Shown here: positions 1-64,000 of the stretch, one piece after another
Layout of the letters: the number at the start of each line of letters is the position of its first letter
Position numbering within the stretch: position 1 is the stretch's first letter
DNA from: Catalinimonas alkaloidigena
GTDB taxonomy: Bacteria; Bacteroidota; Bacteroidia; Cytophagales; Cyclobacteriaceae
Direction: 5' to 3'
Assembly (NCBI RefSeq): GCF_029504655.1
Contig: NZ_JAQFIL010000001.1
Coordinates: 2,733,001-2,797,000, forward strand
DNA: 64,000 nt
Notes under the pieces: generated by a model
The model's database searches: none
Told to the model about the DNA's origin: nothing
The model's input: the letters and a program-made list of their open reading frames with translations, nothing else
Translations under genes and position numbers: made by a program

Positions 1-864
1 CTGGTTGTCAAAAGTATTTTGAATAATTTCTGCATATGGAGATCTAAAATATTGATTAAAGGATCCCGGCCACTCATAGTATAAATGATAAGCAGAAATT
101 AAGTATACCAATAGTTCAGGAGAAGTATATTGCTGATGAGAAGTGATTTCTCTACACAGTGATTGAAGATCAAAGGGACATGCCCCTATTGCGATTACCT
201 CCGCAGTCCAGGGGGGGAGGGGCGAATTCTCCAAAGCTTCCAGGGTAGCCATTGCCTGGTGAGCACCCTGAGAATACCCCAGCATTATTAAAGATGGAAG
301 ATACGGTTGTTTGATCGCTTCTAGCATTTCTTTTGAAGCATTAAGCATGTCCATACTATTCTGAATAGTCGCTTCTTTAATAAGATAAGGTAGAACCTGT
401 TTATCTGAATCTCCAAAGCCTACAAAGTCCGGAATAAGATTAATAAACCCCAAGCTTGATAACAATTCAGTACGTGCTGAAAGGTCATCTTCATTTTGAT
501 TTATATCAGCATTTGACGAAAGACTTGGTCTAAAACTTAATAGCACAGGTACATCAGTATTTTTTACTGATGGAAGAGAAATATATCCTATTGCCTCTTT
601 AGATTCACCTTTAATGACTGTTTGATAGGTTATTTGATAAACTTCAATATCAAATTGAACAAGGCCGGAATCTATATCATAACCGGATAGAATAATTAAA
701 CCTTTAATACTTTGAGCATCTAAATCCCACACCTTTTCATAATGTAAAAGACTCTGAAATTCAGAAGGAGCATCAGTTAGCTTGTCATCCTGACAACTAA
801 AACAAATTAAAATACTCAACAGCAGGCATAAACGCAGCTTGATTGATGACTTAATTACTAGCAT
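1..864 (-). CDS. Secreted alpha/beta-hydrolase (lipase-like) lipoprotein, cut by window edge
   Basis: The frame is open from an ATG at 864 down to base 1, giving 288 residues, so the C-terminus lies outside the window. The N-terminus has a charged start, a hydrophobic stretch and a cysteine at about residue 24 (ICFSC followed by QDD), which fits a lipoprotein signal peptide. A GYSQG nucleophile elbow (G-x-S-x-G) follows a hydrophobic strand in the LPSLIML context, and a GFGDSD segment lies upstream of it. These features fit secreted alpha/beta-hydrolases of the lipase/dienelactone type. The catalytic acid and histidine are expected beyond the edge. The substrate cannot be told from the sequence. 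The fold is fairly certain, the exact function is not. Confidence 0.75.
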   Translation of the reverse strand, partial: MLVIKSSIKLRLCLLLSILICFSCQDDKLTDAPSEFQSLLHYEKVWDLDAQSIKGLIILSGYDIDSGLVQFDIEVYQITYQTVIKGESKEAIGYISLPSVKNTDVPVLLSFRPSLSSNADINQNEDDLSARTELLSSLGFINLIPDFVGFGDSDKQVLPYLIKEATIQNSMDMLNASKEMLEAIKQPYLPSLIMLGYSQGAHQAMATLEALENSPLPPWTAEVIAIGACPFDLQSLCREITSHQQYTSPELLVYLISAYHLYYEWPGSFNQYFRSPYAEIIQNTFDNQ

Positions 865-1279
865 TGTTATCAAGTAAGTAGTTAGTAAGGATACTTCAAT
901 CGTCTATGACTGATGGTATAGGTCTTTGATTTTATATCCAGTTATATTGAATATAGGACTTATAATTTACTTTAATAAATAACTAACTAAAAGTAGTATT
1001 TTCAAAGGGAAGTGTAAATGAGAATTAGTCTAAAATTCAGGGCGCTGTGCAATGAGACTGTGCTTATACTCTTATATAATGATAAGTACGCAACACATGT
1101 CTTAGCTTTGGAAAATTTAAAGCCATATGCTGTCCCATGATGCCATAAGGATGAATTTTACGTCCATTTGAAGTTGAGTGATTGGGGAAATAAATTTCTT
1201 TTGAACGCATCTATTTGGTGACTGTTTGTTTTTTTCCGAGATTTCCAATACTACATTTTTTAGCGCAAAAGTATCCACA
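865..1279. other. Intergenic, divergent promoter region
   Basis: AT-rich spacer between two divergently transcribed genes, so it should hold both promoters. I see no convincing gene, repeat or RNA structure in it. A TTG-started extension of the downstream decarboxylase frame (from 1226) reaches into it but does not look coding. Confidence 0.5.
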
Positions 1280-2512
1280 ATGCATTGGGAAAAATACCCT
1301 CACAAGAAGATAAAACAGACTGTATTTGATGCTCTGAAGAAAAACCTGGACTATCGTACTGAGGATGTATTGGGTTTACCCGCAACCTACCTTGATCCAG
1401 AAGTATTTTATCAGGATGCGCCTTTTCTCAAAGATGCTCCCTATATGCAAACCATGGTAGCTAATCCCAATCATATAGGTTGTCATACATTAGGTGATGC
1501 TGAACCAGCTTTTTTAGGTACGCAAGCGATAGAAAAAGAACTGATCGGTATTTGTGCTACCCAGATTTTTTCAGCGAAAGAACAAAATTATGATGGCTAT
1601 GTAGCTTCGGGCGGGACAGAAGCCAATATTGAATCTCTATGGGTACATAGAAATCTCTACATGCGTGAGTACGGAGCACAGGCTCATGAGATCGCTGTAG
1701 TTTATTCTGCAGACACCCATTATTCAATCCCTAAAGGTGTAAACTTGCTTCAGCTACAGTCAGTACTTTTGCCGGTAGAAGACGACACCCGAGAAATTGA
1801 TTTTGATGCTATGAGAGCGCGTATGCACAAAGCACAATCTGATGGGCTAAAATATTTTATATTGATCATGAACATGTCAACCACCATGTTTGGATCGGTG
1901 GATAATGTAGAGCAGGCAATGGAGATCATGGAAGGGCTGCCATGCGAATATCGGATTCACGTGGATGGAGCTTATGGAGGCTTTATCTATCCATTTACCA
2001 GAACCAATGAGTCTTTAACCTTTAAGAATCCAAAAATCAACTCTTTTTCCATAGACGCACACAAGCTGGTACAGTCCCCCTATGGTACCGGAATTTGCTT
2101 GCTTCGCAAAGGACTGATTGAGTACGCGCTCACGGATGAAGCAGAATACGTAAAAGGAAAAGACTATACTTTGGTAGGCAGTCGTTCCGGTGCCAATGCT
2201 ATTGCGGTCTGGATGATATTGCGTACCTATGGTTCAGAAGGCTGGAAAGCAAAAATCCTCAAACTAATAGATCGTACCGACCGTCTATGTGAAAATCTGG
2301 ACGAAAGAGGAATCCGTTATTTTAGAAATCCAGCGATGAACATCGTGGCAATACGAGCAGAAGATATACCTGAAACAATAGCCCATGAGTACTTATTGGT
2401 ACCTGACACCCATGAATCAAAGCCAAACTGGCTTAAAATTGTGGTTATGGAGCATGTTACCCAGGGTAAAATTGATAAATTTCTGTTTGCTTTGGATGGC
2501 TGGAAACAGTAA
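1280..2512 (+). CDS. PLP-dependent group II decarboxylase family protein
   Basis: Fold-type I pyridoxal-phosphate enzyme of the group II amino-acid decarboxylase type (glutamate/aspartate/aromatic amino acid decarboxylases), about 410 residues. The cofactor lysine is in the SIDAHK motif (about K262). Upstream HVDGAYGG supplies the aspartate that contacts the pyridine ring, and YVASGGTEAN is the usual phosphate-binding region. The frame can be extended upstream to a TTG at 1226, but those extra residues look non-coding, so the ATG at 1280 (MHWEKYPHKK) is preferred. The substrate cannot be assigned; aspartate, glutamate or tyrosine decarboxylation are all possible. The Kelch lipoprotein follows 41 bases later on the same strand. 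Confidence 0.85.
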   Translation: MHWEKYPHKKIKQTVFDALKKNLDYRTEDVLGLPATYLDPEVFYQDAPFLKDAPYMQTMVANPNHIGCHTLGDAEPAFLGTQAIEKELIGICATQIFSAKEQNYDGYVASGGTEANIESLWVHRNLYMREYGAQAHEIAVVYSADTHYSIPKGVNLLQLQSVLLPVEDDTREIDFDAMRARMHKAQSDGLKYFILIMNMSTTMFGSVDNVEQAMEIMEGLPCEYRIHVDGAYGGFIYPFTRTNESLTFKNPKINSFSIDAHKLVQSPYGTGICLLRKGLIEYALTDEAEYVKGKDYTLVGSRSGANAIAVWMILRTYGSEGWKAKILKLIDRTDRLCENLDERGIRYFRNPAMNIVAIRAEDIPETIAHEYLLVPDTHESKPNWLKIVVMEHVTQGKIDKFLFALDGWKQ

Positions 2513-2553
2513 ATGATAAAAGTTAAATTAACACCACAACCAAATTTTATCTT

Positions 2554-3567
2554 ATGAAGAAATTAATTTTTGCATTAATGGTATTTGTGTTTGCCTGTCA
2601 GAATAACAGTGAGGACGATACCGACACTTCCGTTCAGCAGGAGCCAATTGCTGAAGAAGAAACACAGGAATGGACCACTGTTACAACTGCAAATGAGCCA
2701 ACTGCTCGTCACGAAAACGCTTTTACTGAAGTTGACGGTAAATTTTATCTGGTAGGAGGCAGGGGCGAACGTCCGGTTGATATTTATGATCCTGCAACCA
2801 ATCAATGGTCTAAAGGGCAAACACCACCTATTGAGATGCATCACTTTCAGGCGGTATCCTATGATAATAAATTGTATGTAATGGGAGCCTTAACAGGTGG
2901 CTTTCCTGATGAAACACCTATTCCTAATATTTACATCTACGATCCTGCTACTGATGCGTGGACACAAGGACCTGAAATTCCTGAAGATAGAAGGAGAGGG
3001 GCTGCCGGAGCTTTTGCCTATAACGATAAACTCTATCTGGTAGATGGCATACAGAACGGCCATACAGATGGCTATGTAAACTGGTTGGATGAATATGATC
3101 CTGCCACTGATACCTGGACTACTTTAGCCGATGCACCACATCAGCGTGATCACGTGCAGGCTGTTGTAGCTGATAATAAAATTTTCGTTGCCGGAGGAAG
3201 AACTACTTCTGCTGCAACCGGGCAGACGATGGAGCTGACAGTACCCGAAGTAGACGTGTATGATTTTGATACCGGAGAATGGTCTACTTGGGAAAATGAC
3301 ATACCTACCGAGAGGGCAGGTACCACCTCGGTAACTATCGGGGATCAGGTGATCGTTATCGGAGGAGAAAGCGGCGCGATGGAACCGGCGCATCACCATG
3401 TAGAAGCACTTGATATCAATACCGGAGAATGGACATCATTGCCTTCTTTAAATAAAGGCAGACATGGTACTCAAGGCTTTGTCTTTAACGGTAAAATATA
3501 CATCGCTGCCGGTAGCGGCAACCGGGGTGGTGGACCGGAACTGACCAGTATGGAAGTGTATGAATAA
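2554..3567 (+). CDS. Kelch-repeat lipoprotein
   Basis: A 337-residue exported protein. It begins with a short lipoprotein signal (MKKLIFALMVFVFAC, cysteine at residue 15), then an acidic Asp/Glu/Thr-rich linker to about residue 45. From there to the C-terminus run about five to six Kelch motifs, each with a V/Y-GG pair followed by a YDPxTxxW segment (for example VDIYDPATNQW, IYIYDPATDAW, LDEYDPATDTW). This predicts a surface or periplasmic beta-propeller. Such proteins bind carbohydrate or protein ligands, and some are sialic-acid epimerases, but no catalytic residues can be assigned here. A strong hairpin follows the stop codon. Confidence 0.85.
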   Translation: MKKLIFALMVFVFACQNNSEDDTDTSVQQEPIAEEETQEWTTVTTANEPTARHENAFTEVDGKFYLVGGRGERPVDIYDPATNQWSKGQTPPIEMHHFQAVSYDNKLYVMGALTGGFPDETPIPNIYIYDPATDAWTQGPEIPEDRRRGAAGAFAYNDKLYLVDGIQNGHTDGYVNWLDEYDPATDTWTTLADAPHQRDHVQAVVADNKIFVAGGRTTSAATGQTMELTVPEVDVYDFDTGEWSTWENDIPTERAGTTSVTIGDQVIVIGGESGAMEPAHHHVEALDINTGEWTSLPSLNKGRHGTQGFVFNGKIYIAAGSGNRGGGPELTSMEVYE

Positions 3568-3569
3568 AT

Positions 3570-3604
3570 AAAGCGGCTGGCTCATCAAATGGGTCAGCCG
3601 CTTT
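3570..3604. terminator. Bidirectional rho-independent terminator
   Basis: A perfect 10-bp stem (AAAGCGGCTG at 3570-3579 with CAGCCGCTTT at 3595-3604) around a 15-base loop, with A-rich sequence before and T-rich sequence after. It lies between the convergent Kelch lipoprotein and the SMP-30 lipoprotein and can serve both. Confidence 0.85.
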
Positions 3605-3629
3605 AATTTTATAGGTAAGTTCAGGATGT

Positions 3630-4742
3630 TTATTTCCAGGCACGTCCCGGGTTTGGGGCCTGAAATGTTTCAATACACCCACGGTCCTGTAACGTAACGT
3701 AACAAGTTTTGCCGTCGGGGCCACCAAAAGCGATGTTTGATGGAAGCTCACCTTGCATTTTAATTTCATCCAGTATTTTACCGGATGGTGAAACGATTAC
3801 CACTGTACCTTTACCATGCCTGGTAATGTACAAGTTACCTTCCTGGTCTGTGCGCATACCATCCATACCAAAGTCAGGAAATTCAGTAAGCAGACGCTTG
3901 TTACTGATATCACCTTCAGGACTTAGATCATACACCCAGACTTTGCGCTGTACACTTTCATTAATGTACAACTTAGTCTGGTCAGGACTGATTTCTATAC
4001 CGTTGGTGGTACCCATATTATCTTCTAGTAGGTCTACGGATCCATCGGTATTAATACGCCATAGGTTACCGGTGTTTTCCGACCAATTGGGGTCGCTGGC
4101 AAACAAGATGTCATTATCCATGATCGCAATGTCGTTGGGCTGATTCATGCTTTCCTCATGCGCATAGATACTAATGGTCTGCTCATCCATATTTACCTTT
4201 AGGATGTTATGTTGGGGATAATCCGCGATGAGCATTTCTCCTTTACTATTAAAGCGGATACCATTGCCGATACTTCCTTCAGGCAGAGAAACAAATAATG
4301 AAGCATCCCCATTGGGCGTGACTTTACCAATGGTACCCTGTTCCTTAAAATTGACCGCATATACATTTCCATCATCATCTACTGCCGGACCTTCAATTCC
4401 CCGGGTAAAGCTTCCCACAGCAGTAAGGTCTTCTGTATCGTGCTGCGCATTTTCTTCAGAGGGCTCCACCACAATTTTTACACTATCTAAAATTTGTTCA
4501 TTGGCACTGATCAGCATGCTGACATAGGTTTCTCCGGCATTGATGCCCCTAACAAGGCCCTCTTCATTGACTTCGGCCACCATAGTATTGGCAGAACGCC
4601 ATGATAGATCTTTTTTATCTACAGCACCAAGTACCGTTATTTCTTTTTCTTCACCTTTTTTTATGGAATAACTCCTCTCATTGATCTTGACTCTTTGACA
4701 ATTTGCGAGTATTAATAAGAGTAATATGAATCTGATTTTCAT
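3630..4742 (-). CDS. SMP-30/gluconolactonase-like lipoprotein with N-terminal Ig-like (BIG2) domain
   Basis: 370 residues. A lipoprotein signal (MKIRFILLLLILANC) is followed by a bacterial Ig-like domain at about residues 20-95, recognisable from the SANTMVAEVNEEGLVRGI and GETYVSM segments typical of BIG2. Residues about 105-360 form an SMP-30/gluconolactonase/LRE-type six-bladed propeller, with repeated DxxGNxY and GxxxADYPQHNI-like blade motifs. Family members hydrolyse sugar lactones or similar esters using a metal site, but some are only structural. It is transcribed toward the Kelch lipoprotein; the two share a terminator. The domain call is firm, the substrate is unknown. Confidence 0.82.
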   Translation of the reverse strand: MKIRFILLLLILANCQRVKINERSYSIKKGEEKEITVLGAVDKKDLSWRSANTMVAEVNEEGLVRGINAGETYVSMLISANEQILDSVKIVVEPSEENAQHDTEDLTAVGSFTRGIEGPAVDDDGNVYAVNFKEQGTIGKVTPNGDASLFVSLPEGSIGNGIRFNSKGEMLIADYPQHNILKVNMDEQTISIYAHEESMNQPNDIAIMDNDILFASDPNWSENTGNLWRINTDGSVDLLEDNMGTTNGIEISPDQTKLYINESVQRKVWVYDLSPEGDISNKRLLTEFPDFGMDGMRTDQEGNLYITRHGKGTVVIVSPSGKILDEIKMQGELPSNIAFGGPDGKTCYVTLQDRGCIETFQAPNPGRAWK

Positions 4743-4970
4743 CGTATGTAAATAGTAATTAAGTTAGATGAATAAATGCATTGAATGCTGAAAAGTACAG
4801 GTTTTATACGAAATACCATAGACTTGCACACATTAGGATTTTTTAATAACAGCGCCACTATTCAAAACGGAAAGTGAAAAAACTAATCTGTATGGGGTAT
4901 TCAAAATTTTTCTTCAACCTTTATGAAGTGATCAAATAGTTAAGTTATACGCTAATTTAATTTATAAAAG

Positions 4971-5693
4971 ATGTTCAATTACAATTTATCAACGGATATA
5001 TCTGATCAGATTAGGTTCTCTATCTTGCTTTTATTTGTTTGTTTACTCTCATCCTGCAATCGGAGTCAAATTACTACACCTTTATTTGATGGTGAATCTC
5101 TACAGGGCTGGGAAGGTAATCAGGACTTTTTCAGGGTAGAGAATGAGGCAATAGTAGCAGGAAGCTTAGATAAGCTTATTCCCCAGAATGAATTTTTATG
5201 CACCACAAAAGAATATGCTGACTTTGACTTAAGGCTCAAAGCAAAACTGGTGGGAAAGGGCGATAATGGGGGTGTTCAATTCAGAAGTAAAAGAATCCAT
5301 AATAGCTCAGAAGTTTCTGGTTATCAGGCAGATATTGGATTTATCCCTGCAGCCTGGGTGAAAAACTTTGATGAATTCAAGGGTAAAGTTTCTTCTCTTG
5401 CAGATGATACTCCATATCCACTGTGGGGAAGCCTGTATGATGAGTCAAGAAGAGCAAAAGTACTTGCCTTAGGAGAGTATAATGACATTTCTGAAGCACT
5501 TAAAAAAGAAGATTGGAATGAATTAAGAGTCAGGGCTGAAGGAAACCATATCAAAATCTGGGTCAATAACCAATTGATCACTGCCTATACCGAAAATGAA
5601 AATATGCCTCAAAAAGGAGTGATTGGTTTGCAGGTACATTCAGGCCCGCCTCTGGAAGTGTGGTACAAAGATATTGTTATTCAGGAATTGTAA
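4971..5693 (+). CDS. DUF1080 (3-keto-disaccharide hydrolase-like) lipoprotein
   Basis: 240 residues with an N-terminal hydrophobic segment ending in a lipobox (LLSSC, cysteine about residue 29). The mature part begins with LFDGESLQGWEG, the classic opening of the DUF1080 jelly-roll (LamG/concanavalin-like) domain, and has GDNGGVQFRS in the middle and LQVHSGPPLEVWYKDI at the end, all hallmark segments. Some family members hydrolyse 3-keto-glucosides; most are uncharacterised. It stands alone between non-coding spacers. The longest start at 4971 places 20 polar residues before the signal core, so the true start could be a little further in. Confidence 0.85.
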   Translation: MFNYNLSTDISDQIRFSILLLFVCLLSSCNRSQITTPLFDGESLQGWEGNQDFFRVENEAIVAGSLDKLIPQNEFLCTTKEYADFDLRLKAKLVGKGDNGGVQFRSKRIHNSSEVSGYQADIGFIPAAWVKNFDEFKGKVSSLADDTPYPLWGSLYDESRRAKVLALGEYNDISEALKKEDWNELRVRAEGNHIKIWVNNQLITAYTENENMPQKGVIGLQVHSGPPLEVWYKDIVIQEL

Positions 5694-5935
5694 AACAGTT
5701 TTTGCTTTTAATAGGATGAGCTCTACTTCAAGATAAAGAATAACCTCAATCTTCAATTATCAGCGCATAATCATCTGAAAAACAGGTGGTTATATGCATT
5801 TTGTTAATGATAACTTAAATCGGTATCCTGAGGTATCTATCCAGCTATTGATTACAAAAAAATAAATGAAAACGCGTGGCATAAGCGAGCAGCGCATTTA
5901 ATTGGAAATGATCAACCAAACTTCAAACGTATTTT

Positions 5936-6493
5936 ATGGACCAAGAAAAAACCATTTCTTATGCAGCTTTTTTGAGAGGGATTAATGTGGGTGGACATAG
6001 AAAAATCAAAATGCAGGAATTAAAATCCAGCCTTACAAAAATAGGCCTGCAAGATATAGAGACGTATATCCAAAGTGGGAATGTGGTTTTTAAATCAACT
6101 GAGTCGAATTTGTACGTGCTAAGAAAGCAATTTGAAGCCTTAATTTTAGACCATTTTGGGTTTGAGGTAAAAGTTTTACTGAGAAACCAAAAGCAGGTAA
6201 ATGAGGTTCTTCTTAACAATCCCTATCTGAAAGGTGAAAATAATGAACTCTCTAAATGCTATGTTACACTGCTCACAGAAGTACCAGAATCAGAGAGGGC
6301 AGAATTACTAAATGCTATCACTTTTTCTCATGATGAGTTTTATCTTATGAAAGACACAGTATATCTGCATTGCTTGGATGGATACGGCAGGACCAAATTG
6401 TCCAATGACTTTTTTGAGAAGAAACTGACGCAATTTGCCACCACCAGAAACTGGAAAACCATGTTGAGAATACAAAACATGCTCAGCGCATAG
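5936..6493 (+). CDS. DUF1697 family protein
   Basis: 185 residues. The N-terminal YAAFLRGINVGGHRKIKM segment, followed by LKSSLTKIGLQDIETYIQSGNVVF, is diagnostic of the DUF1697 family, which has a ferredoxin-like fold and no settled biochemical role. No signal peptide or membrane segment is present, so it should be cytoplasmic. The length matches the family (about 175-185 residues). It is followed after 34 bases by a DinB-family gene on the same strand, so the two may be co-transcribed. Confidence 0.85.
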   Translation: MDQEKTISYAAFLRGINVGGHRKIKMQELKSSLTKIGLQDIETYIQSGNVVFKSTESNLYVLRKQFEALILDHFGFEVKVLLRNQKQVNEVLLNNPYLKGENNELSKCYVTLLTEVPESERAELLNAITFSHDEFYLMKDTVYLHCLDGYGRTKLSNDFFEKKLTQFATTRNWKTMLRIQNMLSA

Positions 6494-6527
6494 CTGCTAA
6501 GAATTTTGCTCATCAAATTCCATTACA

Positions 6528-7055
6528 ATGCTAAAAACAGAACTCCCCTATATTCCGGAATTTTACGATACCTACATCAATCAGGTTGAAGATAAATATG
6601 ACCTTCAATCTGCTTTGAAAGCGTATGGTGCAGATTATCTTAATGTTGAAAAGGAGAAATTTACTTTATTAGGAGCTATAACGTATGCTCCGGGAAAATG
6701 GACGGTCAATGACATATTGCAACATATGATAGATACCGAAAGGGTCTTTACTTATCGTGCCTTACGTTTTGCCAGAAACGATCATACTGAATTAGCAGGC
6801 ATGGATCAGAATATTTTTGCTGCGCACACGACTGCAAACGAACGAAGTTTGGCAGAACTTCTGGTTGAGTTCTCGGTGCTTCGTCAATCTACATTACTTC
6901 TTTTCCAAAGCTTTAACGATGAGATGCTAAAGCGTGAAGGCGTGTGTTTTGGCAAGAGGATTACAGTTGCCGCCCTGGGCTTTGCCATTGTTGGGCATGG
7001 CATTCACCACATGAATATTTTGAAAGAACGTTACTACCCCTTGTTAAAAGGTTAG
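6528..7055 (+). CDS. DinB-superfamily protein
   Basis: 175 residues with the four-helix DinB/YfiT-like pattern. A first histidine lies in WTVNDILQHMIDTERVF and a second pair in GHGIHHMNILKERY; in this superfamily such histidines bind a divalent metal. Superfamily members include thiol transferases (bacillithiol or mycothiol S-transferases) and many proteins of unknown role. Nothing in the neighbourhood specifies its substrate. It converges on the glutaredoxin-like gene with only 10 bases between the stop codons. Confidence 0.8.
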   Translation: MLKTELPYIPEFYDTYINQVEDKYDLQSALKAYGADYLNVEKEKFTLLGAITYAPGKWTVNDILQHMIDTERVFTYRALRFARNDHTELAGMDQNIFAAHTTANERSLAELLVEFSVLRQSTLLLFQSFNDEMLKREGVCFGKRITVAALGFAIVGHGIHHMNILKERYYPLLKG

Positions 7056-7065
7056 AAGCGATCTC

Positions 7066-7419
7066 TTACAAAAGGCTTTCTATTTCATCAAAAGAGGCTC
7101 CTACTTTAATGTCATCCTCCAATACAACTACGGGTAAGCTGATATTTCCACGGAAGCCTACCTGCTGTAGCTTGAGTAACATTTGATCCGCATAGCTTTG
7201 GTCTTTATCTACATCATAAAATGTATAGGTATATCCGGCAGAATCAAGTTTCTTCTTGAAGTTTACACAGTGGCTACATTCATCACTTCCGTAAACCAAA
7301 ATTGATTTTTGTGTATCCTGGCTTGCTTCAGCTGTTTCACTTTCTTTATTACTATCAACCATGCATTGCTGCAGGGAGAAAGTGATTATTATCAAAGTAA
7401 TTATTCTAATCCATTTCAT
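7066..7419 (-). CDS. Glutaredoxin-like thioredoxin-fold lipoprotein
   Basis: 117 residues. An N-terminal hydrophobic segment ending at a cysteine (ITFSLQQC) suggests a lipoprotein. After a polar linker comes a glutaredoxin-like domain: a beta strand (SILVYGS), the redox motif CSHC, a FYDVDKD strand and a SLPVVVLEDD segment whose cis-proline is typical of glutaredoxins. The predicted role is a membrane-anchored thiol-disulfide reductase or carrier on the periplasmic side. An exported glutaredoxin-like domain is less common than a thioredoxin. No partner gene is adjacent. Confidence 0.78.
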   Translation of the reverse strand: MKWIRIITLIIITFSLQQCMVDSNKESETAEASQDTQKSILVYGSDECSHCVNFKKKLDSAGYTYTFYDVDKDQSYADQMLLKLQQVGFRGNISLPVVVLEDDIKVGASFDEIESLL

Positions 7420-7482
7420 GCGGCAAAAATACTAAGCAATTTTGGCATTGCCTTGATTAAAAGTTTTTTTCTTGAGGAATTC

Positions 7483-8766
7483 TTAAGCGCTCAATGTATT
7501 AAGTGCCGAGATTAACTGTTCCAATTCATCTTTACTGGTATATAAATGCGGTGTAATTCTGCAACCTTTCACCGCCTCAGTGTTAATGGCTACCGTGAAA
7601 ATATTAAAGTTATCAAAAAGCTTGTCAGCTAGTTCGGCAGGAGCTAAGCCTTTAACACCCACATTGGCAATACCAGATGAACGTTTTGCTTCGTAGGGAG
7701 TATTGATGATGATGTTATGGTTATCTTTTACCTTTTCAAGCCAGTAATTTTTTAAGTATCGTAATCTGGCTTGCTTATTGGCGATTCCAATGGTTTTTTG
7801 AAACTCAAGCGCATCAATGATGGACAGTTCGGTAGCGCAGGGGTGGGTGCCGATATGTTCAAATTTTCGGATATCATCATCGGCATAAGTATCATCACCA
7901 AAAAGAGGCCATACCTTTTCAATTCTGTCTTTACGGATGTACAAAAGTCCCGACCCTAAAGGAGCACCTACCCATTTGTGCAGGCTGCTGCCCAGATAAT
8001 CACAGTCAAGCTCAGGAATTTTGAAGTCAAGCTGTCCTACGGCATGGGCAGAGTCAGCAATGATCTCTATACCTTTACTGTGTGCCATTTCAGCAATCTT
8101 TCTAACAGGCAGTACCTGCCCGGTGATGTTGATCAGGTGCGTCACCAGTATGACTTTTGTATTTGGAGTAACTGCTTTTTCATAGGCATCCACAATCTCC
8201 TGATCACTGATGGGATGGAGAGGAAGTGAAATGACTTTATTCACAATCCCGTCACGTCTCGCTCTTTGATTAAAAGTAGCCAACATACTGCCGTAATCCT
8301 GATTTGTCATGATTGCCTCATCACCTGCATTCATTTTCAGTCCCAGTATCACCGTATCTAAGGCTTCGGTAGTGTTGCGGCAGATGACGATTTCCTCCGG
8401 GCTAACCCCCACAAACTCAGCCATGGCTTTTTTGACTTGCTTATGATTCTCCCATTGCTTTTTTCGCATGTAATAGGAAGGAATCTGATTGATCATCCTG
8501 ATGTGGGCTTCCTGAGCACTGATGACTGGCTCAGCGGCCAGACTATAATAGCCATTTTCCAGGTTGATAAAATCAGGAGAGACTTTGTATGCTTTCCGCA
8601 CTTCATCCCAAAATTTTTCATCTGTAGCTACTTGCACAGGCGACCGTTGATTTATTGAAGCGATATAGCTTTTAAAATTCTGGCTATGGGTAAATGGTAG
8701 TGTAGCTGCAAAAGCACTTAAGCTTCCCGCTTTTTTTAGAAAGGCACGTCGTGGGTAATACATCAT
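7483..8766 (-). CDS. Tat-exported class V aminotransferase-like PLP enzyme
   Basis: 427 residues. The start carries a twin-arginine signal (YPRRAFLKKAGSLSAFAATLPF), so the folded enzyme is predicted to be exported. The body is a class V aminotransferase/isopenicillin N epimerase-like fold: CRNTTEALDTVI phosphate-binding region, ADSAHAVGQLDF with the ring-contacting aspartate, and SSLHKW with the cofactor lysine. Related enzymes are cysteine desulfurases, epimerases and lyases. The Tat signal, together with a PLP enzyme, implies cofactor loading before export. Substrate is unknown. Two ATGs (8766, 8763) are adjacent; either keeps the RR motif. Confidence 0.83.
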   Translation of the reverse strand: MMYYPRRAFLKKAGSLSAFAATLPFTHSQNFKSYIASINQRSPVQVATDEKFWDEVRKAYKVSPDFINLENGYYSLAAEPVISAQEAHIRMINQIPSYYMRKKQWENHKQVKKAMAEFVGVSPEEIVICRNTTEALDTVILGLKMNAGDEAIMTNQDYGSMLATFNQRARRDGIVNKVISLPLHPISDQEIVDAYEKAVTPNTKVILVTHLINITGQVLPVRKIAEMAHSKGIEIIADSAHAVGQLDFKIPELDCDYLGSSLHKWVGAPLGSGLLYIRKDRIEKVWPLFGDDTYADDDIRKFEHIGTHPCATELSIIDALEFQKTIGIANKQARLRYLKNYWLEKVKDNHNIIINTPYEAKRSSGIANVGVKGLAPAELADKLFDNFNIFTVAINTEAVKGCRITPHLYTSKDELEQLISALNTLSA

Positions 8767-9171
8767 TGTCAGTGGAGTAGGTAAAAAGAGTTGTTAAGGA
8801 AATCTAACACCCAGGATTCGCAATTTCAAAAATAAATAGAGAGTAGGGCTAAGCCTTATCTGTTTATAGTTTCTCAGTACAAAGCAGGTACTTTTTTCTC
8901 AATAGCTCAACTATCCGAAATATATTTGTTTAAGTTCATGAAGGTTTCTTTTGGATGTAATTCATTGCGCACCTGCGATGCAATTGTCTGTCGGAAGTGG
9001 GCTAATGCAATATCGTAAGCAGGGCAGAGATGTGGTCATGCATTGGGCAGGGAGCTAATTGGCTAGGGAAAAATACAATTTACATTGAAGGAGTTTTTGA
9101 TCTTTATCCAAAAAAGCACTTATTTTCCATTTCTTTCTTGATTTGACTGTTAGATAAGACACCCTATTCCT
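8767..9171. other. Intergenic, divergent promoter region upstream of arginine genes
   Basis: 405 bases between the divergent class V aminotransferase and the arginine operon. It must contain both promoters. I could not pick out a convincing ARG box or a clear TTTG/TAnnTTTG promoter pair, and no short gene is supported. Confidence 0.45.
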
Positions 9172-10116
9172 ATGAAGCATTTTACTTCTGTAAATGATGT
9201 GCCTGACCTTAAAAGCTTGCTTGAGTCTGCCGCTCAGGTAAAGACTTCACCCTTTTCGGATAAAAACCTATCTACCAATAAGGCTATGTGCCTTATCTTT
9301 TTAAATCCCAGCCTCAGAACCCGACTGAGTACCCAAAGGGCAGCGATGAACCTGGGCCTGGACACCGTGGTTTTTGATATGAACCAGGGGGGATGGAACC
9401 TGGAGTTTCAGGATGGAAGTGTCATGAATATGGACAAGCCCGAGCATGTAAAAGAGGCTGCCGCCGTAATCGGACAGTATTACGACATTATTGGCATCCG
9501 TGCCTTTGCGTATTTACAGAACAGAACTGAAGATTATGCGGAACTTGTCATCAAACAGTTTCAAAAGTACGCAGGTGTTCCGGTGATCAGTCTGGAGTCT
9601 CCGGTAAGGCATCCCTTACAGTCACTAACCGATCTGATTACCATTGAAGAGCATAAAAAAGTTGAACAACCTAAAATCGTCCTTAGCTGGGCGCCGCATC
9701 CCAAAGCTTTGCCGCAGGCAGTAGCCAATTCATTTCTGGAATGGATGGTCGCTTACGGTCAGGATATTACCCTTACCCATCCACAGGGATACGAACTGGA
9801 TGAGCAGTTTACGCAAGGCGTAAAGGTTGAATATGATCAGCAAAAAGCATTTGAAGGGGCGGATTTTATCTATACCAAGAACTGGTCATCGTACCAAAGC
9901 TACGGTGAGATACTGGAAAAAGGAGATCAATGGATGGTAACTGCCGACAAAATGAAGCTTACCAATAATGCCAAATTTATGCACTGTCTGCCGGTTCGTC
10001 GTAATGTAATTGTGGCCGATGAAGTGATAGACAGCGAACAATCTATTGTCGTTCAGCAGGCTGCTAACCGGGTGGTAGCTGCCCAAGCGGTGATTAAAAG
10101 TATTTTGCAATCCTAA
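9172..10116 (+). CDS. argF': N-succinylornithine (N-acetylornithine-type) carbamoyltransferase
   Basis: 314 residues, transcarbamylase family, transferring carbamoyl phosphate to an N-acylated ornithine in arginine synthesis. The carbamoyl-phosphate loop reads NPSLRTRLST, in place of the STRT of ordinary ornithine carbamoyltransferase. The substrate loop reads DGSVMNMDKPEH, with proline at position 90. In characterised enzymes of this subfamily Pro90 marks the N-succinylornithine form (Bacteroides) and Glu92 the N-acetylornithine form (Xanthomonas), so the succinyl route is inferred. HCLPVRR near residue 270 is the conserved C-terminal binding segment. It opens the operon argF'-argB-argE-argH, with only 10 bases to the next gene. 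Confidence 0.92.
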   Translation: MKHFTSVNDVPDLKSLLESAAQVKTSPFSDKNLSTNKAMCLIFLNPSLRTRLSTQRAAMNLGLDTVVFDMNQGGWNLEFQDGSVMNMDKPEHVKEAAAVIGQYYDIIGIRAFAYLQNRTEDYAELVIKQFQKYAGVPVISLESPVRHPLQSLTDLITIEEHKKVEQPKIVLSWAPHPKALPQAVANSFLEWMVAYGQDITLTHPQGYELDEQFTQGVKVEYDQQKAFEGADFIYTKNWSSYQSYGEILEKGDQWMVTADKMKLTNNAKFMHCLPVRRNVIVADEVIDSEQSIVVQQAANRVVAAQAVIKSILQS

Positions 10117-10126
10117 AAATGTAACT

Positions 10127-10912
10127 GTGGAAAATATCAAAATATTCAAAATAGGAGGAAGAGTCATTGAGCAGCCCGAACTGCTCAGAAGCTTCCTGAA
10201 AGACTTTGCCGGCCTACCGCAACCCAAAATTCTGGTGCATGGCGGGGGGAGATCAGCCACTACGCTGGCCGAAAAAATGGGCATAGAAACCAAAATGGTA
10301 GAAGGGCGTCGGGTTACGGACGAAGCTATGCTGGAAATAGTACTTATGGTCTACGGTGGGTTAAACAAAAAAATCACCGCTTTGCTTCAGGCTGAAAACT
10401 GCAATGCTCTGGGCCTTACCGGCGCTGATATGAATGCCATGAAAGCCCACAAACGTGCTCCTGATCCAGTAGACTACGGCTTGGTTGGAGATATTGATGA
10501 AGTGAATGCATCCGGAATTATAGGGCTTTTAGAGCAGGGCATTGTGCCGGTGATGGCGCCGCTCACCCACGATGGTGAAGGACAGATACTGAACACGAAT
10601 GCAGATAATATCGCGGGCAGTATCGCACGTGGCTTAGCGAAGCATAAGACCGTTGAGCTATATTACTGCTTTGAGAAGAAAGGGGTAATGGCTGATCCTG
10701 AGGATGATACGAGTCTGATTGAAAGAATAACTGCAGATGAATTTACCCAACTTAAAGCGGACGGAATAGTGGTGGAAGGAATGATTCCTAAGCTGGAAAA
10801 TGCTTTTAAGACGATAGATGCTGGGGTTGAAAAAGTTTGCATTATGCATTACGAAGGTTTACAACATGTGGGAGGTGATATGTTTGAAGGAACAACTTTA
10901 TGCCTGAAGTAA
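10127..10912 (+). CDS. argB: Acetylglutamate (N-succinylglutamate) kinase
   Basis: 261 residues, amino-acid kinase family. It phosphorylates the gamma-carboxylate of N-acylglutamate, the second step of arginine synthesis. Visible motifs are KIGGRVIE at the N-terminus (lysine of the phosphate site), VHGGGRSATTLAEKMG, the VEGRRVTDEAML segment diagnostic of this kinase, LTGADMNAM, and NTNADNIAGSIARGL near the active-site aspartate. The start is a GTG at 10127, ten bases after argF'; a nearby ATG at 10119 is followed at once by a stop. Its end overlaps argE by 13 bases. Given the succinyl-type carbamoyltransferase upstream, the natural substrate may be N-succinylglutamate. Confidence 0.93.
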   Translation: MENIKIFKIGGRVIEQPELLRSFLKDFAGLPQPKILVHGGGRSATTLAEKMGIETKMVEGRRVTDEAMLEIVLMVYGGLNKKITALLQAENCNALGLTGADMNAMKAHKRAPDPVDYGLVGDIDEVNASGIIGLLEQGIVPVMAPLTHDGEGQILNTNADNIAGSIARGLAKHKTVELYYCFEKKGVMADPEDDTSLIERITADEFTQLKADGIVVEGMIPKLENAFKTIDAGVEKVCIMHYEGLQHVGGDMFEGTTLCLK

Positions 10913-11985
10913 ATACCTCAGCAATTGACTTTCTCACTGACCGGGCGATCGTACTGCTGCAAAAGCTGATCACTACGCCTTCCTTAAGCAGAGAGGAAGA
11001 TAATACCGCCAATATACTTGCACATTACCTGGAACAGCAGGGACTGAAAGTAAATCGTTTGATGAACAATGTGTGGGTAAGATCCAGCAATTTTGATGTT
11101 CAAAAACCCACTATTTTACTGAATTCTCATCACGATACGGTAAAACCGGCTTCCACCTATCGCCGAAACCCCTTTGCTGCTGACATTGAAAGCGGAAAGC
11201 TCTATGGGTTGGGTAGCAATGATGCCGGAGGTGCACTGGTCTGTCTACTCCACAGTTTTCTGGCACTGAATGAGCTGCCAGATCGCTCATATAATCTGAT
11301 CTTTGCCGCCAGTGCGGAAGAGGAGATTTCCGGGAAATATGGAATTGCTGCCTTGCTGCCTGAGCTGGGGAATATTGACCTGGCCATCGTTGGCGAACCT
11401 ACGGGTATGCAGATGGCTGTGGCCGAAAAAGGCTTGATGGTGATTGACGGTGAAGCCCAGGGGAAGTCCGGGCATGCCGCCCGGAATGAGGGTATTAATG
11501 CCATCTACATCGCTCTGAAAGATATTCAAACACTCAAAGATTTTCGTTTCCCTCTTAAATCAGAAACATTGGGCGAGATCCATATTTCAGTAACGCAAAT
11601 TCAGGCAGGCACGCAGCATAACGTAGTCCCTGATTCTTGTACCTTTGTAGTAGATGTGCGGACACATGAGCAATATACCAATCAGCAGGTACATGAAATT
11701 TTACAAAAGGAAGTACATTCCGTACTGACGCCTCGTTCTTTCCGGCTTAATGCTTCTGGCATTTCAATGGAGCACCCCGTGGTGATGAGAGGCAAACAGT
11801 TAGGACTAACTGCCTATGGCTCTCCCACATTATCCGATCAGGCATTGATGAGCGGGTTTCCGAGTCTCAAAATAGGACCGGGTTTATCAGAACGCTCTCA
11901 TACCGCTGATGAATATATCCTGACGGATGAGGTCAGAGAGGGCATACGTATTTATTTGGCACTTTTAGAAGGACTAACAATTTAA
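10900..11985 (+). CDS. argE: N-acyl-ornithine deacylase, M20 metallopeptidase family
   Basis: 361 residues. M20-family metallohydrolase that removes the acyl group from N-acylornithine or N-acylcitrulline. Metal-binding segments are visible: NSHHDTV (first histidine and aspartate), GLGSNDAGGAL (bridging aspartate), SAEEEISG (catalytic glutamate pair), VGEPTG and, near the end, SERSHTADE with the last histidine. The dimerisation domain lies between about residues 175 and 280. It overlaps argB by 13 bases and precedes argH by 12, so the four genes are translated from one message. In this pathway type the deacylation probably acts on N-succinylcitrulline. Confidence 0.9.
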   Translation: MPEVNTSAIDFLTDRAIVLLQKLITTPSLSREEDNTANILAHYLEQQGLKVNRLMNNVWVRSSNFDVQKPTILLNSHHDTVKPASTYRRNPFAADIESGKLYGLGSNDAGGALVCLLHSFLALNELPDRSYNLIFAASAEEEISGKYGIAALLPELGNIDLAIVGEPTGMQMAVAEKGLMVIDGEAQGKSGHAARNEGINAIYIALKDIQTLKDFRFPLKSETLGEIHISVTQIQAGTQHNVVPDSCTFVVDVRTHEQYTNQQVHEILQKEVHSVLTPRSFRLNASGISMEHPVVMRGKQLGLTAYGSPTLSDQALMSGFPSLKIGPGLSERSHTADEYILTDEVREGIRIYLALLEGLTI

Positions 11986-11997
11986 ACTAAGTAGACC

Positions 11998-13332
11998 GTG
12001 AAAATCTGGGACAAAGGTTTCTCCATAGACAAACGTATAGAAACATTTACCATCGGCAAAGATCGTGAGCTGGATGTATGGCTGGCTCCTTTTGACATTC
12101 TGGGCTCCATGGCTCACAGCCGTATGCTGCACAAAATTGGCCTGCTGGATGAAGTAGAACTTCAGCAACTGCTACAAGGCCTGAAAGATATTTATGCAGA
12201 AGTAGAAAAGGGTGAGTTTGTGATTGAAGAGGGGATAGAAGATGTACATTCTCAGGTGGAACTCATGCTGACTCGCAAACTGGGTGACGTAGGCAAAAAA
12301 GTGCATAGTGGTCGCTCCCGCAATGATCAGGTGCTACTTGATTTGAGATTATATATTCGTCAGGAAATAGAGACTCTGGTTCATCTGACTGAACGGTTGT
12401 TCAATACCCTCATCAAGCTTTCAGAAAAGCATAAGGAAGTATTGCTACCTGGTTATACCCATACGCAGGTGGCCATGCCTTCTTCTTTTGGCTTATGGTT
12501 TGGAGCCTATGCAGAAAGTCTGGTAGATGACCTTACCGTATTACAGGCCGCCTACAAAGTCTCTAACCAGAATCCACTGGGCTCGGCTGCGGGCTATGGG
12601 AGTTCATTTCCGCTTGACCGCAGTATGACCACCCAGTTGCTGGGTTTTGAATGTATGAGCTATAATGTGGTTTATGCGCAGATGGGTAGGGGTAAGGTAG
12701 AAAAAACTGTCAGCTTTGCGCTTGCTTCTATTGCGGCTACACTCGGAAAATTGTCGGCTGACGTATGCCAGTACATGAGTCAGAATTTTGGTTTTGTCAC
12801 TTTACCTGATCACCTCACCACCGGTTCATCTATCATGCCGCATAAGAAGAACCCCGATGTTTTTGAGCTGATCCGTGCGAAGTCTAACAAGCTGCAGGCA
12901 TTGCCCAATGAGATTTCCCTTATCATTACCAACCTTACTTCCGGTTACCATCGTGACTTGCAGCTGGTGAAAGAAAGCTTCCTGCCTGCTTTTGAAGACC
13001 TCAAAGACTGCCTGAGCATCAGTGAATATATGCTCAATCATGTGCAGGTTAATACGCAGATTATGGATGATGAAAAATATACCTATCTGTTTTCAGTAGA
13101 GGCAGTCAATCAGGAAGTGCTGAATGGTGTACCCTTTCGTGATGCGTACAAAAAGGTAGGCGCACAGATTGCCGATGGTACCTATCAGCCGATGAAGGAA
13201 CTGAAGCACACCCATGAGGGCAGCCTGGGCAATCTTTGCAATGATAAGATCACAAATAAGATGAAAGAGGTGCAATCCGCATTTAAGTTTGATCAAGTGC
13301 ATATAGCCTTAGATTATCTGTTGAAGGATTGA
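11998..13332 (+). CDS. argH: Argininosuccinate lyase
   Basis: 444 residues, fumarase/aspartase superfamily. It splits argininosuccinate to arginine and fumarate. The superfamily signature GSSIMPHKKNPD carries the mobile active-site loop; HSGRSRNDQV is the second conserved region, and LPGYTHTQVAMP contains the catalytic-base region. The start is a GTG at 11998, directly upstream of KIWDKGF, a typical opening in Bacteroidota homologues. It closes the arginine operon. The argG, argC and argD genes normally found with this set in relatives are absent from the window. Confidence 0.94.
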   Translation: MKIWDKGFSIDKRIETFTIGKDRELDVWLAPFDILGSMAHSRMLHKIGLLDEVELQQLLQGLKDIYAEVEKGEFVIEEGIEDVHSQVELMLTRKLGDVGKKVHSGRSRNDQVLLDLRLYIRQEIETLVHLTERLFNTLIKLSEKHKEVLLPGYTHTQVAMPSSFGLWFGAYAESLVDDLTVLQAAYKVSNQNPLGSAAGYGSSFPLDRSMTTQLLGFECMSYNVVYAQMGRGKVEKTVSFALASIAATLGKLSADVCQYMSQNFGFVTLPDHLTTGSSIMPHKKNPDVFELIRAKSNKLQALPNEISLIITNLTSGYHRDLQLVKESFLPAFEDLKDCLSISEYMLNHVQVNTQIMDDEKYTYLFSVEAVNQEVLNGVPFRDAYKKVGAQIADGTYQPMKELKHTHEGSLGNLCNDKITNKMKEVQSAFKFDQVHIALDYLLKD

Positions 13333-13349
13333 CCCATGCTATCAGATGA

Positions 13350-13886
13350 ATGAACCCTATACAGCTAATTTTTGATAAAATCTCCGCTGCCCATTTATGG
13401 GAAAAAAAACTATGCTTAAAGCGCAATGAATTTTTACACAAACAGGGGAGTATAGATACTAAACTGTATTATGTGCAGCGTGGCAGTCTGAGGATCTTTG
13501 TCATTGATGCCTTGGAGGAGCATACCATTCGTTTTGGTTACCGAGGAAACCTGATCGCTGCGCTGGATTCATTCATTACCGAACAACCTTCTGAACTCTA
13601 CATACAGGCATTAAAAAGTACTGAACTGCTGGTGATTGGTAAGGCTGCCTTTATGGATATGCTAAACAGTTCTCCAGACAACCTTCAGCTTTGGCATAAG
13701 ATGCTTGAGCAGATGGTGTATCAGCAGATGGAAAGAGAAAGGGACATTCTCACTGCCAGCCCGTTGGAAAGATATCAACGAGTTTTAAAAAGAAGTCCTC
13801 AGCTCTTTCAGGAAGTCGCCCATAAATACATCGCGTCATATTTGCGAATGTCACCCGAAACTTTGTCGCGCCTCAAAAAGTCTTGA
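13350..13886 (+). CDS. Crp/Fnr-family cyclic-nucleotide-binding-domain regulator
   Basis: 178 residues. Residues about 20-115 form a cyclic-nucleotide-binding beta-roll (FLHKQGSIDTKLYYVQRGSLRIFV, then HTIRFGYRGNLIAALDSF). A dimerisation helix follows (about 120-150), and the C-terminus has a short helix-turn-helix with IASYLRMSPETLSRLKK as recognition helix, as in Bacteroidota Crp/Fnr-type regulators. Effector residues for cAMP are not evident and many relatives bind no nucleotide. It starts 17 bases after argH, so it may ride on the arginine operon transcript, though a functional link is not shown. Confidence 0.83.
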   Translation: MNPIQLIFDKISAAHLWEKKLCLKRNEFLHKQGSIDTKLYYVQRGSLRIFVIDALEEHTIRFGYRGNLIAALDSFITEQPSELYIQALKSTELLVIGKAAFMDMLNSSPDNLQLWHKMLEQMVYQQMERERDILTASPLERYQRVLKRSPQLFQEVAHKYIASYLRMSPETLSRLKKS

Positions 13887-13954
13887 TTTCAATCAATGTT
13901 TTTGCCGTTTGAGATGCTGACCTTTGTCATACAATAAGGTTTGAACAAAAAACT

Positions 13955-14110
13955 ATACTACTGTACATTTCCGGTTTGTGGAGACCCTCCAGGCCGGACA
14001 CAAACCAGGGCAAACACGCCGTGGGCTAGTGCGGGCCCCCCCGTGCCACCGTGGCCCGCAGTGGCGACTGCCGGTCGCACAGCCCACTAGCAGGCAGTGT
14101 ACTGTTGTAT
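13955..14110. repeat. GC-rich structured repeat with terminal inverted repeats, copy A
   Basis: A 156-bp element in AT-rich surroundings. Its ends are imperfect inverted repeats (ATACTACTGTACAT at 13955-13968; GTGTACTGTTGTAT at 14097-14110; 11 of 14 positions pair). Inside, GGTTTGTG pairs with CACAAACC (short hairpin with an 18-base loop), GTGGGCT pairs with AGCCCAC (outer stem), TGCGGGC with GCCCGCA, and GCAGT-GGCG-ACTGC forms a small hairpin. A second copy lies at about 49748-49885 with long identical blocks. It is not coding. It may be a MITE-like element or a dispersed structured RNA; I do not know a family name. Confidence 0.8.
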
Positions 14111-14129
14111 AATTAAAAAAAATTAGCCC

Positions 14130-14711
14130 ATGAAAATGAAATCAGAACAGTTGCGCATCGATCTTATGGAGTGGACCCATCAACATCTGAATGAAGCGGA
14201 AACACTGAAAAAGATGCCTCTTAAGACATTGCGGTGGAAAGCATCAGCCGAGCAGTGGAATGTGTTGGAGTGTATAGAGCACCTGAATCTTTACGGAGAT
14301 TACTATCTGCCAGAAATTGACAGACAGATCAACAGCAGCAAGTATCCGGCGGAGGAGTTTTTTAAAAGTGGACTGCTGGGTAATTACTTTGCGAAGACGA
14401 TGCTGCCCCGGGAAAAGCTGAATAAGATGAAGACTTTCAAAGACAAAAACCCTTTGGACAGTATGTTGGACAAGGCCGTACTGGATCGCTTCATTGAACA
14501 GCAAAAACAAACCTTAGCACTGCTGGAGCAAAGCAGGCAGGTAAGCCTGAGTCGTACCAAAACCGGCATCAGCATTTCTAAATGGATAAGATTAAAGCTG
14601 GGGGATACCTTTAGAGTGGTAATTTACCATAATCGTCGACATATGGTGCAGACGGAAAAGGTGCTGCAGGCTTATAGGAAAGTTGAAAAGACTGCCGTAT
14701 TCATCAAGTAG
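14130..14711 (+). CDS. DinB-superfamily protein
   Basis: 193 residues, the second DinB-like protein in the window and only distantly similar to the one at 6.5 kb. The first helix pair has WNVLECIEHLNLYGDYYLPEI and the last helix VIYHNRRHMVQTEKVL; both hold the histidines that bind metal in this superfamily. The central part (KMKTFKDKNPLDSMLDKAVLDRFIEQQKQTL) is typical of the cytophagal DinB group. It is cytoplasmic, and its substrate is unknown. It starts 19 bases after the GC-rich repeat, whose right end may therefore lie in its 5' leader. Confidence 0.8.
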   Translation: MKMKSEQLRIDLMEWTHQHLNEAETLKKMPLKTLRWKASAEQWNVLECIEHLNLYGDYYLPEIDRQINSSKYPAEEFFKSGLLGNYFAKTMLPREKLNKMKTFKDKNPLDSMLDKAVLDRFIEQQKQTLALLEQSRQVSLSRTKTGISISKWIRLKLGDTFRVVIYHNRRHMVQTEKVLQAYRKVEKTAVFIK

Positions 14712-15341
14712 AAGCTTTCCGCCAGGTCCTGTGTCTCACAGTACTTTTTTTGCGCTTAAAGTCACCCTTAGTAGCTTATCTAAGCTGGCCCATTATTGAG
14801 TAGACTTTATTACATCATGGGCGCAAGAGATAAAAACAAGCTTTGTAGCATCGTCCCAATGACAGATAAGCACTTATACATTACATGTACAGCTAAATAA
14901 CTTGCAGATGAGTACTTACCCGTTACATAAAGTGTGAAATAAATAGCAGATGAATGCATATCTGTTGTCTGAACCCTCTTACGGACCATTGATAGGCACT
15001 TATCTATAGGCTGTTGTATAAACAAACCACAGATGGCATTACTTTCACAGCTTGAGGAAAAAATAAATTGTATTTTGATGATAATTTGCGTCAAAATCGC
15101 TCATCAGATGTAAGTAAAGCGCATTAAGGAGAAATAATGCAGTTGACAGGAATGGAATTTGGTATTAATCAATCAGCAAAGCTTCCATCAGCAGTTTAGA
15201 GCAAGGGTGATAAAGGAGAAAAATAGAGGAATTAAGCTTATATTGAAGGCTGTATATAGTAAATAGCCGCAATGTGTGCTATCTCGTTGTTGTGCTCCAT
15301 CGAGAGAAACAGATCAATTTAAAATTTCGTAACTTTAAGAT
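14712..15341. other. Intergenic accessory stretch
   Basis: 630 bases with no convincing gene. It holds the 42-bp tandem repeat (14863-15058). Near its end, GTTGTGCTC (15289-15297) is the inverse of GAGCACAAC found just after the toxin-antitoxin pair. The 94-residue minus-strand frame across the repeat (15094-14810) has no recognisable domain and is not called as a gene. Confidence 0.5.
14863..15058. repeat. Degenerate 42-bp tandem repeat
   Basis: Four units of exactly 42 bp begin at 14863, 14905, 14947 and 14989, each opening with CAGAT(A/G)A or a close variant, followed by a partial fifth unit from 15031. The units are diverged but in register. On the minus strand an open frame (15094 down to 14810) reads through them as 14-residue units with no stop; on the plus strand stops occur. 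It may be a decayed minisatellite or the remnant of a repeat-containing gene. Confidence 0.6.
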
Positions 15342-15578
15342 ATGGAAAATCCACTAATAAATAGAATCACCGTTAACCCCGAAATTTGTCACGGGAAACC
15401 CACCATTAGGAATAAGCGGTACACAGTAGATTTAATTCTCGACCTTTTGTCCGCCGGATCAACTCATGCTGAAATATTGGAAGATTACCCTAATCTGGAA
15501 GAGGAAGATATTTTAGCATGTTTAGCCTACGCAACGAAAGTAACGAAGTATTCGAGCTATACTAAAATTTCAGTATGA
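15342..15578 (+). CDS. DUF433 antitoxin
   Basis: 78 residues. The sequence RITVNPEICHGKPTIRNKRYTVDLILDLLSAG, then EILEDYPNLEEEDILACLAYA, is the full DUF433 (VapB-like) pattern, a small DNA-binding antitoxin domain with a helix-turn-helix. The length matches the family (about 75 residues). Its end overlaps the start of the next gene by four bases (ATGA), the usual arrangement for translational coupling of toxin and antitoxin. It presumably binds and neutralises the downstream PIN-like protein and represses its own promoter. The pair is bounded by short inverted repeats. Confidence 0.88.
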   Translation: MENPLINRITVNPEICHGKPTIRNKRYTVDLILDLLSAGSTHAEILEDYPNLEEEDILACLAYATKVTKYSSYTKISV

Positions 15579-15928
15579 AGCTGATTGTGGATGCTCAACT
15601 TCCAGCAAAGCTTTGTGAAGTACTGAACCAGCTTGGATTAGAATCCATCCATGTCGATGAACTCCCAAAAGGGGATGAAACCCCCGACATGGAAATTACT
15701 AAATTTGCTGATCGTGAAAACCTTATTGTTGTAACCAAAGATTTTGACTTTTACCACTCACATATGACTCTAGGGAAGCCGAAGAAGTTATTCCTAATCA
15801 CAACTGGAAATCTGAAAAATAGACAGTTATTTAACCTATTCAGAAACAACACTTTAATCATTAAGAATGCTTTGAATAGAAGTAGTTTCGTAGAACTAAG
15901 TAACGAAGGTATAACCGAACATAAATAA
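15575..15928 (+). CDS. DUF5615 PIN-like toxin
   Basis: 117 residues. The N-terminal MKLIVDAQLPAKL and the central VVTKDFDFYH segment are the two acidic motifs of DUF5615 (Mut7-C-like PIN fold) proteins, which occur almost always beside DUF433 antitoxins. PIN-fold toxins are RNases that use clustered acidic residues and a metal ion; here the aspartates in IVDAQLP, DETPDMEI and TKDFDF are candidates. The gene overlaps the antitoxin by four bases. RNase activity is inferred from the family, not shown. Confidence 0.87.
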   Translation: MKLIVDAQLPAKLCEVLNQLGLESIHVDELPKGDETPDMEITKFADRENLIVVTKDFDFYHSHMTLGKPKKLFLITTGNLKNRQLFNLFRNNTLIIKNALNRSSFVELSNEGITEHK

Positions 15929-15937
15929 GACGAGAGC

Positions 15938-16064
15938 ACAACATTGCATATAGCTTATGGCGGGTGAACGGCTACCCGCAAGGTTTTCGGCACTTAGCTA
16001 AGTTTGTCACGGATGGAAAGGGAAGGGCTTCGAAAATCGCCACAAGTCATATGCTAGGCGTTGT
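15938..16064. repeat. Imperfect inverted-repeat element after the toxin-antitoxin pair
   Basis: A 127-bp element with complementary ends: ACAAC-(3)-GCATAT on the left, and the inverse complement of ACAAC-(5)-GCATAT on the right (CATATGC...GTTGT). The middle has a CCCGC/GCGGG pair (ggCGGGtgaacggctacCCGCa), so it can fold into a long hairpin. It is non-coding. The layout recalls attC-like cassette ends, but the ends do not match the RYYYAAC/GTTRRRY consensus of classical integron sites. Confidence 0.55.
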
Positions 16065-16087
16065 ATATCAAAAGGTACGATATACAA

Positions 16088-17383
16088 ACATCCTTTACAG
16101 AGTTATAGAAACATCGTTTACACTTTTTAAGTCGCAATTTGAACTCAAATTCAGATTGCCATGCCTTGGAAAGAAACAACGATAATGGAACAAAAAATTG
16201 AGTTTATCTGTGAATGGCGTATCGGACAATATACGCTCGCGGAACTTTGCAGAAGCTTTGAAATATCTAGGCCTACTGCCTATAAAATCATAGCCCGATT
16301 TGAAAACGAAGGATATGAAGGGCTCAGAGAACTTTCAAGAAAACCTCGTGGAATGCATCCGAATGCGACCGATCAAAAGGTGGTGGAAGACATTCTTAAA
16401 CTGAAAGAAAGACACAAGTTGTGGGGAGTAAAAAAGATCCACAAACTGTTGTATAACGATTTTTCAGATGAAATGGTCCCAAGTATTTTGACCGTACACA
16501 ATATCCTGAAAAAACACGGTTTAGTAAGTCCTCAAAAACGTTTGCGAAGAGTCAAACCCATTCGCCCCATTTTTGATCCAAAGCACTGCAATGAAGTGTG
16601 GAGCGCGGATTACAAAGGAAAGTTCCTGATGGGCAATAAAATCTATTGTCATCCACTAACCATAGCTGACTCAAAAAGTAGATTTGTATTTACAGCAAAA
16701 GGACACTATGACACTATAAAGAAAACCTGGCTTCAGCAAAGGCTGAGTTCACAAAGGTTTTCAGAAAGTATGGTATCCCCAAACAAATCCATACCGATAA
16801 TGGTAGTCTGTTTGGGTCTGTAAAAGCAATACAACGATTTACCAGGCTATCTTATTGGTTCATTGACTTGGGTATTATGCCGGTGTATTCTGATCCTTCG
16901 CACCCTGAACAAAACGGACGGCATGAGCGCATGCATCGTGATTTGAAAGCTGCTTGCGCCAAACCTTCAGCTTATGATTTAAGAGTACAACAAAGACGTT
17001 TAAATTGTTTTGTAAAGGAGTATAATCATGTAAGACCCCACGAAGCTTTGGAGATGCAAACGCCTGCTTCCGTGCATGAATTTTCTACGCGTCCTTTTCC
17101 GGAAAGAATCTCCAACTTTGATTACGACTCAGAACTGAAAGTCTTGAAAGTAAGCAGGAACGGCTCTGTACGATGGGGCTCTTACAACTGGGTGTATGTA
17201 TCCGCATCATTGCAAGGAAAATACATCGGAGCTTTGGAGATGGGCAACGGAATTTGGCGTGTGTTTTACAGAAATGTATTTTTAGGATACTTTAATGAAA
17301 ATGAATTAAGAACTAAAGAACAATCAGTAAGGCTTGAAACGAATCTAGTGTAAACCTTAATCTATAACTTGTGTAAAGGATGT
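16088..17383 (+). mobile_element. IS481-type insertion sequence, defective
   Basis: A 1,296-bp element bounded by related 36-base inverted ends: ACATCCTTTACA at 16088 and its inverse TGTAAAGGATGT ending at 17383, with GTTATAGA and GTTTACAC also shared. Inside is one transposase frame broken by a one-base change. The stop codon of the transposase overlaps the right end, as is common in compact IS elements. I did not find a clean target-site duplication, so the outer limits may be off by a few bases. Confidence 0.8.
16161..17353 (+). pseudogene. IS481-family transposase, frameshifted
   Basis: The first part (16161-16823) has an N-terminal helix-turn-helix (YTLAELCRSFEISRPTAYKII) and the start of a DDE/rve integrase core (NEVWSADYKGKF, first aspartate). 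The frame then runs into about 25 residues of nonsense. The correct continuation is in the -1 frame from about 16727: ASAKAEFTKVFRKYG, then QIHTDNGSLFG (second aspartate), SDPSHPEQNGRHERMH (catalytic glutamate) and the C-terminal domain to 17353. A one-base deletion in the A-rich stretch near 16718-16726 explains it. The local sequence is not a good -1 slippery heptamer, so decay (or an assembly indel) is more likely than programmed frameshifting. Confidence 0.85.
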
Positions 17384-17408
17384 ATCTTAACGAACAGCTG
17401 GAAAATCT

Positions 17409-17765
17409 TTATTTGGAGTATTTCTCTACCACATAATCACCCCAATCCGCAATAGATTGTATCAACGGAATTAAGGTTTTACCAAAATCTGTTAAGAAAT
17501 ATTCGACTTTCAAGGGTGGTTTAGATGTGTAAACCTTTCTTTTTATCAAACCATCTTCTTCTAAAGCTTTAAGTTGTAAACTCAATGTTCTTTCTGTGAC
17601 CGTAGGCATTGATTTTCTTAATTCGCTATACCTCTGTTTTTTACTCATCAAATGATAAAGGATTACTGTTTTCCATTTTCCTCCAATGATACCCATTGTT
17701 AAGCTTGCACAACAAGGATATTCTTTATCTCTGAATTTTAATTTTTTGGGAGTAGTCGTATCCAT
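17409..17765 (-). CDS. HxlR-family transcriptional regulator
   Basis: 118 residues, a single winged-helix domain of the HxlR type. CCASLTMGIIGGKWKTVILYHL opens the domain with the conserved cysteine and the GGKW motif, and TERTLSLQLKALEEDGLIKRK forms the recognition helix and wing. Family members sense reactive electrophiles or oxidants, often through that N-terminal cysteine, and control oxidoreductase genes. It is divergent from the quinone-oxidoreductase-like gene, with 97 bases between starts and a perfect palindrome beside the opposing promoter, so it probably controls that operon and itself. Confidence 0.9.
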   Translation of the reverse strand: MDTTTPKKLKFRDKEYPCCASLTMGIIGGKWKTVILYHLMSKKQRYSELRKSMPTVTERTLSLQLKALEEDGLIKRKVYTSKPPLKVEYFLTDFGKTLIPLIQSIADWGDYVVEKYSK

Positions 17766-17793
17766 AAATATATACTATCATTTTTGACCGTTA

Positions 17794-17824
17794 TTGCAAA
17801 GGTAAATCACTATACTTAGTTTTG
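17794..17824 (+). promoter_or_regulatory. Bacteroidota-type promoter of the oxidoreductase operon
   Basis: A TTG (17794-17796) and a TAGTTTTG box (17817-17824, consensus TAnnTTTG) are 20 bases apart, matching the Bacteroidota housekeeping promoter layout. The start codon of the oxidoreductase gene is 39 bases downstream of the -7 box. Confidence 0.55.
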
Positions 17825-17826
17825 CA

Positions 17827-17843
17827 ACTATAATTTTTATAGT
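17827..17843. promoter_or_regulatory. Candidate HxlR operator palindrome
   Basis: ACTATAA-TTT-TTATAGT is a perfect 7+3+7 inverted repeat directly after the -7 box, where a bound repressor would cover the transcription start. A weaker related half-site (ACTATCA) is near 17773, close to the hxlR start. Confidence 0.55.
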
Positions 17844-17862
17844 AAGTTAAAACACCATTAAT

Positions 17863-18858
17863 ATGGAAGCAATGATGATTAATAAATACGGAGAAGATTC
17901 TGTATTTGAAAAACAAAAAACAGTAACTCCATCCTTAAAATCTGGAGAGCTACTCATTAAGATAGCAGCATCAAGTGTAAATACAGTGGATACCATGATT
18001 AGAAAAATGGGAGAAGATCTACCCTTTTCACCAGACACACCAGCCATTTTAGGAATGGACTTTGCCGGAACCATTGAGTCTATTGCAGATGATGTTACTG
18101 ATTTTTTTCCTGGTGATGATGTGTATGGATGTGTAGGTGGTCTAGCAGATTTACCGGGTACTCTGGCAGAATATGTTGCCGCTGATCGTAGGCTTATCGC
18201 CAAAAAACCAAAAAATATTTCAATGCGGGAAGCTGCGGCTATACCATTAGTTGGTATTACTGCTTATGAGGGATTAATGCGTGCTGGTATCACATCAGGA
18301 CAAAAAGTTTTGGTGCATGGTGGTTCAGGTGGTGTTGGTCACATAGCCCTACAATTAGCAAAACACTTTGGAGCAGATGTTTACGCTACTGGTAATGGCG
18401 AAAATCAAACGAATCTTATCGAACAACTAGGTGCCACTGCAATCAATTACAAAACAGAAGCTGTGGAAGCCTATGTTGAAAAACATACCAATGGTAGTGG
18501 CTTTGATATTGTATATGATTCCGTGGGAGCAGAAAACCTAATTAATTCGTTTAATGCCGCTACTCTTAATGGCCATATCGCTACTACAGTTTCTTTATGT
18601 GAATTAGACCTCACAATAGCTCATTTTAAGGGGCTTTCGTTGCACGTAGTGTTCATGCTAATTCCAATGTTGCATGATTATAAACGCGAAGAACACGGTG
18701 AAATACTCAAAAAGTTAGCAGAAATAGTAGAAGAAGGTGGCTTAAAACCTATTCTGGACGAGCACTTGTTTTCACTTGAAGAAGCTGGAAAAGCACATGC
18801 ACGCCTGGAAAGTGGGCAGGCTATGGGTAAAGTAGTTGTTGTAAACCACAAAGCGTAA
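17863..18858 (+). CDS. Zinc-independent MDR-family quinone oxidoreductase-like protein
   Basis: 331 residues, medium-chain dehydrogenase/reductase. The N-terminal GroES-like part includes [12 protein letters not shown], and the Rossmann part has [23 protein letters not shown] as the NADPH-binding loop. The cysteine and histidine ligands of zinc-dependent alcohol dehydrogenases are not evident, so it is placed with NADPH:quinone reductase/enone reductase-like proteins. It probably reduces quinones or reactive alkenals. It leads an operon with a cupin protein (1 base apart) and an SDR, under the divergent HxlR regulator. Confidence 0.88.
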
Positions 18859-18859
18859 T

Positions 18860-19705
18860 ATGCATTCAAGAATCACATATTTCGCACTGGTTTGTACTTT
18901 TCTAATAGTGACTTCTTTTAAAGGAGACCAAAGTTCAGAATGCGCTACAAATCCAACCAATAAAGTAGTATTAAGCTCAGAAATCGCCTGGGAGAAATTA
19001 AATCCTGCCAGAGGAGACCAAAGTCCACTGGCAGGTACACTTTGGGGCGACAGAAATGGAACGGAAGCTACAGGTTTTTTGGCCAGATTTGCAGATGGAT
19101 TTTCATCGCCGCCGCATATTCACAACGTAACCTACCGAGCGGTGGTCATCAAAGGTTTAGTTCACAATGACGACCCGAAAGCAGAAAATATGTGGATGGG
19201 AACCGGATCATTCTGGACACAACCGAAAGGAGAATCACACATCACTTCCGCCAAAGGAGAGGAAAACATTGCATTGGTGGAAATTGACAATGGACCCTAT
19301 TTAGTTAGGCCAACAGATCAAGCATTTGACAATGGAGAACGCCCGGTAAATATCGATGCTTTGAACATAGTATGGTTAGACAGTGAAATAACTGATTGGG
19401 TAGACCAAAATAGTAATGCGCACATTAGCATCCTTTGGCAAATTAATGAATCAAAAGGGCTTTTTCTGAAACTGCCTGTTGGATTTAACGGGACCATTAA
19501 AAGCGATGGCGATGTGATGCGTTCGGTTATTATAAAAGGAGTAATCGACTACGAATTACCACAAACAGAAGAAATAAAAACATTAAATGCCGGAAGTTAT
19601 TTTACTTCAACAGGCCAAGCCATACATACAATTACTAATAACGCTATTAGTGAGATTATCATGTACATAAGTACTAACGGACGTATTAAAGTCGAGCAGT
19701 CATGA
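18860..19705 (+). CDS. Exported DUF4437 double-cupin protein
   Basis: 281 residues. A signal-like N-terminus ([18 protein letters not shown]) suggests export. Two cupin-like halves follow: the first with [24 protein letters not shown], where the histidines could bind a metal, and the second with [29 protein letters not shown], in which they are lost. This bicupin layout is DUF4437. The function is unknown; ring-cleaving or detoxifying roles are guesses from its neighbours. It starts two bases after the oxidoreductase stop and overlaps the SDR by four bases, so the three are co-translated. Confidence 0.8.
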
Positions 19706-20499
19706 AAACTATATTCATAACAGGAAGTACAGATGGCATTGGCAAACTAACTGCTATTCAATTAGCAAAGGATGGACAGCACCTTCTGTTACATGGAAGA
19801 AATAGCGAAAAGCTTCAAAAAACAGTGGCTGAGATAAAAGCGCTTTCAGATAATGAAAGCATAAGTGGGTTTGTATCTGATTTATCAGATTTCGGAAGCA
19901 TCAAAAAAGTGACCACTGCATTGATTGATCAAATTTCAAAAATTGATGTCTTAATCAACAATGCCGGGGTTTTCAAAAGTAGTGTTCATCCGATTCAAAA
20001 GGGATTAGATTTACGGTTTGCTGTCAATTTTTTTGCTCCTTACCTGTTGACCCACGAATTAATACCAATACTTAAAAAGAGCAGTTCGCCGAGGGTAATT
20101 AATGTAAGCTCAGCAGCACAATCGAGTGTTTCATTAGCAGCATTGAAGGGCGATGAAACACTATCAGCACAAGAAACATACGCACAAAGCAAGCTGGCTC
20201 TAACCATGTGGAGTTTTCACCTCGCACAAACATTAGATTTCTTAAATGTAATTGCTGTAAATCCAGGTTCATTGTTGAATACGAAAATGGTGCAGGAAGC
20301 GTATGGGCAGTTCTGGTCCTCAGCGGATAAAGGGGCTGAGATTTTATATGACTTAGCTATTTCTGACCAATATTCTAAAAGTAGCGGAAAATATTTTGAT
20401 AATGATACTGGAGATTTTTCTGAAGCACACAAGGATGCGTATAACCAAAACATGATTGCACGGCTGATTGCTGAAACCGATAAAATTCTTGGTTTGTAA
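19702..20499 (+). CDS. Short-chain dehydrogenase/reductase
   Basis: 265 residues, classical SDR. The cofactor loop is TGSTDGIG near residue 8, NNAG lies near residue 90, and the catalytic serine plus YAQSK (Y-x3-K) near residue 156. The absence of an acidic residue after the second strand and the presence of HGRNSEKL suggest NADPH. It is the last gene of the HxlR-linked operon and overlaps the cupin gene by four bases. With a quinone/enone reductase and a cupin, it points to processing or detoxification of a carbonyl compound, but the substrate is unknown. Confidence 0.88.
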
Positions 20500-21232
20500 A
20501 TGAGTGTGTTTTCAAAAAATAGCAAACAAAGAAAAGTAAACCCTGGGTATAATATTTCCATTAGAAACGTAGAGTGTTTCAGTAGCTGTGCCTTTACTGA
20601 ATCTCGGACCGCTGTAAAATAATATAAAGTCACTACATCAAGATAGTTCACGCATAAGATTTCAGAGCGAAACGCCTGTATGCTAAGTGAGTTCCCGAGC
20701 TACACATAGCAGGTAGAATATTCAATAGTTATATTACCTATGAGTTGACGTTCAGTACATTTAAAGTACTCACCCTTGCCAAAAGAAGTTTAGGCAAACT
20801 GAATTTTACAAGCCTACCAATCTGCATACTAAGCCTGTAATACAATTATTTCTAACTGCCTGGATTGAAAACCAGATACAGAGGTTTTATGGATTATTTG
20901 ATTCAATCTATATTATCATACCCAGAAATGGATAGAAAAACTGCCAAGTACATTCTATAAATAACCAAAAGGTAATTTTTAACACACCAGCGAAAATTAA
21001 ACTAGATCGATAAAAAAAGATTAAGCCAGGTGATGGAAGTAACGAAATCTTAAAAGCAACTGAGCCCACAAATGTGATCTTGAAGTAAACTCATAAAGAA
21101 TATGAAAACGTCAGGTATTAATTTACATATGCATAAGCTCTCTGATTAGCAGACAAGAAAAGTTTTGTTGTCCGGTTACAAATAAGATAAAAATATGCTT
21201 GGATGTTAGTATATTTTTTGTAAAAATTAAAT
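20500..21232. other. Intergenic, no gene seen
   Basis: 733 bases, AT-rich, ending in the promoter region of the ECF sigma gene. Small frames here are shadows of the SDR or lack recognisable features. No repeat or RNA structure was noticed. Confidence 0.5.
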
Positions 21233-21850
21233 ATGATTGAGTTTCCTGATGAAAATCTTTACACTCCGGTAGGTTCAACTAACATAGCCTGGTTATGGGA
21301 ACAAATGCTTGCCGGGGATAAAGAATCATTTGGGAAAGTTTATCACTACACTTTTCAAAAGCTATATCGCTATGGCTGTAAAATGACTTCGGAAGAAATT
21401 GTTGAAGAAGTAATTCAGGAGTTATTTATTAAACTTTGGCATAAGAGAGAACGCTTACCTCAGGTATCTGCCCCCCTGGCTTATTTATTTCGGGCTTTTC
21501 GTAATCAGCTATTTAACCAGCTCAGCAAAACGAAGAACAATAACTTTTTACCTTTAGACCAAGTCATAAATTTCAGTTATCAGATCAGTGATGAATCACA
21601 ATATGCCCAGCAGCGAGAAATTTTACAGCAGGCTATAAATAAGCTCTCTGATCAGCAACGGGAGGTAATTTATCTGTTGTACTTCAATGATCTTAGTGCT
21701 GCTGAAGTCGCTGATGTCCTTTCACTTAAAATTCGTACAGTCTATAATACAGCACAACAGGCAGTGAATATGCTGCGCAAGCATTTACAAAAAGATTCAT
21801 TTGCGTTTCATATGTTTCCTATTGGTTTTCTGCTTCTCTATTTTTTATAA
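21233..21850 (+). CDS. FecI-like ECF sigma factor
   Basis: 205 residues, RNA polymerase sigma-70 factor of the Bacteroidota ECF type. Region 2 covers SFGKVYHYTFQKLYRYGCKMTSEEIVEEVIQELFIKLWHKRERLP, and region 4 covers INKLSDQQREVIYLLYFNDLSAAEVADVLSLKIRTVYNTAQQAVNMLRK with its helix-turn-helix. A hydrophobic tail at the C-terminus (FAIHMFPIGFLLLYFL-like) is seen in several relatives. It should direct transcription of the downstream FecR/SusC genes when released by the anti-sigma factor next door. Confidence 0.92.
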   Translation: MIEFPDENLYTPVGSTNIAWLWEQMLAGDKESFGKVYHYTFQKLYRYGCKMTSEEIVEEVIQELFIKLWHKRERLPQVSAPLAYLFRAFRNQLFNQLSKTKNNNFLPLDQVINFSYQISDESQYAQQREILQQAINKLSDQQREVIYLLYFNDLSAAEVADVLSLKIRTVYNTAQQAVNMLRKHLQKDSFAFHMFPIGFLLLYFL

Positions 21851-21994
21851 ATTTCGCATATATTCCTGCCAGAGAATATTATTTATCTACTGTTTATCTA
21901 ATCTTTTTTGATAAAATGTAATCTTTAATTTTTTTCTACAACCGGCTGGTAAAAAATCCATCATCCCTTGTCTTAAAGGTGAGAACAAAATACG

Positions 21995-23023
21995 ATGGAA
22001 GATCACATAAAAACAGTTGACCAATTACTCAATGATCCAGCTTTTAGAAAGTGGGTGCTTTCACCGGAGTCCGAAGAAGCCCAAGGCTGGCAAAGCTGGA
22101 TAGACTCCCACGCTGAGCATCGGGCTATTGTAGAAGAGGCAAAAGAGCTTTTGCTGGGGATACAGCCAAAAGTTGAGCGCCATAGACAGGCAGAAGAAAA
22201 AGTTTGGTCTGCCATCAGCGAAGGAATCCAAGAAAAAGAGGCTAAGCAGTATACGTTTACTTCCCACGCAAAGTCCCCAGTTTGGAAAGTGGCAGCCAGT
22301 ATTACTATAGGTTTGTTAAGTACAGCTATACTTTATCTTTGGTTATCCTCTTCCTCCTACATTTCAGTGACTACTACTTACGGAGAAATGCAAGAGGTTA
22401 AGTTGCCTGACAGTTCCTGGGTTGTTCTAAATGCCAATTCTTCTTTAAGGTATGAAGCGGATTGGGAAGAAGGTATTGACAGAGAAGTATGGTTAGAGGG
22501 GGAAGCCTTCTTCAAAGTGGAAAAAAAGCTTTCAGGCTCAGCTACTCAATCATCAGCAAATTCTTATATCAAATTTACTGTACATGCAGATCCTTTGGAT
22601 GTAGAGGTTATAGGGACTGAGTTTAGTGTGAATCACAGAGCTGAAAACACCCAGGTGGTACTCAATGAGGGGATAGTACGGGTGAAAGATATGCGGGAAA
22701 AGCAGGAAGAAATTATGTTGAAGCCTGGAGAAATGCTCAGTTATAATAATAAGGTGTTGCAACTTAGTCAGGTAGACGCCAGCACCAAAATATCATGGAA
22801 AGATGAACTGGTTATTTTTAATGATGAACCTCTGTCTAAAATATTTAAAAGGATAGAAGACACCTATGGTTATACGATCAGGGTATCAGACAAAGCTATT
22901 CTGGAACGTAGGTTCTCTGGCTCTTACCCTCGTGATACTGTCAAAGTATTATTAGATAAAATGGAAAAACTGTATCAACTCAACATCACGGAAAATGATA
23001 GACAAATAATAATAGATAAGTAG
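21995..23023 (+). CDS. FecR-family anti-sigma factor
   Basis: 342 residues. A cytoplasmic N-terminal part binds the sigma factor, a single membrane segment lies at about residues 91-108 (VAASITIGLLSTAILYLWL), and the periplasmic part holds the FecR domain (VTTTYGEMQEVKLPDSSWVVLNANSSLRYEADW, later VIGTEFSVNHRAENTQVVLNEGIVRV). A DUF4974 domain (LSKIFKRIEDTYGYTI to the end) closes it and is the expected docking site for the STN domain of the SusC-like receptor. The trio sigma-FecR-SusC forms a trans-envelope signalling path for a nutrient. Confidence 0.92.
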   Translation: MEDHIKTVDQLLNDPAFRKWVLSPESEEAQGWQSWIDSHAEHRAIVEEAKELLLGIQPKVERHRQAEEKVWSAISEGIQEKEAKQYTFTSHAKSPVWKVAASITIGLLSTAILYLWLSSSSYISVTTTYGEMQEVKLPDSSWVVLNANSSLRYEADWEEGIDREVWLEGEAFFKVEKKLSGSATQSSANSYIKFTVHADPLDVEVIGTEFSVNHRAENTQVVLNEGIVRVKDMREKQEEIMLKPGEMLSYNNKVLQLSQVDASTKISWKDELVIFNDEPLSKIFKRIEDTYGYTIRVSDKAILERRFSGSYPRDTVKVLLDKMEKLYQLNITENDRQIIIDK

Positions 23024-23095
23024 TCCTTTACCCTGAATGGCGCCCGGAAGGTTAGAGGACTACAGCTTACTCAATCGACTTTAAATAAGAATGAT

Positions 23096-26000
23096 ATGAA
23101 AAACCTAATACGCAACCTAAGTCTGCTCTCGGTGCTACTATACATTTTAGTAGTGCAATCAAAGGCGCAGCATCTTGCGGGTGTATATGATGATACATTG
23201 ATGCCACCTCTGCAAGATAATAAGAAAACTCTTCTGGAAGTACTTGACAAACTAGAGGGTAAATATGCTATCATATTTGATTATGACCCGCAGTTGATCA
23301 ATAAAAAGATAGTGGAGCAGGAACTACTGGATAAATACGAAAAAAGCAATAATATAGAAGAGATTTTGAAGAGCTTACTGATACCTCTTGAGCTCAACTA
23401 CGAGAAATATTCCAGTAATTCTTTTCTCATTTATCCTATTATCAAGCCGATTCAGCAAATCCCTGAGAAGGCTGGTGACCCATCTGGACACTCTCCGGGC
23501 AATATTAGAGTCATTGAGAGAATGGGAACTAGTATGTATCAAATTCGCTATGTACAACAAAATATTAGTGGAACAGTGACTGACGGGCAGAGCGGTGATC
23601 CTCTTCCTGGCGTCAATGTACTTGCTAAAGGTACTACTACCGGTACAGTAACCGATATAGATGGCAGCTATCGTTTAAGTGTAGAAGATGATGTAAATAC
23701 TTTGATATTTTCCTCCATTGGATATTTATCTCAGGAAATACCTATAAATAAAAGATCTGTCATCAACATCGCCCTGGAAGAGGATGTTCAGAGCTTAGAG
23801 GAAATCGTCGTCGTAGGTTATGGTACGCAACGTTCACAAGATGTAACGGGATCTGTAGCAACCGTAGATCAGAATTCAATAAAAAATGTGCCTGTATCTA
23901 CCATTGATCAAAAAATGGTGGGGCAGGTAGCCGGGGTTCAGATCCAGCAAGTATCAGGGGCTCCAGGAGCTGGAACTTCGGTAAAAATCCGTGGTAGTGG
24001 CTCTCTCGGTGCGGGTAATGAACCCTTATATGTAGTGGATGGTATGCCTTATTCTTCGGGCATGAACCAAACCCTGAATCCGTTAACTTTTATTGATCCC
24101 AATAATATAGAATCTATCACTGTGTTGAAAGATGCCTCATCAACTGCCATCTATGGCTCACGTGGTGCGAATGGTGTGATCATGATCACTACTAAAAAAG
24201 GGGAGTATGAACAGACTCAAGTAAACTTTTCTTCTATGTACGGAATACAGCAGGTTCCTCAGAAGGGTAGACCTGAGCTTTTGAATCAGAGGGAGTTTGC
24301 ACAGTTTCAAAGAGACCGAATAGATATTGCTGTAAGACAGACAGAAAACAGAGAGCCTACGCTTGCTGACTACCCTGAAGAATACAGAGACCTGGAGAGA
24401 CTGAGCGGTAAAGGAACGGATTGGTATGACCTGGTCTTACAGGCTGCTCCCGTTCAGGACCATAATTTCAGTTTATTAAAAGGCACTAAAGATTCAAGAA
24501 TTAATTTGAGTGTAGGATATTTTAAGCAGGATGGCGCACTCAAATACACTGGATTGGAAAGGTTTAGCGGCAAGCTGGGGATAGAATCCAATATTAGTGA
24601 AACCTTCAGGATTGGAGCCTCCATTCAACCTTCTTATATAGAACAAAATCGTGCAAGCACCAATCAGAATAGAAATGATGTCCTGGGCGTAAGTTTATGG
24701 GCCAACCCCATATCTACTCCTTACGATGAAAATGGTGTGTTGAAACCATATATCGTCGCTCCTCAGAGTAATTTCCATTCAGCTTGGAGTTTTGCTAATC
24801 CTTTGTTTATTCTGAGAGAGACTACGCAGTCTCAAAAGACTTTTCAGAACCTGGGAATAGCTTATGCTGAATGGGAAATTCTGCCCAACTTAAGCGTAAA
24901 ATCCTCTATCAACACTATTTTAGAAGCCTCAAAATATTTTGGGTATTTCCCCAGTACTGTCGGCTCTCCTAACAGACCTCCGACAGCAGGAACAGGAAGT
25001 TCTAGCAATAGCAGAGGAAATAGCTTCAATTGGTTAATTGAAAATACGCTTAACTATGATAAGACCTTTGGTGATCATAGAATCAATTCATTAGTGGGAT
25101 ATACAAGTCAGAAGTTTACATCAAATGGCATTAACCTCAATGCAAGTCCTTATCCTAATGATTTAATTGAAACAATAAATGCTGCACAAGCCATAGATTC
25201 TTGGGGAGAAAATGTCAATGAATGGAGCATGATATCTTATTTGGGAAGAATAAATTATGCATTTAAGGATCGTTATCTGTTAACTGCTACTTTCCGATCT
25301 GATGGATCATCACGTTTTGGGGTTGAAAAAAGATATGCGTTCTTTCCCTCGGTAGCTGCAGCCTGGAGAGTTTCAGAGGAGTCCTTTTTTAAGGAAAATG
25401 ATCTGCTTAGTGATATGAAAGTAAGGCTAAGCTATGGAAAGAGTGGGAATAATAATATTGGGAATTATGCCCATCTGGCTTCTATCAATGCCGGCTCATA
25501 CATTTTTGGTAATACTCAGGTGACAGCAGCAAGCGTAGGTTTATCCAATCCCTTCCTTACCTGGGAAGAATCGCATCAAATTGATGCAGGTATAGACCTG
25601 GGGTTATTCAATAACCGTGTCTCTTTGGCAGTAGATTACTACAATAGAAAGAGTAATAATATGCTGTTAGATGATGTGATTCCTGCGATTACAGGCTTTA
25701 ATTCACAAACTATCAACCAAGGAAGTGTGCGTAATTCGGGGGTTGAAATTGCCCTGGGAGGCTCACCGGTGGTGGGAGATTTTAATTGGAATGTAAATTT
25801 GAATCTGGCGTTTAACAGAAACGAAGTACTTTCTTTAAATGATAATTCTGTTCGCATTTTAGCGGGAAATAATGATGGAAATCCTACGCATATCTCAGTA
25901 GTAGGCAAACCAATTGGTCAGTTTTTTGGATTTGTATTAGAAGGAATCTACACGGCTGAATATTTAGAAGATCCTGAAGTCATCAATTCACCCCAAGTTT

Positions 26001-26599
26001 ACGAGGGCAATGTAAAATATAAAGATGTAAATGGAGATGGGGTAATCAATGATGTATTAGATTATACGATAATCGGTAATCCTCATCCTGACTTTATTTT
26101 CGGATTTACCAACAATTTCAATTATAAAAATTTTGATTTGAGCGTGATTGTCAATGGTCAATATGGAGGTCAGGTGATGAATGGCTTACGTCAGACTACG
26201 GATAACTTACAAGGATTTTTTAATGTAGATCGTGACTGGGAAAATCGTTGGAGAAGTAGGGAACAGCCGGGGGATGGCATACATTCCGGCATTCCTCAGG
26301 TAAGACCAAGCTGGGGGCACAGGGTTTCTACTCTATGGGTAGAAGATGCCTCTTACCTAAGAGTAGCTAACCTGACATTTGGCTACACTTTTCCTCAAAA
26401 CCTGATGGAGAATACTGGTTTTATCAAAAATTCACGGATTTATTTTACCGTTCAGAATTTAGCCATGTTTACAAATTATAAGGGAGCTAACCCAGAAGCT
26501 CAAGCGGTAAATAGAGACAATACTTTAGCTCCTGGCTTTGATATGACTTCTTATCCTTTAGCTAGAACTACCTCTGTAGGAATCAATCTTTCATTTTAA
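23096..26599 (+). CDS. SusC/RagA-type TonB-dependent receptor with STN signalling domain
   Basis: 1,167 residues. After a signal peptide (LLSVLLYILVVQSKAQ) comes an STN secretin/TonB-signalling domain (about 45-120), a carboxypeptidase-D-like regulatory domain (GTVTDGQSGDPLPGVNVLAKGT, about 160-235), the TonB-box/plug start (EEIVVVGYGTQRSQDVTGSV), a plug with IRGSGSLGAGNEPLYVVDGM, and a 22-strand barrel ending in an aromatic-terminated strand (SVGINLSF). It imports oligosaccharides or similar ligands across the outer membrane and passes a signal to FecR. The substrate is not evident; the sulfatase nearby hints at a sulfated glycan. Confidence 0.94.
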   Translation: MKNLIRNLSLLSVLLYILVVQSKAQHLAGVYDDTLMPPLQDNKKTLLEVLDKLEGKYAIIFDYDPQLINKKIVEQELLDKYEKSNNIEEILKSLLIPLELNYEKYSSNSFLIYPIIKPIQQIPEKAGDPSGHSPGNIRVIERMGTSMYQIRYVQQNISGTVTDGQSGDPLPGVNVLAKGTTTGTVTDIDGSYRLSVEDDVNTLIFSSIGYLSQEIPINKRSVINIALEEDVQSLEEIVVVGYGTQRSQDVTGSVATVDQNSIKNVPVSTIDQKMVGQVAGVQIQQVSGAPGAGTSVKIRGSGSLGAGNEPLYVVDGMPYSSGMNQTLNPLTFIDPNNIESITVLKDASSTAIYGSRGANGVIMITTKKGEYEQTQVNFSSMYGIQQVPQKGRPELLNQREFAQFQRDRIDIAVRQTENREPTLADYPEEYRDLERLSGKGTDWYDLVLQAAPVQDHNFSLLKGTKDSRINLSVGYFKQDGALKYTGLERFSGKLGIESNISETFRIGASIQPSYIEQNRASTNQNRNDVLGVSLWANPISTPYDENGVLKPYIVAPQSNFHSAWSFANPLFILRETTQSQKTFQNLGIAYAEWEILPNLSVKSSINTILEASKYFGYFPSTVGSPNRPPTAGTGSSSNSRGNSFNWLIENTLNYDKTFGDHRINSLVGYTSQKFTSNGINLNASPYPNDLIETINAAQAIDSWGENVNEWSMISYLGRINYAFKDRYLLTATFRSDGSSRFGVEKRYAFFPSVAAAWRVSEESFFKENDLLSDMKVRLSYGKSGNNNIGNYAHLASINAGSYIFGNTQVTAASVGLSNPFLTWEESHQIDAGIDLGLFNNRVSLAVDYYNRKSNNMLLDDVIPAITGFNSQTINQGSVRNSGVEIALGGSPVVGDFNWNVNLNLAFNRNEVLSLNDNSVRILAGNNDGNPTHISVVGKPIGQFFGFVLEGIYTAEYLEDPEVINSPQVYEGNVKYKDVNGDGVINDVLDYTIIGNPHPDFIFGFTNNFNYKNFDLSVIVNGQYGGQVMNGLRQTTDNLQGFFNVDRDWENRWRSREQPGDGIHSGIPQVRPSWGHRVSTLWVEDASYLRVANLTFGYTFPQNLMENTGFIKNSRIYFTVQNLAMFTNYKGANPEAQAVNRDNTLAPGFDMTSYPLARTTSVGINLSF

Positions 26600-26614
26600 T
26601 ATTTGAGGGCGGAT

Positions 26615-26635
26615 GCTGCTTATGCAGCCTTTTTT
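26615..26635 (+). terminator. Terminator-like hairpin between susC and susD
   Basis: GCTGC-TTAT-GCAGC followed by C and six T residues, 16 bases after the susC stop. It could reduce read-through into susD and so set their ratio. Confidence 0.55.
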
Positions 26636-26677
26636 GATGCTTAACAGAAAGCTTCTAATACAAAACATAAGACTATC

Positions 26678-28157
26678 ATGAAAAAATTAATATATATACT
26701 CTTCCTATTTCTGATAACTGCTTGCTCAGAAGATTTTCTAACAATCTATCCGGAGTCCACCCTGAATGAAGGTAATTTTTATCAATCGGAAGAAGAAATT
26801 ATACTTTTGGCTAACGGTTGTTATGTGCCTATGAGAGAATACGAAAAGAATATCCATTGGGTAATGGCAGAACTCATATCAGACAATACGAGCTTCCAGT
26901 ACAACATTCGTACAGGAGAAGCGGTAAGAGGTGTAATTGACCAGTTCATCATCACATCAGATAACCGTGGGTATTCTGAGTTCTGGGACTTATCATCACA
27001 ATGGTATTACCCGCACTAACAAACTGCTGAATGAGATTGACAGACCCGGAATAAGCTGGTCAAAAGAGTCCTATAAACATCGTTCTAAAGGAGAGGCTTT
27101 ATTTCTGAGGGCATTGTATTATTTTAACTTGGTAAGGCAGTTTGGAGGAGTGCCACTGGTACTTCAGCCCATTACCTCTCAAGAAGCCGTCAATATCAAA
27201 CGGTCAAGCGAAACAGAAATTTATGAAAGTATTATCAACGACCTGAAAGAAGCCTCAATCAGCTTTTCTATGGCTAAGGATGTAGAAGAAAACGGAAGAG
27301 CCAACGAACAGGCAGCAAACGCCCTGTTGGGCAAAGTTTATTTAACTCTGCATCGGTACGATGAAGCAGAAGCTGCATTGAACCTGGTGATTCAATCAGG
27401 TAAGTATCATCTCCTGCCTGATTATGCTGACCTCTTTGATCCGTCCAATAAAGATTATGAAGAAACAATTTTTGCCATTCAGTACTCAGAAAATAATCGT
27501 GAGCTCAGCAATCGTTTTATCTTCATGTTTGCCCCCTGGAGTTCGGGTGGTGAAATTACCAATCGCCCGAATGTTAATATGATATCAGCAGGATGGAACC
27601 AGCCCACAGAAGATTTAATCAATGCTTTTGAGCCTGGGGATTTGAGAAAAGATGTTTCTATTAAATTTTGGAATGGAGAGGACTGGGACGGAGAAGTCCG
27701 GGATTTGCCCTACTGCGGGAAATATAAAGCCCCTTTAGCCGCCCCAGATGACCGTTCAGGGGATAATTTTCCGGTAATACGTTATTCAGATGTGTTGCTG
27801 ATGTACGCTGAAGTATTGAATGCGTTAGGACGTACCGGCGAGGCCATACCCTATGTAGAACAGGTAAGGGCCAGAGCAGGCCTCACTGATCCATTAGAAG
27901 ATTACAGTGCTTCCGCACTGGAAAATCTTATCGCCAGGGAAAGACAGGTAGAGTTTTGCTTTGAAAACCAGCGCTGGTATGATCTGAAAAGAACCGAGAA
28001 AGCCGTTGAAGTGATGTCAGCACATGGTATTCGTGAAAATGAAAGAAAACCTTTTCTTTATAATAATGCCTATGAGATAGATCCCCATAAACTTCTGGCT
28101 CCTATTCCAGCTGAACAAGTTCTAATCAACAAGCTTGAGCAAAATCCGGGATACTGA
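26678..28157 (+). pseudogene. SusD/RagB-type lipoprotein, frameshifted
   Basis: The first frame (26678-27019) gives a lipoprotein signal (IYILFLFLITAC) and the N-terminal SusD part to EFWDL. The family continues in another frame with HNGITRTNKLLNEIDRPG (the FW..Y..I.R.N.LL helix of SusD), then KGEALFLRALYYFNLVRQFGG and the RagB/SusD C-terminal part with RYSDVLLMYAEVLN and RERQVEFCFENQRWYDLKR, ending at 28157. A one-base insertion near 26987-27003 explains the break. If real, the partner of SusC is lost; if a sequencing indel, the gene is a normal susD of about 490 residues. SusD lipoproteins cap SusC and bind the glycan. Confidence 0.88.
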
Positions 28158-28159
28158 TC

Positions 28160-29521
28160 ATGGTAAACAAAGATATGATGAAAAACATAAAAAAAAGAGG
28201 CGTAAATACCAGACAATCCTTATGCTTTGTCTGCCTTCTTCTGTTAGGATCAATGGCATACGGACAGGCATCAAAGCCCAACATCATCTATATCATTTCA
28301 GATGATCAGGCTTGGAGTGATTACAGTTTTATGGGTCATCCCTTTATAGAGACTCCCAATATTGATAAACTGGCTCATGATGGCTTGACGTTTACCCGTG
28401 GGTATTCTACTGCGCCTTTGTGCAGTCCTTCGCTGGCCTCTATTATAACAGGCTTATACCCACATCAGCATGGGATTACAGGAAATGATCCCACATTTAC
28501 TTCTGATAAGAAGCAATATAGTAAGGGATGGCAGGTGGAAAGGTCAAAGCACTATAAAGCATATCTGGATGAGTTTCAAAAACACCCCACAGTTCCCGCC
28601 TTATTGAAAGAAAACGGGTACCTTTCCTTTCAATCGGGAAAATGGTGGGGTGGCCATTGGAAGGAAGGAGGCTTTACCCATGGCATGACACACGGAGATC
28701 CAGCGAAAGGAGGGCGTCATGGGGACGAAGGTTTGAAAATTGGGAGGGAAGGAATGCAGCCGATCTTTGATTTTATGGATTTGGCAAAAAATCAGGATAA
28801 ACCATTTTTTCTGTGGTATGCTCCTTTTTTACCCCATTCTCCACACAATCCGCCTGACTTCTTATTGCAAAAGTATTTACCACAGGCACCTACAGAATCT
28901 GTTGCTGCATATTGGGCAATGTGCGAGTGGCTGGACATTACCGTCGGACAGCTATTGGATCGGATAGAAGAAGAAGGTTTGACCGAAAATACGATGGTGG
29001 TGTATGTCACTGATAACGGGTGGATTCAGGACCCCCATGTTGCCAACAAGTATGCACCGGGCTCTAAGCAGGCCCCACAAGACATGGGGATCAGAACGCC
29101 AATCATATTCAAATGGCCGGCTAAGATTACTGCCAAAATGGATACAAGCACCCTGGTCAGTAGTATTGATATGGCGGTGACCAGCCTGGTAGCTGCCGGA
29201 TTGGACCCTCTGCCGGAAATGCAGGGAATTAATGTGATGGATACCAAAGCATTGCAGGCCAGGGACAAGGTTTTTAGTCTGGATTATTCGCATGATATGA
29301 TCCATGTTGACAAACCGGAGAAAAGCCTTGAAAGCCGGATGATTATTACAAACCCATGGAAACTGATAGTACCGGATGTTGCCAATTTGCAGGACAAAGA
29401 AGTGCAATTATATAATGTCTTCAAAGATCCCTACGAGAAGGAAAATTTAGCGGCTAAACATCCGGAGGTTGTCAAAGAATTAAGAAAAGAACTGGATAAA
29501 TGGTGGAATCAGGATTTGTGA
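28160..29521 (+). CDS. Secreted sulfatase (S1-type arylsulfatase family)
   Basis: 453 residues. Signal peptide QSLCFVCLLLLGSMAYGQA, then the sulfatase fold: IYIISDDQAWSDY with metal-binding aspartates, the maturation motif at residue 88 reading C-S-P-S-L-A-S, then ITGLYPHQHGITGND. Later metal/sulfate segments include GKWWGGHWKEGG and YVTDNGW. The catalytic cysteine, converted to formylglycine, is present, but the usual arginine of C-x-P-S-R is leucine. It starts two bases after the susD stop, so it belongs to the same transcript and removes sulfate from the imported glycan. Confidence 0.9.
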   Translation: MVNKDMMKNIKKRGVNTRQSLCFVCLLLLGSMAYGQASKPNIIYIISDDQAWSDYSFMGHPFIETPNIDKLAHDGLTFTRGYSTAPLCSPSLASIITGLYPHQHGITGNDPTFTSDKKQYSKGWQVERSKHYKAYLDEFQKHPTVPALLKENGYLSFQSGKWWGGHWKEGGFTHGMTHGDPAKGGRHGDEGLKIGREGMQPIFDFMDLAKNQDKPFFLWYAPFLPHSPHNPPDFLLQKYLPQAPTESVAAYWAMCEWLDITVGQLLDRIEEEGLTENTMVVYVTDNGWIQDPHVANKYAPGSKQAPQDMGIRTPIIFKWPAKITAKMDTSTLVSSIDMAVTSLVAAGLDPLPEMQGINVMDTKALQARDKVFSLDYSHDMIHVDKPEKSLESRMIITNPWKLIVPDVANLQDKEVQLYNVFKDPYEKENLAAKHPEVVKELRKELDKWWNQDL

Positions 29522-30344
29522 TGATACAATTTTCAACTCATCCCTTGGTGCTGGACAATTAGCTAACATAAAATATAAACCTACAAACCAAGCATTATGA
29601 TGCAGGCAATAATCTGCATCATAATGCTATCTTGTTTGACCTACAAAAGAATTTTTGTTTTTCGCGATAGATGAGGCTCATTCTAGATCTGATAATAAGA
29701 TAACACACTTATTCCTACTGTAAGACACTACTGTTTAAGCCGATTGAATCAATGTCCCCAAGCCAATTTATAAAGCAGGGTGGGGAGAAGTACAGCACAC
29801 GGTAGTTTTTTAGCACCGGCATAGTCAAAACTTTTAATAAACTTCTCGGGCTTATTCTGACCGACATGACCGACAACTTCATGATCAGAACCAATCAGTA
29901 ATTACATAAGGCATAAACTTTTAAACGAGGCTACTGCTTATGTGGAGCTACTTCATTTGTTGATTAAAAAAATTGAATAGTGCTAGTAATGGTTTTTTAG
30001 GAAACGGTACTGCTGATTTATAGAAGGTTGCTTTTGGTTTCTAAAGATAACTTGGATTTCAGCAACCATGATAAAAACAGAAAGATGAGTAGTGGACCTA
30101 GCCCTTATCAGAACAAGGTGAGCCAAAAATAAACTTGGAGTAACCCAAGCATTTAGAACTAAAAACTATCCATTTGCAGTAAATATGATAAATAATGATT
30201 CAAAATTACTAACCATAGTTTGCTGTATTGATAAGCTGCAATAACAGGTAATAAATTTACTAATCAGTGTAATAAGCTTAATAACACTCACTTAGGAAGG
30301 CTATTTAGATTTCAGGCATTAGAAAACATACTAAATCTAGTGCT
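29522..30344. other. Intergenic, terminator hairpin only
   Basis: 823 bases. Apart from the hairpin at 29591-29628 I see no gene, repeat or RNA structure that can be supported. Confidence 0.5.
29591..29628 (+). terminator. Strong hairpin after the sulfatase
   Basis: A perfect 15-bp inverted repeat (AGCATTATGATGCAG at 29591-29605, CTGCATCATAATGCT at 29614-29628) with an 8-base loop, 70 bases after the stop codon, followed by a short T-containing stretch. A terminator or 3' end-protecting hairpin for the susCD-sulfatase message. Confidence 0.7.
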
Positions 30345-30881
30345 ATGAAATTCATAATAATTCTATCAGTCCTGCTTCTTAGCTGCTCACAAAAAATTAA
30401 TGCACAACCCATTGTGAAAGTATGGGCAAATGAAGACTCTACTGCGGTAGTTAATATGGTCTTGAAGTATCTGGATCATCTTGATGTACATGAGCACATC
30501 TACATCCATATTAGTTTTTCTAAACTGATGCCTAAAAAGCTGGAAGGCTTTACTATAAAACAAACTGCCTTATTGTCATTTCAGGGAGATAAAAAAGGTA
30601 AAGTATTCAGAGTAAAGATAGATGCTCAACTGAATCCATTACGACAAAAGTATGTGTTGGCCCATGAGATGATTCATATCAAGCAATATGTTAAGGGTGA
30701 ACTTCAGCTGCTCTCAGCAAAAAAAGTATTATGGAAACGTAAGCTCTACAGGCAAAGTGACTTCAATCGGCGAAATAATCCATGGGAACAGGAAGCCTAT
30801 CGCTTAGACAGAACAGTGGTAGAAATATTAAAAGGTCAGCCAGAAGTTGTCCCTCTTACTGCTCTTCAGGATTTCCAATAG
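30345..30881 (+). CDS. Exported HExxH metallopeptidase-like protein
   Basis: 178 residues. The N-terminus (MKFIIILSVLLLSCSQKINAQ) is either a lipoprotein signal with cysteine 14 or a cleaved signal peptide. LAHEMIHIKQY at about residue 105 is an HExxH zinc motif in a helix, with further acidic residues in NPWEQEAYRLD downstream, a likely third ligand. This pattern is typical of minimal secreted metallopeptidase-like domains of Bacteroidota (gluzincin-like). The family is not one I can name. It lies between the sulfatase and the hybrid sensor, in its own transcription unit. Confidence 0.65.
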   Translation: MKFIIILSVLLLSCSQKINAQPIVKVWANEDSTAVVNMVLKYLDHLDVHEHIYIHISFSKLMPKKLEGFTIKQTALLSFQGDKKGKVFRVKIDAQLNPLRQKYVLAHEMIHIKQYVKGELQLLSAKKVLWKRKLYRQSDFNRRNNPWEQEAYRLDRTVVEILKGQPEVVPLTALQDFQ

Positions 30882-31155
30882 GTAGAAGCAATATATTAAG
30901 CGATAAAAACACACTACGCTGTTGCTGAAGAAGAACTTTGTTACAAAACCACCAGGGTTTGTAATAATAATACTAACTGGAATTCATGTAAACATTTAGT
31001 TTAACGGCTGTAAGTATTTGATTTCCTTCCTATTGAAAAAAGAAGATCAATGGATGTTAATTGTAATATTTACTACCTTCTGCAAAGATTTTCTTGTCGA
31101 GGAAGAGAAGTTAAATAGAGCATGATATACATACCAACGCTAAAATTTCTGGCCT

Positions 31156-34100
31156 ATGAAATCCAGGATTGCCCCGATAACAATTTCGTTACTCTTATTT
31201 TACCTTCATCCCTGCACTTGTCATGCACAAAATGAAGACTTTCACTTTGAGCAACTAAGCGAGCGCCAAGGGCTTTCCAACAATAATGTTTGGAGTATTA
31301 TCCAGGACAGTGAAGGCTTTATGTGGTTCGGTACGCTGGATGGATTAAACAAATATGACGGGTATAGTTTTACTGTGCTAAAACCGGATCCGGAGGATCC
31401 GGAAAACACATTACATCATAACATCATTTCTGATATCCATGAGGACCGAGAAGGAAGATTATGGGTGACTACGTTTGGAGGTGGGTTCCACCAGATAGAC
31501 AAATCTACCGGTAAGGTTACCCGCTTTGAAATCAGGGCTAATTATACCGGCTTTTGGAACACTTTAGGTTCCATTTATGAAGATAAAGAAGGTTTTCTGT
31601 GGATTAGTGCCGTTGGAGGGGTAGCTCGTTTTGATCCAATCAGCCATCAATTTATGCTCTACCCTCATCCAGCCAGACATGGGATGAACCTGACTTCAAT
31701 TGAAGACGAAAAGGGCCGGTTTTGGGCGGGTCATGAAAGAGGAGTTTATTTGTTAGATCGGAAAACTGGCGAATACATGCCCTTTTTACTGGATAGCACG
31801 TTAGCTCAACAGCCCGGAGTGTGGTCCCTTTACATTGATAAGAAAGGTATACTATGGGCTGGAACAAATGGTGAAGGCCTGTTTTGCTTAGATACTCAGC
31901 AAGAACCAACGCGTTTTGCTCGTTTTGATCCTGAAGGGTTAATAAACAAGACTTTTTTTTGGAGTTTTAATGGCATCTATGAAGACCTTCAAGGTTATCT
32001 ATGGATATCTACTTTTGAAGGCTTGCAACGTATCAATAAAGAAACCCAAGAGGTTTTTACGTTCCCGTATGACCCAATGAAACCGGGAAGTATAAGCCAC
32101 GAACGAGTTAAGACAGTCTATCAGGATCGTACAGGTGCTTTTTGGATAGGTACTGAGAATGGCGTGAATGTAGCCCATGCAAAAAAATTCCTGACTTACC
32201 AGATAACTCCCACCTTACCGTCAGTTTGGCTAAAGGAAAATGAGATTGGTTCACTAGTGGAGGATCACACCGGTATGATTTGGCTGACCAATTCATTGTT
32301 TTCCATAAACAAGGAATTGTATCAGTTTGATCCTGAAACAGGCCAGGCTAAACATTTTCCAACCTACCTTTCCCATTCAAGTGAGCGAGCTGCTGGCAAT
32401 GTATTGTCAGTTTACGAAGATCGTGAAAAAAGACTTTGGGTAGGTACATCAGAAGCTTTGCTACTCCTGGATAGAAATACAAAGAAATTTACCCAGTACT
32501 TGACTGATATAACTGTGCAGTGTATTGATGAAGATACATCAGGTATGTTGTGGCTCGGGGGTAACATGGGCATCTCCTCATTTGATCCTGAGTCAAGCCA
32601 TTTCGAGTATTATCTTTTTGACATAAATGACTCTGCCAGCTTGGCCCCTCAAAGTAACTCCGTAATTCATAGCTTTGATGTAATTGATCTCATCGTCAGT
32701 AGTACAGGAGAGATATGGATAGGTTACTTGGGCGCAGGAGTAGATCGCTTTAACTCTCAAACCGGTACATTTACGCACTATTTGCCTGATTCTGATTCAC
32801 CCAAAGGTAAGCTAAATGATAGAGACTTGAGGGCACTTTACGAAGATAAAGATGGGATCATCTGGATAGGTACTATGCTGGGAGGATTGAACCGCTTTGA
32901 TCCACTCACCAATAGTTTTGACTATTACACGGAACATGATGGGCTACCCAATAATCATATTGCAAGTATTATAAGCGATAACAATGGCAATTTATGGCTA
33001 GGTACAAATCAAGGAATAAGTCGGTTTAACCCTCAAACAAAAGAATTCCGTAATTACGATATCACAGATGGACTGCCTGCCAATCATTTTCAAGGAGGGG
33101 ATGCATATCGTTGCAACGATAAACTGATGTTTGGAAGTCTCAACGGCTTCACCATATTCTATCCTGATAGTATCAAGAGCAATACGAAAGAACCTCCGGT
33201 TTACATCACGAACTTCCAAGTGATGGAAGAAGAAAGAGAAGTTCCCTCACACAGCATCAATCTGCCTTATGATGAAAACTTTATCTCTTTTGACTTTGTA
33301 GCACTCAACTATGATGCGCCTGAGAAAAACCAGTATGCCTATATGCTGGAAGGGTTAGATAAAGACTGGGTCCACAGTGATACTCGCCGCTTTGCCAGCT
33401 ATACCGATCTGGATCCCGGAGAATATACCTTTAGAGTCAGAGCTTCCAATAATGATGGGATCTGGAACGAGGAAGGTACTTTCCTGCAAGTCATCATCCT
33501 CCCACCCTGGTGGCAGACCGGCTGGGCTTATGCTTTGTATACTATTTTGGGCTTGGGCCTTTTGTACAGCCTCAGGCAGTACACCGTCAAAAGAGAAAGA
33601 CTCAAACATGAGCTTAACATACAGCGCCTGGAAGCTGAAAAGATGCATGAGATAGACAGGATGAAAAGCCGGTTCTTTGCCAATATCTCTCATGAGTTCC
33701 GTACGCCTCTTACTTTGATTCTCGGCCCTCTGGACAAGCTTTTGACAGAAGCTGATGAATCCAGGAAAGAGCTTTACCAGATGATGGGTCGTAATGCTGC
33801 CAGGCTGCTGAACCTGATTAACCAACTACTTGATCTAGCCAAGCTTGAGGCAGGAAGCCTGGAGCTGAACCTTCAGCCTTACGCATTGCTCCCTTTTCTC
33901 AAAGGAATTGTCCTTTCTTTTAGCTCACTGGCTGAACGCAAAAATATCAAATATAATTTTCAGTATCCTTTAGAAAACCCAGTCCTGTATATTGATGCGG
34001 ATAAACTGGAAAAAGTCATCACGAACCTGCTTTCAAATGCCTTTAAGTTTACGCCTACAGGGGGAGAAGTCCTGTTCTCAGCTTTCCTTAAGCAGGAAGA

Positions 34101-34860
34101 AGGCAAGACAAAAAACTGCCTTCTTGAAATACAGGTAAAGGATTCAGGTATGGGTATTACCGAAGCACAGCAATCCCGGATATTTAACCGCTATTATCAG
34201 GCTGACACCACCAAGGAAGAAGGAAGTGGCATAGGCTTATCTTTGGTCAGTGAACTGGTTAATCTGCACCAGGGAAATATATCAGTTGAAAGTGAGCCAG
34301 ATAATGGCAGTTGTTTTTATGTGACAATACCTCTGGAAAAAGCAGACTTTGAAGAAGTGCAGATCCATGAACATGAAGAACCAATTTCCAAAAAAATTTC
34401 AGAAGATACGCTACCCCTTCAAACTACTGAAGACATAGTAGAAGCTCCTCATATTTTGCTGGTAGAAGACAATGAAGATGTGAGAAGTTTCATCAAATAT
34501 ATTTTGCAGGATATGTATCAGGTGAGTTGGGCAGGAGATGGTCAGGAAGGCTTACAGAAAGCAATAGAATATATTCCTGATCTGATCCTGAGTGATGTGA
34601 TGATGCCTCAGATGGATGGAATCACTTTATGTGAGAAGCTCAGGCAGGAGGAGAAAACTTCGCACATTCCCATCATCATGCTTACGGCCAAAGCCAGTGG
34701 TGGTGATAAAATTGAGGGGCTTAAAACCGGAGCGGATGATTATATCATTAAGCCTTTCCAGGCTGAAGAGCTATTGATAAGGATAGAGAACCTGATTACG
34801 AGCCGACAACAGTTGAGAGAACAATTAGCCGACAGGTTAGCCTGGAGCCCATGTCTTTGA
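31156..34860 (+). CDS. Hybrid two-component sensor kinase with Reg_prop repeats (HTCS), AraC domain split off
   Basis: 1,234 residues. A signal peptide (ITISLLLFYLHPCTCHAQ) is followed by two seven-bladed Reg_prop propellers (repeated D-x-x-GxxWxGT units) to about residue 680, then a Y_Y_Y domain (YAYMLEGLDKDWVHS). A membrane segment lies near residues 785-805. The cytoplasmic part has HisKA (SHEFRTPLTLILGP, phospho-acceptor H846), an HATPase with NLLSNAFKFTP, and a receiver domain (LLVEDNEDVRSFI, acceptor aspartate in LILSDVMMPQMDG). The normal C-terminal AraC domain is missing from this frame and appears in the next. It senses a glycan fragment and activates polysaccharide genes nearby. Confidence 0.9.
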   Translation: MKSRIAPITISLLLFYLHPCTCHAQNEDFHFEQLSERQGLSNNNVWSIIQDSEGFMWFGTLDGLNKYDGYSFTVLKPDPEDPENTLHHNIISDIHEDREGRLWVTTFGGGFHQIDKSTGKVTRFEIRANYTGFWNTLGSIYEDKEGFLWISAVGGVARFDPISHQFMLYPHPARHGMNLTSIEDEKGRFWAGHERGVYLLDRKTGEYMPFLLDSTLAQQPGVWSLYIDKKGILWAGTNGEGLFCLDTQQEPTRFARFDPEGLINKTFFWSFNGIYEDLQGYLWISTFEGLQRINKETQEVFTFPYDPMKPGSISHERVKTVYQDRTGAFWIGTENGVNVAHAKKFLTYQITPTLPSVWLKENEIGSLVEDHTGMIWLTNSLFSINKELYQFDPETGQAKHFPTYLSHSSERAAGNVLSVYEDREKRLWVGTSEALLLLDRNTKKFTQYLTDITVQCIDEDTSGMLWLGGNMGISSFDPESSHFEYYLFDINDSASLAPQSNSVIHSFDVIDLIVSSTGEIWIGYLGAGVDRFNSQTGTFTHYLPDSDSPKGKLNDRDLRALYEDKDGIIWIGTMLGGLNRFDPLTNSFDYYTEHDGLPNNHIASIISDNNGNLWLGTNQGISRFNPQTKEFRNYDITDGLPANHFQGGDAYRCNDKLMFGSLNGFTIFYPDSIKSNTKEPPVYITNFQVMEEEREVPSHSINLPYDENFISFDFVALNYDAPEKNQYAYMLEGLDKDWVHSDTRRFASYTDLDPGEYTFRVRASNNDGIWNEEGTFLQVIILPPWWQTGWAYALYTILGLGLLYSLRQYTVKRERLKHELNIQRLEAEKMHEIDRMKSRFFANISHEFRTPLTLILGPLDKLLTEADESRKELYQMMGRNAARLLNLINQLLDLAKLEAGSLELNLQPYALLPFLKGIVLSFSSLAERKNIKYNFQYPLENPVLYIDADKLEKVITNLLSNAFKFTPTGGEVLFSAFLKQEEGKTKNCLLEIQVKDSGMGITEAQQSRIFNRYYQADTTKEEGSGIGLSLVSELVNLHQGNISVESEPDNGSCFYVTIPLEKADFEEVQIHEHEEPISKKISEDTLPLQTTEDIVEAPHILLVEDNEDVRSFIKYILQDMYQVSWAGDGQEGLQKAIEYIPDLILSDVMMPQMDGITLCEKLRQEEKTSHIPIIMLTAKASGGDKIEGLKTGADDYIIKPFQAEELLIRIENLITSRQQLREQLADRLAWSPCL

Positions 34861-35204
34861 ATATCAACTCAACAGAAGAAAGGTTTATTCAAAAAGTAAG
34901 AGAAGTCATGGAAGAGCATATGACAGACTTTTCTTTTGGTGTAGAAGCATTTGGAGAAGCTCTGAATATGAGCAAGATGCAGCTCTACAGGAAATTGAAG
35001 GCTCTCACTGACTATACTCCCTCAGAATTCATCAGAACCATGCGGATGAAAAGAGCAGCTGAATTACTGGAGAAAGGAGCAGGGAACATAGGAGAAATCG
35101 CTTATATGGTAGGGTATCAGGATCATGCCTACTTTACAAGAAATTTCCATAAATATTATGGAGTGACTCCTTCAGAATATATAATCAGTCATGAGAAACA
35201 GTAA
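34851..35204 (+). CDS. AraC-type DNA-binding domain, C-terminal part of the split HTCS
   Basis: 117 residues, an AraC/XylS helix-turn-helix pair: FGEALNMSKMQLYRKLKALTDYTPSEFIRTMRMKRAAELL and IGEIAYMVGYQDHAYFTRNFHKYYGVTPSEY. These are exactly the C-terminal residues of a hybrid two-component protein. The upstream reading LEPMSLN in this frame matches the usual linker after the receiver domain, so a one-base loss near 34830-34850 has separated the two. The frame also has its own ATG, overlapping the kinase stop by ten bases, so it could be translated separately by coupling. If so, DNA-binding would no longer be covalently tied to sensing. Confidence 0.85.
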   Translation: MSLNINSTEERFIQKVREVMEEHMTDFSFGVEAFGEALNMSKMQLYRKLKALTDYTPSEFIRTMRMKRAAELLEKGAGNIGEIAYMVGYQDHAYFTRNFHKYYGVTPSEYIISHEKQ

Positions 35205-36502
35205 TAAATTGAATTTACCATGAAGTTGTAGCCTAGATTTGTATCATCGTAAATAAGCATTCAATTGAGTTGCGGCGATAAGCTAGCATAACCAACTTGA
35301 GCAACCATAAGTAAGCATGGGTAGTCCCAGAATTAGAAACAGCTTCGGGGCTTTACAACACAGTGAGTAAACTAGTATTAGCAACTACCCGGATATTGCA
35401 GCCAAAACGCAATTATGGTAAAAACTGAAAACCTTGTAACAGATAAGATTTATAAAACAAAAGCAGAATTCTAAATGTTAAGCATGATTTAGAATTCTGC
35501 GAGCGATCGATTTCCCTAAAGTAATTGTCATCTCATCTCATGATTTAGCTGAGTAAATCAAAAGCAGCTTTATAATAATTTCATGCCTTCAACTAGAAGA
35601 TAAATGAAAATATATAACACTATAAGTGTGGCGTAAAAACTACGCGATTTCTTTTTTGTTTTACCAATTAATAAACGTTGTAAACTGTACTTATATGTTT
35701 TTTCATATGGAGTTTTCATCTTTCTTTTATTTTATCTTAAAAATTATATGCTACAAACTTCTTTTAAGAACCTTATTTGACAGATGTTAAAAAAATAATA
35801 GTTCTATTTGACTGATAAACAGAAAACAAATGTCAAGCAGAATGTAATCTTATGCGTAACATAAAGTTAATGATTTCTTAACATAAAATTAACGCAAATG
35901 ATTTTGGAAAGTTAAATTTGAGTAAAATATCTCATCTAAAGCGAAATATTTACTAATAAAGTTTAGCCTGAAATACATTGAGGAGATTACCCAAATTAAG
36001 CCCTATAAAGAGTAGAGGCAGCAAACCCCAATAAGGCGTGCCCAATCAGAACGTTTCGTACCCGCGGCAAGACATCTGATACAGCATTATCATGACAATC
36101 GCCATAAATGATCATATCTCTAAGTAAATCAACCCTCAGCGTATATTGTGTATGCTTTGCGTACTTAGTGATCAATAATAATTCTCATGTAGTAAAGCCT
36201 GATACCTTAGGTTTGCCTTTACTCAGGCTTGTATAAGTGGTTGATGATTCAGGTTCATCAAATCCACTATGGTTTTCTCTTTTGTTACGATGCTTTGCTA
36301 TTGTTAGCTGCGACCCAATAAAGAACAGACCTGCTTTTCAAGAAATCCCTGAGGATAATGACTAGAGCCGCAAGTCATTAGATGAAGTAATAATCTCCAT
36401 TAATATGGGTATAAACCTGTATTTTTTTGCATCAACAAACTAATTAGAATGCAACACAGTTTAAGGTGAGTTGTATTTTTTAAACTACTAGATCTTACAC
36501 CT
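35205..36502. other. Long intergenic stretch with one candidate small gene
   Basis: 1,298 bases, AT-rich. It contains a candidate 49-residue membrane protein (35570-35719) and a hairpin (AAGCCTGA at 36195-36202 with TCAGGCTT at 36223-36230). A minus-strand frame near 35998-36150 with a GDCHDNAV stretch faintly resembles a transposase fragment but is too short to call. Confidence 0.45.
35570..35719 (-). CDS. Candidate 49-residue single-span membrane protein
   Basis: An ATG-started frame of 49 codons. The N-terminal half is strongly basic (KTYKYSLQRLLIGKTKKKSR) and the C-terminal half is one hydrophobic helix (ATLIVLYIFIYLLVEGMKLL). The basic-then-hydrophobic order predicts an N-in single-span inner-membrane protein. 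I do not recognise a family. Its AT-rich context and lack of neighbours mean it could be chance, but the clean charge/hydrophobicity split supports it. Confidence 0.4.
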   Translation of the reverse strand: MKTPYEKTYKYSLQRLLIGKTKKKSRSFYATLIVLYIFIYLLVEGMKLL

Positions 36503-37705
36503 TTGCTAAATCCTGAATTATGCACCACCCAGCCCGATGAGCAGTTACAGCTTTCGGTGATTATACCTGCTAAAAATGAAGCACCCTCTATTTTTTCAAC
36601 ATTAAAGGCATTATATGATCAGGTAGATGCTGATGGGAAGCCATTGAACAAACGTCATTACGAGCTTATCTTATTGGTTAATAATTGTACGGATGATACT
36701 GCCAGGATAGCCCGCCAGTTTGCCTACAATTATCCTGATCTAGCCTTGCACATCATAGAAAAACATTTTCCGCCAAAGCAGGCGCACATCGGCTACGTTC
36801 GACGTATCCTAATGGATGAAGCTTTTTTTCGTTTTTCCCTGTTGAGACGTCCCCGAGGTGTTATCGCTTCTACTGATGGCGACAGTACGGTGGGATCTAC
36901 CTGGATATTTTATATATTAAAGTCATTTGCGGAAGGTTTAGATGCGGTAGGAGGGCGAATCCTGACTATTCCCCAGTCCTCTGATTATCGATGGTATCAC
37001 TTGATGGACGTAAAATACAGATTCTTATTGGCCCGACTGGAAACCTTAATTGATCCTTTACCTCACGATCCCTGGCCAAAGCACTTTCAGTTTTTTGGGC
37101 CCAGCCTGGCAGTAAGTGCTAAACTTTATGAGCAGGCAGGGCGCCTGCCGGTAGTCCCCTACCTGGAAGATCTATATTTTTACCATGCGATTCAAAAGGT
37201 AGATGCAAGGATTCGCCATTGCCCACAGGTAGAGGTATATACCTCTACTCGCCAGCAGGGCCGAGCCAGCCTGGGATTTTCCAGACAGTTACAGGATTGG
37301 GCTAGCATGCGACGCCGGGGCGAATTACCTGAAGTTGCCGGAGCACCGGAATGTCAGTTTCGCCTGTACTTACGAAATCGCCTGCGCACCATTTGGCATG
37401 ATGCTTCATATGCACAATTAACAAATCTTTCTCAGCATATTGGAGTTTCCCTACATGAATTCTACGAGCAGATGATCAGTACGTGCTATTTTGGTACTTT
37501 CTTAGATGGGGTGATGCAATCGGAGAAAATACAGGACTATCTGCTGCGTCATTTTCATCCAGTACCGATAGACCAAGCCATCCGACAGCTAAGCCAGCAA
37601 CTTCCCTTAATTTACACCCGGTCTGCAGTCAGAAGTTCGCCTCCCACAGATCCAGCCTGTATTGCTCATGCCGCTGGTGACGAAGGTGCGTTAGCTGTTG
37701 GCTAG
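36503..37705 (+). CDS. Family 2 glycosyltransferase
   Basis: 400 residues. GT-A fold: LSVIIPAKNEAPSI at about residue 17, LLVNNCTDDTA near 58, and DGD at 125-127 as the metal-binding acidic motif (ASTDGDSTVG). No membrane segment is evident, so it should be cytoplasmic. The best start is a TTG at 36503; there is no in-frame ATG before about residue 104. Its 3' end overlaps the convergent methyltransferase by 77 bases. It belongs with the methyltransferase, PIG-L and acyl-CoA dehydrogenase genes and probably transfers a sugar in the pathway they share. Confidence 0.85.
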   Translation: MLNPELCTTQPDEQLQLSVIIPAKNEAPSIFSTLKALYDQVDADGKPLNKRHYELILLVNNCTDDTARIARQFAYNYPDLALHIIEKHFPPKQAHIGYVRRILMDEAFFRFSLLRRPRGVIASTDGDSTVGSTWIFYILKSFAEGLDAVGGRILTIPQSSDYRWYHLMDVKYRFLLARLETLIDPLPHDPWPKHFQFFGPSLAVSAKLYEQAGRLPVVPYLEDLYFYHAIQKVDARIRHCPQVEVYTSTRQQGRASLGFSRQLQDWASMRRRGELPEVAGAPECQFRLYLRNRLRTIWHDASYAQLTNLSQHIGVSLHEFYEQMISTCYFGTFLDGVMQSEKIQDYLLRHFHPVPIDQAIRQLSQQLPLIYTRSAVRSSPPTDPACIAHAAGDEGALAVG

Positions 37706-38219
37706 TTTGCGCAAAAACGCTAAATGCTTCGTGAACCTCATCGCCGGTTAGCGGATAGTCTTCTACATAGGGTGTCCAGTGTACCAGTAGCAGGTGCCCC
37801 CCCGGTAAAAGGGCTTTGCTAATATAAGCCTGTACAGCAGCCAGGTCCTCATGAGACCAGTAGTACCCTACTTCTGAGATCAGAATGAGATCAAAAGCTT
37901 GTTCAGGCAGGACTTCGGGGATGCGCATGGGAGCTATACACACATGTGGCTGATCTTTCAGCCGCTCACGGGCCTGCCGCAAAGGAAGTTCGCTGGCATC
38001 TATTGACAACAGCTGCTTGCAATAAGGAGCCAGCATTTCGGTAAGCACACCAATAGAGCAGCCTACTTCCAGACCGTAGTCATAGCGGGATTTAGGAAGC
38101 GCGTGAATCGTTTCTAAATACTTTTTACGTTCATAGTCGCTGCTGGCAAACTGCCAGGGATCTGGGTCTTGCTCGTACATATTATCAAAGTACTGAGGGG
38201 GTAAAGATTGTTTAGGCAT
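37629..38219 (-). CDS. SAM-dependent methyltransferase (NodS-like)
   Basis: 196 residues from an ATG at 38219 (MPKQSLPPQYFDNMYEQDPDPW); the frame runs further upstream but that part lies inside the preceding deacetylase gene. The opening FDNMYEQDPDPWQFASSDYERKKY is typical of NodS-like methyltransferases. LEVGCSIGVLTEMLA at about residue 50 is SAM motif I, and SIDASELPLRQARERL supplies the adenosine acidic residue. It overlaps the upstream PIG-L gene by eight bases and the convergent glycosyltransferase by 77. In some other bacteria I recall the PIG-L and methyltransferase as one fused protein. Confidence 0.87.
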   Translation of the reverse strand: MPKQSLPPQYFDNMYEQDPDPWQFASSDYERKKYLETIHALPKSRYDYGLEVGCSIGVLTEMLAPYCKQLLSIDASELPLRQARERLKDQPHVCIAPMRIPEVLPEQAFDLILISEVGYYWSHEDLAAVQAYISKALLPGGHLLLVHWTPYVEDYPLTGDEVHEAFSVFAQTSQQLTHLRHQRHEQYRLDLWEANF

Positions 38220-38961
38220 GGAGGTAAACTTCAAAGGGTTGTGTGAAATGTGTAATGACTTCGGGCTTGAGGATAAAACCTTCCGGATCATCATCAATCA
38301 TCCGGGTAGTTTGTGATACGTGTGCCTCTATGGCTTTTTTCTTTCGTTCCAAAGATTCTTCTACTGATAAGCGCCATAGTTTCCCTTCCTCAGGTCGGGG
38401 AAGATCTGCTGCCTGTACTGAAGCCCAGGTCCAGATAAAGTATTCCTGCCAGAGGGTTTTCATCCTGCTTTCAGTGAGTGCGGCACGAAGGATTTCCCAG
38501 CTTGCCCGGTGGTCGCAGTGAGGATCTCTTCGCCAGGGAAGCAGGATAGTATCTGGTTGGATTCGCTCCAGGTAGGCACGCACTGCTTCCACGGCAGATG
38601 CAAATTCAACATGGCCTGGAAAGGGTACCTGTGTATCGGGTAAGCGTAAAAAAAGACTTAATTCCGGATCGGCTCCCAATAGTTTCAAAGCCCTACGGGC
38701 CTCTTTTTCCCGTATCACGATTCGTATCGGTGCAGGAAACTTCTCAGAACGTGGGTGTGACATGCTGCCATCACTGACCATCAGAATATGAACCGGCAAT
38801 TTGCGCCGGCACAGTGCCGCTATTGCCCCTCCACACCCCAGTGTTTCATCATCGGCATGGGGAGCAACTACAAGCGTCTTACCCCACTGGGCTACGGTAT
38901 CGGTGGGGAAGAGCGGAGCGCGCTCGAATAGTTCTTTAGGACTGAGTAGACCAGTGGTCAT
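38212..38961 (-). CDS. PIG-L family deacetylase
   Basis: 249 residues, LmbE/PIG-L zinc deacetylase fold. VVAPHADDETLGCGG (metal motif AHxDDE, here PHADDE at residues 34-39) and PHCDHRASW, with the third metal histidine, are both intact. PIG-L enzymes remove acetyl groups from N-acetylglucosamine on lipids, thiols or antibiotics. The start overlaps the dehydrogenase gene by 26 bases and its end overlaps the methyltransferase by eight, so the three minus-strand genes are tightly coupled. Confidence 0.9.
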   Translation of the reverse strand: MTTGLLSPKELFERAPLFPTDTVAQWGKTLVVAPHADDETLGCGGAIAALCRRKLPVHILMVSDGSMSHPRSEKFPAPIRIVIREKEARRALKLLGADPELSLFLRLPDTQVPFPGHVEFASAVEAVRAYLERIQPDTILLPWRRDPHCDHRASWEILRAALTESRMKTLWQEYFIWTWASVQAADLPRPEEGKLWRLSVEESLERKKKAIEAHVSQTTRMIDDDPEGFILKPEVITHFTQPFEVYLHA

Positions 38962-40096
38962 GAGCTGGTTGATTTTGTTTGCTTACGTACTCGCCTACCT
39001 TTGCCAACGCCTGGTCTGGGGCAGGTTGACGTAAGTAGGTTGTTAGATCCGTATGCAGACGTGCAAAAGGTTGTGGAGGCAACAGGCCTCGTGCCCCTAC
39101 GCAACGTTCTGAAAGGCGCATTACCTCCAGACTGATCTTCTCAATGGCCATCCGGGTCATGTTTGCGTAATTAATCTGTTGGTCAGTCGTGAGGGGCTGA
39201 TCCGCTTTTGCTCCGGCTTGTTGTATCCAAAGGTTACCTGACTCTATTAATACAGCTATTTCACCCAATCGCATCTGCTGATAAGGATCTTCTGTACGCT
39301 TAAGGTCTTTCAAAAACTTTCTGCAGGCATCATAAATGGCTTCAGCTCCCCCTAAGTGTACTGCTGCAAAACGAATAGCACCCCCACTAAAACAGGGCTG
39401 CCTGTGGTAATCGTCAGGGAGGCCCAATAAGTTCTGTTCTTTGAGTTCCACGCCGGTAAAGTCTATTTTGTAGCTCACACTGTCCTGCATACCTAAGGGG
39501 TTCCAGAAAGAAGTATCTATCGGTAGATCAAGCTGGTCCAGAGGTACCAAGCACATTTGCCAACCGTCTTCCTGACCGCTTTTCCGGATGAGTCGACCAG
39601 TAACAATGGGTCGTCCTACATGCGCGGCTCCGGAGCAAAAAGTTTTGGATCCGCTTAGTACATATCGGCCGTCATTCGTTTCGCGAATGACAATGCCGTC
39701 CTGAGCTTGCGTATTCCAAACGCCAAACAGTTGCTGCTCCTGGTAGACTTCCTTATACATATGTTCCTGCTGCGATGCACTGCCAAACCGATGGATCAGG
39801 TATAAGGCATTGATGTGTCCTTCGTAAATTCTGCCTACACACAAATTACCCTTACCAATCAGTTTGAGTAGCTGAAGTAAGTGAGGAGTTCTTCTTTCAC
39901 GAAAATCTAAGGGTTGATTTGGCAGACTAATGTTTAGCAAGCCAGCTTCTCTAAGCAGAGCAAACTCCTGCTGAGGAAATTTTCCTCTGGGAGAACAGGT
40001 CGGTGCCCGCATCGCATCCAGCTTTGCACTTACTTCTTCTATCTTTGGCCAGGGTTGATAGGGTGGAGAAAGCAGTATTTCAGTGGGTAGTTCCAT
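38936..40096 (-). CDS. Acyl-CoA dehydrogenase-family flavoprotein
   Basis: 386 residues. The acyl-CoA dehydrogenase fold is visible: helical N-terminus (EFALLREAGLLNISLPNQ), flavin-contact strand region (LFGVWNTQAQDGIVIRETNDGRYVLSGSKTFCSGAAH), and a C-terminal helical bundle ending RCVGARGLLPPQPFARLHTDLTTYLRQPAPDQAL. The usual catalytic glutamate position was not confirmed. The enzyme may oxidise or oxygenate an acyl chain on a carrier or a sugar derivative rather than take part in beta-oxidation, given its neighbours. It is first in the three-gene minus-strand unit. Confidence 0.85.
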   Translation of the reverse strand: MELPTEILLSPPYQPWPKIEEVSAKLDAMRAPTCSPRGKFPQQEFALLREAGLLNISLPNQPLDFRERRTPHLLQLLKLIGKGNLCVGRIYEGHINALYLIHRFGSASQQEHMYKEVYQEQQLFGVWNTQAQDGIVIRETNDGRYVLSGSKTFCSGAAHVGRPIVTGRLIRKSGQEDGWQMCLVPLDQLDLPIDTSFWNPLGMQDSVSYKIDFTGVELKEQNLLGLPDDYHRQPCFSGGAIRFAAVHLGGAEAIYDACRKFLKDLKRTEDPYQQMRLGEIAVLIESGNLWIQQAGAKADQPLTTDQQINYANMTRMAIEKISLEVMRLSERCVGARGLLPPQPFARLHTDLTTYLRQPAPDQALAKVGEYVSKQNQPAHDHWSTQS

Positions 40097-40448
40097 TTAA
40101 TAAGTTTAAAAAATGTGATTACTTATTAATCAAATAAATGCATCACTTGTTTTTAAGAATTGAGTAACTCACTTATTCAGGTATATTCGGACTCAGTATT
40201 TACGAAATTATGTATGGACTGCTTTGCCAATAGCGACAAAATAAAATTGTGCCGGACTGGTCTTTTGTGGTATGTGAATAAACCTGATCGTATTTATTCC
40301 GATCGTTCAAAAACTTGTTTCTCAATGCCTGATCTGAGAAAGTCGGTACTTCTACTTTTTTGTGTGTTAGCCGAAATCATGCTAGTTAACTATTCTTTTA
40401 CGTGGCAAACGAAAGCCGTATCGAGGGTTACATTGTCTTTGAAGCTTC
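40097..40448. other. Intergenic, no supported gene
   Basis: 352 bases between the acyl-CoA dehydrogenase start and the DUF6629 gene. A 100-codon plus-strand frame (40160-40462) crosses it but shows no recognisable domain and overlaps the end of the DUF6629 gene. Confidence 0.45.
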
Positions 40449-41132
40449 TCAGTACGCTTTAGCCAAGTCATAATCTTTTCCATGAGGGACTTTTCTGAGC
40501 TTGCGTATGATCCATAAAACCAAAATGCTCATGATGGCAGCAAAGAAACACCATATTGAAATAAGATGGTCCTGGAAATAGATTTTGGTGATAATAAAAG
40601 AGGTAATAATCGTAATTCCTAAGAACCAGATCTTTTTGATGCTTGAAACAAATGGAGATAGTGCTATGGGTATAAAATAAAAAGCACTTGTAATCCAACT
40701 AAAAGGCTCGTCATACCGAAAATCCTGCGTATAGGTAATATGATTACCGGCTATGCTAGCTTCAGCATGATGAAAAATCAAGATATAAGCAAAGCAAAGC
40801 GACACAAATGATCCCACTCCAATCAGTAAAGCAAGCCACTTTCTTCGTCTTGGGTCTTTTTCAAGTAATCTGATGGCGAAAGGAATATATACCGGCCAAA
40901 CTACCCAGGCAAATAGAAGAAAACCATAAGTGCCAATTTGCTGCCAAAGTAAATATTCCAGATGATGTATTGTTATCCACAGCATCCCTTCCAGACATTG
41001 TTGAATGGCAAAAAATAAAGGTATAGCGGCAAGTCCACCTTGTGATGCGGTTGAAGCTTTTTGCATGGCAAATGCACCCACTACTGCAATTACTGCACCT
41101 GCTCCAAAACTTGCCTCTGCTGAAAAACACAT
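40449..41132 (-). CDS. DUF6629 multi-pass membrane protein
   Basis: 227 residues. The opening MCFSAEASFGAGAVIAVVGAFAMQKA is characteristic of DUF6629. Seven membrane segments are predicted by eye: residues about 10-26, 35-52, 66-85, 98-118, 145-162, 172-185 and 190-210. Acidic and aromatic residues in the loops are conserved in the family but no function is known. It stands alone, with non-coding DNA on both sides. Confidence 0.8.
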   Translation of the reverse strand: MCFSAEASFGAGAVIAVVGAFAMQKASTASQGGLAAIPLFFAIQQCLEGMLWITIHHLEYLLWQQIGTYGFLLFAWVVWPVYIPFAIRLLEKDPRRRKWLALLIGVGSFVSLCFAYILIFHHAEASIAGNHITYTQDFRYDEPFSWITSAFYFIPIALSPFVSSIKKIWFLGITIITSFIITKIYFQDHLISIWCFFAAIMSILVLWIIRKLRKVPHGKDYDLAKAY

Positions 41133-41606
41133 ATCATATTGGGTATCAGTTTGTTAGTTTTTTCGTAATAAAATTGATTATTGTAGTTTAGTAGGTAACG
41201 CTTTGTAAAATGACATGAACTATACATCCTTCGGGAAGAGTAGTCATTATTGATTGAATGTAAGGAAAATAAACAGGAATCATCTATGAAGCACATTTAT
41301 TAAATATATTCATAGTCGGTTATTTCCTGGAATTCATTCCATTCAGTGATTTAGCAGACCATGGTCACTAACCATCGGATAGGTGACTCACCCTGGATTG
41401 CTAATTTCTATTTTTTTTAGCAGGTTCAAAGGCATAAATTACTTCCAGCAGTTTAATTAAAATGAACTTTCCTTCAAGCTAAGCTGTCCTTTTGTTTATA
41501 GTTAACAGCATGTTGAAAGCATCTATTCACAAATCTACATTGCGTGCTGACCTATCGGTTATGTTTAAAAGTACTATCTAAGATAAAGTGATCCTGCAAG
41601 GAAGTC
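41133..41606. other. Intergenic, no gene seen
   Basis: 474 bases between two minus-strand genes. Short frames here have no domain-like features, and no repeat or terminator is clear. Confidence 0.45.
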
Positions 41607-42260
41607 TTACCATTTATTGGCTCCTTCAAGATACAGCCTGACCAGTTCTACTGTATTATGTACATTGCACTTTTGCAGCATATTTGCCCGATGATTAGCA
41701 ATTGTACGGTCACTTAAGAATAGTTTTTTACCAATTTGCTTTGAATTGAGTCCTTTCGTCAGATAGTCTAATACCTCTTTTTCCCTGGGAGAGAGGTGAC
41801 TGATTGGGTCCTGATTGTCAATGTGCTGCAGGTTTCTGTTTTTATATCCTTTAATAATAATCTGTCTGATAGAGTGGCTATAGTACTCTTTTCCTTTCCA
41901 AATCTGCTTGATGGCCGCTATTAATTCGTCACTTTCAGCATTTTTAGTAAGGTAGCCAGCTATATGGCTATTGAGCGCTTTATACACATAAGCCGGGGAG
42001 TCATGCATGGTAAATATGATAGTCTGAGTAGGCAAACCTTTTTGCTTAATTTCCTCTGAGATATCAAAGATAGATGTGCCGGGCATGCTGATATCTGCAA
42101 TGATAACATCTGGCTGGAGTTCATTTACTTTTAAATGAAGCTCTTCCCCATTGGCGGCGGTTCCAACAATTTCTATTTCATCATCATCAGAAAGAATTGA
42201 GGCAGTGCCTTGAGTGAGAATAGCGTGGTCATCTGCTAAAACAACTCTACAATTATCCAT
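41607..42260 (-). CDS. NarL/LuxR-family response regulator
   Basis: 217 residues. Receiver domain at residues 1-120: RVVLADDHAIL (acidic pair), VIIADISMPG (phospho-acceptor aspartate), IIFTMHDS (switch threonine region), LTKNAES (conserved lysine). A LuxR-type helix-turn-helix follows at about 150-212: LSPREKEVLDYLTKGLNSKQIGKKLFLSDRTIANHRANMLQK. No histidine kinase gene is within reach, so the partner must be elsewhere. It is divergent from the CYP152 gene, which it may control; that link rests on position alone. Confidence 0.92.
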   Translation of the reverse strand: MDNCRVVLADDHAILTQGTASILSDDDEIEIVGTAANGEELHLKVNELQPDVIIADISMPGTSIFDISEEIKQKGLPTQTIIFTMHDSPAYVYKALNSHIAGYLTKNAESDELIAAIKQIWKGKEYYSHSIRQIIIKGYKNRNLQHIDNQDPISHLSPREKEVLDYLTKGLNSKQIGKKLFLSDRTIANHRANMLQKCNVHNTVELVRLYLEGANKW

Positions 42261-42714
42261 CTTGTATGTATTAAATTAAAAAATTGGGTTTAAACAACTT
42301 GTCTGAGTTAAAAAAAAGGTTCCTGAATTATTAACTTAATGTTTTTCAGGGGAAATTACAATTATTTAACAAAGTACGTTAAATATGACTGCTCAAGGTG
42401 TAAAAGTGTCACTTTGTTATTGAGTATTTATATTAAGCAAAATTGAGCCTTTTTACCTTTTCATAGTATGAAATGAACAGTTCAATAACTTTAATACTTA
42501 GCATAATTTGACTGATTCTAACGATAATATAGGCCTTGCTTCCATGCAATATATAATTCACGGACTAACAGAATGTGCATTTCAGATGCACCTGACATCT
42601 ATCCATGCTGTGTGATGGGTTAAAATAACCTTATGTAAGACCACTTGTTAAATAGAAACATTCAAAAAATGGATAAACCACTTAATCAAATTTGATCACT
42701 AACCAAGCATTTTT
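42261..42714. other. Divergent intergenic region, regulator/peroxygenase
   Basis: 454 bases separating the response regulator and the CYP152 gene; it should contain both promoters. I see no clear inverted repeat that would serve as the regulator's site, and no short gene. Confidence 0.45.
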
Positions 42715-43959
42715 ATGACTCCAATTCCTAATGACCCTAAGCTGGATAGCACAATTGCTTTACTTGCTGATGGCTATACATTTATTTCTAAGCGGTGTCA
42801 GCGTTATCAATCTGATGTTTTTCAAACAAGGCTCCTTTTTCAGAAGACGATCTGTATGCGTGGGAAGGAAGCCGCTAAGGTTTTTTATGATACTGAACTT
42901 TTTAAGCGAAAAAACGCCGCTCCCAAACGCTTTAACAAGACACTCTTCGGCCAGGGGGGAGTACAGGCTTTGGATGGCCAGCCTCACGCACATCGCAAGC
43001 AGATGTTCATGTCACTGATGACCCACGAAGGCTTGGAAGAATTAGTCAATTTAACAGCGAAGCAGTGGGAGAATTATATCAAAAAATGGGAACAGCAAGA
43101 TCAGATTGTTCTATTTGAGGAGGTAGAGGAAATTTTATTTAGAGCTGTTTGTAGTTGGGCGGGTGTTCCTTTGCAGGAGCCTGAAGTGAAACAAAGAACA
43201 AAAGAAATGGCAGCCATGATCAAAGGTTCAGGAGCCGTAGGATTGGAACACTGGCAGTCTCGCTTGTCCCGCAAACGAGCGGAGCAATGGATAGAAAATA
43301 TGGTGGAAAAAGTACGTGAGCATAAGATGGAGGCTAAGGAAGGCGCTGCATTGCAAGTATTTAGCCAGCATCGCACTCCTGAGGGGGAATTATTAGACAA
43401 GAAAATCGTGGCAGTAGAGGTGCTCAATGTACTTCGGCCAACCGTTGCTATTGGAAGGTTTATCGTTTTTGCTGCATTGGCCTTGTATCAATATCCTCAA
43501 TACCGGCAAAAGCTTGCGGAAGAAGATGGTTTTGTTAAACTTTTTGTTCAGGAAGTTCGGCGCTTTTACCCTTTTTTCCCTTTTGCAGCGGCACGTGTAA
43601 AAAGTGAGTTTAGCTGGAAAGGATTTCGTTTTCCATCCGGACAAAGAGTGCTGCTGGATTTGTATGGCACCAATCATGATCCGCGCTTGTGGGAAAAACC
43701 GGAAGAATTTAAGCCCGACCGATTTCGTCATCGGGATGAAAACCCCTTTGATTTCATTCCCCAAGGTGGAGGCGACTTTTATACAAACCATCGCTGTGCG
43801 GGTGAGTGGGTGACTATTGAGCTGATGAAAGTTGCCTTGCGAAATTTAGTAAGCGCAATGAGCTATCAGGTGCCGGATCAGGATTTGCGGATTAGCCTCT
43901 CGGATTTGCCAGCCCTACCGAAAAGTAGGTTTATTATAAAAGATGTGAAACGAATTTGA
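42715..43959 (+). CDS. CYP152-family cytochrome P450 fatty-acid peroxygenase
   Basis: 414 residues. The haem-ligand loop reads GGGDFYTNHRCAGEW with C361 as thiolate ligand. The I-helix has LRPTVAIGRF, with Arg-Pro at about 241-242 in place of the usual acid-threonine pair; in P450BS-beta and OleT this arginine binds the fatty-acid carboxylate and lets H2O2 replace a reductase. QEVRRFYPFFPFAAARV carries the ExxR region. The enzyme should hydroxylate fatty acids at the alpha or beta carbon, or decarboxylate them, using peroxide. No ferredoxin or reductase gene is nearby, as expected for a peroxygenase. Confidence 0.93.
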   Translation: MTPIPNDPKLDSTIALLADGYTFISKRCQRYQSDVFQTRLLFQKTICMRGKEAAKVFYDTELFKRKNAAPKRFNKTLFGQGGVQALDGQPHAHRKQMFMSLMTHEGLEELVNLTAKQWENYIKKWEQQDQIVLFEEVEEILFRAVCSWAGVPLQEPEVKQRTKEMAAMIKGSGAVGLEHWQSRLSRKRAEQWIENMVEKVREHKMEAKEGAALQVFSQHRTPEGELLDKKIVAVEVLNVLRPTVAIGRFIVFAALALYQYPQYRQKLAEEDGFVKLFVQEVRRFYPFFPFAAARVKSEFSWKGFRFPSGQRVLLDLYGTNHDPRLWEKPEEFKPDRFRHRDENPFDFIPQGGGDFYTNHRCAGEWVTIELMKVALRNLVSAMSYQVPDQDLRISLSDLPALPKSRFIIKDVKRI

Positions 43960-44236
43960 TACTTTTGGGGCCAAATGGCTCATTTTTATCTTGTAAAGAT
44001 TACTATTGTATATGTATGAATGTCATCTTATTGCTAGGTAGTTATCATTAAGCTGATTTTAGTAATATTTTTACTTCTGACTATCATAAATACCCTCAAA
44101 CTAAGTCCCTCATCTTTATTTTATAAGAGAGGAGTGTTTCTTTACAGCAAGAAAAGTAAATACGCTCAAGTAGCAAGAACAAAATGCTGGGCGTCAGGTT
44201 GATACCTAAACTGATTTTTTGCCTAACAATTTATTT

Positions 44237-45013
44237 ATGGTATCTCATACAAAAACAGCGCTGATCTCTGGTGCTACCAGCGGATTCGGAAGAGAGTTTG
44301 TCAAACTTTTTACTCAGGATGGTTATGATGTAATCCTTGTAGCACGCCATGAGCAAGATCTACAGAAGGTAGCTAATGATGTGAAAGCTAAACATCCTAA
44401 CCGCAATGCCACAGTGATTGCCAAAGATCTATCTGTTCCCGGTTCGGCACAGGAGCTATATGAGGAAGTTAATGCTAAGAATTTGATGGTGGATGTGCTT
44501 GTAAATGACGCAGGCTTTGGCAGTCACGGAAATTTTATTGACACTGATCTGGAAAAAGAGCAAAAGATCATGCATTTGAATATGCTTTCTCTTGTAGAGC
44601 TCACCAAGCTTTTTTTGAGAGATATGGTCAAACGAAATGAAGGAAAAATACTGCAGCTCGCCTCTGTTGTATCTTTTATGCCGGTGCCTAAAATGGCGGT
44701 TTATGCTGCATCCAAAGCTTTTGTGCTTTCTTTTACCGAAGCTTTACAGTATGAACTGAAAGATACCAAGGTCACGATGACCGCTTTATGTCCTGGCGCT
44801 GGCGATACCGAATTTTTTGAAAGAGCCAATGCCGAAGATACTCGCATGGTTCAGGATACCAGCTTATCAGATCCGGCCAAAGTAGCCAGAGATGGATATG
44901 AAGCGCTGATGAATGGTGATAAGCGGGTTGTATCAGGGGCCAAAAATAAGATACAGGCTTTTATAACAAATTTTGTCCCCGACATTTTTTTGCCGAAGGT
45001 ATGTCCAAGATGA
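44237..45013 (+). CDS. Short-chain dehydrogenase/reductase
   Basis: 258 residues from the ATG at 44237; the frame also opens at a TTG at 44219, which is less likely. The cofactor loop is SGATSGFG, followed by VARHEQDL, NDAGFG in place of NNAG, a catalytic serine region (ASVVSF) and YAASK (Y-x3-K). LCPGAGDTEFF is the usual PG motif. The length is normal for classical SDRs. It lies between the CYP152 gene and a membrane-protein pair; it could act on an oxidised lipid, but this is only suggested by position. Confidence 0.87.
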   Translation: MVSHTKTALISGATSGFGREFVKLFTQDGYDVILVARHEQDLQKVANDVKAKHPNRNATVIAKDLSVPGSAQELYEEVNAKNLMVDVLVNDAGFGSHGNFIDTDLEKEQKIMHLNMLSLVELTKLFLRDMVKRNEGKILQLASVVSFMPVPKMAVYAASKAFVLSFTEALQYELKDTKVTMTALCPGAGDTEFFERANAEDTRMVQDTSLSDPAKVARDGYEALMNGDKRVVSGAKNKIQAFITNFVPDIFLPKVCPR

Positions 45014-45078
45014 TGAAAGATAAGTCATAAGCATCATTTGGTGATATACTGCTGAGCTACACAAACAAAGAAAAAAGG

Positions 45079-45564
45079 ATGCAAACAAATCATGATCAAG
45101 CTATTATTCAGCCGAGGCGTTCATTTTGGACAACTTTCCTGATTGGCGTGGGTATCATGGCGGCAGTGGATGAAATAGTTTTTCATCAGTTGTTGTCATG
45201 GCATCATTTCTATGACCAGGCTACACCTGCCATCAGCTTGATGAGCGATGGCCTGCTGCATGCGGCGGAGTTGATTGCGCTGGTGGCAGGCTTCTTTATG
45301 CTGGCAGATTTGCGACATCGTCATGCCTTCTCTGTCAAGTATGCCCAAGCTGGGTTTTTCCTGGGCTTAGGTTGCTTTCAGGTTTTTGATGGTCTTGTAG
45401 ATCATAAAGTACTGCGCCTGCACCAGATTCGTTATGGCGTAGACCTGTTACCCTATGATCTGGTCTGGAATCTGGTAGGGTTTATATTGATCCTGATAGG
45501 AGTAGGGTTGCTGTCTCGGGCCAGGAAGTTTACTGCTATCAAAGCTACGGATCAAAACCATTGA
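45079..45564 (+). CDS. DUF2243 membrane protein
   Basis: 161 residues with four membrane segments: about residues 15-32, 54-74, 87-105 and 125-146. The segment GIMAAVDEIVFHQLLSWHHFYD and FQVFDGLVDHKVLRLHQIRYGVDLLPYDL, with conserved histidines and aspartates, identifies DUF2243. The family is often found next to caa3-type CtaG proteins, as here: the next gene starts two bases after this stop. The histidines suggest metal or haem handling in oxidase assembly, which is inference. Confidence 0.85.
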   Translation: MQTNHDQAIIQPRRSFWTTFLIGVGIMAAVDEIVFHQLLSWHHFYDQATPAISLMSDGLLHAAELIALVAGFFMLADLRHRHAFSVKYAQAGFFLGLGCFQVFDGLVDHKVLRLHQIRYGVDLLPYDLVWNLVGFILILIGVGLLSRARKFTAIKATDQNH

Positions 45565-45565
45565 G

Positions 45566-46399
45566 ATGTTAGAACACGCACCGCAAGAAAATTTATTTAC
45601 CTACCTTCCCTGGCTGTTTATATCTTTGATGTTGTTGGCCTATCTCAGGGCAGCCATTGGGCAGATTCATCAGGGGCGACAGTGGAGCCGATGGAGAATC
45701 CTCAGTTTCATAAGTGGATGTTTGCTTCTTTATGTAGGGCTGACCCCCTCTCTACAGCCAATGGCGCATCACGACATTCGGTTGCATATGGTGCAGCATC
45801 TGCTGATTGGGATGTTTGCACCTCTGGCATTGGTGCTGGCTGCTCCCGTCACTTTGGCTGTGCGTAGCTTGCCCACTTCTACTTCCCGCTTTATCATGCA
45901 AGTCATGGGCAGTAAGCCGGTCCGTTTGATAAGCCATCCGCTAAGTGCATTGCTGCTCAATATCGGAGGGATGTACGTTTTGTATCTGACGCCATTGTAT
46001 GCCACTACTTTGTCAAACCCTTACATGCACCACTTACTTCACCTCCATTTTCTACTGGCTGGCTATCTGTTCTGCTGGTCCATCGCTGGTCCTGATCCTG
46101 CTCCCCATCGCCCTGCAATGCGGGTACGACTAATCGTACTTTTTCTCAGTATGGCTACGCATGCTTATCTGAGCAAACTGATGTATGCTTACGAATGGCC
46201 AAAAAATACACCTCATCCTACTGAACAAATACAGGCGGCTGCCCAGCTTATGTACTATGGTGGTGATGTGGCAGAAATACTTTTAGCCATAGCCTTCTTC
46301 GCCGCCTGGTTCAGGTTTTCCCAAAGTCAGGTAAAAAAACATAAAAAAAGATGGTTTAGCATTTCTAAACCCTTTGCCTATTTATTTTCTAAAAACTAG
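45566..46399 (+). CDS. CtaG-like (caa3-type) cytochrome oxidase assembly protein
   Basis: 277 residues, about seven membrane segments. Conserved motifs of the caa3_CtaG family are present: HHDIRLHMVQHLLIGMFAPL, LLLNIGGMYVLYLTPLYA, HHLLHLHFLLAGYLFCWSIAGPDPAP and DVAEILLAIAFFAAWF. The family is thought to deliver copper to oxidase subunit II, with histidines and methionines as carriers. It forms an operon with DUF2243 (1 base apart). A coxB-coxA cluster lies about 5 kb further on, a plausible client. Confidence 0.88.
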   Translation: MLEHAPQENLFTYLPWLFISLMLLAYLRAAIGQIHQGRQWSRWRILSFISGCLLLYVGLTPSLQPMAHHDIRLHMVQHLLIGMFAPLALVLAAPVTLAVRSLPTSTSRFIMQVMGSKPVRLISHPLSALLLNIGGMYVLYLTPLYATTLSNPYMHHLLHLHFLLAGYLFCWSIAGPDPAPHRPAMRVRLIVLFLSMATHAYLSKLMYAYEWPKNTPHPTEQIQAAAQLMYYGGDVAEILLAIAFFAAWFRFSQSQVKKHKKRWFSISKPFAYLFSKN

Positions 46400-46538
46400 G
46401 CTTGCACTTTAGTAACTTCTGAATGCTCTTATTCCCATTTTAAGAAAGCAAACTGATTGTACTAATGCTGCATATTTCAAAACAAAAGACGCTCCTCCCT
46501 ATTTATTTTTTTAAATCTTCACATATTAAAAACAGCTT

Positions 46539-48041
46539 ATGAAAAGTACTTCGTTATGGAAAGATACTGCTCAGGAGCAAGCGACATATCCTTCGCTAGA
46601 AGAAAACATCTCCGCTGAAATCGTAGTGGTGGGAGGGGGGATAACCGGGCTAACGGCTGCTTATGAGCTGGTGAAAGCCGGAAAAAAAGTGGTGGTGGTA
46701 GAAGCTTTCTCCGTGGGTGATGGTACTACCGGCTTATCCAGCTGCCACCTCAATACCCAGATTGACTATGGTTACCAGCATGTGAAGCAATCTTTTGACC
46801 AGGAGGTGATGCGTCTGGTAGCCGACTCACGCTTTTCAGCTATCAATTATATAGAAAAACAGTGTACCCAGGAAGGGATGAGCTGTGATTTCAAACGGCT
46901 GCCGGGCTTCCTCTATGCAGAGACTGAAGCGCAAGCGCAGTTTTTGCTGGAAGAATATAAGCACGCTCAGGAAGCAGGATTATCAGTGACTCTGCATGAT
47001 CAGATTCCTTTTCCCTCCACCATCAAAAAAGCTATTGAATACCATGAGCAGGCGGTGTTTAATTCCCAGAAGTATGTCAACCATCTGGCAAAATGGATTT
47101 ATGCTTCGGAAAATGGACAGGTTTTTGAAAATACCAGAGTAAAGGATATCTCACTAAAAAATAAAAAGGTATTGACAGAGAAGGGGGAAATCAGTGCGCA
47201 TCAGATTATACTGGCTACGCATCTGCCACTTTTCTTTGACGTATTGCAGACCATGGCAGCTCCCTACCGTAGTTATATACTGGTAGGTGAAGTGGAGCAA
47301 AGAGATATGCCGGAAGGTCTATATTGGGATTTGCAGGAGCCTTATCATTATACGCGTTACTATCATCAGGGAGAAAAAACCTGGCTGGCCGTAGGAGGTG
47401 CCGACCATAAAACCGGGCACAATGAACAGAATCAGGACAGCTACGAAAAGCTCAAGCAGTATATGCAGGAGCATTTTAACATCAAAAACTTTACATACCA
47501 GTGGTCTTCACAGTACTATGAACCGGCAGATGGTTTGCCTTATATCGGATTGAGCCCTTTTAAGAATGTGTATGTGGCCACGGGCTATAGTGGTGATGGG
47601 CTGGTATATGGCACTGTGGCAGGTCTGCTGCTGAAAGATTTGATTTTGAAGCAGGATAATGCCTGGGCCAAGGCCTACGATGCACGGCGCTTCAAACCTG
47701 TGGCTTCGTTTGGTGAATGGGCCAAGGAAAATATGGAGGTAGTCACTGATTTTGTAAAAGATTATCTGGGTAGCAAGGAAAAGGAGGCTGAAAATATACC
47801 CAGAGGTGAAGGAAAGGTAATTTCCAAAGACAACATCAAGTATGCGGTGTACCGCAATGAGCAAAACCAGTTCATTTCACTTTCACCCATTTGTCCTCAC
47901 CTGAAATGCGTGGTACACTGGAATACTGAGGAAAAATCATGGGATTGTCCTTGCCACGGTAGCCGTTTTACTCCCGAAGGGAAGTTGCTTGTAGGCCCGG
48001 CGGTTAGTGATTTGGAGAGAAAAGATTATAATGACAAATAA
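46539..48041 (+). CDS. FAD-dependent oxidoreductase with C-terminal Rieske domain
   Basis: 500 residues. A DAO-type flavoprotein begins with the dinucleotide motif VVVGGGITGLTAAYEL and VVVEAFSVGDGTTGLSS, and has YVATGYSGDGLVYG near the end of the flavin domain. Residues about 420-500 form a Rieske [2Fe-2S] domain: CPH at 452-454 and CPCH at 470-473, matching C-x-H...C-x-x-H. The fused arrangement (flavin amine oxidase-like plus Rieske) is a known family with unclear substrate. A terminator hairpin follows and the manganese catalase converges on it, suggesting shared stress conditions rather than a common transcript. Confidence 0.9.
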   Translation: MKSTSLWKDTAQEQATYPSLEENISAEIVVVGGGITGLTAAYELVKAGKKVVVVEAFSVGDGTTGLSSCHLNTQIDYGYQHVKQSFDQEVMRLVADSRFSAINYIEKQCTQEGMSCDFKRLPGFLYAETEAQAQFLLEEYKHAQEAGLSVTLHDQIPFPSTIKKAIEYHEQAVFNSQKYVNHLAKWIYASENGQVFENTRVKDISLKNKKVLTEKGEISAHQIILATHLPLFFDVLQTMAAPYRSYILVGEVEQRDMPEGLYWDLQEPYHYTRYYHQGEKTWLAVGGADHKTGHNEQNQDSYEKLKQYMQEHFNIKNFTYQWSSQYYEPADGLPYIGLSPFKNVYVATGYSGDGLVYGTVAGLLLKDLILKQDNAWAKAYDARRFKPVASFGEWAKENMEVVTDFVKDYLGSKEKEAENIPRGEGKVISKDNIKYAVYRNEQNQFISLSPICPHLKCVVHWNTEEKSWDCPCHGSRFTPEGKLLVGPAVSDLERKDYNDK

Positions 48042-48096
48042 AAAAGCAGTAATAACAATACATCTGCTTTTTCAGGTATGCATTGTTATCTGCTTT
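48041..48096. terminator. Bidirectional terminator with two alternative stems
   Basis: AAAAAGCAG (48041-48049) pairs with CTGCTTTTT (48064-48072). A longer alternative pairs AAAGCAG and ATAACAAT with ATTGTTAT and CTGCTTT at 48082-48096. Placed between the convergent FAD-Rieske and manganese catalase genes. Confidence 0.75.
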
Positions 48097-48110
48097 AGAA
48101 ATTCCCTCAT

Positions 48111-48947
48111 CTACTGACCATCCATTTGCTGGAGTTGGGCATGTACTTCAGGGACTTTAGCCATACCTAGTTCGGGTTCCTGCCCATGAGGCTTGGCAAT
48201 GCGGAAAGAAAATTTTCCTTTACCATCTATGGACTTACCAGTGGTCCAGCGTGTTTTAGGGTCAGTAGCTTCTGTTGCATCCTTCTTGGTAGACATAAAT
48301 GCATAGCTGAATTCTGAAGCTTCTTTTTCCTGGGGGAAGCTGTTAGGAATCGGATGTACTTCACCCATTTCTTCCAACACAGCCAGCCACTGGTTCTGGT
48401 GCATGGTATCGCGGGCAATCAGGAAAGAAAGCATGTCTTTCATACCAGGGTCATCGGTTACTTCATACAAACGTGTCGCCAAAGCTCTTCCCCCGGCTTC
48501 AGCCGTTACATTGGCATGCATATCGGCAGCGATATTGCCGGTGCCTACCACATAAGCACCACTAAAAGGTGTACCTGTACTGTCCACCGCCATCGCTCCC
48601 AACCCAGAGGAAAGGATATGACGGGGGTTCATTCCTCCCAGTACCGCCTCTACCACAGGGTTTTCTCCTGCCAGCTTTTCTTTCAGGGCGTAATCAGCAC
48701 CTTCAAGATTGAGTGCCACTGCGGTGCAGAGCATTTCAATATGCGCCATCTCTTCAGTGCCAGTTTCCAGCAGCATGTCGCGGTACTTCTTAGGTCCACG
48801 GGCATTCCAGGCCTGGAATAAATACTGTAAACAGACGCGGATCTCGCCCTCTATTCCACCGATTGCCTGCTGAAGCATTTTGGCAAAGATAGGATTAGGC
48901 TTTTCTACCCTTACAGGATACTGTAATTTACCGTCATGATAAAACAT
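48111..48947 (-). CDS. Manganese catalase
   Basis: 278 residues, ferritin-like dimanganese catalase that breaks down H2O2. The metal ligands fall where expected: IEGEIRVCLQYLFQAW (first glutamate), TEEMAHIEML (glutamate and histidine), ANVTAEAGGRALATRLYE (glutamate), and ARDTMHQNQW (histidine). The C-terminal region with KGKFSFRIAKPHGQEPELG is typical of the family. No signal peptide is present, so it is cytoplasmic. It converges with the FAD-Rieske gene. A peroxide-consuming CYP152 and this catalase lie within 6 kb, but they are separately transcribed. Confidence 0.94.
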   Translation of the reverse strand: MFYHDGKLQYPVRVEKPNPIFAKMLQQAIGGIEGEIRVCLQYLFQAWNARGPKKYRDMLLETGTEEMAHIEMLCTAVALNLEGADYALKEKLAGENPVVEAVLGGMNPRHILSSGLGAMAVDSTGTPFSGAYVVGTGNIAADMHANVTAEAGGRALATRLYEVTDDPGMKDMLSFLIARDTMHQNQWLAVLEEMGEVHPIPNSFPQEKEASEFSYAFMSTKKDATEATDPKTRWTTGKSIDGKGKFSFRIAKPHGQEPELGMAKVPEVHAQLQQMDGQ

Positions 48948-49270
48948 AAAAAAATTAGTTAATTGGTTAAAAAATGGTTTGCTGAATATTAAGCATATTA
49001 CAGTGGTTTTGTCTTGACAAAACTGATAATTGATAAATATTCACTACATAAATGAGAGTAGTAAACTAAGTAGATTGAAAGTTTCAGGTTTCAGGTTCAA
49101 GGTATTTTATTTGAAAATTAGATATTCATCATCCTTGTAAATCATAGTAAATTATGTTTCAGTACTTACCAGCCTAACTATTTCTCCATTTGTAGGTTGA
49201 TAAATCTAATGACACCAAGCTTCTGAAAGCAAAAAATATGAATGTTGCCCCATAACCATTTTTTAAACTT
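48948..49270. other. Intergenic, short repeated motif only
   Basis: 323 bases between the divergent catalase and a small membrane-protein gene. It holds a short direct repeat of TTTCAGG (49081-49102) and is otherwise featureless. Confidence 0.45.
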
Positions 49271-49714
49271 ATGAAAAAGAGATTTGACAGCGTGTTAAAA
49301 AGGATAATGTATCCTTCCATAGCTGCTACTACTAACATGACGCTTTTTAGTTATGCTGCTTCCTACCTGGTCAACGATCAGTTTAAAGAGCCTAAATTAC
49401 TGAGTTATTTCTTTTTTACGCCGGGGAAGAAGAAAGCAAATCAACCGCCCATAGGTGGGTTTTTGCTTCATTATCTGGTAGGCGCAGGTTTCGCTGTCGC
49501 ATATCAGTTTGTATGGAAAAGGTTTTTCAAGTTTCCTGAATGGAAGGATGGCTTAAGCTATGGCGCTTTATGCAGCCTTGTAGGCATGCTGACCTGGAAA
49601 ATTGTTTTTGCTACCCATCAATCCCCTCCCAGAATCCAGCTCAAATCTTACCTCTTTCATTTATTTATTGCCCACCTCATTTTTGGTGTCACGCTTAGCA
49701 AGACAAAAAAATGA
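49271..49714 (+). CDS. Small multi-pass membrane protein of unknown function
   Basis: 147 residues. After a basic N-terminus (KKRFDSVLKRIMYPSI) there are hydrophobic segments at about residues 17-35, 63-79, 95-112 and 125-142, so three or four membrane helices. A charged loop (FFTPGKKKANQPPIGG) lies between the first and second. I do not recognise a family. It stands alone upstream of the GC-rich repeat. Confidence 0.65.
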   Translation: MKKRFDSVLKRIMYPSIAATTNMTLFSYAASYLVNDQFKEPKLLSYFFFTPGKKKANQPPIGGFLLHYLVGAGFAVAYQFVWKRFFKFPEWKDGLSYGALCSLVGMLTWKIVFATHQSPPRIQLKSYLFHLFIAHLIFGVTLSKTKK

Positions 49715-49747
49715 GCAGTTATACTTGGATCAAGCGTTGGTGAATTA

Positions 49748-49885
49748 AAAACTACATTTCCGGTTTGTGGAGACACAAACCGGAGCTTAGACGCCGTGGG
49801 CTTGTGCGGGGCACCCCGTGCCGCCGGGGCCCGCAGTGGCGACTGCCGGTCCCACAGCCCACTTTCAGAAAATGTACCGTAGTAT
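49748..49885. repeat. GC-rich structured repeat with terminal inverted repeats, copy B
   Basis: The second copy of the element at 13955-14110. Its right end ATGTACCGTAGTAT (49872-49885) is the inverse of copy A's left end with one mismatch in 14; its left end has lost about five bases (ACTAC joined directly to ATTTCC). CCGGTTTGTG-GAGA-CACAAACCGG forms a perfect 10-bp hairpin closed by a GNRA-type tetraloop. The larger domain has GTGGGCT/AGCCCAC, TGCGGG/CCCGCA, CCCCG/CGGGG and GCAGT-GGCG-ACTGC pairs. Where copy A differs from copy B in the first hairpin, the pairing core (GGTTTGTG/CACAAACC) is kept. Confidence 0.8.
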
Positions 49886-49901
49886 GATTAAAAACATTAC
49901 C

Positions 49902-51296
49902 TCAGTGGCTTTCTACCCCTTTTTCTTGTGCCTTTGATTGCTCTCTGGATGTATTATTAACAGGGGTCTCAATCATTTCTTTTACTTCCCACATCGTCAC
50001 TACAGGTACATATCTGATAAAAAGCAGGAACAGAAAAAAGAACAGGCCGATAGAAAAAATAAAGACCCCAACATCATACATACTCGGAAAAAACAATGCC
50101 CATGAGGAGGGTAAATAGCCTCGGGATAGGGTGGTGACAATGATCACAAAGCGTTCTAACCACATCCCTATATTGACAAGCAGGGATAAGCAGAAACTGA
50201 ACATTAAATTTCTTCTGAGGCTTTTGAACCACAACAATTGCGGTAGTAATGCATTAAAAAGGAGCATAAGATAAAAGAATGTCGCATAATCACCGCCCAT
50301 GCGATAGAACATCATAAAGCCATCAAGCTTGCCTATGTACCAGGCTTTAAAGATTTCAATGAAGTAGCTGATCCCGATTAAACCTGAAGTTAGTATCACC
50401 AGCTTGTTCATATTTTCAATATGTCGTACTGTAATATAATCTTCCAGATTAAGAAGTTTTCGTAGGGGGATCAGTAGGGTGAGCACCATAGCAAAACCTG
50501 ATAAAATGGCTCCAATGACGAAGTAGGGAGGAAAAAAAGTAGAGTGCCATCCTTTAAGTATGGATGTGGCAAAGTCCATAGCAACAATGCTATGTACGGA
50601 GATTACCAGTGCAGTTGCCAAACCAGCAATGGTAAGCATAATAGACTCATAGCGTCTCCATTGCCAGGTAGAATTTTCCCAGTTTAAACTAAGGATCTTA
50701 TACATCCTCTTTTTGAACCCACTACTCATCTCACGTAACTGGGCAAGATCAGGAATTAAGCCAAGGTACCAGTATAGCATTGAGACCAGGAGGTAGGTGA
50801 GTATAGCAAAGGCATCCCAAACCAAGGGAGAATTAAAATTCACCCATAAATCTCCGTAAGTATTAGGGATAGGAAATACCCAGTAAAACAGCCATGGACG
50901 CCCAAGATGGGCAAGTATGTAAAAACTGGAACAGCTTACGGCGCAGTGCGTCATGGCTTCAGCAGAGCGGTTGATGGAAGTCCTCCATTTGGCCCTACAG
51001 AGTAACAGAATGGCAGATATCAGGGTGCCAGCATGCCCAATACCAATCCACCATACAAAATTCGTAATATCCCATGCCCAGTTAATGGATTTGTTTTCTC
51101 CCCACATGCCTATGCCATCCCACCAGGTGCGGTACAGACAGTACCCTCCGGCAAGAAGTAAAAGTCCGGAAAGCCCAAACCCAATCATCCAGAATTTCTT
51201 TTTATCCTTAATACCATTCAGGATATCGTGGGCAACATCTTTTTTTCTCTTGTTGCCTGCTAGCAGGGCTTGCCTTAAAGAAGATGCTTTATGCAT
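49902..51296 (-). CDS. NrfD/PsrC-like membrane subunit (ActC-type)
   Basis: 464 residues with about ten membrane segments, NrfD/polysulfide reductase membrane-subunit family. It resembles the ActC/ActF subunits of alternative complex III: WDGIGMWGENKSINWAWDITNFVWWIGIGHAGTLISAILLL near the N-terminus, HSIVAMDFA, and GFMMFYRMGGDYATFFYLMLL later. It probably takes electrons from quinol or contributes to proton transfer. The haem and iron-sulfur subunits of complex III are not in this window. It is divergent from the oxidase genes, so it may be a lone quinol module for that oxidase. Confidence 0.85.
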   Translation of the reverse strand: MHKASSLRQALLAGNKRKKDVAHDILNGIKDKKKFWMIGFGLSGLLLLAGGYCLYRTWWDGIGMWGENKSINWAWDITNFVWWIGIGHAGTLISAILLLCRAKWRTSINRSAEAMTHCAVSCSSFYILAHLGRPWLFYWVFPIPNTYGDLWVNFNSPLVWDAFAILTYLLVSMLYWYLGLIPDLAQLREMSSGFKKRMYKILSLNWENSTWQWRRYESIMLTIAGLATALVISVHSIVAMDFATSILKGWHSTFFPPYFVIGAILSGFAMVLTLLIPLRKLLNLEDYITVRHIENMNKLVILTSGLIGISYFIEIFKAWYIGKLDGFMMFYRMGGDYATFFYLMLLFNALLPQLLWFKSLRRNLMFSFCLSLLVNIGMWLERFVIIVTTLSRGYLPSSWALFFPSMYDVGVFIFSIGLFFFLFLLFIRYVPVVTMWEVKEMIETPVNNTSREQSKAQEKGVESH

Positions 51297-51429
51297 ATGA
51301 AGATTTACCTAATGTGATGCCTAAAACGCTTAACCAAGCCTCCGGGGGATGGTTTGGCAGCCTAAAGAATTAAAAGTGAAAACAAATTTATAGTCACTTG
51401 CTTTAGTAATTAATGAAATACTAGGGCTT

Positions 51430-52410
51430 ATGTTAGAAAGTTTCGGAACTCTGGCTACAATTCTTTTCATGTTTTTACTGCTGACCTTTATGAGTGTAGG
51501 AGCAGTAGTGTTTTATAAAAAAATGAGCCATAAAATTGATCGTTGGTTTACCACTATTCAACCCTACCTTTTGCTCGGGTTCCTGCTTTTATTTATTATT
51601 TCTGTTACTTACTCAAGCTATCATTACTCTGGCAACTTTCTGCCTTCACCAGCCTCTGAGGAGGGAAGCATGATCGTCCCCTTGTTTAATACCACCTTTA
51701 TTGTGACTGCCTGTGCCTTTTTTTTGACACAGGTACTGTTATTCTTTTTTGCATTCTTTTACAGAACAAAACAGGGTAGAAAAGTAAGGTTTTTAAAAGG
51801 GAATTTTAAGCTTGAATTATTCTGGATTATAGTACCGGCAGGTGTTTTTATTTTCCTGTTTTTGTGGGGGCAAATCCTCTGGTCCCGGATACATGAAGCA
51901 CCCCAGGAAGAGGTGCTTGAAATAGATGTAATGGCCCAGCAGTTCAGCTGGAAAGTAAGATATCCCGGAGCAGATAAAATATTAGGGGATTCTGATTTTC
52001 GCTTTATAGATCAGGTAAATACCATGGGTATTGATATTACTGCTGCAGAAAGCCAGGATGATTTTATTCCTGTCCAGATGCACATTCCGAAAGGCAGGCC
52101 TGTGAGGCTTTTATTGCGCTCAAAAGATGTGATACATAGCTTTTACATACCGCACTTTAGAATAAAAATGGATGCCTTGCCCGGCATGCCTAGCAGGGTA
52201 CACTTTACGGCCAACACCACTACTGCTGAGATGAGGGAAAAGCTTAATGATCCGGACTTTAACTATGAAGTAGCCTGTGCTGAACTTTGCGGAAGAATGC
52301 ATTTTGCGATGAAGTTAATTTTGGTAGTAGATGAACCGGAGCAATTTGAAGAGTGGTATCATACGCAGCAAAGTTGGGTAGAAAAACATGAGCAATACGC
52401 TATTTTTTAA
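51430..52410 (+). CDS. coxB: Cytochrome c oxidase subunit II
   Basis: 326 residues. There are three hydrophobic segments (about 8-28, 45-62, 88-112) and a fourth at about 135-150 before the periplasmic cupredoxin domain. The CuA motif is complete: C283-x3-C287-x3-H291-x2-M294 in ACAELCGRMHFAMK, with the first histidine in DVIHSFYIPHF. The segment EIDVMAQQFSWKVRYPG is the usual domain start. It accepts electrons from cytochrome c and passes them to subunit I. It leads the operon coxB-coxA-cytochrome c. The N-terminal extra hydrophobic segments are more than the standard two. Confidence 0.94.
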   Translation: MLESFGTLATILFMFLLLTFMSVGAVVFYKKMSHKIDRWFTTIQPYLLLGFLLLFIISVTYSSYHYSGNFLPSPASEEGSMIVPLFNTTFIVTACAFFLTQVLLFFFAFFYRTKQGRKVRFLKGNFKLELFWIIVPAGVFIFLFLWGQILWSRIHEAPQEEVLEIDVMAQQFSWKVRYPGADKILGDSDFRFIDQVNTMGIDITAAESQDDFIPVQMHIPKGRPVRLLLRSKDVIHSFYIPHFRIKMDALPGMPSRVHFTANTTTAEMREKLNDPDFNYEVACAELCGRMHFAMKLILVVDEPEQFEEWYHTQQSWVEKHEQYAIF

Positions 52411-52441
52411 TACGTGATGAACCGATTAAATTTTTTTTGTA

Positions 52442-54265
52442 ATGAATTCGGAAACGGAAGGAGGTACTGAGTTTGAAGAAGTTTCATTCCTGCACGGAAA
52501 AGACCATGGAAGTAAATTCCTGGTCTTCATTTTTACCTATGTTTTTAGTACCGACCATAAGACTATTGCCAAGCAGTACCTGTTTACTGCAATTTTTTGG
52601 GCTTTATTGGGTAGCCTGCTTTCTGTTGTTTTTCGCATACAGTTAGGCTTTCCGGAACTGGACCTGAGTTGGCTTCAACCCGTATTAGGAAACCGGCTAA
52701 GCAATGGCCGCTTAGACCCTGAGTTTTATCTTTCTCTGGTGACCTTGCATGGTACCATCATGATGTTTTTTGTGCTTACAGGAGGTTTTCTGGGTACTAT
52801 GGGTAACCTGCTCATTCCTCTTCAGATAGGGGCGCGGGATATGGCTTCCGGCTTTATGAATATGCTGTCTTACTGGTTGTTTTTTATCTCAGGACTAATC
52901 ATGTTTTGTTCCTTTTTTGTAGAATCAGGAGCAGCTTCTGCTGGCTGGACCGCCTATCCGCCTCTCAGTGCCCTTAAGGATGCATCAGCAGGTTCCGGGG
53001 CAGGCATGAGCCTCTGGATATTGAGTATGGTCATTTTCATTATATCCAATCTATTAACTTCCATTAATTTCATTGCTACTACTGTTAATTTAAGGACACT
53101 TGGGATGAGCTTCAGGCGTTTGCCGCTTACCATTTGGGCTTTTCTGTTTACCACCATTCTAAGTTTGCTCTCTTTTCCTGTATTGTTTGTCGCTTTGCTT
53201 CTCCTGTTTTTTGACAGGGGCATGGGTACCAGTTTCTACCTGAATGATATCTTTATTGATGGTGCCCCTTTACCTAATAGCGGGGGCAGCGTACTTCTGT
53301 ATCAGCATCTTTTTTGGTTTTTAGGCCATCCGGAAGTGTATATCGCCATTTTTCCTGCCTTTGGAATCACTTCTGATGTGATAGCTACTAACGCGCGTAA
53401 ACCCATTTTCGGATATCCTGCCATGGTAGCTTCAATATTTGCGATCATGATACTTTCGTTTTTAGTGTGGGCACATCACATGTTTGTTTCAGGTATGAGC
53501 CCGTTCCTGGGGTCCGTATTCAGCCTCACTTCCTTCATAATTGCTGTGCCTTCTGCCATTAAGGTGTTCAATTGGATTACCACATTGTGGAAGGGAAATA
53601 TACATTTTTCTGCTGCCATGCTTTTTGCTATAGGGATGGTGTCTTTCTTTATTACCGGTGGTCTTACCGGCTTATTTGTAGCTAACCCTTCAATAGATAT
53701 TGAGGTGCATGATACTTATTTTGTAGTAGCGCATTTTCATTTGGTCATGGGAAGTGCCGCTTTCTTTGGCTTTTTATGTGGTGTATATCACTGGTTTCCC
53801 AAGATGTTTGGCCGGATGATGAACAGGACTATGAGCTATCTGCACTTCTGGCTTACCTTCATAGGCGTATACCTTATATTTTTTCCTATGCATTTTTTAG
53901 GCATGTCAGGCTTTCCCCGTCGCTATTATTCATTTACCTACTTTGATACTTTTGATACATACATGGATCTGAACGCATTTATCTCAATTGCAGCATTTAT
54001 CACATTCGCTGGTCAGGGAATATTTTTGCTCAATTTCTTCTATGCGATCTTTTTTGGAAAAAAAGCTCCTGAAAACCCTTGGAGGGCTACCACACTGGAG
54101 TGGACTACTCCTGTTAAGGTGAAGGCTGGTAATTGGCCGGGGGCCGTGCCGGTGGTCTACAGATGGGCTTATGATTATAGTGTTCCTGGTGCAGAAAATG
54201 ATTTTATTCCTCAGCATGTTTCTGATAAAAAGTTGCTTGAAAAGAAGCTGACCAATGAAAGCTAA
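52442..54265 (+). CDS. coxA: Cytochrome c oxidase subunit I
   Basis: 607 residues, haem-copper oxidase catalytic subunit with twelve or more helices. Haem a and copper ligands are present: LHGTIMMFF (haem a histidine), GHPEVYI (CuB histidine cross-linked to tyrosine, with the proton-uptake glutamate), WAHHMFVSG (two CuB histidines), and VVAHFHLVMG (haem a3 and haem a histidines). The glutamate in HPEV indicates an A1-type proton channel. It reduces O2 to water while pumping protons. It lies 31 bases after coxB and overlaps the cytochrome c gene by 11 bases. Confidence 0.95.
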   Translation: MNSETEGGTEFEEVSFLHGKDHGSKFLVFIFTYVFSTDHKTIAKQYLFTAIFWALLGSLLSVVFRIQLGFPELDLSWLQPVLGNRLSNGRLDPEFYLSLVTLHGTIMMFFVLTGGFLGTMGNLLIPLQIGARDMASGFMNMLSYWLFFISGLIMFCSFFVESGAASAGWTAYPPLSALKDASAGSGAGMSLWILSMVIFIISNLLTSINFIATTVNLRTLGMSFRRLPLTIWAFLFTTILSLLSFPVLFVALLLLFFDRGMGTSFYLNDIFIDGAPLPNSGGSVLLYQHLFWFLGHPEVYIAIFPAFGITSDVIATNARKPIFGYPAMVASIFAIMILSFLVWAHHMFVSGMSPFLGSVFSLTSFIIAVPSAIKVFNWITTLWKGNIHFSAAMLFAIGMVSFFITGGLTGLFVANPSIDIEVHDTYFVVAHFHLVMGSAAFFGFLCGVYHWFPKMFGRMMNRTMSYLHFWLTFIGVYLIFFPMHFLGMSGFPRRYYSFTYFDTFDTYMDLNAFISIAAFITFAGQGIFLLNFFYAIFFGKKAPENPWRATTLEWTTPVKVKAGNWPGAVPVVYRWAYDYSVPGAENDFIPQHVSDKKLLEKKLTNES

Positions 54266-55193
54266 CTCTAAAACCTTTTCTTTAACGCTCTTTATATCAC
54301 TCGTTCTCGGGTGCCACTTCTTAGCGTATGCTCAAAGAGATAGTACTGAAATATATACTTCGGGAAGAAATCTATTTAGAACCCATTGTAATCCCTGTCA
54401 TGGGGTACGCCAGGAGAAACTGGGACCGATGTTGGCTAGCATCACCCATAAAAAAGAAGAAGACTGGCTGCTTTCTTTCATCAACAACTCTCAGGATGTA
54501 ATCCTTTCAGGTGATGCCTATGCTAATTTTCTATTTGAGCAGTATAACCATGTAGTGATGCCTTCTTTTAGTAAACGCATATCTGAAAGAGAAATAAAAG
54601 ATATACTCTTGTTTATTGAAAATGAATCGCTAAAGCCTGAAGGAGAGACATACGCTTATCCGAAAGTAAGCGATAGGAGCAATAAAGTGATCATGAAAGG
54701 TAAAGCGCTATTTAATAAACACTGTATCACCTGTCACTTTGTGGATAGTGAAAATATAGGGCCAGCATTAGGAAGTTTGACCAGAAGAAGGCCTCTTCCC
54801 TGGCTTATCGGTTTTATCAGAAATTCTCAGGAAGTGATTAGATCAGGAGATAGCTATGCAGTACATCAGTACAATAGTTTTGATCAGAAAGTGATGCCGG
54901 ATTTTGAATATTTAAGTAGGGAGGAAATTATAAGCATATTGGATTTTGTGGCTTATTCTTCTGGCTCGCCTTATCCGGTAGCGGGAACCAACAGCAGCAT
55001 GAATCAAGATGGCGATACTGTGCGGGCAATTTCAAGCATAAGCAAAGCACCGAAATCTGTGAAGCAGGAGAAAAAAATACCCTTTAAAATCATATTGATT
55101 GTATTTTCATTAGTGGGTGCTTCGGTTCATGTGTTTATTATTGTCAAACTGTATCTATATCTTAAAGGAGGTGACTATAGTAGAGACCAATAA
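54255..55193 (+). CDS. Dihaem c-type cytochrome, membrane-anchored
   Basis: 312 residues. A signal segment (FSLTLFISLVLGCHFLAYAQ) is followed by two cytochrome c domains with CNPCH (C45-H49) and CITCH (C157-H161). The halves are clear duplicates: each has W-LxxFI-NSQ(D/E)VI-SGD-YA and VMP(S/D)F with the methionine ligand. A membrane segment near the C-terminus (KIILIVFSLVGASVHVFIIVKLYLYL, about 275-300) anchors it. It overlaps coxA by 11 bases and probably feeds CuA directly. No subunit III or IV is present in this operon. Confidence 0.9.
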   Translation: MKANSKTFSLTLFISLVLGCHFLAYAQRDSTEIYTSGRNLFRTHCNPCHGVRQEKLGPMLASITHKKEEDWLLSFINNSQDVILSGDAYANFLFEQYNHVVMPSFSKRISEREIKDILLFIENESLKPEGETYAYPKVSDRSNKVIMKGKALFNKHCITCHFVDSENIGPALGSLTRRRPLPWLIGFIRNSQEVIRSGDSYAVHQYNSFDQKVMPDFEYLSREEIISILDFVAYSSGSPYPVAGTNSSMNQDGDTVRAISSISKAPKSVKQEKKIPFKIILIVFSLVGASVHVFIIVKLYLYLKGGDYSRDQ

Positions 55194-55283
55194 CTTAGCA
55201 CAATGTATAAGACAAAGGCCTTGAAAGTATGTATAAGAGATTAGGTGATGTAGTGTACGGAGTTTACATCACTTTCATTGAAG

Positions 55284-55333
55284 CAGCCTGAAAAATATCC
55301 TATGTCGAAAGAGGCACAGGCTGATTTTTTTTT
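55284..55333 (+). terminator. Terminator after the oxidase operon
   Basis: CAGCCTG (55284-55290) pairs with CAGGCTG (55317-55323) over a 26-base loop, followed by A and nine T residues. About 90 bases after the cytochrome c stop codon. Confidence 0.7.
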
Positions 55334-55412
55334 ATATCCTTCCATAAACTGATAGCTTCTTCATAAATAGATCCTGGCATAATACTTTTTTGCAGCTACT
55401 GCTCTTGCATGT

Positions 55413-55787
55413 CTATTCAGCATAGGCTATTGTGGAGATCAGGGCGTTTTCACTCTGTCGAGAATCCAAACGCGTATGTTGAACAACGATTGGCACATCT
55501 GAGATGATCGTACTGGCGTAACTTTTGCCTTTAGGAATCGGTTCCGGATCTTTTAAGTCGTCAAAGCGAATGTGGCTTGTCCGCTTTGCCAGTATTGTAA
55601 GCTTGTAAGGCCCGATAGGCTCCCGATCAGGAAAGTATATGGTAATTTCTACGCTTGCATTCTGCTCAGTAGTGTTGAGTATACAGGCAGTTTCATGACT
55701 GATAAGTTCTGGTTCAGGTCCATTGCTCCATGAAGGGATATAACCTTCGGCAATTGCCCAAGCTTTTTTTCCTATAATAGTATTCAT
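55413..55787 (-). CDS. Sensory rhodopsin transducer homologue (ASRT family)
   Basis: 124 residues. The sequence GKKAWAIAEGYIPSWSNGPEPELISHETACILN, then EITIYFPDREPIGPYKLTI, then RTSHIRFDDL and PIVVQHTRLDSRQSENALISTIAYAE, aligns along its whole length with the soluble transducer of Anabaena sensory rhodopsin. In Anabaena the protein is a tetrameric beta-sandwich that couples the light receptor to gene control. No rhodopsin gene is in this window, so its partner here is unknown; many bacterial homologues are thought to act without a rhodopsin. Cytoplasmic, no signal peptide. Confidence 0.9.
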   Translation of the reverse strand: MNTIIGKKAWAIAEGYIPSWSNGPEPELISHETACILNTTEQNASVEITIYFPDREPIGPYKLTILAKRTSHIRFDDLKDPEPIPKGKSYASTIISDVPIVVQHTRLDSRQSENALISTIAYAE

Positions 55788-55909
55788 ATTAGTAAATATT
55801 TTTCCGCTTAAGATTTTTCACAAAAATGTAGAGATAATAATTCCTGCTTCTCCACCGGATTAATGATATATTGGTTTTTTGCGGGCTCGTTTTTTGGTTT
55901 CCATTAAGC

Positions 55910-55950
55910 AATGTTCTTCTTTTCAGGCTTACACTGAGAAGAAGAACATT
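55910..55950 (-). terminator. Hairpin after the TPP enzyme gene
   Basis: AATGTTCTTCTT (55910-55921) pairs perfectly with AAGAAGAACATT (55939-55950); inner TCAG/CTGA pairs extend the stem to 17 bp with one wobble and a 7-base loop. It lies 49 bases past the stop of the minus-strand TPP gene; the tail after it is not T-rich. Confidence 0.65.
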
Positions 55951-55998
55951 ACCTTTATATCCCTGCATGATACACCCTTTATGTCAAAATTGACATGA

Positions 55999-57789
55999 TC
56001 AGTCTTTGTGGGGAATTACACTCTGTAGCATTTCCTTAAACGTCTGCCTGATAATGCCTTTTTCCTTAGGGTCACCTTTGATCAACGTTTTGCTGTATTT
56101 TATCATTTGCTCAAAGGTAAAATGGGGAGGGATAGTGGGTACATTCGGATCTGTCATCACTTCAAATACCACTGGCCGGTCAGCAGATAGTACTTTTTCC
56201 CAGCTTCTGGCTACATCTTCGGCCTTATCCACCTTGACTCCCACCAGTCCCAGCATTTCAGCATATTGAGCATAAGGGAAATCAGGTATATCCTGTGATG
56301 CTTCATATTCGGGATCGCCAGACATCACTCTTTGCTCCCAGGTTACCTGATTAAGATCGCGATTATTAAGTACCAGAATGATCAGCTTAGGATTAGTCCA
56401 GCGCTTCCAGTATTTGGCAATGGTGATCAGTCCATTATTGCCCAGCATCTGCATGGCCCCATCACCCATCAAGGCAATAGCTACACGCTCGGGATAAGCA
56501 AATTTAGCAGCGATGGCATAAGGTACTCCCGGACACATAGTCGCCAAATTACCCGATAAGGAAGCCATCATGCCTTCTCTGACCTTTAGGTCGCGGGCAA
56601 ACCAGTTGGCAGAGGAACCTGAATCGGCGGTAAGTATACATTTCTCCGGCAGGCGAGGGGATAGCTCCCAGAATACACGCTGTGGGTTGATGGGGTCAGC
56701 ATCATTCATGGCACGAGCTTCTAGCACTTTCCACCAGTCTTTGATCTCTTCAATGAGTTTTTCCTGCCAGGAGCGATCTGCTTTGCGCTTTAAATAAGGA
56801 ATCAGCGCCTTTAGAGTTTCCTTACTATCTCCCTGCAAGTTGACTTCCATAGGATAACGCAGGCTCAACATACGCCCTGAGATGTCAATCTGTACTCCTC
56901 TTGCCTGTCCTTCATCGGGCAAAAACTCAGAATATGGAAAACCTGAACCGATCATCAGGAGGGTGTCGCACTCATTCATCAACTCCCAACTCGGCTTGGT
57001 TCCTAGCAGGCCAATAGATCCGGTCACATAAGGAAGATCATCGGGTAGGGCCGCTCTACCCAGCAAGGCTTTGGCGACACCCGCACCCAGTAGTTCTGCC
57101 ACTTCTTTTACTTCTTCGGCGGCGCCCATAGCTCCTGCTCCGATGAGCATGGCTACTTTTTTACCATCGTTCAGCACTTCGGCGGCCCTGCGGAGCTCAT
57201 CATCCGAAGGGAGCATGCGGGGAGAGGTGTGGCCTACACCTGTAAACACTGAACCATGTTTCTTGGGTGGTGATGCTACCGCATCCATTTCCTGCACATC
57301 GTTGGGAACGATCACACAGGTTACAGTTCTTTCGGTTTTGGCAATACGAATAGCCCTGTCAATGACCTGGCGCATCTGCGCAGGCTCAGTTACCATATGT
57401 ACATACGCATGGGCGACATCTTTGAAAAGTGAGCTAAGGTCTACTTCCTGCTGATAGTCACCGCCTAACGACATACGCTTCTGCTGGCCCACAATAGCGA
57501 CTACCGGCTGGTGGTCCATTTTGGCATCATAAAGCCCATTCAGCAGGTGGATGGCACCGGGACCGGAAGTGGCCAGACACATACCCACTTCTCCTGTAAA
57601 TTTGGCATGCCCACAGGCCATAAAAGAAGCCATTTCTTCATGCCGGGTTTGAATAAACTCTATTTTACCATCGGCACGATCCAAAGCCCCCATAATACCG
57701 TTGATGCCATCACCGGGATAACCGTAAATACGTGATATTCCCCATTCATGGATACGGTGAATTAAAAAATCACCTACTTGCTTGCTCAT
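55999..57789 (-). CDS. Thiamine-pyrophosphate enzyme, pyruvate-oxidase-like (YdaP/PoxB type)
   Basis: 596 residues. TPP-dependent enzyme of the acetolactate synthase/pyruvate oxidase superfamily. RHEEMASFMA carries the activating glutamate, ATSGPGAIHLLNGLYDAKMD is the conserved N-terminal segment, and GDGAMQMLGNNGLITI...VLNNRDL is the GDG-x(about 25)-NN cofactor-binding motif. It reads most like the YdaP/pyruvate oxidase branch, which converts pyruvate to acetate or acetyl phosphate and passes electrons to O2 or quinone. No acetate or quinone partner is adjacent. It precedes the ASRT gene on the same strand with a hairpin between. Confidence 0.9.
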   Translation of the reverse strand: MSKQVGDFLIHRIHEWGISRIYGYPGDGINGIMGALDRADGKIEFIQTRHEEMASFMACGHAKFTGEVGMCLATSGPGAIHLLNGLYDAKMDHQPVVAIVGQQKRMSLGGDYQQEVDLSSLFKDVAHAYVHMVTEPAQMRQVIDRAIRIAKTERTVTCVIVPNDVQEMDAVASPPKKHGSVFTGVGHTSPRMLPSDDELRRAAEVLNDGKKVAMLIGAGAMGAAEEVKEVAELLGAGVAKALLGRAALPDDLPYVTGSIGLLGTKPSWELMNECDTLLMIGSGFPYSEFLPDEGQARGVQIDISGRMLSLRYPMEVNLQGDSKETLKALIPYLKRKADRSWQEKLIEEIKDWWKVLEARAMNDADPINPQRVFWELSPRLPEKCILTADSGSSANWFARDLKVREGMMASLSGNLATMCPGVPYAIAAKFAYPERVAIALMGDGAMQMLGNNGLITIAKYWKRWTNPKLIILVLNNRDLNQVTWEQRVMSGDPEYEASQDIPDFPYAQYAEMLGLVGVKVDKAEDVARSWEKVLSADRPVVFEVMTDPNVPTIPPHFTFEQMIKYSKTLIKGDPKEKGIIRQTFKEMLQSVIPHKD

Positions 57790-58562
57790 ATTTAAATTTT
57801 ATGGTGAGATGTATATTTCAAAAAATAACCTATCTCTTATAAGTTAATAATTTGCTTTTTGTGTTGTGAAGATAAGAATTGATCATTCTTGCTCGCCTAA
57901 ATAGGTGAAATGCACTATTTGGCATTGTGTATATAATCTTAGTTGAGATAAAGCTTTATTAAACTCAACCCCTATTTCAAGTCTATATAGCTCATAAAGA
58001 GAGTTAAAACTACATCCCTTTAAGGTTTGTTTGGCTAATGGCTTTGGGGCTGGGTCGGAGCGGAAGGTACTGGGGACAAAATGTATGGCTTGAACACCAT
58101 TGCAGTCCAAATGGTGCTTGCAGCCCATAACGGTTTATTGAACTTGAATTACCAAACTCCTTATCATCAGATAAAATTTAATGTGTGCTATACACAATCT
58201 TAAAAACATTTAGCACTTGGTGCTTTGTTATATAAAAAATATGGATGCAATAATTGTGAAAGCGATACTGAGTTTAAGATTTTATATATTAGTATTTTAT
58301 TTGCTCATTAAAAAAGGCGCCGGACTTTTAGAAAATGACTTTGTTTAATTACAACATTGTTACTGTAAGTATATTCCTGGTAATATGGGATTTGATCATA
58401 GTATATTAAAACATAACAGAAAATCAGGCTGATAGCAGTAAAATCGTAAATGATTATTGTTGTGAGTAAGGATATAGAGATAGAAGAAATACAATATACT
58501 TCTGCTGTCAGGCAAAAAATAATCGGAATAAAGACGAATTTTTTCAACTATATAAAAATATT
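57790..58562. other. Intergenic, only weak frames
   Basis: 773 bases between the divergent TPP gene and the DUF6069 gene. Two minus-strand frames (57883-58128, 81 codons; 58308-58547, 79 codons) lack recognisable domains; the second has a signal-like start and a hydrophobic middle but is not convincing. Confidence 0.4.
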
Positions 58563-59018
58563 ATGCAGACTGAAATTAATAAAAGTAAGTATCAGCTACC
58601 TATAACAAATTATTTAGCTGCCGGAGGAATCGCAGCTTTGATAGCTATTGTCCTTAATAATATTTACCATTTATCTTACACTGAGATCACCGGAGTAAGT
58701 GTAGTGGAAGTAATTAATGTCGCTTCTGTAAGCATCGTAACTTTCGTTACTTTAATGTTGGCATCTCTAGTCTATTATGCTCTTGATCGTAATACCAATA
58801 AAGCTACAACAATTTTTATCGTATTAGCTATTTTTCTGACGATCTGTAGCATGGGTACCATGGCTATACCTATTTTTCCTAATAGAGATGAAGTTCCTGA
58901 GGGATTTTATGGACTCAGTCTGCCCATGCATTTTATTGCGGGTATTGTTGCCGCGGTGGTTATTCCCGCCTATATAGCTTATAAAGAAGGTAAAGCTAAA
59001 GAACATGAACATGCTTAA
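58563..59018 (+). CDS. DUF6069 membrane protein
   Basis: 151 residues with four membrane segments at about residues 18-34, 50-72, 82-100 and 118-138. Its layout and the motif GFYGLSLPMHFIAGIVAAVVIP in the last helix resemble DUF6069, a Bacteroidota membrane family of unknown role. The C-terminus is charged and histidine-rich (KEGKAKEHEHA). It stands alone between non-coding stretches. Confidence 0.75.
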   Translation: MQTEINKSKYQLPITNYLAAGGIAALIAIVLNNIYHLSYTEITGVSVVEVINVASVSIVTFVTLMLASLVYYALDRNTNKATTIFIVLAIFLTICSMGTMAIPIFPNRDEVPEGFYGLSLPMHFIAGIVAAVVIPAYIAYKEGKAKEHEHA

Positions 59019-59452
59019 ATGAAACCGAATATGTACCAGTCAGACAGATAAAACTGGCAATTTCAAAATCAATAAGCTGCTTGATAAACACTGAAGAAAG
59101 TCATGATTTTCAATTAAAATCTCAGCTACAGCTAAAAAAGCTTATATAGTTAAATGTATGCTTAATCTAATCCAGTGGGCAAGTCACATACATAAAGGCT
59201 CTATCAGTCGTTGTTATACCTAGCTTATAGTTGGACTATCATTCCACCACAAGTCATCTTTGTATTGTCACTCTGCAAATCTTCCATCATTTTTATAATG
59301 GTTGTGTACAATTTCCTTCCACCTCTAACATACCGACTCCATTTGCCAATCATATTAACATCCCTCAGGAAGCGCTTTTCATTGAGGTAAATCATCTTAT
59401 ACACTGACGTAAGTCATTGTGATGACGAGGGGAACATTCTACCTTAATAAGT
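59019..59452. other. Intergenic, no gene seen
   Basis: 434 bases before the membrane-protein/HerA group, expected to hold the promoter of that group. No repeat, RNA or gene noticed. Confidence 0.45.
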
Positions 59453-60067
59453 ATGATGGAAACAATTATTCTTGTCCTCTTATTAGGGGTGGTCATTATT
59501 TTGGTCGTAAGAGCATCCAAATCACACCGGCAAAAATCATCGGGAATATCAGATGGACACAAAGTTGAAAAGCTAAAAGAGAGCATTCCTTCTCGTTTTC
59601 GGCGGGGTTTACAGGGCGTTGCCCGAAGTGTTGAATATAAGGATATTTCGGATGATGAGGTGGGTTTGGATGAATTCCTGGCTTTTCGTTTGGAAATTGT
59701 AGACAAGGAAGGCAATGTACTAGAACTTATTCCAGTAGAAACCCGGGCAAAAAAAATTGTGGGTAGAATAAAAGAAGGAGATACTCTGCTTGTTTTGGGT
59801 AAGATCAATCGTCATGGCTTGCTGAAGCCTAAGGAAATCTATAATGTGTCTACTCATTTGGAGATCAGATTAAAGGGATATACCTTTTTCGGAACAGCAA
59901 TAGGGTGTCTGATGGGATTACTTTTTACGGCTTCTGTTTTTGGCCTGATCGGAGGGGGAGTCTTGTTATTTGATCAAGACCCAAGCTATGGCATTATGAT
60001 TCTGATAGCCTCTGCAATTTTGATGATTTTTAGTATTTATAGTGGTAATAAATACAGAGGAGGATAA
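59453..60067 (+). CDS. Membrane-anchored protein with OB-like middle domain
   Basis: 204 residues. One N-terminal membrane segment (METIILVLLLGVVIILVVRA, about 2-21), a soluble part at about 60-145 in which the segment IVGRIKEGDTLLVLGKINRHGLLKPKEIYN has the rhythm of an OB-type barrel, then two membrane segments at about 148-178 and 181-197. I do not recognise a family; the OB reading is inference. It is 70 bases upstream of the HerA-like ATPase on the same strand, so a common transcript is likely. It may be a membrane anchor or assembly platform for that ATPase. Confidence 0.65.
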   Translation: MMETIILVLLLGVVIILVVRASKSHRQKSSGISDGHKVEKLKESIPSRFRRGLQGVARSVEYKDISDDEVGLDEFLAFRLEIVDKEGNVLELIPVETRAKKIVGRIKEGDTLLVLGKINRHGLLKPKEIYNVSTHLEIRLKGYTFFGTAIGCLMGLLFTASVFGLIGGGVLLFDQDPSYGIMILIASAILMIFSIYSGNKYRGG

Positions 60068-60137
60068 GTGTTTAGGTCACTTATCAGTGCCTCTGCATTT
60101 TTTGTGAGGTGAACATCAACTTAAATAATTCGTCAAA

Positions 60138-63100
60138 ATGATTTCTCAAAACCTCTCTACTCGGCATATAGATTATATTGAAAAAGATTTTCTTGATGAT
60201 ACTGGGCGCAGGATTGATACTGACTCCCTGAATATTTCTGCACTGGAGGACGTTCAGCTTTTAAAAGTAAACAGTCTTACTGACTTTTGGATATCTTCCT
60301 ATGGAAAAAACATTACGCCCCGGCTTTTTATGGAAGACATTCTGGCTGGACTTTATGAAGAAGGGATTCCTTTGGTTTTTGCCATTTTTGCCAGCAAAGA
60401 TCGGGTTGAAGTACTCATAGGTACCTACGGAGCAGGAAAAGTTTCTGCCAATGATAATTTAGCAATTGTACAAACTTCCCTACTTAGTTCATTCCAAGGA
60501 ATAGAAATGGAAGTGCAACCTGCTGAAGCTCTCAGCAATAAAATTGATCAATTTAATTTTTCAGGTCTGGTTACGGGAATTCCCTCTTCCAAAAAAGGTT
60601 CAGAAGAAAATGGGTATGAAAAAGGTGGTATTGAGCAAATCGAGCGATTGATCAGAGGGTTATACGGAAAGGAATGGGGGTATGTGCTTATTGCCGCCCC
60701 AACTACAAATGACGAAATCAATACCCAGTTTAATGCTGTGCTGAATGAAATGCGGGTGATTCTCAATGCCGAAAAAGGAGTAGGTATGGAAAGCCCTATC
60801 TGCAAAAGATACAAGAAATTGCTGGAGGTATATTTAGATAAATTGCAGTTGGCCAAAGCCCTGGGCTTATGGCATACTTCTGTGTTTTTATATTCCCGGG
60901 ATGCTGTTTCACTCAGTCATGTAAAAGCAGTGGCAAAAGCAACTCTGGCCGGGAAAGCATCGCTACCTGACCGAATCAGAACCCATACTTTCCAAGAAAA
61001 AATCAACTACCCCGGCCTCATATTAAATCCACCATCCGAAGCTCCGGGATATGTCAGCTATCCTTACGCTTTATCCAGTACCATTAATTCCTCAGATCTG
61101 GCTTCTTATGTGCAATTGCCCAGCCAGGAAATGCCAGGGTTTCAAATTAAACCTTATGCACGGTTTAATGTATCTCCCGACCCTAAAAAAGGAGAGAGCA
61201 TTAACATCGGTAAAATCATCGATCAGGGGAATGAAACAGAAAGCACTTATAACATTGTGCTCAAGCAACTAAAAAAGCATGGACTAATTGTGGGAGGTAC
61301 CGGTAGTGGAAAGACCAATACTCTTTTCTATTTACTGAAAGAAGCTTGGAAACATAAAGTTTCTTTCATGGTGATCGAGCCAGTGAAGACGGAGTACCGA
61401 AAGCTGTTACTGAGCAAAGAAATGGGAGAGGAAGTCCAGGTATTTACCTTGGGTAATAATAATGTTTCTCCTTTCAGAATCAACCCATTTGAAATTATGC
61501 CGGGGGTATCTGTCCAAACGCATATTGACCTGCTGAAGGCAGTATTTAATGCTAGTTTTTTCATGTGGGGGCCGCTACCTCATGTATTAGAGCGCTGTAT
61601 ACACGATATATACACCGACAAAGGCTGGGATCTTACCTCCAACCAAAACCCCCGGGGAGTACATAAAAATGCGCATCCTACCTTAACGGATCTGTATCAT
61701 AAAGTAGATCAAATCGTAGCAAGCCTGGGGTACAGCTCAGAGACGACCATGGAAATCAGCTCTGCTTTGAAGACCCGCATTGACAGCCTGAGAATCGGAG
61801 GTAAAGGACTTATGCTCGATACCAGCACCTCTATCCCTTTTGAAAAGCTGATTAACCAACCCACAATTTTGGAACTTGAACCTATTGGAGATGATGAAGA
61901 AAAGTCTTTTATGATGGGCTTGATACTAACCATGATGTATGAACATCATATGGCAAAAGGCATCACAGAAGACAAAGGGCTAGTACACCTTACAGTAATT
62001 GAGGAAGCCCACCGGTTGTTAGGCAACTATATGTCCGCTAATGCTTTTACTGCCAATGCAAAAGGGAAGGCGGTTGAAACTTTCACCAATATTTTGGCTG
62101 AGATTCGGGCTTATGGGGAAGGCTTTCTTATTGCCGAACAGATCCCTACCAAGCTGGCTTCGGATGTCATCAAAAATACTAATTTAAAGGTGATGCACCG
62201 GGTAGTGGCCGAAGATGACCGGAAGGTGATGGGAGCCACCATGAATATCGGGGAGCGGGAAACAAAAAAAATCGTTTCCCTAAATGTCGGGGAAGCGGCC
62301 GTATACAGTGAAGGTGATGACGGAGCATTTCATGTCAAAGTACCTTACAGTAAGATAGAAGGAGAAGAAAGCTGGAAAGGTAAAGGAGATGAGCTTGTCA
62401 TCAAAGCCATGGCAAACCTAAAAAAAAAGGTGAAGTATTTTACACCTTTCGTGGGTTGCCAGCAATATTGCGAGGCGATTTGTGAATACAAGAACAGGGG
62501 CAATGCTGTTGCGCAAAAACACAGGTTTTATTCGCAGATTCCTCCATTGGTACTTTCATTGATCTCTGAGGTAAATACAGTTGATTCCTTTGTATTACAG
62601 ATCCTGGAGACGGTAGAAGGAAACACTCAAGATTCAAAGGGTTTACGAGTTTGCAGTATGATTCAGGGCGCTGAAAGTTATTTTAAAGTTTTGGGAAACC
62701 GATATCAATGGCCCTTTGAGGAAGCAGTACGTTTAAAAGAACTTTTTTTGGATATCTACTATGATATGATCTGCCAGCACGAGACTTTCGGTGCACAATT
62801 ACCATCCAGTGCCCTATACCCGGACAAAGTGGATAAGTTCAAGCGTTTGTATGAGCGCTTATGTCAGGGGCAACAACCTACTCCTTTTTGCAGTAAGATT
62901 TGCCCCGACAATCGTTGCCTTTACCGGTTCAATATGCAGGAAGCTTTGAATGACGAATATTTTCACCGGAATTTTGTGGAAACCGTCAACCAGGGAGGAG
63001 AGCAGCTATGGAAAAACCTGGATAACCTTTGTAAGGAAGCTGCCAGGGAAGCCATATTTCCTAATGGGGGTGAACAAACCAACAAAAAAATAGCGCTGTG

Positions 63101-63224
63101 TTTTGCTTTACAAAAAAGCTATTCCATAAAGAGTTTTAGCAGGGTGCACATACGGACCATTCTGGAGAAACTCATTGAGACTGAAAAAGATACTGTTATT
63201 CATGAAAGCAAAAAACTGAAGTAA
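60138..63224 (+). CDS. HerA/VirB4-like ATPase with C-terminal cysteine clusters
   Basis: 1,028 residues. The ATPase core is of the HerA/DUF87 type (FtsK-HerA superfamily): Walker A GGTGSGKT at about 386-393, then FMVIEPVKTEYR, Walker B TVIEEAHRL at about 618-626, and downstream IPTKLASDVIKNTNLKVMHRV with a likely sensor/arginine-finger region. Residues 1-300 form a separate N-terminal part with no recognised domain. C-terminal cysteines occur as C774-x3-C778-x3-C782 and C918-x3-C922-x4-C927, suggesting a bound metal or iron-sulfur cluster. Family members pump or thread DNA (HerA-NurA, conjugation, some phage-defence systems). No nuclease is seen in the neighbourhood inside the window. Confidence 0.85.
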   Translation: MISQNLSTRHIDYIEKDFLDDTGRRIDTDSLNISALEDVQLLKVNSLTDFWISSYGKNITPRLFMEDILAGLYEEGIPLVFAIFASKDRVEVLIGTYGAGKVSANDNLAIVQTSLLSSFQGIEMEVQPAEALSNKIDQFNFSGLVTGIPSSKKGSEENGYEKGGIEQIERLIRGLYGKEWGYVLIAAPTTNDEINTQFNAVLNEMRVILNAEKGVGMESPICKRYKKLLEVYLDKLQLAKALGLWHTSVFLYSRDAVSLSHVKAVAKATLAGKASLPDRIRTHTFQEKINYPGLILNPPSEAPGYVSYPYALSSTINSSDLASYVQLPSQEMPGFQIKPYARFNVSPDPKKGESINIGKIIDQGNETESTYNIVLKQLKKHGLIVGGTGSGKTNTLFYLLKEAWKHKVSFMVIEPVKTEYRKLLLSKEMGEEVQVFTLGNNNVSPFRINPFEIMPGVSVQTHIDLLKAVFNASFFMWGPLPHVLERCIHDIYTDKGWDLTSNQNPRGVHKNAHPTLTDLYHKVDQIVASLGYSSETTMEISSALKTRIDSLRIGGKGLMLDTSTSIPFEKLINQPTILELEPIGDDEEKSFMMGLILTMMYEHHMAKGITEDKGLVHLTVIEEAHRLLGNYMSANAFTANAKGKAVETFTNILAEIRAYGEGFLIAEQIPTKLASDVIKNTNLKVMHRVVAEDDRKVMGATMNIGERETKKIVSLNVGEAAVYSEGDDGAFHVKVPYSKIEGEESWKGKGDELVIKAMANLKKKVKYFTPFVGCQQYCEAICEYKNRGNAVAQKHRFYSQIPPLVLSLISEVNTVDSFVLQILETVEGNTQDSKGLRVCSMIQGAESYFKVLGNRYQWPFEEAVRLKELFLDIYYDMICQHETFGAQLPSSALYPDKVDKFKRLYERLCQGQQPTPFCSKICPDNRCLYRFNMQEALNDEYFHRNFVETVNQGGEQLWKNLDNLCKEAAREAIFPNGGEQTNKKIALCFALQKSYSIKSFSRVHIRTILEKLIETEKDTVIHESKKLK

Positions 63225-63226
63225 AA

Positions 63227-64000
63227 ATGCTTAAAAGAACAAAAACACCAAGAATTTCCAGAGCGGGATTGAATAATATTTCAAGGCGGGGTGATAAGGA
63301 GGAAAAGTTTGTGGGGATCAATGGAAATCTGGTCATAGTGAATAGAGCATGGGCTAAAAAAGTATATGACAGCCTCTCCACACAAGCACGTACACTGGTT
63401 GACGAAACTGTTAATCATATTTTTTGGCTAAAAAAACCGGAAAGGTGGAATAAAAAGCTTGATCCAAGTAAACCTTCCGATAAACCCTATGTAAAACATT
63501 GGCTGGAAATAAGAGACGAGTTGATGGGGAATACTGGACAGAAGTATTGGCGGACAAAAGTTTCGGAATACAAAAAGCTGCGGAAGGATGTGCACAACGA
63601 GTTAAGAAAGGCGCCGGTGAAAGCAGAGTTTGGTAGAAGTGCTCAAGTAAGTCAGGTGCGTATCATGGGAAAATCAGACCCTGGTGATATTAAGCAAGCT
63701 ATTCAAGAGGGAATGAATACCCATGGAGTAGATAAGGTTAAGTTTGCCCTTAACATTTGCAATAATCTTTCTACTGATCATATTAAAAGTCTGTCTAAAA
63801 CCTCTGATGGATTAGAAGCAGTGTTGTTGTTACAAGGAGCTCTTTTTACTAAGACCAATAAAAAAGTTTTGCAAGAGATTGAAAGAATTGCAAGTACTTT
63901 TTCTACTGATTCTTTCCCTGGCCCAACACTTTCAAAGCTTAAGTTGTCACAGGGAATTTTGAGTGAAGGTATGAATGGTAAGCAGTTTTATAATTTTGTC
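63227..64000 (+). CDS. Unrecognised protein downstream of the HerA-like ATPase, cut by window edge
   Basis: An open frame from ATG at 63227 to the last base, 258 residues and still open. It starts two bases after the ATPase stop, so the two are almost certainly co-transcribed. The N-terminus is strongly basic (LKRTKTPRISRAGLNNISRRGDK); a middle basic, tryptophan-containing part (HIFWLKKPERWNKKL, KYWRTKVSEYKKLRKDVHNELRK) follows, then a helical stretch (GVDKVKFALNICNNLSTDHIKSLSKT). I do not recognise the family, and the rest of the gene is outside the window. It may be the effector or partner of the ATPase. Confidence 0.75.
   Translation, partial: MLKRTKTPRISRAGLNNISRRGDKEEKFVGINGNLVIVNRAWAKKVYDSLSTQARTLVDETVNHIFWLKKPERWNKKLDPSKPSDKPYVKHWLEIRDELMGNTGQKYWRTKVSEYKKLRKDVHNELRKAPVKAEFGRSAQVSQVRIMGKSDPGDIKQAIQEGMNTHGVDKVKFALNICNNLSTDHIKSLSKTSDGLEAVLLLQGALFTKTNKKVLQEIERIASTFSTDSFPGPTLSKLKLSQGILSEGMNGKQFYNFV

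Follow-up and report, generated by a model that had tools for sequence, protein, structure and literature searches.

A recurrent four-gene bacterial cassette with a probable flavin monooxygenase and a possible role in amino-sugar glycoside synthesis

The locus described here lies in a 64,000-nucleotide stretch of the Catalinimonas alkaloidigena genome (the window) and contains three minus-strand genes with overlapping ends and a glycosyltransferase gene that converges with them:

36503..37705, plus strand: GT2-family glycosyltransferase, 400 aa, TTG start
37629..38219, minus strand: NodS-like class I SAM-dependent methyltransferase, 196 aa, ATG at 38219
37629..37705: 77 bp shared tail to tail by the methyltransferase and GT2 reading frames
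38212..38961, minus strand: PIG-L/LmbE-family de-N-acetylase (PF02585)
38936..40096, minus strand: ACAD-fold flavoprotein without the catalytic Glu, a probable flavin monooxygenase, with a YLRQ-x3-D motif

The open reading frames and the sequence confirmed this layout, which an earlier note on this DNA had given, with overlaps of 8 bases (38212-38219) between the methyltransferase and PIG-L genes and of 26 bases (38936-38961) between the PIG-L and ACAD-like genes. A longer methyltransferase frame reaches 38297, from a TTG. The 77-base overlap of the methyltransferase and GT2 frames was absent from that note. None of the four proteins has a membrane-like segment. The block is also GC-rich, as had been suspected, at 48.4%; 100 blocks of equal size, drawn from 20 stretches of this genome, gave 41.8 ± 2.5%, and none of them was as high. 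Gene by gene, GC content ranged from about the 90th to the 99th percentile of 256 open reading frames of at least 180 aa, and codon typicality from the 2nd to the 11th percentile of the same set.

The GT2, PIG-L, and methyltransferase proteins all retain catalytic-type residues. The GT2 protein scored above the Pfam cut-off for PF00535 (36 bits) and has a GT-A domain followed by C-terminal helices, with D125 and D127 forming the DxD motif and E222 and D223 the ED motif; its highest 19-residue hydropathy was 0.92. The PIG-L protein exceeded the Pfam cut-off for PF02585 (87.7 bits), matched diacetylchitobiose deacetylase (6.5e-9), and carries the HxDD...HxDH signature of the PIG-L/LmbE family, with H35, D37, D38, H148, D150, and H151 present in 83 of 83 rows. 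Its scores were below the NCBIfam equivalog cut-offs for MshB (20.1 versus 224.35 bits), BshB1 (62.3 versus 182.5 bits), and BshB2 (44.3 versus 195.25 bits). The methyltransferase belongs to the NodS family, with 61.3 bits for PF05401 (Pfam cut-off 24) and E51, G53, G57, S115, E116, Y119, and Y120 in all 84 rows. It matched the NodS structure 3ofj (1.1e-18), but it is not NodS proper, lying far below the NCBIfam equivalog cut-off for NodS (77.7 versus 300 bits). Its closest solved relative was 4isc (2.4e-27), which is listed only by the name Methyltransferase and is presumably from Pseudomonas syringae. NodS is an N-methyltransferase of rhizobial Nod factor synthesis that acts after de-N-acetylation; no NodA, NodB, or NodC model was found among matches of the genes adjoining the methyltransferase gene.

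The remaining protein is a member of the ACAD superfamily by its fold and by a match to Acyl-CoA_dh_1 (PF00441, 30.6 bits, above the Pfam cut-off). Judged by its sequence, the label of acyl-CoA dehydrogenase that it carried in the earlier note is probably wrong, because the catalytic Glu is absent and DszC-type monooxygenases are its nearest relatives. In the column of the C-terminal domain that holds the catalytic Glu of true dehydrogenases, the 36 aligned rows have either Pro (33 rows) or Ala (3 rows), and Pro358 aligns with the Glu in the GEGTSE segment of another protein of the same genome (L096), which we take to be the catalytic base of dehydrogenases. R356, Q357, and D361 were kept in every row. 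The nearest solved relatives by sequence were DszC, TdsC, and MsuC, and Foldseek also placed DszC and TdsC on top, with a second fold comparison putting these two only 1 to 2 Z units above dehydrogenase-type chains. These similarities to DszC-like group D enzymes suggest that the ACAD-like protein is a probable flavin monooxygenase.

Like DszC, TdsC, and MsuC, the ACAD-like protein lacks the catalytic Glu and contains an FCSGA segment, whose Ser is present in 34 of the 36 rows and replaced by Thr in 2. In contrast to these enzymes, with which it shares about 20% identity, its gene lies within a sugar cassette and not in a sulfur operon. Furthermore, it is not DszC proper, since the DszC active-site residues H92, Y96, and H391 correspond to R89, G93, and Q357, none of which varies among the 36 rows. 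DnmZ, KijD3, and ORF36, the sugar N-oxygenases or nitrososynthases, share the fold superfamily but are not its closest relatives; the sugar nitrososynthase DnmZ gave a weak family-profile match (3e-7) and ranked 41 in Foldseek. These enzymes oxidize amino sugars, their substrates are nucleotide-bound deoxysugars, and their home is in antibiotic clusters. Group D monooxygenases have the ACAD domain in common and include N-hydroxylation among their activities, according to PMC6165268.

The four genes form a real unit, as had been proposed for this locus. Of 296 genomes of the phylum, 6 had the ACAD-like protein, and these same 6 also had the methyltransferase and GT2 proteins, clustered; the search for all four families within 5 kb that the earlier note had suggested found complete sets at 65 of the best 80 named-genome loci. 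Pairwise distances of the four proteins correlated across 70 rows (rho of 0.75 to 0.87, compared to a highest value of 0.19 in 200 permutations), part of which is expected from common species ancestry alone. The convergent overlap of the methyltransferase and GT2 frames recurred at 38 of 66 loci scored. The GT2 gene was convergent at 67 of 67 genome-contig loci; we rejected this arrangement as universal, since among the 12 plasmid regions that have GT2, 4 carry it on the same strand, as does genome G286. Among incomplete or altered loci, the three Dyadobacter genomes in which the ACAD-like gene lies apart (L014, L017, and L046) all have an adjacent PIG-L/methyltransferase pair elsewhere. One locus (L004) has the ACAD-like gene alone, another (L037) has the methyltransferase and GT2 genes with no PIG-L gene found anywhere in the assembly, and the ACAD-like frame of G304 contains one in-frame TGA.

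Copies were found in Bacteroidota, Cyanobacteriota, Thermomicrobiota, Acidobacteriota, Deinococcota, and Pseudomonadota, and some are on plasmids. As to the transfer suggested earlier, presence among relatives is patchy (3 of 59, a count that includes the genome of the window) and the composition is odd, but import across phyla is not supported, because the tree places the ACAD-like protein of the window within Bacteroidota, next to rows from the same order. In this quick tree of 93 rows, 13 of which fell in no group, all Bacteroidota fell to the same side of a branch with support 94.

A PIG-L/methyltransferase fusion, which the earlier note had mentioned for other bacteria, is real, occurring at 12 of 80 loci and in 9 of 120 among the matches listed. 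A HAD phosphatase is fused to the methyltransferase at 5 loci and in 43 of 120 among the matches listed, including in some cyanobacteria, and of the 6 Deinococcus regions read, 5 (all except L092) have a glycosidase-like domain fused to the ACAD-like protein. Both side fusions fit sugar chemistry. We did not count an apparent GT2-ACAD fusion in Methylobacterium aquaticum (L089), a single open frame matching both profiles, because the intervening stretch resembles out-of-frame GC-rich sequence and is followed by a normal ACAD start. The occurrence of the block over six phyla, together with the natural fusions, makes it very likely that one defined compound is made.

The surroundings of the cassette were variable. 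Only 3 of 22 neighboring proteins in the window matched any open reading frame of 87 other loci: a short-chain dehydrogenase/reductase (SDR), with matches in 4 loci, a two-component protein, with matches in 2, and a Mn-catalase-like protein, with a match in 1. For a Pfam scan, 130 neighbor proteins were picked from 26 of the 80 loci and 114 were scanned, leaving aside 8 near-copies of the L012 neighborhood (from L021 and L034) and 8 long frames; 5 of 114 proteins was the most that any family reached. By contrast, when 791 neighbor frames were grouped by single-linkage clustering, one SDR family appeared at 13 of 80 loci, spread over Bacteroidota, Acidobacteriota, and Cyanobacteriota; as SDRs are common, this is no more than a lead. 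Catalase, Mn-catalase, Dps, or Ku/LigD genes lie close to a few relatives. On these counts we rejected the idea that a stress island belongs to the cassette, and its wider stress context is anecdotal. The available portions of the reports on the Sphingomonas melonis EcfG regulon (PMC6599016) and a Nostoc punctiforme stress regulon (PMC7660261) do not name the four cassette genes together.

On balance, we lean toward the cassette being a self-contained biosynthetic set for a modified amino-sugar glycoside. We infer the substrates, step order, N-oxidation, and product as follows. The GT2 enzyme, which looks soluble, would transfer an N-acetylhexosamine to a small, possibly phosphorylated acceptor; PIG-L would remove the acetyl group from this product; the NodS-like enzyme would N-methylate the freed amine; and the ACAD-fold monooxygenase would oxidize the product, most simply at nitrogen, with reduced flavin supplied by a reductase whose gene lies elsewhere. 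Three genes elsewhere in the genome encode flavin-reductase domains. MshA/MshB, BshA/BshB, and butirosin BtrM/BtrD are glycosyltransferase plus PIG-L pairs, with glycosyltransferases of the GT4 type. The cassette would resemble them in the two-step logic of GlcNAc transfer followed by PIG-L deacetylation, but it has no ligase and adds methylation and oxidation.

The earlier note had read the cassette as making a modified sugar lipid or small molecule. All four families are consistent with a pathway that modifies a sugar, but no separate evidence was found for a lipid. A glycolipid-tailoring route, in which the ACAD-like protein acts on the acyl chain of an acyl-CoA or acyl-glycoside, is unlikely: the Acyl-CoA_dh_1 score, the nearly equal fold scores of dehydrogenases and monooxygenases, and the glycosyltransferase plus PIG-L logic known from early GPI synthesis speak for it, but all 36 rows have Pro or Ala in place of the catalytic Glu, the GT2 protein has no membrane-like segment, and the 20 Pfam families found in at least 2 of the 114 neighbor proteins include no acyltransferase, acyl carrier protein, or ETF.

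We also doubt that the cassette makes an analog of a low-molecular-weight thiol or compatible solute. In such a route, a sugar attached by GT2 to a phospho-acceptor would be processed by a phosphatase and PIG-L, much as mycothiol and bacillithiol are made, and then turned into a redox or osmotic protectant by the methyltransferase and the oxidase. The absence of a ligase and of generally conserved flanking genes, except for the SDR family, argues against this route, which the HAD phosphatase fusion, the weak BshB1 match of PIG-L, and the stress-type genes noted above for a few relatives (catalase, Mn-catalase, Dps, or Ku/LigD) would favor. Detoxification of a foreign aminoglycoside or glycoside, with no endogenous product built, is quite improbable; patchy presence, plasmid carriage, and the RND or MFS transporter genes that adjoin some copies agree with it, but no transporter recurs consistently (MFS in 5 of 114 neighbor proteins) and a glycosyltransferase, deacetylase, and methyltransferase set looks biosynthetic. 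Least credible are stress genes with separate substrates held together by common regulation and transfer, as stress-type neighbors at some loci and the GC-rich block in the genome of the window might suggest, since the overlaps, the direct PIG-L/methyltransferase fusion, and the agreement in presence and absence across genomes point to a single pathway and the methyltransferase and PIG-L genes remain in the genome even where the ACAD-like gene lies apart.

A name-based literature search, which covered few subscription papers and was partly aimed at single parts, found no description of the four-gene cassette. Taking the amino-sugar glycoside reading further is speculative and rather unlikely to hold in full: the product may be an undescribed low-molecular-weight N-methylated, N-oxidized amino-sugar glycoside, such as an N-hydroxy or nitrone sugar, serving as a redox or desiccation protectant in at least six phyla, with the oxidase representing a new sugar-specific branch of ACAD-fold monooxygenases. 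In public records the cassette oxidase goes by the name acyl-CoA dehydrogenase, which would mislead in many genomes if the enzyme proves to be a sugar monooxygenase. The cassette is small and can be expressed and assayed whole, and the question of its product is therefore directly testable.

The cassette lies on both strands of the window as four overlapping genes, and our literature searches found no paper describing this four-gene arrangement:

36503-37705, plus strand, GT2 glycosyltransferase (GT2)
37629-38219, minus strand, NodS-like methyltransferase (MT)
38212-38961, minus strand, PIG-L deacetylase
38936-40096, minus strand, acyl-CoA-dehydrogenase-fold protein (ACAD-like)

We searched a phylum set of 296 genomes (≥90% complete, the same draw for each of three separate searches) with the ACAD-like, MT, and GT2 proteins at E limits of 1e-40, 1e-25, and 1e-25, respectively. 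Each query matched the identical 6 of 296 genomes, the window's own among them and two of the six sharing a genus, and in these genomes the three genes lay within 3.4 to 6.4 kb. At these limits, the remaining 290 genomes contained no match to any of the three proteins. The ACAD-like gene was found in 3 of 59 relatives of the window's genome, that genome counted, and was absent from both congeners of the window's species at E 1e-40.

The close linkage of four families suggested in the earlier note was also observed in named genomes, in which we scanned with an ACAD-like alignment and analyzed the best 80 of at least 526 relatives: PIG-L, MT, and GT2 were all within 5 kb of ACAD-like in 65 of these 80 loci. 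Partial sets consisted of PIG-L and MT only (11 loci), MT and GT2 (1), GT2 only (1), or no partner (2). Among the 11 loci with PIG-L and MT only, the contig left after ACAD-like was <2.3 kb in five and 2.9 kb in a sixth. GT2 was about 6 kb away in locus L072, and both partnerless loci (Dyadobacter L014 and L017) came from genomes with a side-by-side MT/PIG-L pair elsewhere. MT likewise adjoined PIG-L elsewhere in the genome of locus L046, and no PIG-L was found in that of locus L037. In a separate plasmid sample (16 regions examined of 156 matching records), ACAD-like was present in 16 regions, PIG-L and MT in 15, and GT2 in 12.

PIG-L (76/76 loci scored) and MT (77/77) were co-directional with ACAD-like, and GT2 was antiparallel in 67/67 named-genome loci. 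In the window, the minus-strand overlaps that the earlier note had pointed out were borne out at 26 bases (ACAD-like and PIG-L) and 8 bases (PIG-L and MT), and MT overlapped GT2 tail to tail by 77 bases (37629-37705). Such a tail overlap recurred in 38 of 66 loci and might couple both transcripts. Convergence of GT2 is thus frequent without being obligatory, since GT2 shared a strand with the other genes in 4 of 12 plasmid regions and in one phylum-set genome (G286). In Deinococcus wulumuqiensis (region L115, 7157-8509), a TnpB-type gene lay between ACAD-like and PIG-L.

The commonest cross-genus neighbor of the cassette was an SDR family (13 of the 80 loci), a possible accessory partner. Among the window's own neighbors, a DUF6629 protein (40449-41132, minus strand; 74.8 bits) adjoins the cassette and a CYP152-type fatty-acid peroxygenase (42715-43959, plus strand; NCBIfam CypC, 633.6 bits against a cut-off of 600) lies 2.6 kb away; no relative of either turned up at the other cassette-bearing loci compared. 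By eye, the genes at 44219-57789 resemble a block devoted to oxidative stress and respiration, with an SDR, cytochrome oxidase subunits, a TPP enzyme, and, at 48111-48947, a Mn-catalase-like protein; these genes, few exceptions apart, were absent beside the cassette in the other loci compared. Two adjoining ORFs at 16161-17353 (plus strand) look, again by eye, like a split integrase-type transposase.

The GC richness noted earlier held, as the cassette block is 48.4% GC against 41.8 ± 2.5% in 100 same-genome blocks, none of them as high; a high GC content by itself is no proof of import from another phylum. Codon typicality of the four genes fell between the 2nd and 11th percentiles of 256 sampled ORFs from the same genome. 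In a quick-method tree of 93 ACAD-like rows, one branch has the Bacteroidota all to one side, and the window's protein groups with rows of its own order. Some rows, among them Flavobacterium SUN052 beside Rudanella, fall within a lineage other than their own, a placement that suggests exchange inside the phylum.

PIG-L H35, D37, D38, and H148, whose roles we take from MshB-type enzymes, were invariant in 83/83 aligned rows, as were the MT SAM motif and SE-x-x-YY residues in 84/84. The nearest structures to MT were 4isc and NodS. GT2 retained DxD and ED (33 rows), and its predicted model (pLDDT 88.8) includes a GT-A domain with WrtF as the closest structural neighbor, followed by a Leptospira glycosyltransferase, RmlT, and TarS. 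No membrane-like stretch was detected in the four proteins (peak 19-residue hydropathy, 0.92 to 1.17).

Fusions joined several of these enzymes to one another or to further domains. A single PIG-L/MT protein occurred in 12 of 80 loci, nine from Lewinella or Neolewinella. Several cyanobacteria carried an N-terminal HAD-phosphatase domain on MT (5 loci); among 120 matches listed with such a protein as the query, 43 were HAD-phosphatase-MT and 9 were PIG-L/MT fusions. Five of the six Deinococcus plasmid regions read had ACAD-like annotated as a single CDS of ~750 to 790 amino acids, the N-terminal part of which is a glycosidase-like domain (confirmed in 5/5); the sixth (L092) had an unfused ACAD-like. 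Five Spirosoma loci and one Acidobacteriota locus had a relative of this domain close to the cassette, the Spirosoma relative matching GH family 1 (52.3 bits). We discounted what looked like a GT2-ACAD fusion in Methylobacterium. In Deinococcus sp. AJ005 (region L117, 658-12675), the cassette forms part of a more extended gene series that also includes Dps, SDR, a stand-alone family 1 glycosylhydrolase, a glycosyltransferase of family 1, and UDP-galactopyranose mutase; in D. gobiensis, too, the cassette is followed by glf.

GlcNAc transfer followed by PIG-L deacetylation is the known logic of the mycothiol, bacillithiol, and butirosin routes, and NodS N-methylates the freed amine on Nod factors. 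For the cassette itself, the analysis shows that the genes are present, that they are linked, and that residues of their products are conserved. The route that we infer for the cassette, including its substrate, step order, oxidation site, and product, would repeat the former order, with GlcNAc transfer and then PIG-L deacetylation; MT would N-methylate the freed amine in the manner of NodS, and flavin oxygenation would follow. The fusions to HAD-phosphatase and glycosidase-like domains suggest that, in some lineages, the pathway passes through an intermediate that is phosphorylated or carries further glycosylation.
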